Shown in pieces: positions 1 through 33,304 of a stretch of DNA of 33,304 nt (positions within the stretch are counted from its first letter, which is position 1; each line of letters opens with the position of its first letter). The notes beneath the pieces are model-generated. The model saw only the letters and a list, made by a program, of their open reading frames with translations, was not told the DNA's origin and made no database searches. This DNA is from Ruminococcus sp. GTDB taxonomy: Bacteria; Bacillota; Clostridia; Oscillospirales; Acutalibacteraceae. The stretch is from contig JAFUOM010000036.1 in the NCBI GenBank assembly GCA_017481885.1, forward strand, positions 1 to 33,304, given 5' to 3'. Position numbers and translations under genes: made by a program.

Positions 1-2
1 AA

Positions 3-1466
3 GAAGGTTTAAAACATGAAGTTTTAAATGCTAAAAACCATGAAAAAGAAGCAGAAATAATTGCGCAAGCAGGTAAATTTGGCGCTATTACAATTGCTAC
101 AAATATGGCTGGTCGTGGTACCGATATCGTGCTCGGCGGTAACGCAGAGTTTATGGCAAAGTCAGCTATGAGAAAAGACGGCTTCGAGGACGAAATGATT
201 GAAGAGGCTACTTCTTTTGCTGAAACAGATGACAAGGAAATCCTTGCAGCAAGAAAAGTGTATTCTGAATATCACGACAAATTCAAGGCTGAAATCAGCG
301 TTGAAGCTGAAAAAGTAAGAGAAGCAGGCGGTCTTTACATCATCGGCACAGAGCGTCACGAATCGCGTCGAATTGATAACCAGCTCAGAGGTCGTTCAGG
401 ACGACAGGGCGACCCTGGTAAGAGCCGATTCTTCCTTTCTTGTGAAGATGACTTGATGCGTATTTTCGGTGGCGACAGAATGGGTATGATGCTCGAAAAA
501 ATGAAGGTCGAGGAAACAATGCCTATCGAAAACGCTATGCTTTCAAATATTATCGAGAGCTCACAGCAGAAGGTTGAGTCACGTAACTTTGCAATCCGTA
601 AGAGCGTTCTTGACTATGACGATGTTCTTAACAAACAGCGTGAGATTATTTACACTCAGCGTAATCAGGTGTTAAATGGCGAAAATATCCACGATACAGT
701 TGTCAAGATGGTCGAAGATACTATCAAGAATAACGTTAATATGTACTTAGGTTCTGACATCGACAAGGATAACTGGAACCTTTCAGGTCTTAACGATTTC
801 TACAGAGGTTGGCTCGTAACTGACGATAACAAGTTCAGCTTTACAACAGAAGAGCTTGAGAAAACCGATAAGGAAGACATTATCAAGATTCTCACAGACC
901 GTGCTATGGCTCTGTACGATGAAAACGAGTCGCTCTTTGACGATGACACAATGCGCGAGATGGAGCGTGTTTACTTACTTAAGAGCGTTGACACATACTG
1001 GATGGAGCATATCGACAATATGGAACAGTTAAAGCAGGGCATCAGACTGCGTGCTTATGGTCAGCGTGATCCGGTTGTTGAGTACAGACTCGAAGGTTTT
1101 GATATGTTCGACGAGATGATTGAGTCAATCCGTCAGGATACAACAAAGCTTATTTTAGTTGCTCCAAAGCGTGTTCTTGAAATCCAGCGCAGACAGGCTG
1201 AAATTGAGCGTCAGCGCAAAGAGATGGAAGAAAAGGCAGCAGCCGCACATCAGGTAATATTAGGCAACGGCGAAAAGTCTGAAAAGCCAAACGCTGTGAC
1301 ACTTTCATTAAAGCGTGAGCAGGTTGCAAAGCCTGTTGAACCTGCAGGCGACGGCACAATGAGCACTAACCGCACTGTTGTTAAGAAAAACAAAATCGGC
1401 AGAAATGACCCTTGTCCTTGTGGTAGTGGCAAAAAGTACAAAAAGTGCTGTGGCAGAGATGCGTAA
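3..1466 (+). CDS. secA: SecA preprotein translocase ATPase, C-terminal part (5' end outside window)
   Basis: SecA is the cytoplasmic ATPase that drives secretory proteins through SecYEG. The reading frame is open from base 3, before the first ATG at 105, so the gene starts upstream of the window. Visible parts are the second-nucleotide-binding-domain motif MAGRGTDIVLGG, the GGLYIIGTERHESRRID..LRGRSGRQGDPG block, the helical scaffold/wing region (about residues 150-380 counted from base 105), and a C-terminal zinc-binding SEC-C tail, CPCGSGKKYKKCCG, that binds SecB or ribosomes in relatives. A rho-independent terminator follows directly. The family assignment is unambiguous; only the missing N-terminus limits the entry. 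Confidence 0.97.
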   Translation, partial: EGLKHEVLNAKNHEKEAEIIAQAGKFGAITIATNMAGRGTDIVLGGNAEFMAKSAMRKDGFEDEMIEEATSFAETDDKEILAARKVYSEYHDKFKAEISVEAEKVREAGGLYIIGTERHESRRIDNQLRGRSGRQGDPGKSRFFLSCEDDLMRIFGGDRMGMMLEKMKVEETMPIENAMLSNIIESSQQKVESRNFAIRKSVLDYDDVLNKQREIIYTQRNQVLNGENIHDTVVKMVEDTIKNNVNMYLGSDIDKDNWNLSGLNDFYRGWLVTDDNKFSFTTEELEKTDKEDIIKILTDRAMALYDENESLFDDDTMREMERVYLLKSVDTYWMEHIDNMEQLKQGIRLRAYGQRDPVVEYRLEGFDMFDEMIESIRQDTTKLILVAPKRVLEIQRRQAEIERQRKEMEEKAAAAHQVILGNGEKSEKPNAVTLSLKREQVAKPVEPAGDGTMSTNRTVVKKNKIGRNDPCPCGSGKKYKKCCGRDA

Positions 1467-1480
1467 TTAAATATTGATTT

Positions 1481-1517
1481 AAACCTGCAGGGTTAAAACC
1501 TTGCAGGTTTATTTTTT
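1481..1517 (+). terminator. Rho-independent terminator of secA
   Basis: AAACCTGCA pairs with TGCAGGTTT around a short GC-containing loop, followed by a run of T. It lies 15 bases after the secA stop codon and separates secA from the gltX promoter. Confidence 0.85.
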
Positions 1518-1524
1518 GCAGATA

Positions 1525-1553
1525 TTGAAAATGTGAGCATATGGTGGTATAAT
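1525..1553 (+). promoter_or_regulatory. Sigma-A promoter of gltX-glnS
   Basis: TTGAAA, a 17-base spacer, then TATAAT, with an extended -10 TGG directly before the -10 box. It sits just after the secA terminator and about 35 bases before the gltX start. Confidence 0.8.
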
Positions 1554-1588
1554 AACTCTGAATTTGTTTATGATGGGAGAATGTGACT

Positions 1589-3037
1589 ATGAGTAAGGTC
1601 AGAACAAGATTTGCACCATCTCCAACAGGATTTATGCACGTTGGTAATCTGCGTACCGCTTTGTACGAGTACCTTGTTGCTAAATCTCTCGATGGTGTGT
1701 TTGTTTTAAGAATTGAAGATACCGACAGAGAGCGTCTTGTTGAGGGTGCTGTCGACGTTATTTACAACACTATGAAAACCGCAGGACTTATCCACGACGA
1801 AGGCCCTGACAAGGGTGGTGAGTATGGTCCGTACGTACAGTCTGAGCGTAAAGATATGTATCTGCCATACGCTGAGCAACTCATTAAAGAGGGCAAGGCG
1901 TACCGCTGTTTCTGTACAAAAGACAGACTCGAAGAAGTGCAGAACTCAACTGTTGGCGGTGGCTACGACAGACATTGCAGAGATCTTCCACAAGAGGAAA
2001 TCGACAGACTTTTAGCTGAAGGTACACCATACGTTATCCGTCAAAAGATGCCTATAGAGGGCGAGACAAAGTTTGTTGACGCTGTTTTTGGTGAGATTAC
2101 TGTTGATAACTCAGAGTTACAAGACCAGATTCTTATCAAGGCTGACGGTTACCCGACTTACAACTTCGCTAACGTTATCGACGACCACACAATGGGTATC
2201 ACTCACGTTGTTCGCGGTAGCGAGTATCTTTCTTCAACTCCAAAGTATAATCTGCTTTACGAAGCATTCGGTTGGGAAATCCCAACATATATTCACTTGC
2301 CACTTATCAACGGTAAAAACGACGATGGCACAGTTTCAAAGCTAAGTAAGCGTCACGGTTCAACAGGCTTTGAGGATTTAATCGCTGAGGGTTATTTGCC
2401 GGAAGCTATCATCAACTATATCGCACTTTTAGGTTGGTGCCCAAAGGATAATCAGGAAATTTTCACACTAGACGAGCTTTGCAAAGTGTTTGATATCTCC
2501 GGTATCTCAAAGTCACCATCTGTATTTGACTATGATAAGCTTGACTGGTTCAACGCTGAGTACATCCGCAAGATGAGTGTTGAGGAGTTTGCAAAAGTTG
2601 CTGACCCATACTTTACACAGGCTTTGGGTGACAGTGACATCGACCGCATCAAGTTAGCAGGCATTTTACAGCAGAGAACAGTAAAGCTCACTGACATCCC
2701 TGCAACAATCGACTTTTTCAAAGAGCTTCCACAGTATGACAAAGAGCTGTTTGTCAACAAGAAGAGCAAGACTAACCTTGAAAACGCTCCAGTAATGCTC
2801 AAGGCAGTTTATGATAAATTATCAGCTCTTGAGAGCTTTGATCACGATTCAATTCACGATGCACTTATTAACCTTGCAACTGAGCTTGAGGTTAAAAACG
2901 GCACAGTTATGTGGCCTGCACGTATTGCTGTTGCAGGTAAGCAGGTAACTCCTGGCGGTGCTATCGAGATTATCGAAATCTTGGGCAGAGAAGAGTCCTT
3001 AAGACGTATGCAAATCGGTCTTGAAAAACTTGCTTAA
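1589..3037 (+). CDS. gltX: Glutamyl-tRNA synthetase
   Basis: Cytoplasmic class I synthetase charging tRNA-Glu (482 aa). The HIGH-type signature is HVGN at residues 17-20 after FAPSPTG, and the KMSKS-type loop is KLSKR at about 251-255. A CFC...YDRHC cluster near residue 110 resembles the zinc site of bacterial GluRS. The ATG at 1589 is preferred over an in-frame GTG at 1583, because GGGAGA (1575-1580) is 8 bases from the ATG but only 2 from the GTG. glnS follows 33 bases downstream without a terminator, so the two are probably co-transcribed. Because a GlnRS is present, this enzyme may be the discriminating type, but the sequence alone does not prove it. Confidence 0.96.
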   Translation: MSKVRTRFAPSPTGFMHVGNLRTALYEYLVAKSLDGVFVLRIEDTDRERLVEGAVDVIYNTMKTAGLIHDEGPDKGGEYGPYVQSERKDMYLPYAEQLIKEGKAYRCFCTKDRLEEVQNSTVGGGYDRHCRDLPQEEIDRLLAEGTPYVIRQKMPIEGETKFVDAVFGEITVDNSELQDQILIKADGYPTYNFANVIDDHTMGITHVVRGSEYLSSTPKYNLLYEAFGWEIPTYIHLPLINGKNDDGTVSKLSKRHGSTGFEDLIAEGYLPEAIINYIALLGWCPKDNQEIFTLDELCKVFDISGISKSPSVFDYDKLDWFNAEYIRKMSVEEFAKVADPYFTQALGDSDIDRIKLAGILQQRTVKLTDIPATIDFFKELPQYDKELFVNKKSKTNLENAPVMLKAVYDKLSALESFDHDSIHDALINLATELEVKNGTVMWPARIAVAGKQVTPGGAIEIIEILGREESLRRMQIGLEKLA

Positions 3038-3070
3038 TTTGCAATTACACTTAACAAAGAAGGTTTATAT

Positions 3071-4762
3071 ATGACAGAAGAAATCAAGAATATTACTGAA
3101 AAAGAAGAGGGTAGCTCTAACTTTATCCATACTTTTGTTACTCAGGATATTGCAGAGGGCGGACAGTATTACGGTAAAACTGTACACACTCGTTTTCCTC
3201 CTGAGCCAAACGGCTATCTTCACATTGGTCACGCTAAAGCTATATGCATTGACTTTGGCACAGCAGAAAAGTTCAACGGTATGTGCAACCTGAGAATGGA
3301 CGACACTAACCCTACCAAGGAAGATGTAGAGTACGTTGATGCTATCAAAGAGGATATTGCTTGGCTTGGTTTTACTTGGGATGACAGATTCTACTATGCT
3401 TCCGAGTATTTTGACAAGATGTACGAGGGTGCTGTAGAGCTTATTAAAAAAGGCTTGGCTTACGTTTGTGAGCTTAATGCTGAGCAGATGAGAGAGTACA
3501 GAGGTGACCTTTCAACTCCTGCAAAAAGCCCATTCAGAGACAGACCAATTGAAGAGAGCTTAGACCTTTTCGAAAGAATGAAAAACGGCGAGTTCGAAGA
3601 CGGCAGAATGACTCTGCGTGCTAAGATTGACTTGGCATCAGGCAACTTCAATATGCGTGACCCTGTAATCTACAGAATCAACCGCATCCGTCATCATAGA
3701 ACTGGCGACAAGTGGTGCATTTACCCAATGTACGACTTTGCTCATCCTATCGAAGACGCTATGGAGGGTATCACACACTCACTTTGTTCGCTCGAGTTTG
3801 AAGACCACAGACCACTTTACGACTGGGTTATTGATAATGTTACTCTTCCAGCTAAACCACGTCAGATTGAGTTTGCTCGTCTTGGTATCAACAACACAGT
3901 TATGTCAAAGCGTAAGCTTAGAGCTTTAGTTGAAGAAAACTACGTAAGCGGTTGGGACGACCCTAGAATGCCAACTCTCTGTGGTTTAAGAAGACGTGGT
4001 TACACACCAAAGTCTATCCGTAACTTCTGTGAGCGTATCGGCGTTTCAAAGGTTAATTCAACTGTTGAGTATGGTTTCCTTGAGCATTGCTTAAGAGAAG
4101 ACCTTAACGAAACAGCACAGCGTGTTATGGTTGTGCTTGACCCTATCAAGCTTGTTATCACAAACTATGAAGAGGGCAAATCTGAGCAGTTCGAGGTTGA
4201 AAACAACCCTAATTGCGAAGCAGACGGCAAGAGAATGATTACTTTCTCACGTGAGTGCTACATCGAGCGTGACGACTTTATGGAAGAGCCAATCAAGAAG
4301 TACCAGAGACTTTACCCTGGTAACGAGGTTAGACTCAAATCAGCTTACATTGTAAAGTGCACAGGCTGTGAAAAGGACGAAAACGGCAACGTTACTACTG
4401 TTTACGCTGAGTATGACCCTGAAACTAGAGGTGGCAACACACCGGACGGCAGAAAGGTTAGAGGTACAATCCACTGGGTTGATGCCAACAACTATGTTGA
4501 TGCTACTGTTAACCTTTACGATAACCTCTTTACTGTAAGCGATCCTGAAAGTGGCGACCGTAACTTCCTCGATTTCTTAAACCCTGAGTCACTTGTTGTT
4601 AAAACAGGCTGTAAGGCTGAAAAGGGTATTGAGAATTACGAAGTTCCTGCGAACTTCCAGTTTATGCGTCAGGGCTACTTCTGTCTTGACAAGGACTCAA
4701 CAAAGGATAACATCGTGTTCAACCGAAGCGTTGGCCTTAAAGACGGTTTCAACAAAAAATAA
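3071..4762 (+). CDS. glnS: Glutaminyl-tRNA synthetase
   Basis: Class I synthetase charging tRNA-Gln directly (563 aa, normal family length). HIGH is intact at residues 51-54 after [10 protein letters not shown], and the KMSKS loop is MSKRK at 278-282. The C-terminal half carries the two anticodon-binding beta-barrels of GlnRS (for example [13 protein letters not shown]). The start has AAGAAGG about 8 bases upstream. It is second in the gltX-glnS unit and ends at a strong bidirectional terminator. Many Firmicutes lack GlnRS and make Gln-tRNA by the GatCAB amidotransferase; a GlnRS here fits Clostridia lineages that acquired it. Confidence 0.96.
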
Positions 4763-4780
4763 CTGAATATAAAATAAGAA

Positions 4781-4810
4781 GGAGCAGAGATTTTTCTCTG
4801 CTCCTTTTGT
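4781..4810. terminator. Bidirectional terminator between glnS and the GNAT gene
   Basis: Perfect 10-bp stem GGAGCAGAGA / TCTCTGCTCC with a TTTT loop, and T-rich sequence on the exit side in both directions. It lies between convergent genes ending at 4762 (plus) and 4825 (minus). Confidence 0.88.
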
Positions 4811-4824
4811 GTTTATGGTTAGTA

Positions 4825-5637
4825 TTAACTTTTGATAAGATGAACGTTTCCGATAAGCTCAAATCCAGCTTTCTTAAATGTTGACACAGCACTGCGGTTA
4901 CCATTGTTGGCGTATAGCATAAGCGTAGTGTCAGCTTTTTGGTGCATAACTGAACTTATGTTTGTCACAAGCGTGCCGTAGCCGTTGTTTCTTTGTGATT
5001 GTTTTGTTGCAACTGAACGAATTGACGAACAATTATCTGTGTCGTTGCTGATAACGCAAACTGAAATTATTTCGCTGTTTTTAAGCAGAAGATAGACGTT
5101 GAGTTTGGTGAATTTCTTTACCATACGTTCGGCCTTTTCTTCACTCCAATGGAATTCATCTTTGAGTTCCATATAAAAACCGAGAAGTTTGTCGAAGAAC
5201 TTCTTGTTGTATTTTAGCACGGTAATATCATCGTTTTGGAGTGTTGATTTTGGAGAGAATACATATGTTCCCAACGAGTATTCACTTTTCACCTGATAAT
5301 CAAGCTCGTTGCTTACAAGTGCGTACATATCAGAAAAAATCTGTGCAATCTGCGGTTTAGTGAAAAATTCAAGGCCTTGAACATTGAATTCTTTCACCAC
5401 TTTTGCGATGTTTGCAACGATGTCTACGTTGGTACTGGTTTCGTTATCAGTCCATATCCATACGCTTTTATTATCCTTTTTGCGACAGACGATAACGTGC
5501 TTTTCATCTGAGTAAAACTCAGTGGATTCGTCCTGTCTTGCGTTATCGATATAGTTGAAAACCAACCTGTCCTCAAGAAAGTCTGGCCTTTCAAAAATAT
5601 CATCATTTGCAGATATACGTGTAATCTCAGTGCTCAT
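4825..5637 (-). CDS. GNAT-family N-acetyltransferase, substrate unknown
   Basis: A 270-aa protein whose C-terminal half is a GNAT fold. The acetyl-CoA-binding motif A is QRNNGYG at residues 215-221 after a beta-strand IRSVAT, and motif B is at 242-262 (YANNGNRSAV...KKAGFELIG). The N-terminal half (about 1-135) looks like a second degenerate GNAT-like lobe, as in tandem GNAT proteins such as the FR47 type. AAGGAGG lies 7 bases before the ATG. It is the last gene of the minus-strand unit, 36 bases after the threonine synthase-like gene. The natural acceptor cannot be read from the sequence; by position it may act on an amine or amino acid handled by the two PLP enzymes. Confidence 0.8.
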   Translation of the reverse strand: MSTEITRISANDDIFERPDFLEDRLVFNYIDNARQDESTEFYSDEKHVIVCRKKDNKSVWIWTDNETSTNVDIVANIAKVVKEFNVQGLEFFTKPQIAQIFSDMYALVSNELDYQVKSEYSLGTYVFSPKSTLQNDDITVLKYNKKFFDKLLGFYMELKDEFHWSEEKAERMVKKFTKLNVYLLLKNSEIISVCVISNDTDNCSSIRSVATKQSQRNNGYGTLVTNISSVMHQKADTTLMLYANNGNRSAVSTFKKAGFELIGNVHLIKS

Positions 5638-5673
5638 ATAAGCCTCCTTGAATAAATTCAGGAAATTTAAGAA

Positions 5674-6918
5674 TTATTCAACTGTGATACCGAGCTTTGC
5701 AAATTCGCTTTCAAACTCAGCCAAATCGTTTTTGGAATAAACAGGTGACGGACAGTTAGCTATTGCACTTTCAATGTCTTTCAAGCCGTTGCCTGTAACA
5801 ACAGAAACAACTGTTGCGTCACTTTCGATAAGACCTTCTGCACAGAGCTTTCTAAGACCTGCTGTAGCAGTAACGCCAGCTGGTTCACCAAACACACCGC
5901 ACTCTTTTGCCAAGAAACGCTGAGCATCTCTGATTTCGTCATCAGTAACATTAACTGTGATGCCGTTTGAGTCGATGATTGCGTTGATAGCTTTGTCAGG
6001 ATTGCGTGGTACACCAACAGCAATTGAGTCAGCGTAGGTGTTTTCTTCCTGTGGAGTCCAGTTGTTTGTCTTGTTAGCTGCCGCAACGTTAATTGGACAG
6101 CATCCGCTTGCCTGAACAGAAATCAGACGTGGGATTTTGTCGATAAGACCGACTTTGTACATATCGTAAAGACCCTTGTAAACGCCTGCGATTGTGCATC
6201 CGTCACCAACAGAGATTGCAACATAGTCAGGAGCGTTGAAGTCGAGCTGTTCGATAATCTCTAAAGAAACTGTCTTCTTGCCTTCGCTAAGATATGGGTT
6301 GATAGCGGCATTTCTGTTGTACCAGCCGTACTTGTCAATAGCAGATTTTGAAAGCTCAAAGGTTTCTTCGTATGTGCCCTTAACTGCTGTGAGGTTCGCG
6401 CCGAACATCATCAGCTGAGCGATTTTGCCCTTTGGTGCACGCTCAGGAACGAAGATGTATGTCTTAAGTCCTGCGGCAGCGGCGTTACCAGCGAGTGAGG
6501 AAGCGGCGTTGCCTGTTGAAGAACAAGCAATTGTTTCATATCCTGCTTCAATTGCCTTTGTGACAGCCATTGCGGATGCTCTGTCTTTTAATGAAGATGT
6601 TGGGTTAACGCCGTCATCCTTGATGTAGAGCTTTTTGATGCCGAGCATCTTTGCAACCTTATCAGATTCGTAGAGTGGTGAGTTGCCAACTCTTAAACCC
6701 TTTGGAGTTGTGTCTTCTTCAATCGGAAGAAGCTCACGGTATCTCCACATTGTTTCGTCCTCACGATTCTTGAGGACATCTTTGTTGAAGATTGTTTTAA
6801 TATAATCGTAGTCGTAAATTACGTCAAGTATTCCACCACACTCGCAAGTTGTTGCATCAGCAGTAGCTTCGTAAGTCTTGCCGCATTTTACGCACTGTAA
6901 GTATTTTACATTTTTCAT
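5674..6918 (-). CDS. Threonine synthase-like PLP enzyme with N-terminal zinc ribbon
   Basis: PLP-dependent fold-type II protein (414 aa). Residues 1-30 form a zinc ribbon (C9, C12, C25, C27). NPTSSLKDR at 105-113 supplies the PLP lysine (K111), SSTGN at 133-137 binds the cofactor phosphate, and GDGCTIAGV and GEPAGVTATAGL match threonine synthases. In that family the reaction is O-phosphohomoserine to threonine. Here it is 10 bases downstream of another fold-type II PLP gene and is followed by a GNAT gene, with no homoserine pathway genes nearby. Its ribosome binding site AAGGGTG overlaps the stop region of the upstream gene, suggesting translational coupling. Threonine synthase is the best family name, but a different beta-replacement or elimination role in the neighbouring ygeYW context is possible. 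Confidence 0.85.
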   Translation of the reverse strand: MKNVKYLQCVKCGKTYEATADATTCECGGILDVIYDYDYIKTIFNKDVLKNREDETMWRYRELLPIEEDTTPKGLRVGNSPLYESDKVAKMLGIKKLYIKDDGVNPTSSLKDRASAMAVTKAIEAGYETIACSSTGNAASSLAGNAAAAGLKTYIFVPERAPKGKIAQLMMFGANLTAVKGTYEETFELSKSAIDKYGWYNRNAAINPYLSEGKKTVSLEIIEQLDFNAPDYVAISVGDGCTIAGVYKGLYDMYKVGLIDKIPRLISVQASGCCPINVAAANKTNNWTPQEENTYADSIAVGVPRNPDKAINAIIDSNGITVNVTDDEIRDAQRFLAKECGVFGEPAGVTATAGLRKLCAEGLIESDATVVSVVTGNGLKDIESAIANCPSPVYSKNDLAEFESEFAKLGITVE

Positions 6919-6928
6919 AGTTTCACCC

Positions 6929-8404
6929 TTACAGAGTCTTTAAGAGACCAACCTCTTCGTTGAACTGGTCGATGAGTTCGTCGAGCTCTTCGCACTGCTT
7001 GTGAACCTTATCCCAAGTGTTTTCTGTATCGTACCATAAAGCGTCGAGCTCTTCAACAGTTCTGCCCTGCTGTTCAACCCATGTGTAGTACTTGAGGTTG
7101 TGAACACGCTTTCTGTCAGCATATGTAAGCTCAATGAGGTTGTCGGTTTTAAGACCGAGCATATGGAGCTTGTGGTCGATTTCAGCCTCTTTGAGGTTGT
7201 ATTCACCGTGCATCTCGTTGAGCTCAGTAATTCTTGACTGGTACATATCAGCACTGTCAGTGAGAACTGTAGCAACAACATCGTGCTCTGTGAATTCGTA
7301 GTATTTAGCCATCTTGATACAGCAAAGGATGTTAGCAATACCGGAAATACCAAGCCAAGAGAGCTTTTCGACAAACTCTTTGTCAAGACCGAGGTCGTTG
7401 ATGAGATATGCCTTACCGTCCTCTGTGTTGAAGAGTCTTAAGAGTCTCTGGCTGTCTTCGTCGTCAATTGCGATAGCCATATCTGTATTCTTAACGTTGT
7501 GGATGAATGGGATGTGTTTGTCGCCGATACCCTCAATTCTGTGACCGCCGAAGCCGTTGTTTAAGATAGTTGGACACTGGAGGGCTTCGCCAACGCCGAG
7601 TTTCATAGTTGGGTAGTAGTCTTTTAAGTAGTCACCACTGCTCATTGTACCTGCTGAACCTGATGTGAAGCAAGCACCAGCGAGCTTGTCACCAGGGCGT
7701 TTGATAGCCTCGAATACAGTAGCAAGACCGTGACCTGTAACGTTGTAGTGCCAAAGTGGGTTACCCATTTCTTCAAACTGATTGAAAATCATAACATCGT
7801 CACGCTGTTTGAGTTCCCATGTTTTGTCGAAGATTTCCTTAACGTTTGACTCACAACCAGGAGTTGCGATAATTTCACCGGCAACAGCTTTAAGCCAGTC
7901 AAAACGCTCCTTGCTCATTTCAGCAGGGAGGATTGCGATTGAATCGCAAGCGAGTAAGTTAGAGTTGAACGCACCGCCACGGCAGTAGTTACCTGTGGAT
8001 GGCCATACAGCCTTGTGTACAGTTGCGTCAAACTGACCTGTAACAAGACGTGGTGCTAAGCATCCAAAGGATGCACCAACCTTGTGGCAACCTGTTGGGA
8101 ACCATTTGCCAACCATAGCAAAGATTCTTGCCTTAACGCCTGTGAGCTCACTTGGAAGCTCAATGTAGTTAGGAACATCCTGAAACAGACCGCCTGTTTC
8201 TTTAGCTTCGTTTTTCCATGTGATTCTGAAAAGGTTAACAGGGTCTAAATCCCACAGACCTGTTTTGCTTAACTTTTCCTTGATTTACTCAGGAATAAGC
8301 TCAGGGTTCTGCATCTGCTTGATTGTTGGGATAATGATGTTATTTTCTCTTGCTTTTTCAATGTTGTGCTTAAGACCAAGCTCGTTGATTTTAAAATCAA
8401 TCAT
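6929..8404 (-). pseudogene. PLP-dependent fold-type II enzyme interrupted by an in-frame TAA at codon 40
   Basis: The frame from an ATG at 8404 (preceded by TGGAGG at 8 bases) runs 491 codons to 6929 with one stop, TAA at 8287-8285, in the context IPE-stop-IKEKLS. A single base change from GAA or AAA would explain it. After the stop the frame is clean. PTGCHKVGASFG supplies the likely PLP lysine (K108), PSTGN at 135-139 the phosphate loop, and TSGSAGTMSSG and NGFGGHRIEGIG are glycine-rich loops. The family resembles proteins named pyridoxal-5-phosphate-dependent protein subunit beta; I know no established reaction. The next in-frame ATG (8116) would give 395 aa that still contain K108 but lack 96 N-terminal residues and a good ribosome binding site. 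First gene of the minus-strand unit, divergent from ygeY. Confidence 0.75.
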
Positions 8405-8681
8405 TGTAAATACCTCCAGTCTGCATCGCTTTTACTATAGTGAAATCACGTAATTAAAGGTGGTTTTGCTATATCGGTGCAGTAAAAATTACGGGTCGTT
8501 TTTGACCATACATATATAGTAATACAACAGAAATCACATTTCAATATTTTTTTGTATCTAAAATTTGAATTTTTGTTTGACACAAATGCAACTTGCGGTA
8601 TAATGTTATTAAGTAGAGTTTACTTTTTGTATATGATTACTAAATGCGTATTTTAAGCTTTAAAGAGAGGAGCTTTTTGTT
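8405..8681. promoter_or_regulatory. Divergent intergenic region between the PLP gene and ygeY
   Basis: On the plus strand a clear sigma-A promoter serves ygeY (listed separately). Toward the minus-strand gene there is a TGGAGG ribosome binding site and a near-palindrome TTTTACTATAGTGAAA at 8430-8445, which could be an operator or part of a promoter. No convincing -35 box or purine-riboswitch core was found. Confidence 0.5.
8577..8604 (+). promoter_or_regulatory. Sigma-A promoter of ygeY-ygeW
   Basis: Consensus TTGACA, 16-base spacer, consensus TATAAT. The leader to the ygeY ATG is about 70 bases and ends with the ribosome binding site GAGAGGAG. Confidence 0.82.
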
Positions 8682-9875
8682 ATGAATTTTGAAGAGATTA
8701 AAAAGGCAGCCGAGGGTTACGAAAAGGATATGACAAAGTTTTTGCGTGACCTTGTAAAGATTCCGAGCGAAAGTGCTCAGGAAGAGGGCGTTGTAAAACG
8801 TATCAAGGAAGAAATGGAAAAACTCGGCTTTGATAAGGTTGAGATTGACCCAATGGGTAATATCTTAGGCTTTATGGGCGATGGCGATAAAATCATTGCT
8901 TATGACGGACATATCGATACTGTAGGTCTGGGCGAGATGTCTAACTGGAACTTTGACCCATACGAGGGTTACGAAACAGAAACAGAAATCGGCGGTCGTG
9001 GTACATCAGACCAGGAAGGCGGACTTGTTTCTGCTGTGTATGGCGCTAAGATTATGAAAGATTTAGGCCTTATCCCTGATGGTTACAAGATTTTAGTTAC
9101 AGGTACAGTTCAGGAAGAGGACTGCGACGGTCTTTGCTGGCAGTATATTCACAACGAGCTTGATATCACCCCTGAGTTTGTTGTTATCACAGAGCCAACT
9201 GATAAGGGTATCTACCGTGGTCAGCGTGGCAGAATGGAAATCAGAGTTGAGGTTAAGGGCGTATCTTGTCACGGTTCAGCTCCTGAGCGTGGCGACAATG
9301 CTATTTACAAAATGGCTGATATTATCACCGAAATACGCGATTTAAATGACAGACTTCACTACGACGAGTTTTTAGGTAAGGGTACTGTTACTGTATCTCA
9401 GTCTTTCTATAACTCTCCATCACGTTGTGCTGTTGCTGATATGGCGGCTGTGTCACTTGACAGACGTTTGACTGATGGTGAAACATGGGAGTCAGCACTT
9501 GAAGAAGTTAGAGCACTTCCGAGCGTTAAAAAGTACGGTGCTGAGGTTACTATGTATACCTACGAGCGTCCATCTTGGACAGGACTTGTTTATCCTACAG
9601 AATGTTACTTCCCGACTTGGGTTATTCCAGAAGACCACCCTGCAACTTTAGCAGTTGTTGAAGCACACAAGGGTATGTATGGAGAACCACGTGTTGATAA
9701 GTGGACATTCTCTACAAACGGTGTTTCAATTATGGGCAGATACGGTATTCCATGTATCGGTTTTGGTCCTGGTGCAGAAGCTCAGGCTCACGCTCCTAAC
9801 GAGAAGACTTGGAAAGAAGACCTTGTTCGCTGTGCCGCTGTTTATGCTGCTATTCCTATGAACTACAAAAAGTGA
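8682..9875 (+). CDS. ygeY: YgeY-family M20 metallohydrolase (selenium-metabolism/urate-cluster type)
   Basis: Dinuclear zinc M20 peptidase/deacylase fold, 397 aa, close to the usual length of E. coli YgeY. Metal-site residues are visible: H77 and D79 (DGHIDTVG), D110 ([10 protein letters not shown]), the catalytic EE at 145-146, E171 (ITEPT) and H370 ([11 protein letters not shown]). [14 protein letters not shown] at 196-209 is the dimerisation-lid region. YgeY is part of the ygeX-ygeY-ygeW gene set implicated in anaerobic urate catabolism, where it is thought to hydrolyse an amide or ureido intermediate; the exact substrate is not established here. ygeW follows after 10 bases, so the pair is an operon. 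Confidence 0.88.
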
Positions 9876-9885
9876 GGTTTTTGCT

Positions 9886-11079
9886 ATGAGTAAATTTGAA
9901 GAACTTATAAAGCATCTTGAAACTCTTGATGTTAAAGATATGTACGAGGGCGATTTCTTCCTTACTTGGGATAAATCTGATGACGAGCTTGAGGCTGTGT
10001 TTACTGTAGCTGATGCTCTTAGAGATATGCGTGAGCGTAATATTTCGACAAAGATTTTTGACAGCGGTCTTGCTGTTTCTAACTTCCGTGATAATTCTAC
10101 ACGTACACGTTTTTCGTTTGCATCAGCTTGCAACTTGCTCGGTCTTGAAGTTCAGGATTTAGACGAAGGTAAGAGCCAGATTGCTCACGGAGAAACTGTG
10201 CGAGAAACTGCAAATATGATTTCTTTTATGGCTGATGTTATCGGCATCCGTGACGATATGTATATCGGTAAAGGCCATACTTACCAAAAGGAAGTTGTCG
10301 AGTCTGTAACTGAGGGTTATAACGAGGGTATCCTGGAGCAGAAGCCTACTCTTGTTAACCTCCAGTGCGATATTGACCATCCAACTCAGGCAATGGCAGA
10401 TATGCTCCATATTATCCACCAGTTCGGCGGTGTTGAAAACTTAAAGGGCAAGAAGGTCGCTATGACTTGGGCGTACTCCCCATCATACGGCAAACCGCTT
10501 TCTGTTCCACAGGGTGTAGTTGGTCTGTTCACTCGTTTTGGTATGGATGTTGTACTTGCTCATCCTGAGGGTTACGACATTATGCCTGAGGTTGAAGAAG
10601 TAGCAAAGGCTAACGCTGAAAAATCTGGCGGTAGCTTTACAAAGTGCAACAGTATGGCAGAGGCGTTCAAGGACGCTGATATTGTTTATCCAAAGAGCTG
10701 GGCGTCTTTTGCCGCTATGGAAAAGCGTACTAACCTTTATGGTGAGGGCGATTTCGACGGCATCAAAGAGCTTGAAAAAGAGCTTCTCAAACAGAACGCT
10801 GAGCACAAGGATTGGGAATGTACTGAAGAGATGATGAAGTTGACAAAAGACGGCAAAGCACTCTATCTGCACTGCCTGCCGGCGGACATCACAGGCGTTT
10901 CCTGTAAAGCAGGCGAGGTTGAAGCATCTGTGTTCGACCGTTATCGTAATCCGCTTTACAAAGAGGCATCATTCAAACCATACATCATCGCTGCTATGAT
11001 TTTCCTTGCAAAGGTTAAAGACCCTGCAAAGGCTTTAGCAGAGCTTGAAGAAAAGGCTAAAGCACGCAAAGCATTTTAA
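9886..11079 (+). CDS. ygeW: Knotted carbamoyltransferase YgeW
   Basis: Aspartate/ornithine carbamoyltransferase superfamily, 397 aa. The carbamoyl-phosphate motif is STRTR at 71-75, HPTQ at 165-168 is the second phosphate/carbamoyl motif, and HCLP at 329-332 is the amino-substrate motif. The segment SPSYGKPLSVPQG at 198-210 is the proline-rich loop typical of the knotted subfamily. E. coli YgeW is described as lacking ordinary ATCase or OTCase activity. In urate degradation it is thought to work in the reverse direction, releasing carbamoyl phosphate from a ureido intermediate for ATP synthesis. No carbamate kinase is in the window. Convergent with guaD and separated from it by a hairpin terminator. 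Confidence 0.9.
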   Translation: MSKFEELIKHLETLDVKDMYEGDFFLTWDKSDDELEAVFTVADALRDMRERNISTKIFDSGLAVSNFRDNSTRTRFSFASACNLLGLEVQDLDEGKSQIAHGETVRETANMISFMADVIGIRDDMYIGKGHTYQKEVVESVTEGYNEGILEQKPTLVNLQCDIDHPTQAMADMLHIIHQFGGVENLKGKKVAMTWAYSPSYGKPLSVPQGVVGLFTRFGMDVVLAHPEGYDIMPEVEEVAKANAEKSGGSFTKCNSMAEAFKDADIVYPKSWASFAAMEKRTNLYGEGDFDGIKELEKELLKQNAEHKDWECTEEMMKLTKDGKALYLHCLPADITGVSCKAGEVEASVFDRYRNPLYKEASFKPYIIAAMIFLAKVKDPAKALAELEEKAKARKAF

Positions 11080-11105
11080 TTGAATAAGCAAAAAGAGCAA
11101 AAATT

Positions 11106-11137
11106 AAGGAGAGCTGATTGTTTCAGCCCTCCTTTTT
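11106..11137. terminator. Terminator between convergent ygeW and guaD
   Basis: AAGGAG-A-GCTGA pairs with TCAGC-C-CTCCTT (one A/C mismatch), followed by TTTTTG. The gap between the two stop codons is about 60 bases, so it probably serves both genes. Confidence 0.75.
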
Positions 11138-11140
11138 GTT

Positions 11141-12415
11141 TTATATTACCTTTTTACCTTTTACAAATTTTGCGGTTATACCTTTGAAATCTGCGTTTAA
11201 ATACACTGCACGCTGTAAGCGTTCGTGAACACCAAGTGCTTGCGGATGTGGAAGTACTGAGTCGTCGATTACAACTGCGTCAAATTCGTAGTCTTTTTCA
11301 AACGAGCCGACTTTGCCGAAAAACTCACCGCCACCGATTGTTGCAAGGTAGAACGCTTCGTTAAATGTGACAGGCTTAGCGTTTTCGTCAACAAGCCTGT
11401 AGTATAGCTTTGAAACCTGAACTGTATCTGCAATCGCTCTGAAAAGTGAAACTGAGTGGCCACCTGCCACATCAGTGCCTAAACCGATTTTTAAATCATT
11501 ATCCAGATATCTTCTTACGGGTGCGATACCTGAGCTAAGATTTATGTTTGATGCAGGACAGTGAGCAACAAATACGCCGTTTTGTTTCATCAGCTCAACT
11601 TCGTCATCGCTTGAGTATACACAGTGCGCCATAACAGTTTTTGCATCTGTTCCAAATAACCCAAAACTATCGTACGCATCACCGTAGTTTTTCGAGTCAG
11701 GACAAAGCTCTTGTACCCATTTAATCTCGTCTTTGTTTTCACTTAAGTGAGATTGCACAGGCAAATTGTATTCTTTCTGAATTTCTGACAGATTTTTCAT
11801 CAGTTCACCAGTACAGCTTGGTATAAACCTTGGGGTTAATATCGGCTTTGTGTTTTCGAATTTGTCCTTGGTTTCGTTAATCCAAAGTACAGTGTCTTCT
11901 ACTGATTTGTCACTGCTTTCTTCGCACAGATTATCAGGCGAGTTGCGGTCCATATTTACTTTGCCTACAAAGGTGCAAAGCCCTGTGTTTTCGAGCTGTT
12001 CCATCAATACTTTTGTTGCATCCTTATGAAGTGTTGCGAAAATGCATGCTCTGGTTGTAACTGAATTTTTTAGCACATCGGCAAAAATTGAGTAAGCTTT
12101 TTGAGCGTAACCTAAATCACTGTATTTTGCTTCTTCTAAAAAAGCACTGCTACTCAGCCACTCAATAAGCTCAGCGTCCATATTCAGTCCTGAAAAAGCA
12201 AACTGAGGTGCGTGAGTGTGCAAATCTGACATAGCAGGAAGGACGAGCTTGTCTGAATAGTCAAAAAGCTCGTAATCGCTGTACTCAATCGGAAGATTTT
12301 CAAAGACACCTTTGCTGATGCCGTTTTCACAAACAGCGTAGCCGTTTTCAATTGTATTTATCGTTGCTTTGTCTGTACTGTAACAGATGTCGCCTCTAAT
12401 TACGAAGTTGTTCAC
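11141..12415 (-). CDS. guaD: Guanine deaminase
   Basis: Zinc amidohydrolase converting guanine to xanthine and ammonia (424 aa). Metal ligands are visible: H66 and H68 (DLHTHAP), H223 (QSHLSEN), H264 (AHCVYS) and D315 (GTDVAGG). RFIPSCTGELM and HCPASNINLSSGIAPVRRYLD are characteristic of guanine deaminases as opposed to other cytosine/adenosine-type deaminases. The start is GTG, chosen because GAGGTGAT lies 7 bases upstream and no suitable ATG is near. The gene faces the ygeYW pair and is divergent from the BMP importer, fitting a purine uptake and degradation island. Confidence 0.9.
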   Translation of the reverse strand: MNNFVIRGDICYSTDKATINTIENGYAVCENGISKGVFENLPIEYSDYELFDYSDKLVLPAMSDLHTHAPQFAFSGLNMDAELIEWLSSSAFLEEAKYSDLGYAQKAYSIFADVLKNSVTTRACIFATLHKDATKVLMEQLENTGLCTFVGKVNMDRNSPDNLCEESSDKSVEDTVLWINETKDKFENTKPILTPRFIPSCTGELMKNLSEIQKEYNLPVQSHLSENKDEIKWVQELCPDSKNYGDAYDSFGLFGTDAKTVMAHCVYSSDDEVELMKQNGVFVAHCPASNINLSSGIAPVRRYLDNDLKIGLGTDVAGGHSVSLFRAIADTVQVSKLYYRLVDENAKPVTFNEAFYLATIGGGEFFGKVGSFEKDYEFDAVVIDDSVLPHPQALGVHERLQRAVYLNADFKGITAKFVKGKKVI

Positions 12416-12720
12416 GGTATCACCTCGTCATTATATTTTGCACTTTAATATTATAATAATGATTTACAGTTATATTTCTCAAAAACAAAAATAACGATAT
12501 CCCAACAAGTAATTTTTAGGGGAAAATTGTGCAAAGTCCAATATAAAACGCAATTAAAATCGGCTTTTGTAGACTTTTTTTATAAATTTTTCGTTTTTTT
12601 TTCTTCAAAAATATTGTCAATCATATAAAGAGAATGTATAATTGATGTGTTAGACCACTCTCTTTTGACTGGCTAATCAAAGATTTCCAAACGGAAATAT
12701 TTTTAAGGAGGAGATTTCCA
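12416..12720. other. AT-rich divergent control region of guaD and the BMP lipoprotein gene
   Basis: About 305 bases without a gene. It contains the BMP-gene promoter (12614-12642) and a roughly 70-base leader. In that leader TTAG-A-CCA can pair with TGG-CTAA, and ATTTCC can pair with GGAAAT just before a short T run and the ribosome binding site AAGGAGGAG. Two TATAAT-like boxes toward guaD are present, but no good -35 partner was found. I looked for a purine riboswitch core and did not find one. Confidence 0.5.
12614..12642 (+). promoter_or_regulatory. Sigma-A promoter of the BMP/ABC importer operon
   Basis: TTGTCA, 17-base spacer, TATAAT, about 80 bases before the lipoprotein start. Confidence 0.75.
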
Positions 12721-13968
12721 ATGAAAAAGTTAATTGCACTTATCCTTGCTATCCTTATGGTAGCTTCTCTTGCTGCTTGCGGTGGCACAGACACAGCTAC
12801 AAAGGACGAAGCTGGCAAAGCAGACGCATCTTCTGATTTCAAGATGGGCGTTATCCTTATCGGTGACGAAAACGAAGGTTATACATACGCTCACATCCAG
12901 GGCATCAAAGACGCTGCAAAATCTTTAGGTCTTGCTGACGACCAGATTATCTGGAAGTACACAATCCCTGAGGATGAAACTTGCTACGATACAGCTGCTG
13001 ACCTTGCTGACCAGGGTTGCGACCTCGTAGTTTCTAACTCTTACGGCCACCAGTCACATATGCAGCAGGCTGCTACTGAGTTCCCAGAGGTTACTTTCAT
13101 CGCTATGACAGGTGACACAGCTAAGGCTTCAGGTCTTCCTAACTTCTGCAACGCTTTCACAGCTGTTTATGAGTCAAGATTCGTATCAGGTGTTGTTGCT
13201 GGTATGAAGATTAAAGAGCTCGTTGACGCTGGCAAGCTCGAGGACGACAACTTTGATGCTGACGGCAACGTTAAGGTTGGTTACGTAGGTGCTTACCCAT
13301 ACGCTGAGGTTAAGTCTGGCTACACAGCTTTCTTCCTCGGTATCAAGTCAGTTTATGACAAGGTTTCAATGAGCGTTCAGTTCACAAACTCTTGGTTCGA
13401 CCTCACAAAAGAGGGCGAGACAGCTAACCAGCTCCTTTCACAGGGTTGCGTTATCATCTGCCAGCACGCTGACTCAACAGGTGCTCCATCTGCTGTTCAG
13501 GCTGCTTTAGAGAAGGGCGACGTTTGCTACTCAGTTGGTTACAACATCGATATGCTCGAGGTTGCTCCACAGGCTGCTCTTACATCAGCTACAAACGTTT
13601 GGTCTGTATACTACACAGAGGCTATCGGCGCTGCAATGAAGGGCGAAGCTGTTCCTACAAACTGGGCAGAAGGCTACGCTAAGGACGCTGTTGCTATCAC
13701 ACCACTCGGTGAGTCTTGCGCAGAAGGCACACAGGAAAAGGTTGACGAGGTTATCGCTGCTATCAAGGCAGGCGAGCTCCACGTTTTCGATACAGAGACA
13801 TTCACAGTAGGCGGCAAGAAGGTTGAGTCTGCATTTGCTACAGATACAGACGGCGACTTCGTTCCAGATGCTGATGAGGCTGTATTCGATGGTTACTTCC
13901 ACGAGTCATACTTCCAGTCAGCTCCATGTTTTGCTCTCGATATCGATGGCATCACACTTCTTAACTAA
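12721..13968 (+). CDS. BMP-family substrate-binding lipoprotein of a nucleoside/purine ABC importer
   Basis: Extracytoplasmic lipoprotein, 415 aa. A lipoprotein signal peptide ends in the lipobox LAAC with Cys20 as the lipidation site. The mature part has the periplasmic-binding fold of the Bmp/Med family (PnrA, BmpA, NupN), whose characterised members bind purine nucleosides; examples are GVILIGDENEGYTYAHIQG and the GYVGAYPYAEV and SQGCVIICQHADS stretches. A C-terminal acidic segment DTDGDFVPDADEAVFDGY is an addition compared with the classical members. It has a strong AAGGAGGAG ribosome binding site and its own promoter, and the ATPase and two permeases follow. The precise ligand (nucleoside, guanine, xanthine or urate) is not readable from the sequence. 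Confidence 0.92.
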   Translation: MKKLIALILAILMVASLAACGGTDTATKDEAGKADASSDFKMGVILIGDENEGYTYAHIQGIKDAAKSLGLADDQIIWKYTIPEDETCYDTAADLADQGCDLVVSNSYGHQSHMQQAATEFPEVTFIAMTGDTAKASGLPNFCNAFTAVYESRFVSGVVAGMKIKELVDAGKLEDDNFDADGNVKVGYVGAYPYAEVKSGYTAFFLGIKSVYDKVSMSVQFTNSWFDLTKEGETANQLLSQGCVIICQHADSTGAPSAVQAALEKGDVCYSVGYNIDMLEVAPQAALTSATNVWSVYYTEAIGAAMKGEAVPTNWAEGYAKDAVAITPLGESCAEGTQEKVDEVIAAIKAGELHVFDTETFTVGGKKVESAFATDTDGDFVPDADEAVFDGYFHESYFQSAPCFALDIDGITLLN

Positions 13969-13993
13969 TTAATTGACTTAGTATAAGTTCATA

Positions 13994-14019
13994 AGGGAAG
14001 CCGAGAAATCGGCTTCCCT
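13994..14019 (+). other. GNRA-capped stem-loop between lipoprotein and ATPase genes
   Basis: An 11-bp perfect stem AGGGAAGCCGA / TCGGCTTCCCT is closed by a GAAA tetraloop. No good T run follows (AAACTTG), so this is more likely an mRNA 3'-end stabiliser or partial terminator than a full terminator. Such hairpins commonly let the binding protein be expressed above the other transporter genes. Confidence 0.65.
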
Positions 14020-14044
14020 AAACTTGTTTAATATACACCTTAGC

Positions 14045-14098
14045 TTTAGGTAAAACACAATCGCCTGATAAGTTTCGGACTGTTGTGTTTTATCTAAA
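14045..14098 (+). ncRNA. Candidate structured 5' leader of the importer ATPase gene
   Basis: A 16-bp AU-rich stem (14045-14060 with 14083-14098, one G-U pair) encloses a 22-base loop that contains CCTGATAAGTTTCGGAC. It ends 11 bases before the ribosome binding site of the ATPase gene. The loop is too short for a purine riboswitch (no three-way junction). It could be a protein- or ligand-binding RNA element, or simply a stable hairpin. Confidence 0.35.
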
Positions 14099-14122
14099 TC
14101 AATAAAAAGAGGAGGATGTGTA

Positions 14123-15682
14123 GTGGATAACAACATTGCTGTTAAGCTACAAAATATTACCAAAACCTTTGGTAAGCAGGTTGTTGCCAACAAGGATGTT
14201 ACGCTCGACATCAGAAAAGGCGAGATCCTGTCACTTCTTGGCGAGAACGGTTCCGGAAAAACAACACTGATGAATATGCTTGCGGGTATTTACTTCCCTG
14301 ATTCAGGCCATATTTTTGTTGATACTGACGGTGAGGGTTTAAAGGAAGTTTCTATCTGCTCGCCTAAGGATGCATATGAGCTTGGTATTGGTATGATTCA
14401 CCAGCATTTTAAGCTTGTTGATGTTTTTACAGCTACCGAAAACGTAGCTCTTGGTCTTGATAAGAGCATTGCGTTTAACAAAAAGCAGATTGCTTTAGAT
14501 ATCAAAGCTATCTGTGATAAATACGGATTTAAGGTGGACCCTGACAAAAAGGTCTACAATATGAGCGTTTCTGAAAAGCAGACTTTAGAGATTGTAAAGG
14601 CTCTGTACAGGGGTGCAAATATCCTGATTCTTGATGAGCCTACTGCGGTACTCACTCCTCAGGAAACAGATATGCTTTTCGATGTAATGCGTAATATGAG
14701 AGAAGATGGAAAGTCTATCATTATCATTACTCATAAGTTAAACGAAGTGCTTGAGATTTCTGACAGAGTTTCAACTCTTCGAAAGGGTGAGTACGTCGGC
14801 ACTGTTGATACTGCTGACGCTACAGTAAGTTCACTTACCGAAATGATGGTAGGTCAGAAAGTCACCCTCCACATCGACAGAAAAGAGCCTGAAAATACAA
14901 AGGAACGCTTGGTGGTAAAGAACCTGACCTGCGTTAACAAATACGGAGTTAAGGCACTTGATGATGTCAGCTTTACTGCTTACGGTGGCGAGATACTCGG
15001 TATTGCGGGTATTTCGGGCAGTGGTCAGAAAGAACTTCTTGAAGCTATTGCGGGCTTGCAGGAAACTGTTGGAGAAAGCTCAGTTAAGTATGTTGACCCT
15101 AAAACCGAAACACCATCTCAGCTTATCGGCAAAACAGCCCTACAGATTAAGAATATGGGCGTTGCACTCTCGTTTGTTCCTGAGGATAGACTTGGTATGG
15201 GCCTTGTTGGTACAATGGGTATGTCAGACAATATGATGCTCCGTTCTTACAGAAAGGGTTTTGTTTTCACAGAGCGTAAGGGACCAAAGAACCTTGCAAA
15301 TAAAGTAAAAGAAGAGCTTGAGGTTGTTACACCAAGTATCCAGACTCCTGTTCGAAAGCTTTCAGGCGGTAACGTTCAGAAGGTTCTGGTTGGCCGTGAA
15401 ATTGCTGCTGAGCCTACAGTGCTTATGACCGCATACGCTGTTCGTGGTCTAGATGTAAACACTTCTTATACAATCTACGGACTTTTGAATGAGCAGAAAG
15501 AAAAAGGTGTTGCTGTTATCTATGTCGGCGAGGACCTCGACGTATTGCTCGCACTTTCTGACCGTATCTTAGTTTTGTGTGACGGTAAATTAAACGGCAT
15601 CGTTGATGCACGAACTACTACTAAGGAAGAAATCGGTCTGCTTATGACACATTTGAGAGAGGAGGAGCAGAAAAATGGCTAA
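14123..15682 (+). CDS. ABC transporter ATP-binding protein, tandem-domain (NupO type)
   Basis: Two fused ABC domains in 519 aa, typical for BMP/nucleoside and sugar importers. Domain 1 has Walker A GENGSGKTT at 40-48, a degenerate signature MSVSEKQ near 147-153, and Walker B ILILDEPTA at about 167-175. Domain 2 has a degenerate Walker A GISGSGQKE, signature LSGGN near residue 415, and a Walker B lacking the catalytic glutamate (TAYAVRGLDV); this asymmetry is normal for the family. The GTG start at 14123 is supported by GAGGAGG upstream. It overlaps the following permease gene by 8 bases, indicating coupled translation. It probably energises uptake of purine nucleosides or bases captured by the BMP lipoprotein. 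Confidence 0.93.
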   Translation: MDNNIAVKLQNITKTFGKQVVANKDVTLDIRKGEILSLLGENGSGKTTLMNMLAGIYFPDSGHIFVDTDGEGLKEVSICSPKDAYELGIGMIHQHFKLVDVFTATENVALGLDKSIAFNKKQIALDIKAICDKYGFKVDPDKKVYNMSVSEKQTLEIVKALYRGANILILDEPTAVLTPQETDMLFDVMRNMREDGKSIIIITHKLNEVLEISDRVSTLRKGEYVGTVDTADATVSSLTEMMVGQKVTLHIDRKEPENTKERLVVKNLTCVNKYGVKALDDVSFTAYGGEILGIAGISGSGQKELLEAIAGLQETVGESSVKYVDPKTETPSQLIGKTALQIKNMGVALSFVPEDRLGMGLVGTMGMSDNMMLRSYRKGFVFTERKGPKNLANKVKEELEVVTPSIQTPVRKLSGGNVQKVLVGREIAAEPTVLMTAYAVRGLDVNTSYTIYGLLNEQKEKGVAVIYVGEDLDVLLALSDRILVLCDGKLNGIVDARTTTKEEIGLLMTHLREEEQKNG

Positions 15683-16805
15683 GGTTGCAACTCACAAAAG
15701 AGAACCGCTTGTTCGTATTGCAAAGCGTGACTCAATGCCTTTATGGCAGTCAGTACTCATCAGGGTGCTTTCTATTGTGCTTGCCCTTGTGGTTTGCGGT
15801 GTTATCATCTATATGCTTATTAAGGTTAATCCTCTTGAGGTTTATAAATCAATGGTTGAGGGTGCTTTCGGTGCTTTTAGAGAGGACTATAAATTCTTCA
15901 ACCGCAGAACATGGATTACTATTCGTGATACAATGATGCTCCTTTGCATCGCTGTCGGACTTGCTCCTGCGTTCAAGATGCGTTTCTGGAACATCGGTGC
16001 GGAGGGTCAGATTTTAGTTGGCGGTATTGCTACAGCCGCTTGTATGATTTATCTGAAAACTCTTCCTCCTGTTTTACTTTTCGTTTGTATGATAGTTGCA
16101 AGCTTACTTGCAGGTGCGTTGTGGTCACTTCTGCCAGCTATATTCAAAGCTAAGTGGAACACCAACGAAACATTGTTCACACTTATGATGAACTACGTAG
16201 CTATTCAGCTAACATCGTTCTTTGTTGCTTTGTGGGAGAACCCATTCGGTTCAAACACTGTCGGTATTATTAACCCGCAGGGCAAAGAAGGTTGGTTTCC
16301 ACCTGTATTCGGTCTTGATTATATGATGAACGTAATCGTTGTTATGATTATCACAATTGGTATGTTCATCTACCTTAAATATTCAAAGCAGGGCTACGAA
16401 ATTTCTGTTGTCGGTGACTCTGAGAATACTGCACGTTACGCAGGTATTAACGTTAAAAAGGTAATCATCCGCACAATGCTCATTTCTGGTGCTATCTGCG
16501 GTTTGTCAGGCTTCGTTGCTGTGTCAGGTGCTTCGCACACTATTTCTGTTAACACAGCAGGTGGTAAAGGCTTTACTGCTATCATTGTTGCTTGGCTTGC
16601 AAAATTCAACACATTTACAATGATTCTGATTTCTCTGCTTCTTGTTTTCCTTGACAAGGGTGCTATTGAAATCGCTTCAAAATACGACCTGAACGACTAC
16701 GTTGCAAGTATGATTACAGGTATCATCCTGTTCTTCATCCTGGGTAGCGAGTTCTTTGTAAACTATCGTATGATTTTCAGAAGCAAGGAAAAGGGGGTAC
16801 AGTAA
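15675..16805 (+). CDS. ABC transporter permease (NupP type)
   Basis: Polytopic inner-membrane permease of the BPD_transp_2 family, 376 aa, with a cytoplasmic N-terminus (about 1-25) and about eight to ten hydrophobic segments. GAEGQILVGGIA (about 110-121) and NTNETLFTLMMNYVA are conserved family stretches. The segment GDSENTARYAGINVKKVI near residue 245 is the cytoplasmic loop that docks the ATPase. It overlaps the ATPase gene by 8 bases and is followed after 1 base by the second permease, so all are one transcript. Confidence 0.93.
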   Translation: MAKVATHKREPLVRIAKRDSMPLWQSVLIRVLSIVLALVVCGVIIYMLIKVNPLEVYKSMVEGAFGAFREDYKFFNRRTWITIRDTMMLLCIAVGLAPAFKMRFWNIGAEGQILVGGIATAACMIYLKTLPPVLLFVCMIVASLLAGALWSLLPAIFKAKWNTNETLFTLMMNYVAIQLTSFFVALWENPFGSNTVGIINPQGKEGWFPPVFGLDYMMNVIVVMIITIGMFIYLKYSKQGYEISVVGDSENTARYAGINVKKVIIRTMLISGAICGLSGFVAVSGASHTISVNTAGGKGFTAIIVAWLAKFNTFTMILISLLLVFLDKGAIEIASKYDLNDYVASMITGIILFFILGSEFFVNYRMIFRSKEKGVQ

Positions 16806-16806
16806 T

Positions 16807-17799
16807 ATGGGTAATATGAATACATTATTGCAGTTGTTACAGTCCTCGATTGCTTTTGGTACAATCATTATGTTTGGTGCTGTCGGTGAGATTATCACCG
16901 AAAAAGCAGGTAACTTAAACCTCGGTATCCCAGGTGTTATGTATTTGGGTGCTATTTCATCTTTAGTTGGCGTTTTCTTCTATGAGAAAAACGTTGCCGA
17001 CCCTAACCCATTTGTGTGTGCCGTTATCGCTATCCTTTGTGCGTTTTTAGCGGCGGCTTTGGGCGGTTTGCTGTTCAGCTTTTTGACTATCACTTTAAGA
17101 GCTAACCAGAACGTTACGGGTCTTACACTCACCATTTTTGGTTCGGGTGTTGCAAACTTTTTCGGCGGTCTCTTAAATGGTTTTTCAGGCGGTGTTGGTC
17201 AGATTCGTGTTGAAACAACAAGCAAAGTGTTTATGGCAAAAATTCCGTTTTTGTCTGACTTAGGCGTTGTAGGAAAGCTATTATTCTCTTACGGCTGGCT
17301 TGTTTACGTTGCTATTATCATTGCGATTCTTTCACAGTGGTTTTTGAACAAAACACGTTCAGGTCTTAACCTTCGAGCTGTTGGTGAAAACCCTGCTACT
17401 GCTGATGCGGCAGGTATCAATGTAACACTTTATCGTTATCTTGCAACTTGCATCGGTACAGGTATTGCAGGTCTTGGCGGTCTTTACTACGTTATGGACT
17501 ACACAAAGGGTACTTGGGCAAACGATGGTACTATGGAAAACCTTGGTTGGCTTGCTGTTGCTCTTGTTATATTTGCAATCTGGCGTCCTAAGAACGCTAT
17601 CTGGGGTGCTTACCTGTTCGGTCTTCTTTTCTGGGCTTACCTGTACATCCCTGGTCTTACAAGAAAGAGTCTTGAGCTTTTCAATATGCTACCATACGTT
17701 GTTACAATCATCGTGCTTGTTTTCACATCTTTCAGAAAGAAGAGAGAAAATCAGCCACCAAACGCTTTGGGTCTTGCATATTTTAGAGAAGAGAGATAA
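16807..17799 (+). CDS. ABC transporter permease (NupQ type)
   Basis: Second membrane subunit of the importer, 330 aa, BPD_transp_2 family. It has the conserved start GAVGEIITEKAGNLNLGIPGVM typical of this permease class, the segment RANQNVTGLTLTIFGSG, and the cytoplasmic coupling loop AVGENPATADAAGINV near residue 195-210. It starts one base after the upstream permease stop and ends shortly before a terminator, so it is probably the last gene of the transport operon. Confidence 0.93.
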   Translation: MGNMNTLLQLLQSSIAFGTIIMFGAVGEIITEKAGNLNLGIPGVMYLGAISSLVGVFFYEKNVADPNPFVCAVIAILCAFLAAALGGLLFSFLTITLRANQNVTGLTLTIFGSGVANFFGGLLNGFSGGVGQIRVETTSKVFMAKIPFLSDLGVVGKLLFSYGWLVYVAIIIAILSQWFLNKTRSGLNLRAVGENPATADAAGINVTLYRYLATCIGTGIAGLGGLYYVMDYTKGTWANDGTMENLGWLAVALVIFAIWRPKNAIWGAYLFGLLFWAYLYIPGLTRKSLELFNMLPYVVTIIVLVFTSFRKKRENQPPNALGLAYFREER

Positions 17800-17827
17800 A
17801 TATTGGACAAATAAATCTTTACTTTAT

Positions 17828-17858
17828 AAAATCCCTTGCTTTTTGCAGGGGATTTTTT
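17828..17858 (+). terminator. Rho-independent terminator after the importer operon
   Basis: AAATCCCTTGC pairs with GCAGGGGATTT (one G-U pair) around TTTTT and is followed by a T run. The next start codon is only about 36 bases later, so the deaminase gene is served by read-through or by a promoter overlapping the terminator (possible TTGCAG, 18-base spacer, TACTAT). Confidence 0.8.
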
Positions 17859-17894
17859 TATACTTGTACTATATTTTATTGACAGGTGATTATT

Positions 17895-19256
17895 ATGGCA
17901 TTACTGCTTAGAAATGTTAATTTTGCAGTGTCGTGTGATAAAACCGACACATTATATGAGGGTGTTGACATATTTATAGTTGACGGCAAAATAGAGGCTA
18001 TCGGTATTGACCTTGATGTGGGTGCTGAACAGGTTATCAATTGTACCGATATGATTTGTTATCCGGGACTTATTAACACCCATCATCACTTGTATCAGTT
18101 CTTCTCACGCAATATACCTAGTGTGCAGAATATGGAGCTTTTCCCTTGGCTCAAAGCTCTTTATGGTGTGTGGCAAAACCTTGATAACGATGTTGTGTAT
18201 CTTAGCTCGAAATGCGGCATGGCAGAGCTGATGAAAAACGGCTGCACAACCTGCTTTGACCATCACTACGTTTTTCCACAGGGTAGCTCGCTATCACTTT
18301 TGGATAGCCAGCTTGAAGCTGCAAAGGAGCTTAATATAAGGATGTATATGTCACGTGGTAGTATGAACCTGTCGCAAAAAGACGGCGGTTTGCCTCCTGA
18401 TGGCGTTGTACAGACAACAGACGAGATTTTAAAAGACAGCATAAAAGCAATTGAAAAGTACCACGATGCTTCATTTGGTTCTATGAATATGCTCGCACTT
18501 GCTCCGTGTTCACCATTTTCGGCAAGCTCAGATTTGTACAGCGAGAGCGCAAAGCTTGCTCGTCAGTACGGTGTTCGACTTCATACACATCTGTGCGAAA
18601 CTATTGATGAAGAAAACTACACGCTTGAAAAGTTCAATATGCGACCACTTGAGTATATGCAGTCACTTGATTTTATCGGGGACGACGTGTGGTATGCTCA
18701 CGGAATACATTTCTACGATGCAGAGGTGTCAATTCTTGCTCAGACAGGCACAGGTGTAGCTCATTGCCCTGTATCTAATATGAAACTCAGTTCAGGTGTT
18801 GCAAAGATTCCGCAAATGCTTAGAAAAGGTGTCAAGGTAGGTTTGGCTGTTGATGGCAGTGCGTCAAACGATGGTTCAAATATGCTTGAAGAAATCAGAG
18901 CGGCGTACCTTTTGTCACGTCTTACATATGGTAGCGAGGGACTCACACCATATCAGGTGCTTAAAATAGCAACCGCAGGTTCGGCACAGGTTCTTGGCAG
19001 AGATGACATAGGTACGATTGAAGTCGGCAAATGTGCGGACTTATTCCTTGTTAATAAACGCAGAGTTGAGCTTGTCGGTGCAACATTCGACCCTAAATCA
19101 ATGCTTGCTACAGTCGGACTCAAAGGTGCAGTGGATTATACAATCGTCAACGGTGAAGTAACAGTCGAAAACGGCAGATGCGTTAACATTGACGAAGAAA
19201 AGCTGTATTGCACAGCACAGCAGAAAGTTCAGGATTATCTGAGCGACTTATTGTAA
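17895..19256 (+). CDS. 8-oxoguanine deaminase (AtzB/TrzN-like amidohydrolase)
   Basis: Zinc amidohydrolase, 453 aa. Ligand positions are H63 and H65 (NTHHHLYQ), H232 (LHTHLCET), H269 (AHGIHF) and D320 (VDGSASNDG). The stretches FPWLKALYGVW, NGCTTCFDHHYVFP, RGSMNLSQKDGGLPP and ALAPCSPFS match 8-oxoguanine deaminases such as the Pseudomonas PA0142 enzyme, which turns 8-oxoguanine into urate. The ATG at 17895 is chosen over the GTG at 17886, because CAGGTG is correctly spaced for the ATG and overlaps the GTG. Its position directly behind a purine-type importer, with guaD nearby, supports a purine substrate. An isoguanine- or hydroxyatrazine-like substrate is the main alternative. Confidence 0.85.
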   Translation: MALLLRNVNFAVSCDKTDTLYEGVDIFIVDGKIEAIGIDLDVGAEQVINCTDMICYPGLINTHHHLYQFFSRNIPSVQNMELFPWLKALYGVWQNLDNDVVYLSSKCGMAELMKNGCTTCFDHHYVFPQGSSLSLLDSQLEAAKELNIRMYMSRGSMNLSQKDGGLPPDGVVQTTDEILKDSIKAIEKYHDASFGSMNMLALAPCSPFSASSDLYSESAKLARQYGVRLHTHLCETIDEENYTLEKFNMRPLEYMQSLDFIGDDVWYAHGIHFYDAEVSILAQTGTGVAHCPVSNMKLSSGVAKIPQMLRKGVKVGLAVDGSASNDGSNMLEEIRAAYLLSRLTYGSEGLTPYQVLKIATAGSAQVLGRDDIGTIEVGKCADLFLVNKRRVELVGATFDPKSMLATVGLKGAVDYTIVNGEVTVENGRCVNIDEEKLYCTAQQKVQDYLSDLL

Positions 19257-19353
19257 TACTTATTCACATTAAAAGGGAGAGCTTGCTTGGCTCTCCTTTT
19301 TTATGCTTATTTTTTGCTTTGTGGTTGCTTTTTTGCTTGAAAAACAAATCAGT

Positions 19354-19404
19354 GTTGACATTTCAACGTCTGTGCTATATAATACCAGAAGTTGAAAATT
19401 CAAC
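19354..19404 (+). promoter_or_regulatory. marR promoter with two 14-bp operator palindromes
   Basis: A perfect consensus promoter: TTGACA at 19355-19360, 17-base spacer, TATAAT at 19378-19383. One palindrome, GTTGACATTTCAAC (19354-19367), covers the -35 box. A second, GTTGAAAATTCAAC (19391-19404), lies just after the -10 and covers the expected start of transcription. They share 12 of 14 bases and are 37 bases apart. This is the layout expected for negative autoregulation by the MarR protein encoded immediately downstream. Confidence 0.75.
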
Positions 19405-19427
19405 ATCTTTATGAAAGGGTTGTTATT

Positions 19428-19880
19428 ATGATCGAGAGATTTGAAAAATTTTCATATGTTATTTTTGAAATCACCCGTTACTGGCACAAGCTTGCATCGG
19501 ATGAAATGGCTAAGTATGAGCTCAAAGGACCACACGCTACATATCTCACAACCCTGTACCGTTTCAAAGACGGTATCACAGCACCACAGCTTTCTGAGTT
19601 GTGCGGCAAAGACAAGGCTGATGTTTCCCGTATGATGTCAATTATGGAGCAAAAAGGCTTGGTTATTAAAGAATCTGTCGGAAAGAATATGTACAGAGGA
19701 CTTTTGAAGCTTACTGACGAGGGCAGAACTGCTGCCGAGCACGTCAGAGAGCGTGCGGCACTTGCTGTAGAGCTTTCAAGCAAAGGCTTGTCTGACGAAG
19801 ACAGAGAAACTTTTTACAATGCGTTGGAGATTATTTCAACAAATATGAAAGCTCTTTGCGAAGACGGTCTGCCGTCATAA
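19428..19880 (+). CDS. MarR-family transcriptional regulator
   Basis: Winged-helix DNA-binding dimer, 150 aa from the ATG at 19428 (AAAGGG 8 bases upstream). An earlier in-frame ATG at 19392 lies inside the operator and lacks a ribosome binding site. The helix-turn-helix spans about residues 50-75 (ITAPQLSELCGKDKADVSRM), followed by the wing (LVIKESVGKNMYRGLLKLTDEG). Its promoter carries two matching palindromes. The DegV-family gene follows 18 bases later, so the regulator probably controls it as an operon. The ligand is unknown; because the partner is a putative fatty-acid-binding protein, a FabT-like lipid-responsive role is an inference worth considering. Confidence 0.9.
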   Translation: MIERFEKFSYVIFEITRYWHKLASDEMAKYELKGPHATYLTTLYRFKDGITAPQLSELCGKDKADVSRMMSIMEQKGLVIKESVGKNMYRGLLKLTDEGRTAAEHVRERAALAVELSSKGLSDEDRETFYNALEIISTNMKALCEDGLPS

Positions 19881-19898
19881 ACCGAAAAGGAGAGTATT

Positions 19899-20741
19899 AT
19901 GAGCGTTAAAATTATTGTGGACAGCACAACTGACCTTATCCCTGCTGTCAAAGAAAGAGTAGATACAGTCCCACTTTCAATTCGTTTTGGCGACGAAGAG
20001 TTCATCGATGGTGTTACAATTAACCACAAGATGTTCTACGAAAAGCTTATCGAAAGCGATGTTATCCCAACAACAAGTCAGGCTTCCCCGGCAGCATTTG
20101 AGTCATACTTTGAAAAGGTTAAGGAAAACGGCGACGAGGCTGTTGTTATTGCTATTTCAAGTAAGCTTTCAGGCACTTATCAGAGTGCTTGCATTGCAGC
20201 TACTGAGTATGACAACATCTACGTTGTTGATAGCGGCAGTGTTACAATCGGTGCTGGTGTTCTGGTTGAATACGCACTAAAGCTTGTTGATAGCGGTCTT
20301 ACTGCTAAGGAAGTTGCAGACAAGATTGAGAGCATTAAGGATGACGTAGTTATCGTTGCTATGCTTGACACACTTGAGTATCTCAAAAAAGGCGGTCGTA
20401 TATCAGCGGCTGTGGCATTTGCAGGCGGTGTGCTCAACATCAAGCCTGTTGTTTGCGTTGATAAAGGAGAAATCAAGATGCTTGGTAAAGCCCGAGGCTC
20501 AAAACAGGGCAACAACCTTCTTGTTCAGGAGATTGACAAAGCAGGCGGAGTTGATTTTGATAAGCCTGTACTACTCGGTTACACAGGTCTTACAGACACA
20601 CTTTTGAAGAAGTATGTTGAAGATAGCAAAGCACTCTGGGCACACGCAAAGAGCGAGCTTAACACAAGCGTTATCGGTAGCACAATCGGAACCCACGTTG
20701 GTCCTGGCGCCGTTGCAGTAGCATTCTTTAAGAAAAACTGA
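19899..20741 (+). CDS. DegV-family (FakB-like) fatty-acid-binding protein
   Basis: DegV fold, 280 aa, full family length. The N-terminal KIIVDSTTDL, TTSQASP (about 58-64), SSKLSGTYQSA (about 87-97) and VDSGS motifs are the conserved residues that hold the fatty-acid carboxylate in DegV/FakB proteins. Characterised members present fatty acids to the kinase FakA for incorporation into phospholipid. No fakA is in the window. It is co-transcribed with the upstream MarR regulator (18-base gap) and ends at a good terminator. Confidence 0.92.
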   Translation: MSVKIIVDSTTDLIPAVKERVDTVPLSIRFGDEEFIDGVTINHKMFYEKLIESDVIPTTSQASPAAFESYFEKVKENGDEAVVIAISSKLSGTYQSACIAATEYDNIYVVDSGSVTIGAGVLVEYALKLVDSGLTAKEVADKIESIKDDVVIVAMLDTLEYLKKGGRISAAVAFAGGVLNIKPVVCVDKGEIKMLGKARGSKQGNNLLVQEIDKAGGVDFDKPVLLGYTGLTDTLLKKYVEDSKALWAHAKSELNTSVIGSTIGTHVGPGAVAVAFFKKN

Positions 20742-20750
20742 TATACTTAG

Positions 20751-20784
20751 TACCTCGATTCTTATCGAGGTATTTTTCTTTTTT
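20751..20784 (+). terminator. Rho-independent terminator after the DegV gene
   Basis: Perfect 9-bp stem TACCTCGAT / ATCGAGGTA with a TCTT loop and a long T-rich tail. Confidence 0.9.
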
Positions 20785-20786
20785 AG

Positions 20787-20816
20787 TGAACCTTTTGCCA
20801 CTTTTTGTAATCTAAT
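20787..20816 (+). promoter_or_regulatory. Possible ECF-type promoter of the anti-sigma/sigma pair
   Basis: TGAACCTTTT, then about 14 bases, then TCTAAT. GAACC-type -35 boxes are typical for ECF sigma factors, and the downstream operon encodes one, so autoregulation is plausible. A 12-bp palindrome AATGAATTCATT follows at about 20823-20834. Pattern-based only. Confidence 0.4.
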
Positions 20817-20861
20817 AGATAGAATGAATTCATTACTAATCTTTTTTGAAAGGCGATTATT

Positions 20862-22226
20862 ATGAAAGATAAACTTCAAAATGCGTTCAAAGAAACGCCC
20901 GAGCGTTTTTCTTATGTCATAGACAATGCGTTGTGTCAGGCAAAGCTAAAGAAAACAAAGAATAGACTTAGCACACCGCTGAAAGTTGTTATAGCTGTAG
21001 TACTTATTTTTGCTGTGCTTCCGAGCGCAGTGTTTGGTGCGACAAAGCTGTACGGTGCTGTTGCTCAGCGTGTTGGCAATTTTGGTGTCAGCTTAGATAT
21101 CAGCATCAACGAAGATGTTCCGCGATATGTAAAAATGAGCGTAGATGTTCCAACCGGTTTCAAAGAGCAACCAAATTCTGCCGGACTAAAATATGACCGA
21201 GATAACGAAGAGCGGGAATTTGGGTTTACAATACTTCCAATGAGGTTTTATGAAAGCGTTAACTACGTTGTGCTTGAAGAAAACGTAAAAGATTATAATA
21301 AAATGATGATAGCATCCCGTACATCTTACGAGCTTATTGGTACAGATGATTATCATGGGTTAAGACGTTACTATGTCTGGTATGAAGAAGCGAATGTGCT
21401 GATTTTGATTTATCGTGGCGAAACTGTAACAGACAGCGAACTTGAGGCTTTTGTGGATTGCATCAGCTTTGAACAGGGCACCGAAGCTGACCACGACAGC
21501 TTTTTTGAGCCTGAAAGAAATGCGAGAGAAATCACAACTGATACAGGATTATATGAGTATGAGCTGGAATTAATCGAGATGCCAAAAGACACTAAGGTTC
21601 TTTTTGCTGGATTTAACGAAGAAGCGGATGCGTATGACCTTGAGGTTGAATCTAAGATAACAGACATTAGAATTACCGACAATATTAACGGAATTGATGA
21701 AAGTTGCATCAATTCGTTGTATGATTTGAGCGAAGTGGCAGATGCAAACGGAAATCTTCTGCCGAGAACTGTTGAAGTGTGGCAGGAAGGCGATGGTGTT
21801 AATACTGAGACAATACTCCTGAGCTCCGAAAGCAAGGAACAAAAACTTATTTTAGTGGATATTGAGTATAAAAACACTGCGGGTAAAGAGGTAGCGGTTT
21901 ATGTTCCACACAGACTTGAAACAATTGTAAAGGATGCAATCGGTTGTTATTATCCTGCAAACCAAATCGATAAATATCAGCATATATATGCAAATGAGTA
22001 TTGCGATTTAGAGATGTTCTATTTGAGTCGTCACGGTGACAGTGAAAAGGATTTCTATATTCCAAAGCTAGCTCCTAACGAAACGGCAACAATTACTATC
22101 GGTTACAGGTGTATAGAAGAACAGCTACCTAATGCTTATATTGTTATGAATCCATTTACTGATGGAATTATTGCTCCTGAATATTCTGGTAGCAATAATA
22201 CATATTACATTTTCAAGGTGCAGTAA
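20862..22226 (+). CDS. Single-pass membrane protein, probable anti-sigma factor
   Basis: 454 aa. A cytoplasmic N-terminal segment of about 38 residues (basic, helix-forming) is followed by one membrane span (about 41-62) and a large extracytoplasmic part. The start is set by GAAAGG 8 bases upstream. The architecture and N-terminus resemble DUF4179-type proteins and Clostridia anti-sigma factors. The stop is 2 bases before an ECF sigma gene, which is the main support for the role: the N-terminus would hold the sigma factor at the membrane and the outer domain would sense a signal. The order (anti-sigma before sigma) is the reverse of the common one. The outer domain has no motif I recognise. 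Confidence 0.7.
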   Translation: MKDKLQNAFKETPERFSYVIDNALCQAKLKKTKNRLSTPLKVVIAVVLIFAVLPSAVFGATKLYGAVAQRVGNFGVSLDISINEDVPRYVKMSVDVPTGFKEQPNSAGLKYDRDNEEREFGFTILPMRFYESVNYVVLEENVKDYNKMMIASRTSYELIGTDDYHGLRRYYVWYEEANVLILIYRGETVTDSELEAFVDCISFEQGTEADHDSFFEPERNAREITTDTGLYEYELELIEMPKDTKVLFAGFNEEADAYDLEVESKITDIRITDNINGIDESCINSLYDLSEVADANGNLLPRTVEVWQEGDGVNTETILLSSESKEQKLILVDIEYKNTAGKEVAVYVPHRLETIVKDAIGCYYPANQIDKYQHIYANEYCDLEMFYLSRHGDSEKDFYIPKLAPNETATITIGYRCIEEQLPNAYIVMNPFTDGIIAPEYSGSNNTYYIFKVQ

Positions 22227-22228
22227 CG

Positions 22229-22699
22229 ATGATGGACTTAAATAAATTTGAATATCTTGTGAGAGAAGCACAGGACACAATGTACAGAACATCGATGTCT
22301 ATGCTCAAAAACGAACACGACGCGTGTGACTGTGTCCAGAATGCTGTTCTCAAAGCGTACGAAAATCTGCATAAGCTAAAAAACGAGGAGTACTTCAAAA
22401 CATGGCTTATCAGAATACTTATTAATGAGTGCAAGCGTACTCTTAAAAACAAAAGCAGGGCAGAGCTTTTGAGTGATACAACACTAACTGAAATATCAAG
22501 CAGAGATAATCCGTATTTAAACGTTGAAGTAGCTCAGGCACTTGATAGCTTACCTCAGAAAATCAGGCTTGTCGTGATTATGTTTTACGTTGAGGATTAT
22601 TCAATCAAAGAGATAAAGCGAGTGCTGGGTATACCCGAAGGCACAGTTAAAAGCCGACTGAATAAAGGCAGAACACTGTTGAAAGAAATGCTCATATAA
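22229..22699 (+). CDS. ECF-family RNA polymerase sigma factor
   Basis: 156 aa (154 if the second ATG is used). Region 2 is at about 8-75 (AQDTMYRTSMSMLKNEHDA, then FKTWLIRILINECKR), and region 4 at about 100-155 (LDSLPQKIRLVVIMFYVED, then a helix-turn-helix ending GIPEGTVKSRLNKGR). AAGGTG, inside the end of the anti-sigma gene, serves as ribosome binding site, so the two are translationally linked. The cognate promoter may be the TGAACC element upstream of the operon. The signal and regulon are unknown. Confidence 0.92.
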   Translation: MMDLNKFEYLVREAQDTMYRTSMSMLKNEHDACDCVQNAVLKAYENLHKLKNEEYFKTWLIRILINECKRTLKNKSRAELLSDTTLTEISSRDNPYLNVEVAQALDSLPQKIRLVVIMFYVEDYSIKEIKRVLGIPEGTVKSRLNKGRTLLKEMLI

Positions 22700-22707
22700 A
22701 CACAGAA

Positions 22708-22733
22708 AACCCCCGATGTAAAAATCGGGGGTT
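22708..22733. terminator. Bidirectional terminator between the sigma gene and glnN
   Basis: AACCCCCGAT pairs with ATCGGGGGTT around GTAAAA. The T run is better on the minus strand (TTTTCTG), so it may mainly terminate the glutamine synthetase transcript. Confidence 0.8.
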
Positions 22734-22762
22734 GATTTATTCTTTGCAATGGTTATACAGAC

Positions 22763-22788
22763 GGACGACCAATGGTCGCCCCTACAAA
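22763..22788. repeat. REP-like palindromic intergenic element, copy 1
   Basis: GACGACC-AAT-GGTCGCC followed by CCTACAAA. It sits between a terminator and the 3' end of glnN. A related, more decayed copy is at 30056-30077. Short palindromes of this GGTCGCCCCTACAAA type look like dispersed intergenic repeats. Confidence 0.5.
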
Positions 22789-22794
22789 CAAGGT

Positions 22795-24891
22795 TTACTG
22801 AACTGAATACAGCATATCGCCGTAGGATGGATATGGCCAGTGTTCACTTGACATATCAATCTCCATTTTATCGCCGACAGCTCTTAACTTATTCATTGCT
22901 GACAGTACATAATCTCTGTAATACTCAGCGAGTGTGAGCGGATTGGAGTTGTACTTTTTAGCAAGTGTTGTTTTTTCTTCGAGCTCATCAGTGAGAACTG
23001 CGAATTTGCAAAGTAACTCGGACATTTCCTTGAGGAGCTTTTCTTCTGCATCTGTCTTGATGAATTCTGACACAGCCCTTTTGTTGACAATAGTCTGTGC
23101 AAGTTCGCCTGTGAATTTGGACACAGCAGGGAAAATATCCTTTCGTGCCATATTTATCATTGTCTGAGCCTCGATTGCGATAACCTTGGAGTAGTTTTCG
23201 AGCAGGATTTCATATCTTGCTCTGACCTCAGTTTCGCCGTAGATGTGGTTTCTTTCGAAAAGCTCAATGTTATGTCTGTCGATAAAGTGCTTTAGTGCCT
23301 CAGGTGTGTTTTTGAGATTTAAAAGGCCTCTGCGTTTTGCTTCTTCAACCCACTCGTCTGTGTAGCCGTCACCGTTGAAAATGATACGCTTGTGCTCTTT
23401 GAAAGTGTGCTTGATAAGACGTCTGCAAGCTGACTCGAAGTTTTCTGCATCTTCAAGAGTGTCTGCAAACTGTGACAGAACATCGGCAACTATTGTATTG
23501 AGCATAATGTTCGGACAAGAGATGCTGATTGATGAACCCAAAGAACGGAATTCAAACTTGTTACCTGTGAAAGCGAATGGAGATGTACGGTTACGGTCTG
23601 AGTTATCCTTTTTAAAGTCAGGCATTGACTCAACACCTGTCTTCATCAGTACACGGCCGTGAGATTCGTAATCCTCGTCGTTTATGATAGCGTCAACAAC
23701 AGCTTCCAAATCGTCGCCCAAATACATTGAAATGATAGCAGGTGGTGCTTCGCTTGAACCAAGACGGTGGTCGTTGCCTGCAGTTGCAACAGAAATTCTC
23801 AGCAAGTCCTGATGCTCGTCAACTGCTTTGATGACAGCTGCAAGGAAAAGCAAGAACTGAGTGTTTTCTTCAGGTTTTTTGCCCGGTTTAAGCAGATTTT
23901 CGCCTGTGTTTGTCGAGAGTGACCAGTTGTTGTGCTTACCTGAACCGTTAACGTCAGCAAAAGGTTTTTCGTGGAGTAAACAAGACATACCGTGCTTTCG
24001 AGCGATGGTCTTCATTGTTTCCATTGTGAGCTGGTTTTGGTCGGTTGCGATATTTGTTGTAGTAAAAACAGGAGCAAGCTCGTGCTGTGACGGAGCAACC
24101 TCGTTGTGCTTTGTTTTTGAGTAAATACCGAGCTTCCAGAGCTGAACGTCTAGCTCTTTCATAAACTGGGAAACTCTGTTTTTGATAGCACCAAAATAGT
24201 GGTCCTCAAGCTCCTGACCTTTAGTTGCTCTTGCTCCGAAAAGTGTACGTCCTGTGTATTTCAAATCCTTACGCTTGTCGTACATTTTGCGGTCAATGAG
24301 GAAGTATTCCTGCTCAGCACCGACGTTTGCAGTAACACGGGTCACATCGTCTTTGCCAAAAAGCTTTAGAATTCTTAACGCCTGTGAACTTACTGCATCC
24401 ATTGAACGCAAAAGAGGTGTTTTTTTGTCGAGCACCTCGCCTGTGTACGACATAAAGGCGGTTGGAATGTACAGCGAACCGTCTTTTACAAAAGCGTAAG
24501 ATGTAGGGTCCCACGCTGTGTAGCCACGTGCTTCAAATGTCGCACGAATGCCACCATTTGGGAAAGACGAAGCATCGCTCTCGCCTTTAACAAGAGCAGT
24601 TCCTGAAAATTCCATAATTACCTTGCCGTCTTGCGCAGGAGTCAAAAAGCTGTCGTGCTTTTCCGCAGTGATACCTGTCATTGGCTGGAACCAGTGTGTG
24701 TAGTGGGTGCAACCCTTTTCAATTGCCCATTCCTTCATAGCTTCAGCTACAATATTAGCAACAGCAATGTCCAGCGACTCGCCGTTCACGATAGTAGCTT
24801 TCAGAGCTTCGTATGTTTCTTTTGGCAGGCGTTCTTTCATCACCTGTTCGTTAAAAACGTCTATGCCGAAAATGCTCGGAACATCTATCAT
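22795..24891 (-). CDS. glnN: Glutamine synthetase type III
   Basis: ATP-dependent synthesis of glutamine from glutamate and ammonia. At 698 aa it has the size of the large GSIII class rather than the roughly 450-aa GSI. Recognisable segments are [30 protein letters not shown] (catalytic glutamates), [43 protein letters not shown] and the [16 protein letters not shown] block. GAGGAGAG precedes the ATG. It is transcribed alone from a near-consensus promoter. Ammonia released by the nearby purine deaminases could be assimilated by such an enzyme, but there is no operon link. Confidence 0.96.
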
Positions 24892-24937
24892 AGTACTCTC
24901 CTCAAAATGTGAAAATTAAGTAAAAAAATATAGCAAA

Positions 24938-24966
24938 AGTATAGTCTTTAAGGCGGTTTTTGTCAA
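24938..24966 (-). promoter_or_regulatory. Sigma-A promoter of glnN
   Basis: On the minus strand: TTGACA, 17-base spacer, TATACT, about 45 bases before the glnN start codon. Confidence 0.8.
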
Positions 24967-25029
24967 GCGTGGAGGGTCGATTTTTCAAGGTGTTTACACG
25001 CTTTTGCACGCCGTTTCAGTGCCTTGATA

Positions 25030-25058
25030 TTGTAAACTTTACTGCTTTATGCTATAAT
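25030..25058 (+). promoter_or_regulatory. Sigma-A promoter of dapF
   Basis: TTGTAA, 17-base spacer, TATAAT, about 34 bases before the dapF start. Confidence 0.72.
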
Positions 25059-25092
25059 ATTTATATATTGTTATGCAGGAAAGGTGACCAAA

Positions 25093-25938
25093 ATGTTGAA
25101 ATTCACAAAAATGCACGGAATCGGTAATGATTATGTTTATATAAACGCAATTGACCAAAAAATCGAAGACCCAAATGCGCTTGCGTTAAAGCTTTCTGAC
25201 AGACGTTTTTCAATCGGCGGTGACGGAGTTATTCTTATCTGCCCTAGTGACGTAGCTGATGCAAAGATGCGTATGTTCAATGCTGATGGTAGTGAGGGCA
25301 AAATGTGTGGCAACGGTGTTCGTTGCGTTGGTAAGTATGTTTACGATAACCTGATTGAAGATAAGTCAAGGGATACTATTGCTATCGAAACTCTGAGTGG
25401 TATTAAAACAATGAAAATAACAGCAGTTGACGGCAAGGCTGAACTGCTTCAGGTTGATATGGGTAAAGCCGAGCTGAAAACAGAGAGCATACCAGCTATT
25501 TTTGAGGGATGCGAAACAGTTGTTGCAAAGCCACTTGTGGTAAACGGTAAGGAACATTTTGTGACTTGTGTTTCAATGGGTAATCCGCATTGCGTTACTT
25601 TCGTTGATGATGTTGACTCACTGGAGCTTGAAAAAATCGGTCCTCATTTTGAAAAGCATCCTGCTTTTCCTGAGCAGGTTAACACCGAATTTGTCAAGGT
25701 GATTGATGACCATACCTTGCAGATGCGTGTTTGGGAGCGTGGCAGTGGCGAGACCTGGGCGTGTGGTACTGGTGCGTGTGCAACCGCTGTTGCCGCAGTT
25801 GAAAACGGCTACTGCAAAAAGGGCGAGGATATTACCGTGCATCTTCGTGGTGGCGATTTGATTATCAATTACACCGACGAGCGTGTGCTTATGACAGGCC
25901 CTGCAACAAAAGTGTTCGATGGTGAAATAGAAGTTTGA
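25093..25938 (+). CDS. dapF: Diaminopimelate epimerase
   Basis: Converts LL- to meso-diaminopimelate for lysine and peptidoglycan synthesis; cofactor-independent two-cysteine racemase. Both catalytic cysteines are in place: C72 in MCGNGVRC and C224 in WACGTGACA. The N-terminus FTKMHGIGNDYVY is typical. The ATG at 25093 (281 aa) is preferred to the in-frame GTG at 25084, which lies inside the AGGAAAGG ribosome binding site. Monocistronic between its own promoter and terminator. Confidence 0.96.
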   Translation: MLKFTKMHGIGNDYVYINAIDQKIEDPNALALKLSDRRFSIGGDGVILICPSDVADAKMRMFNADGSEGKMCGNGVRCVGKYVYDNLIEDKSRDTIAIETLSGIKTMKITAVDGKAELLQVDMGKAELKTESIPAIFEGCETVVAKPLVVNGKEHFVTCVSMGNPHCVTFVDDVDSLELEKIGPHFEKHPAFPEQVNTEFVKVIDDHTLQMRVWERGSGETWACGTGACATAVAAVENGYCKKGEDITVHLRGGDLIINYTDERVLMTGPATKVFDGEIEV

Positions 25939-25968
25939 TTTTCCTAAAGACATAAATACATTTTCGTT

Positions 25969-25998
25969 AATCCCCACCAAAAGCGGTGGGGATTTTTT
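25969..25998 (+). terminator. Rho-independent terminator of dapF
   Basis: AATCCCCACC / GGTGGGGATT stem with loop AAAAGC, followed by a T run. Confidence 0.9.
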
Positions 25999-26167
25999 GT
26001 GCAACAACGCTTTTTGTCTGTCTTAATATACAAATTAAAAGCTTTAATTATATGCAATGTTTCGATATTTTTATGTCTTTAATTCGTAATATAATTAAAG
26101 TACAAAGACTAAAACTTAGCATCGGTTATATTGGGTGAAATATTTTTGAAAAAAATAAAAACTGTTG

Positions 26168-26249
26168 AAACCAAAACTCGATTTCAAGCGTTTTATTAAT
26201 GAAGGGTATTTTACTCTAAGTGTAATTTTAACCACAGGAGGCGAAAATT
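26168..26249 (+). repeat. Conserved 82-base leader, copy A
   Basis: The 82 bases before the first dockerin-like gene match the 82 bases before the second (27279-27360) at all but 3 positions, and the match runs on into the first codons (ATGAARAAGATTATCAGTAT). It includes ACCACAGGAGGCGAAAATT, with AGGAGG as ribosome binding site. Confidence 0.9.
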
Positions 26250-27275
26250 ATGAAAAAGATTATCAGTATTTTGTTGGTTGTTGTTCTCGTTTTTGCGTGT
26301 GCATCAATCACAGTTTGTGCGGAGTATGAATATAAACTTGAAAGTAATTTGCTAAGTGTTCTGGAAACAATAGAAGATGATTTTAAGCTTCAAGTATTTA
26401 TTTGGATAAATGACACCGTAGATGAAGAGTTGGTTATCCAGAAAACATTTGAACAATGCGGATTGACGCAGGGTACAGCTAAAACTAAAGAAGAGGTAGA
26501 CCTATATCAAAGGACCTATCGTAATATAAAAGCTCAGCTATACGAAGAGTATAACAATATAGTTTTTGAGAAGATGAATGTAGTTGACGAAGATGTTATC
26601 TTTTTCAGTCAGTTGACGCCGTCCTTTATTATTAAAGCTACAAAATCAAAAGTATATGAGTTGGCACAGCTTGACGAGGTTGTTTCCATAGGTCTACACA
26701 AAATGCCTCTTTTTCCACAGCCTGAGCATCTTTATGAAAAGAGATTTTTGGAGCTTTATGAGGATATGATTTTTTCTGAAACTCACGATTATGATGAGTT
26801 GTATTATCATCACGATGAAAACGGTGAGGTTGACTGGGCGTTGATTGAACAGTGTTCGTATAATGCTCCACCGTGGGAATACCACAGAGTCTTTAAGGGT
26901 CGAGTGTTTATGTATGGTGACCATCGTCCGTTTTCCTTCCGATATGGTATATATGATGTGAAAGAAGACAAGTTCTACGATATTATAGATGATCAATTTG
27001 ATTATTCTAAATACGACGACCTTGAAGAAGTGTTCAATACTTTTAACTTTGGTTATCTGATAGGAGACTCTGACAGTGATGGAGTATTATCAGTGATGGA
27101 TGCTACCCTTATTCAGATGTCATTAGCGGGTCTTACTGACCTTGATGATGTACTTATAGATTATGACGGATATTTCAATGGATTCCCGAAATATATATCA
27201 GACTTTGACTGTGATGGTATGCGTACTATTATGGACGCCACAGGTATCCAGATGAAATTAGCAGAGATATATTAA
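26250..27275 (+). CDS. Secreted dockerin-like protein 1
   Basis: 341 aa with a Sec signal peptide (about 1-24, cleavage after VCA). Residues about 30-150 form a domain shared with the two following genes; the end of it (LTPSFIIKATKSKVYEL then DEVVSIGLHK) resembles protease propeptide/inhibitor I9-like folds, which is a tentative reading. The C-terminus has two calcium-binding dockerin repeats: GDSDSDGVLSVMDATLIQ at 272-289 and SDFDCDGMRTIMDATGIQ at about 317-334. The roughly 20-residue linker between repeats is longer than in classical dockerins. Dockerins anchor secreted proteins to cohesins of cellulosome-like complexes; no cohesin is in the window. First of three tandem paralogs. Confidence 0.8.
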   Translation: MKKIISILLVVVLVFACASITVCAEYEYKLESNLLSVLETIEDDFKLQVFIWINDTVDEELVIQKTFEQCGLTQGTAKTKEEVDLYQRTYRNIKAQLYEEYNNIVFEKMNVVDEDVIFFSQLTPSFIIKATKSKVYELAQLDEVVSIGLHKMPLFPQPEHLYEKRFLELYEDMIFSETHDYDELYYHHDENGEVDWALIEQCSYNAPPWEYHRVFKGRVFMYGDHRPFSFRYGIYDVKEDKFYDIIDDQFDYSKYDDLEEVFNTFNFGYLIGDSDSDGVLSVMDATLIQMSLAGLTDLDDVLIDYDGYFNGFPKYISDFDCDGMRTIMDATGIQMKLAEIY

Positions 27276-27278
27276 CTT

Positions 27279-27360
27279 AAACCAAAACACGTTTTCACGC
27301 GTTTTATTAATGAAGGGTATTTTACTCTAAGTGTAATTTTAACCACAGGAGGCGAAAATT
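27279..27360 (+). repeat. Conserved 82-base leader, copy B
   Basis: Second copy of the leader at 26168-26249 (3 differences in 82). It occupies essentially the whole gap between the first and second dockerin-like genes. The third gene keeps only the last part (ACACAGGAGGCGGAAATT) and the first codons. Confidence 0.9.
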
Positions 27361-28386
27361 ATGAAGAAGATTATCAGTATTATATTAATGACAGTACTGC
27401 TTGTATCGGTGGCAATTATGCCTGCATTTGCCCAAGAAGCATCAAACATTGATGCTCCTTTACAGGAAGTGCTTGACAAGGTTGACAGCGATTGCAATAT
27501 CAAAGTTGTTGTTTCTGTTACAGACTATCTTGACGAAATTGAGAAAGTGAAAATCAAGGTGCAGACTGACGCAGAGTGTGGGTATACAAAAGATAAAGCC
27601 GAAACAAGAGAAGAGCAAAGCTACTGGCTTAACACTCAGACAAGGCTGACAAATGAGTTTTATGAAAAAGCAAATCAGTCGGTTGTAGACCAGATGAATT
27701 TTTCTGATGACGAATTGCTCGACTACTTTCAGTACTACTATACTTTGTTCACAACAAAAGAAAGAATTCTGGAAATTTCTGCTATAGAGGGTGTACAAAA
27801 AATTTATCTCAGATGTGGATTTGTTTCAGTTGACCCTGAGCATCTTTTTGAAGAAGAATTGTACAGAAAGGTGAATATTGTTTCTGATATTTATGAATAC
27901 GATGAAGTTGAGTATCACTACAACGCAGATGGTGAACTGGAATGGGTTTTAATTAATACTACATTTGATTATCCTCAACCACTCATTGTTTATGCAGTTA
28001 TAGGTGACAGAGTGTGGGTAGGCGATTCCAGAGCTCCAAGCGTAGGCTACTATGTATATGATGTTGCACGTGAAAGTTTTATAGATATCTGTTCTTCAAA
28101 AATTAGTTGGGATGACTACGACGGTCTTGAAGAAGCTATTTACAAACAGAATATCGGTAGACCTATAGGCGATATTGACAGAGACGGCAAGCTGACGATT
28201 TTAGATGCTACTAAGATTCAGTGTGCGTTAGCCGGTCTTGAAGAATTCGACGTTTATGATGAACTGAGTGATTATGTTTCCAGTTATGGTTATTTGGAAT
28301 ATATTTCAGATGCTAACATGGATGGTAACAGAGATATCCTTGACGCTACTACTATCCAGTTAAAATTAGCAAAAGTTGAAGCATAA
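27361..28386 (+). CDS. Secreted dockerin-like protein 2
   Basis: 341 aa, the same length and layout as protein 1 but strongly diverged. Signal peptide about 1-24 (cleavage after AFA), the shared N-terminal domain with the fragment EHLFEEELY aligned to EHLYEKRFL of protein 1, a central region ending YYVYDVARESF, and two dockerin repeats: GDIDRDGKLTILDATKIQ at 270-287 and SDANMDGNRDILDATTIQ at about 316-333. It has an excellent AGGAGG ribosome binding site within the shared leader. The signal-peptide codons are more conserved among the paralogs than the mature sequence. Confidence 0.8.
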   Translation: MKKIISIILMTVLLVSVAIMPAFAQEASNIDAPLQEVLDKVDSDCNIKVVVSVTDYLDEIEKVKIKVQTDAECGYTKDKAETREEQSYWLNTQTRLTNEFYEKANQSVVDQMNFSDDELLDYFQYYYTLFTTKERILEISAIEGVQKIYLRCGFVSVDPEHLFEEELYRKVNIVSDIYEYDEVEYHYNADGELEWVLINTTFDYPQPLIVYAVIGDRVWVGDSRAPSVGYYVYDVARESFIDICSSKISWDDYDGLEEAIYKQNIGRPIGDIDRDGKLTILDATKIQCALAGLEEFDVYDELSDYVSSYGYLEYISDANMDGNRDILDATTIQLKLAKVEA

Positions 28387-28438
28387 GCTTAGATTTACGT
28401 TACATTTGATTTAATATTAAACACAGGAGGCGGAAATT

Positions 28439-29986
28439 ATGAAGAAGATTATCAGTATTATATTAGTGGTTTTGATGCTTGTGTCTGTGCTCAGCGTGAC
28501 AGCGTTTGCAAAAACTACAATCAATTCAGAACTTCAAGGACATCTTGATAATATGGATGAAGATGATTTAGTAAGCGTATGGATTTGGATTAAAAGCAAT
28601 ATTGACATTGAGGCTATTGAGCGTCAGGCAAGGATTGAAAGTGGCGTCATCTACGGAGATTTTAAAACAATGGAAGAAGTTGATGCGTACAGATCAGCTC
28701 GTACACGTTTGATGGTTGAATTCTATAAAGCTGAAAATCAAGCTGTGATTGATAAAATCGGTGTGAGAGAAGAAAATATTGATTTTTTGAGCACACTGTC
28801 GCCATCGTTTATTGTTAATCTTACAAAGGAACAGGTTGAGTACGCAGTGACTCTTGATGAAGTGACAAGTGTGAGTTATTACAAAGAAGCGGTAATGGAA
28901 CCTGACGTTATACCTGAACCAACAGAGAATTCAACCGATGAACCTACAGTTAAACCATCTGTTAAGAATTACAAAGAAAAGTTTTTAGAGAATTATGAAG
29001 ACTCTATTGGCTGGTACGACGAAACAGAAATAACATATTTTGAAGATGCATATATTGATGAAGACAATGATGGAGTAACGGATTATGTCATTATTTACGC
29101 ACATGCACCAATGGCTGCCGATTCATTTTACTTTGCAGATTTAGGAACTCATTTTATTTCGGAGAGCTGTATTTACGAGCCGTTTGGCAGTGGATATGCT
29201 TTGTATGATGTCAAAGCTGACAGATTCTTACCATTCACAAAATATATGCTGGAAGAGTATCCGTTTATGGTTGATTATCTTAAAGAGCATCCTGTGGGAA
29301 CTCCGTACGGTGATGCTGATGGAGATAATGAGCTTACAATTCTGGATGTAACAGAAATCCAGCTTGGAATTGCACAGCTTTCAACAACAGGCGGTTGGTG
29401 TTATCAGATTGAAGCCTCTGGCGGTGTATACAGGAGTGATATTGACCACGATGGAGAAATTACAATTTTAGATGCAACGGATATTCAACTTGTACTGGCA
29501 GGTATTGATAATTCTGAGGACAATGTTAACAACGAGCTTGTGTATGTAGAATATGATGAAGTGCGTTATCCGGACACTTACCCTGAAAAACCCGATGAGG
29601 GTGTGTCACTTGCTTATGAGGTGAAAGGTAATTCTAACTCATATAATTATACAGCAAGTCATTTAGGCTATCCTGAAAATTTTATGGCTGTTATCAAAAG
29701 TAAAGAGCAGTATGACTATGTTTTTGACGGATATAACAACAGTTTTAGTGAAGAGTTCTTCGAGACACACTGGCTTGTTGCCTCTATGACACATACAAGC
29801 TGTGATGAGGAAGTTGCAAAAATTACTTCAGTTTACTTAACAGGAGACACACTATATGTCAGCGTTGACGAGTATATTCCTGGAGATTTCGGACCGATTT
29901 CGCCTAGCGCACCACCGTTTATTTCGCTTGCTGCTATTGAAAAAGAAAAGCTTGCTCAGGTGACAAATATTGTCAGAGTAGAATGA
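28439..29986 (+). CDS. Secreted dockerin-like protein 3 with extra C-terminal domain
   Basis: 515 aa. Signal peptide about 1-24 (cleavage after AFA); shared N-terminal domain about 27-150 (SVWIWIKSNID and TLSPSFIVNLTKEQV); a Pro/Thr/Glu-rich linker at 154-174, absent from the other two; a central region ending GYALYDVKADRF; two dockerin repeats, GDADGDNELTILDVTEIQ at 291-308 and SDIDHDGEITILDATDIQ at about 333-350. An additional domain of about 155 residues follows. That tail (FFETHWLVASMTH..., then SVYLTGDTLYVSVDEY) looks like a small beta-rich fold, perhaps PrcB-like; I am not certain. The dockerin is therefore internal rather than terminal. Ends at a strong terminator. Confidence 0.8.
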   Translation: MKKIISIILVVLMLVSVLSVTAFAKTTINSELQGHLDNMDEDDLVSVWIWIKSNIDIEAIERQARIESGVIYGDFKTMEEVDAYRSARTRLMVEFYKAENQAVIDKIGVREENIDFLSTLSPSFIVNLTKEQVEYAVTLDEVTSVSYYKEAVMEPDVIPEPTENSTDEPTVKPSVKNYKEKFLENYEDSIGWYDETEITYFEDAYIDEDNDGVTDYVIIYAHAPMAADSFYFADLGTHFISESCIYEPFGSGYALYDVKADRFLPFTKYMLEEYPFMVDYLKEHPVGTPYGDADGDNELTILDVTEIQLGIAQLSTTGGWCYQIEASGGVYRSDIDHDGEITILDATDIQLVLAGIDNSEDNVNNELVYVEYDEVRYPDTYPEKPDEGVSLAYEVKGNSNSYNYTASHLGYPENFMAVIKSKEQYDYVFDGYNNSFSEEFFETHWLVASMTHTSCDEEVAKITSVYLTGDTLYVSVDEYIPGDFGPISPSAPPFISLAAIEKEKLAQVTNIVRVE

Positions 29987-30002
29987 TACTTTTATGCTAA
30001 AA

Positions 30003-30033
30003 AAACCGCCCGACAAAACCTGTCGGGCGGTTT
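30003..30033. terminator. Bidirectional terminator between dockerin-like gene 3 and glyS
   Basis: Perfect 13-bp stem AAACCGCCCGACA / TGTCGGGCGGTTT with an AAACC loop. It lies between convergent genes and has A runs before and T-rich sequence after. Confidence 0.9.
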
Positions 30034-30055
30034 ACTTTATGTTGTTAAATTATTT

Positions 30056-30077
30056 GAGCGACTATTGGTCGTACAAA
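30056..30077. repeat. REP-like intergenic element, copy 2 (decayed)
   Basis: GCGACTATTGGTCG followed by TACAAA, resembling the element at 22763-22788. Both sit beside a terminator at the 3' ends of convergent genes. Confidence 0.4.
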
Positions 30078-30098
30078 ATATTTATCGCGTTATTAAAA

Positions 30099-31481
30099 TC
30101 AGAACTTGATTTTCTCAGCGATATATGCTTTGAGCTCGTCAATCTTGATTCTAACCTGCTCCATAGTGTCACGGTCACGAACTGTTACACAGCCGTCTTC
30201 GAGTGACTCGAAGTCATATGTGATACAAAGTGGTGTACCGATTTCGTCCTGTCTGCGGTAACGCTTACCGATAGAACCTGCATCGTCGTACTCAACCATA
30301 AAGTCTTTTGAAAGGTCTTCAAAGAGCGCTTCAGCCTGCTCGCCTAATTTCTTAGAGAGTGGGAGAACTGCTGCTTTGAATGGTGCGAGGAATGGGTGAA
30401 GTCTTAATACTGTTCTTACATCGTTCTTTTCTGCATCAACAAGCTCTTCGTCATAACCCTCAGTTAAGATTGAAAGGAAAAGTCTTTCAACACCAAGAGA
30501 TGGCTCGATAACGTATGGGATGTATCTTGAATTGTCAGTTGGATCGAAGTACTCAAGGCTCTTGCCTGATGTATTCTGGTGTTGAGTTAAGTCGTAGTCA
30601 GTTCTGTCAGCAATACCCCAAAGTTCACCCCAACCAAATGGGAAGAGGTACTCAAAGTCAGTTGTAGCCTTTGAGTAGAAGCAAAGCTCTTCTGGGTCGT
30701 GGTCACGTAAACGTAAGTTTTCTTCTTTCATACCAAGTGCGTACAGCCAATCACGGCAGTAAGCTCTCCAGTAGTCAAACCACTCAAGGTCTGTGCCAGG
30801 CTTACAGAAGAACTCAAGCTCCATCTGTTCAAACTCTCTTACACGGAAAATGAAGTTACCAGGTGTGATTTCGTTACGGAAAGATTTACCAATCTGTGCA
30901 ACACCGAAAGGAACCTTTTTACGTGTAGTACGCTGAATGTTAGCGAAGTTTACGAAAATACCCTGTGCTGTTTCAGGACGGAGGTAAAGCTCAGCTTTTG
31001 AGTCCTCAGTAACGCCCTGGAATGTCTTGAACATAAGGTTGAACTGACGGATGTCAGTGAAGTTCTGCTTACCGCAGTTTGGACAAGTGATGCCCTTTTC
31101 CTTGATGTATTCTGTCATCTGCTCATTTGACCAGCCTGCAACATTTGTGCCGTCAAAATCCTCGATGAGGTTGTCAGCTCTGTGACGTGTTTTACAATCT
31201 TTGCAGTCCATCAGTGGGTCGGAAAATCCTCCAAGGTGACCTGATGCTACCCAAGTTGTAGGGTTCATAAGGATAGCTGAGTCAAGACCTACGTTGTACT
31301 TGTTCTCCTGAACAAATTTCTTGAGCCAAGCCTTTTTGATGTTGTTTTTGAGCTCCATACCAAGTGGGCCGTAGTCCCAAGTGTTAGCAAGACCACCGTA
31401 GATTTCAGAGCCCGGATAAACGAAGCCTCTGCCTTTGCACAAAGCAACGATTTTTTCCATTGACTTATCTGTGTTTTTCAC
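30099..31481 (-). CDS. glyS: Glycyl-tRNA synthetase, single-chain (alpha2) type
   Basis: Class II synthetase charging tRNA-Gly, 460 aa. Visible parts are the N-terminal [15 protein letters not shown]...DYGPLG, a four-cysteine zinc insert (CKDC and CPNC), motif 2 ([10 protein letters not shown]...REFEQMELE) and motif 3 ([12 protein letters not shown]), followed by the C-terminal anticodon-binding domain. The start is GTG at 31481 with GGAGGGG 8 bases upstream; an internal ATG at 31460 has no such site. Monocistronic with its own promoter. No T-box leader is present, as only about 35 bases separate the promoter from the start. Confidence 0.96.
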
Positions 31482-31515
31482 GAATACCCCTCCATTATAA
31501 GATAATACATATTAT

Positions 31516-31544
31516 ATAGTACAATTTTAGGAAAGTAATGTCAA
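31516..31544 (-). promoter_or_regulatory. Sigma-A promoter of glyS
   Basis: On the minus strand: TTGACA, 17-base spacer, TACTAT. It is divergent from the pyrR promoter, with the two -35 boxes 25 bases apart. Confidence 0.7.
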
Positions 31545-31569
31545 GAAGATAAGTTATTTTCCTTATTTG

Positions 31570-31598
31570 TTGACATCTATTATTTGGGGTGGTATCCT
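31570..31598 (+). promoter_or_regulatory. Sigma-A promoter of pyrR
   Basis: TTGACA, 17-base spacer, TATCCT, with an extended -10 TGG. Confidence 0.75.
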
Positions 31599-31604
31599 AG
31601 ATTT

Positions 31605-31708
31605 AAGATATCTTTAATTCGGTACCGTGATGCCGACAAGGTTTCTAAATATGGTTTAGTACACTTGCCTTGTTTGCATTTTGCAACAAGGCTATTTTGT
31701 TTTTATGA
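31605..31708 (+). promoter_or_regulatory. PyrR-responsive attenuator leader
   Basis: Three elements are visible. First, a PyrR-binding-type hairpin (about 31609-31641): CTTT/AAGG lower stem and TCGGT/GCCGA upper stem around a loop reading ACCGTGAT, close to the CCNGNGAGG core of pyr leaders. Second, ACAAGG on its 3' side is complementary to CCTTGT in the terminator, giving an antiterminator alternative. Third, a rho-independent terminator at 31667-31704, GCCTTGTT(T)GC / GCAACAAGGC, with a T-rich tail. High UMP bound by PyrR would favour termination. Confidence 0.75.
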
Positions 31709-31715
31709 GGTTTTT

Positions 31716-32252
31716 ATGAAACTTAAAGCACAGCTCTTAAATGATGCAGACATAAACAGAGTGTTAAAAAGAATTGCCCACCAGATACTTGAAAAAAACA
31801 GGGGCACAAAGGACTTGTGCCTGATTGGTATAAAATCACGTGGAGTTCCGCTTGCGCAAAGACTTGCTCAGTATATTTTTGAAATTGACAGTAACACGGT
31901 TGATGTCGGCGAGCTTGACATTACCCACTATCGTGACGATAGAGAAAAGCGTGAGGATGGCACGGTTATCACAGGTACAAAGGTCGATTTTGACATCAAA
32001 GGTAAAACAGTTGTGCTTGTTGACGACGTTATTTTCACAGGTCGTACTGCACGCTGTGCACTAGACGCTGTGCTCGACTTAGGCAGACCTGCAAAAATCC
32101 AGCTTTGCGTGCTTATAGACAGAGGACATTCTGAGCTACCGATTAAAGCGAATTTTGTCGGCAAAAATATCCCTACTTCACTTGATGAGGAAGTAGCGGT
32201 TAGACTTATTGAATATGACGGCGAAAATTCTGTCGCAATTTACACTAAGTAA
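31716..32252 (+). CDS. pyrR: PyrR bifunctional pyr regulator / uracil phosphoribosyltransferase
   Basis: 178 aa. RNA-binding attenuation regulator with a phosphoribosyltransferase fold. The PRPP loop is VVLVDDVIFTGRTAR at 99-113, and GIKSRGVPLA at 38-47 is also typical. The ATG at 31716 is chosen because the frame upstream of it crosses the terminator of the leader and the known family begins here. Its leader carries a PyrR-type attenuator, so it is autoregulated. No pyrimidine biosynthesis gene follows; the next gene is an unrelated truncated peptidase. Confidence 0.95.
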   Translation: MKLKAQLLNDADINRVLKRIAHQILEKNRGTKDLCLIGIKSRGVPLAQRLAQYIFEIDSNTVDVGELDITHYRDDREKREDGTVITGTKVDFDIKGKTVVLVDDVIFTGRTARCALDAVLDLGRPAKIQLCVLIDRGHSELPIKANFVGKNIPTSLDEEVAVRLIEYDGENSVAIYTK

Positions 32253-32269
32253 TGAGGTTAGTGACTATT

Positions 32270-32572
32270 ATGAAAAAGAATTTTGCAAAAGTTTTGTCGG
32301 TGATTCTTGCGTTTGCAATTGCCACATCTTTATGTGCGTTTTCTTTACCTGTTGTCAGTGCGGCGGATTCCTTGCCTGACTTTGTAGATAACAGCGAGTC
32401 ACCATACTTTCCTGCGATTGAAAATCAGGGTTCTTTAGGAGCGTGTGTATACTGGGCTGAGACTTACTACCAGTTTACATACACAATGAACAAGGCGATG
32501 GGCGTTGCGACTACTCGCCTGAACCCCTTTTCGCCTAGTTTCACTTTATCAAAGGTCAGTCAGAAAAAGTGA
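32270..32572 (+). pseudogene. Truncated secreted papain-family (C1) peptidase
   Basis: 100 aa. Signal peptide about 1-31 (cleavage after VSA), then ENQGSLGACVYWAETYYQFT at 51-70, the catalytic-cysteine region of C1-type secreted peptidases (Cys59, with the oxyanion Gln53 in NQG). The reading frame stops soon after FSPSFT, where relatives continue for hundreds of residues with the catalytic His and Asn. A terminator follows at once, so the remainder is absent rather than frameshifted. The ATG at 32270 is the natural start of the signal peptide; an ATG at 32252 overlapping the pyrR stop is possible. Probably a remnant, unless the short form has a role of its own. Confidence 0.7.
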
Positions 32573-32584
32573 ATATTTTAAAGA

Positions 32585-32615
32585 AAACGCACCCTGATAA
32601 ATAAAGGGTGCGTTT
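32585..32615. terminator. Bidirectional terminator between the peptidase remnant and the last gene
   Basis: AAACGCACCCT / AGGGTGCGTTT stem with a 9-base AT loop, between convergent genes. Confidence 0.85.
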
Positions 32616-32620
32616 GTGTT

Positions 32621-33232
32621 CTATTTTGTGAAGTTGATTTTCCAGTTTCCGCTTATGATTAGTGGCTGGTCAGCTTTTTTGCTACTTATGAATTCTTCAA
32701 TCAAAAGAGTGTATGTCCCATGTTCCAAATCGTCTATAGGGATGTCGATTAATACTGTGCTGTCAACTATATCCACCTGAGCAGTTGATTGCTTTTTAAC
32801 AATAGTATTATTGTTTGCATTAAGAATGCTGTAACAGTTGATTCCAAAGGCTTCAGAACAGTTGTACGGTGGCTTGTCGATGTTCAGTAAAGTGATTTCT
32901 ACTGTAAGCTTGTCTGACACATTAATAATATTTACATCTATTTCATCTGTTGCCTGCTCGTAAGCTGTGCCTGTAATAGCACCGCTTAAGTTTTTGATAT
33001 CTCTGAAATATCCCTGTAGTTTTCCTGACGATGCAAAAACAACAGTGGACGCTATGCAAATACATAGTACTATTATGGCTACCGCTACAATAGGTTTTTT
33101 GATAAATGTAGTTTTATTATTGCTCATAGATTTTATCTCCATTTCTTGATAGCAGTTTTTTATGATACGTTGTTTCATATTTTGTGGTATTCTGATGTTC
33201 TCAACGCTGTTAATCAGCTTGTTTTTATCCAT
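32621..33232 (-). CDS. Single-pass membrane protein, anti-sigma-like (DUF4179-type)
   Basis: 203 aa. Cytoplasmic N-terminus of about 45 residues (PQNMKQRIIKNCYQEME), one membrane span at about 47-68 (KPIVAVAIIVLCICIASTVV), then an extracytoplasmic domain with FRDIKNLSGAITGTAYEQA, a stretch typical of DUF4179-like proteins that usually accompany ECF sigma factors. AAAGGAG lies 9 bases before the ATG. An open frame ending 4 bases upstream could be the tail of its sigma gene. It is not closely similar in sequence to the 454-aa protein at 20862 but shares its layout. Confidence 0.65.
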   Translation of the reverse strand: MDKNKLINSVENIRIPQNMKQRIIKNCYQEMEIKSMSNNKTTFIKKPIVAVAIIVLCICIASTVVFASSGKLQGYFRDIKNLSGAITGTAYEQATDEIDVNIINVSDKLTVEITLLNIDKPPYNCSEAFGINCYSILNANNNTIVKKQSTAQVDIVDSTVLIDIPIDDLEHGTYTLLIEEFISSKKADQPLIISGNWKINFTK

Positions 33233-33236
33233 CTAC

Positions 33237-33304
33237 TTATACTCCTTTCCGTAAGCTTCTTTCAGTCAGTGTCGACATTTTTGCAGACGCATATTTACGG
33301 CTGA
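33237..33304 (-). CDS. C-terminal fragment of an upstream gene (possibly ECF sigma factor)
   Basis: Only one of the three minus-strand frames is open from the window edge; it ends ...TERSLRKGV with TAA, 4 bases before the ATG of the membrane protein. A basic C-terminal tail directly before an anti-sigma-like gene fits the end of an ECF sigma factor, but 21 residues are too few to identify it. Confidence 0.35.
   Translation of the reverse strand, partial: SRKYASAKMSTLTERSLRKGV

Follow-up and report, generated by a model that had tools for sequence, protein, structure and literature searches.

Introduction

The breakdown of urate by gut bacteria under anaerobic conditions is currently being mapped with regard to gout and hyperuricemia, and YgeX has been named its last enzyme. 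The closest described system is the reductive uric acid pathway of E. coli, comprising XdhD-YgfM, YgfK, SsnA, HyuA, YgeW, YgeY and YgeX (PMC12507026). HyuA, YgeW and YgeY lead from ureidomethylhydantoin to 2,3-diaminopropionate (PMC12507026). The uricolytic cluster of C. difficile with UacX and UacY sets a precedent for swapping single enzymes of the urate pathway (PMC12507026).

Here we describe an island in a stretch of 33,304 nucleotides from Ruminococcus sp. (contig JAFUOM010000036.1), which was analysed as a whole and is referred to as the window. As in E. coli, its genome encodes SsnA, YgfK-like, hydantoinase-like, YgeW and YgeY proteins as well as candidate molybdenum hydroxylases, while purine deaminases and an importer lie near the island. 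In contrast to E. coli, YgeX was not found and the cluster contains two PLP proteins of fold-type II instead, PLP1 and PLP2, and a BMP/Nup ABC importer is present in place of the UacT and XanQ of E. coli. Whereas C. difficile has swapped YgfK and YgeW and kept YgeX, it is YgeX that appears to be swapped here. On balance we think it probable that the island makes up the downstream half of an anaerobic, reductive system for urate degradation, with PLP1 and PLP2 acting at its end. No mention of the PLP1-PLP2 pair was found in the literature searched.

Organization of the island

A reading of the DNA from its letters alone (the sequence-only reading) had placed ygeY and ygeW divergently from two fold-type II PLP genes and had noted a BMP/Nup importer and purine deaminases nearby. 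The ORFs and family searches, the latter covering 11 of the 39 ORFs in the window, confirmed this layout. On the minus strand, PLP1 (5674..6918; 414 aa, with an N-terminal CxxC...C motif) is a threonine-synthase-like PLP enzyme (NF006050/PRK08197, PF00291), and PLP2 (about 6929..8404) is an unassigned fold-type II PLP protein of ~491 codons with an open ORF at 6929-8116. A GNAT acetyltransferase gene on the same strand (4825..5637; PF00583/PF08445) lies next to PLP1; such a gene is located between hyuA and PLP1 in two congeners (G025 and G014), but not in a third (G016). The divergent intergenic region (8405..8681), aligned with those of congeners, holds a promoter-like TTGAC(A/T)-16-TATAAT facing ygeY, which is kept in three congeners according to the alignment, with the spacing counted by eye.

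On the plus strand follow the genes for the M20 hydrolase YgeY, the ureido-group hydrolase of the urate pathway (8682..9875; TIGR03526, 676 bits, cut-off 321.5), and the knotted carbamoyltransferase YgeW (9886..11079; TIGR03316, 793 bits, cut-off 500). A guanine deaminase-like amidohydrolase is encoded on the minus strand (11141..12415) and scores below the family cut-off (TIGR02967, 340 bits, cut-off 375.4). The importer genes, all on the plus strand, encode the BMP-family substrate-binding lipoprotein Bmp of a purine/nucleoside-type importer (12721..13968; PF02608, 102.5 bits), an ATPase of the Nup type (14123..15682; family searches) and two permeases, of which the first (15675..16805) was assigned by a family search and the second (16807..17799) is an ORF kept in the clusters of congeners (L030-L032). 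The last gene, also on the plus strand, encodes 8-oxoguanine deaminase (17886..19256; PRK08203, 550.4 bits, cut-off 532), whose product is presumably urate; similar genes occur in further urate-type loci, e.g. L081, L082 and L109. Inspection by eye of the ORFs of at least 100 aa agreed with the earlier statement that none of ygeX, ygfK, hyuA, xdhD and a carbamate kinase gene is located in the window. Neither Rfam matches nor, by ARAGORN, tRNAs were detected in the window.

Urate genes elsewhere in the genome

Further urate genes elsewhere in the genome (ssnA, a ygfK-like and a hydantoinase-like gene) ruled out that the island stands alone. The ssnA gene is split in two halves at the ends of contigs C5 and C31 (275 and 243 bits, each half alone below the cut-off of 455.5), and is in one piece in the congeners L030-L032. 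It is followed on C31 by an ORF of 983 aa, ygfK-like by similarity, whose homologues occupy the corresponding position in clusters that contain ygeX (L058 and L061, for instance, at 55%). Adjoining this gene is an ORF of 458 aa which by similarity encodes a hydantoinase-like protein (HyuA), with homologues in other clusters. PF20256 matches in a frame of 743 aa on C46 and one of 856 aa on C82 mark the molybdenum hydroxylases, which are candidates for the XdhD/XdhA-type enzyme of the urate set. In the congeners G025, G016 and G014 ssnA, ygfK, hyuA, PLP1, PLP2/ygeY and ygeW are contiguous, and in G014 a carbamate kinase gene lies beside ygeW.

A ygeX gene was not found in the genome, a MAG that is 88% complete, where the best score against TIGR03528 was 52.7 bits (cut-off 532). 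The proposal of the sequence-only reading that the island represents a variant form of the anaerobic urate gene set has held up: ssnA, ygfK-like and hydantoinase-like genes lie elsewhere in the genome, no ygeX-containing cluster was detected there, and the PLP pair and ygeYW stay linked across related genomes.

Linkage of the pair and co-occurrence with ygeX

Among the relatives studied (the best 80 of 582 confirmed, some being the same organisms as sampled genomes, L077 = G187 and L141 = G014), linked PLP1-PLP2 pairs are found repeatedly alongside urate genes, namely in Bacillota, Synergistota, Chloroflexota and Myxococcota, and both genes are on one strand in all 62 loci with a linked pair. 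At least one of six marker genes (those for SsnA, YgfK, HyuA, YgeY, the carbamoyltransferase and YgeX) was present in 37 of 47 and in 15 of 15 PLP1+PLP2 loci, in 14 of 15 loci with PLP1 unlinked to PLP2, and in 2 of 12 control loci around other threonine-synthase-like homologues, which are of mixed kind. PLP2 is also found without PLP1, including beside ygeX (L101 and L150, in genomes lacking PLP1 at 470 bits), and 24 of 33 PLP2-only loci contain none of the six genes. PLP1 was called present at 470 bits or more, so that G502 (392 bits, in a cluster of xdh, carbamoyltransferase and kinase genes) counts as a genome without it. In the genus itself, PLP2 is absent from 28 of the 36 genomes searched.

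Within a class sample of 391 genomes, 23 have a YgeY above 600 bits, a line set after the scores had been seen; 14 of these carry ygeX and the other nine PLP2 without ygeX (Fisher p 1.2e-6). At the cut-off of the YgeY family itself there are 29 genomes, 17 with ygeX, nine with PLP2 and three with neither (G124, G275, G295). The split spans only three families versus five and gives p 0.018 by family. One of the ygeX genomes also has a distant PLP2-like gene, and neither PLP1 nor PLP2 was found in any of 16 loci retrieved at the ygeY genes of G187 and the 14 genomes with ygeX. G401, with PLP1 and PLP2, no ygeX and YgeY only as a fragment at a contig end, was left out of the nine.

The idea that the two PLP enzymes occur in place of YgeX therefore describes a clean replacement in the class sample but does not apply everywhere, since ygeX is also encoded in 14 of the 61 genomes that have both PLP proteins, which rules out mutual exclusion as a general rule. 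In 5 of 47 PLP1+PLP2 loci ygeX is even in the same neighbourhood. By contrast, no ygeX was detected in the cultured Oscillibacter ruminantium, which encodes PLP1 and PLP2. In the wider set, from which five Asgard genomes were left out and to which eight genomes of the genus and G097 were added, avoidance between PLP1 and ygeX was not significant (14/69 versus 6/14, p 0.09).

PLP2, a fold-type II protein with an in-frame stop

The PLP2 frame opens at 8404 and contains an in-frame TAA at codon 40 (8287-8285), so that only the ORF of 395 aa beyond this stop is open. The sequence-only reading does not mention this stop. In 17 homologues the frame is open across the stop region; four of these are more remote, at 32-40% identity, and their N-terminal part differs. 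Invariant in 46 homologues are K107 (the lysine of HKVG), PSTGN (134-138) and GS.G (248-251), which by analogy are the Schiff-base lysine, the asparagine loop and the phosphate loop of a fold-type II PLP enzyme.

The predicted model of the homologue from G025 (pLDDT 92.4) has cystathionine beta-synthase (CBS) and cysteine synthase (CysK) as nearest folds. PLP2 shares the fold-type II core with these enzymes (19-25% identity, 50 best fold matches), but is longer (about 490 aa) and far below their family cut-offs: the ORF in the window reached 74.1 bits versus 350.95 for TIGR01139 and 64.8 versus 510 for TIGR01137, and an intact homologue (L040) also stayed below with 93.9 and 86.7 bits, respectively. 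A kinship of PLP2 with OrtB, a thiolase subunit of the ornithine pathway, was considered as well, but the matches listed contained no family of that kind. A stand-alone PLP2 in a locus of rumen-type Clostridia (L089) neighbours genes for RodA, phosphoglucose isomerase, a GNAT and an AP-endonuclease-like protein, and six other stand-alone loci have comparable gene sets. Like the neighbours in G187 and G097 (ProS; McsB and rubrerythrin), these genes give no functional clue.

Proposed role of PLP1 and PLP2

In our best reading, the pair would carry out, or take part in, the final conversion of diaminopropionate that YgeX performs elsewhere; as the sequence-only reading had suggested, its substrate would be a diamino or ureido amino acid. 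PLP1, with a threonine-synthase fold but without the phosphate site for phosphohomoserine, would act as a beta-eliminating lyase in YgeX's place and yield pyruvate and ammonia, while PLP2, of the cysteine-synthase/CBS type, may act on the opposite stereoisomer or in a neighbouring step. YgeX itself reportedly accepts D- and L-diaminopropionate alike. Since the Asp of its motif TDGNHG is Thr in both PLP1 and PLP2 (STGN), the most likely division of labour, as judged from these motifs, would be a split by enantiomer or a racemase plus a lyase. A literature search on the active-site residues of YgeX yielded nothing useful.

Should the pair do the job of YgeX, genome surveys with ygeX as marker would miss degraders of the pair type, and PF00291-based surveys of YgeX (e.g. 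the SSN in PMC12507026) would count PLP1 as YgeX. Two widespread, unstudied enzyme families, one scoring as threonine synthase, would gain probable functions, and the order and stereochemistry of the final urate steps, as yet unsettled, could be probed with the pair as testable candidates.

It is less likely, though worth weighing, that both proteins belong to the urate pathway but catalyse a step different from that of YgeX, for instance by channelling diaminopropionate or aminoacrylate into serine, cysteine or glycine, or by using a ureido amino acid as substrate. The presence of YgeX alongside the pair in loci of Desulfosporosinus, Paradesulfitobacterium and Diplocloster, a serine hydroxymethyltransferase gene that separates PLP1 from PLP2 in locus L086 of a Synergistaceae member, and the fact that CBS and CysK are beta-replacement enzymes speak for such a step. 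However, in the class sample with YgeY above 600 bits the pair is present just where ygeX is missing, and PLP2 beside ygeX in L101 and L150 looks like a case of PLP1 and YgeX being exchangeable as partners of PLP2. Unlikely in our view is a two-step relay, in which one PLP enzyme would add a nucleophile (e.g. sulfide or water) to the aminoacrylate derived from diaminopropionate and the other would eliminate or release it, so that urate carbon would leave as, or via, cysteine, serine or glycine and not straight to pyruvate; a relay of this kind is not known in urate metabolism.

A further alternative to the preferred reading, a pair at the YgeX step, is that ygeX lies in the unassembled part of the genome and the PLP pair is additional. 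The incompleteness of the MAG and the other genomes with both would allow this, but none of the seven congeners with PLP2, four of which are at least 95% complete, has ygeX, which makes it highly improbable.

PLP1 and its threonine synthase score

PLP1 passes the cut-offs of the NCBI threonine synthase equivalogs (NF006050, 310.9 versus 303; TIGR00260, 216.8 versus 167.1) and matches PF00291 with 232.6 bits, while its region reached 21 bits against the YgeX family TIGR03528 and thus not the cut-off of 532. Its predicted model has a pLDDT of 91. To threonine synthases of the PRK08197 type (PDB 2ZSJ, 1UIM, 2D1F), the nearest solved structures by sequence, PLP1 is similar over nearly its whole length, with the S-x-K-D-R and STGN motifs in common. 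It differs from them in its urate gene context and in the segment NSxNPxR, whose Ser and Arg we take to be the ligands of the substrate phosphate in ThrC: Arg is replaced in 70 of 70 PLP1 rows and Ser in 69 of 70, a reading that also draws on alignments to four solved ThrC structures. This loss is not special to PLP1, since 9 of 11 other threonine-synthase-like rows of the tree lack the Arg as well and only two keep it. In this tree, for which groups were picked by HMM score and the tool gave a long-branch warning, the PLP1 rows separate from those other rows with an SH-aLRT of 98.

Least probable of all is that PLP1 is a genuine threonine synthase in a coincidental neighbourhood, as its scores and nearest structures would have it, since it lacks the phosphate-site Arg throughout and is linked to urate genes in several phyla, and since the genome contains another ThrC candidate. 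The threonine synthase label on PLP1 is probably a mislabel. The second candidate carries an E. coli-type N-terminal domain, and its presence rules out PLP1 as the only threonine synthase candidate of the cell.

The urate gene set in the window's genome and genus

The purine island of the window, flanked by glnS and a MarR regulator, carries on its minus strand PLP1 (a threonine-synthase-like fold-type II PLP protein of 414 aa, 5674-6918) and PLP2 (a second fold-type II PLP protein, about 6929-8404), divergently from the plus-strand genes for the M20 hydrolase YgeY (8682-9875) and the knotted carbamoyltransferase YgeW (9886-11079). Its remaining members are a guanine-deaminase-like gene, a BMP/Nup importer and 8-oxoguanine deaminase. 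The divergent region of 277 bp contains a promoter-like site, TTGAC(A/T)-16-TATAAT, that points to ygeY and is kept in three congeners.

The sequence-only reading took this island for a possible variant of the urate-degradation gene set, which is borne out by the rest of the genome: SsnA is in two parts, one at an end of contig C5 and one at an end of C31, the latter continuing with a YgfK-like gene (983 aa) and a hydantoinase-like gene (458 aa), and molybdenum hydroxylase genes are present on C46 and C82. No ygeX, encoding diaminopropionate ammonia-lyase, was found in this assembly (1.94 Mb, 109 contigs, 88% complete; the window is C18), the top score being 52.7 bits vs a cut-off of 532. The expected linkage of the PLP pair with ygeY-ygeW is also conserved, since the congeners G025, G016 and G014 carry one contiguous cluster in the order ssnA-ygfK-hyuA-(GNAT)-PLP1-PLP2/ygeY-ygeW-guaD-bmp-nup, G016 without the GNAT gene. 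The window's genome has the two halves of this cluster on separate contigs, each beside other genes, and so has been either rearranged or mis-binned. Distribution within the genus is uneven (PLP2 in 8 of 36 genomes searched), and ygeX is absent from all seven congeners with PLP2.

From its start at 8404, the PLP2 frame runs only to a TAA at codon 40, a position that is open in the 17 homologues read (four of these distant). The remaining 395-aa ORF retains the lysine, asparagine-loop and phosphate-loop motifs and misses the conserved N-terminal part; the stop may be a real mutation or an assembly error.

Distribution of the PLP pair and ygeX

Searches of one set of 391 class genomes found PLP2 in 11, ygeX in 41 (E 1e-60) and YgeY above its own cut-off in 29. 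Above a YgeY line of 600 bits, which we set at a gap in the scores, 14 of 23 genomes have ygeX and the remaining nine (G000, G138, G151, G165, G187, G222, G322, G332, G383) have PLP2 without ygeX (Fisher p 1.2e-6; by family 3 vs 5, p 0.018). One of the 14, G097, also has a distant PLP2-like gene (32% identical) apart from its cluster. The six genomes between cut-off and line comprise three with ygeX (G120, G210, G218) and three with neither gene (G275, G295 and G124, whose YgeY is a partial gene at the beginning of a contig). PLP1 and PLP2 were absent from 16 loci fetched around YgeY in the fourteen ygeX genomes and G187; G187 has them on two further contigs.

A PLP2 alignment, scanned against 84,980 species genomes, confirmed at least 582 relatives. 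The best 80 of these (79 genomes) belong, by titles, to Bacillota, Synergistota, Chloroflexota, Myxococcota, other Deltaproteobacteria, a Treponema, Bipolaricaulota, Asgard archaea and more. Among these best 80, PLP1 lies within 10 kb of PLP2 in 47 loci and occurs in 61 of 79 genomes, including copies of at least 470 bits elsewhere in the genome. At least one of six marker genes (SsnA, YgfK, HyuA, YgeY, carbamoyltransferase, YgeX) accompanies 37 of the 47 linked loci; the other ten, including the Treponema and some short contigs, have none. Where a genome has a PLP2-only locus, the neighbourhood of its PLP1 was also retrieved (16 loci in all), and L183 turned out to hold PLP2 as well; marker genes lie near PLP1 in 14 of the 15 left, the exception being a 3.2-kb contig, and in 2 of 12 control loci of other threonine-synthase-like homologues. 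Wherever PLP1 and PLP2 are linked (62 of 62 loci) they share a strand, whichever of them comes first. In a Synergistaceae genome a serine hydroxymethyltransferase gene lies between them (L086:8719-9978).

That the PLP pair stands in place of YgeX, as first proposed, thus agrees with the class sample above 600 bits but does not hold as a strict replacement: among the genomes of the best 80 relatives, ygeX occurs in 19 of 79, namely in 14 of the 61 that have PLP1 and 5 of the 18 that do not (one weak, 342 bits). YgeX and the pair share a neighbourhood in Desulfosporosinus, Paradesulfitobacterium and Diplocloster loci, and 24 of 33 PLP2-only loci have none of the six marker genes nearby. Since PLP2 adjoins ygeX in L101 and L150, from genomes with no PLP1 at 470 bits, these loci suggest PLP1 rather than PLP2 as the YgeX counterpart. 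The Miniphocaeibacter genome of L101 has two ygeX copies, one within its urate cluster and one adjoining PLP2 (L101:4006-9971).

Features of PLP1 and PLP2

Window PLP1 scores above the NCBI threonine synthase cut-offs, so that automatic annotation likely names it threonine synthase. Four solved short threonine synthases have an NSxNPxR segment, whose Ser and Arg presumably bind the substrate phosphate; window PLP1 reads NAAINPYL. In an alignment to a ThrC with an intact motif, none of the 70 PLP1 rows has the Arg and 69 lack the Ser as well, which is kept in L092. Arg is also missing from 9 of 11 other threonine-synthase-like rows, and its loss is not unique to PLP1. In a quick tree, with groups chosen by score and long branches flagged, the 70 PLP1 rows separate from these 11 (SH-aLRT 98). 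C57 of the window's genome matches the N-terminal domain of E. coli-type ThrC.

The predicted PLP2 model (G025 homologue, pLDDT 92.4) has a core resembling CBS and CysK at 19-25% identity. At motif level, not structurally, the YgeX motif TDGNHG (23 of 23 sequences read) corresponds to STGNA in PLP1 (57 of 57) and to STGN followed by Tyr or Phe in PLP2.

Proposed step in urate degradation

In the portions available of PMC12507026 and its commentary PMC12990295, uric acid is converted via yanthine, dihydro-yanthine and ureidomethylhydantoin to diureidopropionate, then via a mono-ureido acid (albizziin or isomer) to diaminopropionate and pyruvate; YgeX performs the last step with equal activity on L- and D-isomers. 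We infer activity, stereochemistry and partner roles for PLP1 and PLP2, for which this step of YgeX, diaminopropionate to pyruvate, would be the best fit. Five Bipolaricaulota purine loci (L091:6827-9867, L099:8572-11616, L102:5210-8248, L100, L142) and one of Anaerolineales (L123:3241-6199) have PLP2 with two carbamoyltransferase-like genes and one carbamate-kinase-like gene, and YgeY was not seen within them. Both ureido cleavages could possibly be phosphorolytic there, reaching the same diaminopropionate, and we count these loci as support for the PLP pair at the last step.

PMC12507026 reports exchanges of YgfK and YgeW and scores YgeX by PF00291, and the term 'threonine synthase' does not occur in its text. 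The literature searched (titles and abstract openings, most subscription papers being outside its scope) held no description of a PLP1-PLP2 pair in the urate pathway.

Other observations

A YheO-like PAS + HTH_22 regulator (L097:5355-6014) has homologues in 17 other loci, e.g. L137, L148 and L150, and lies between YgeY and PLP2 in L097, L137 and L148 (Pfam: L097 only). Such regulators are linked to D-amino-acid use. A deltaproteobacterial locus (L104:4621-8742) encodes consecutively a DHO_dh/Fe-S protein (PydA/UacX-like), an M20 hydrolase and PLP2. Judged by eye, the window also contains three secreted paralogues in tandem whose C-terminal repeats are dockerin-like (26250-29986) and a short ORF (32252-32572) resembling the start of a secreted papain-like protease, which ends early and is perhaps a broken gene.
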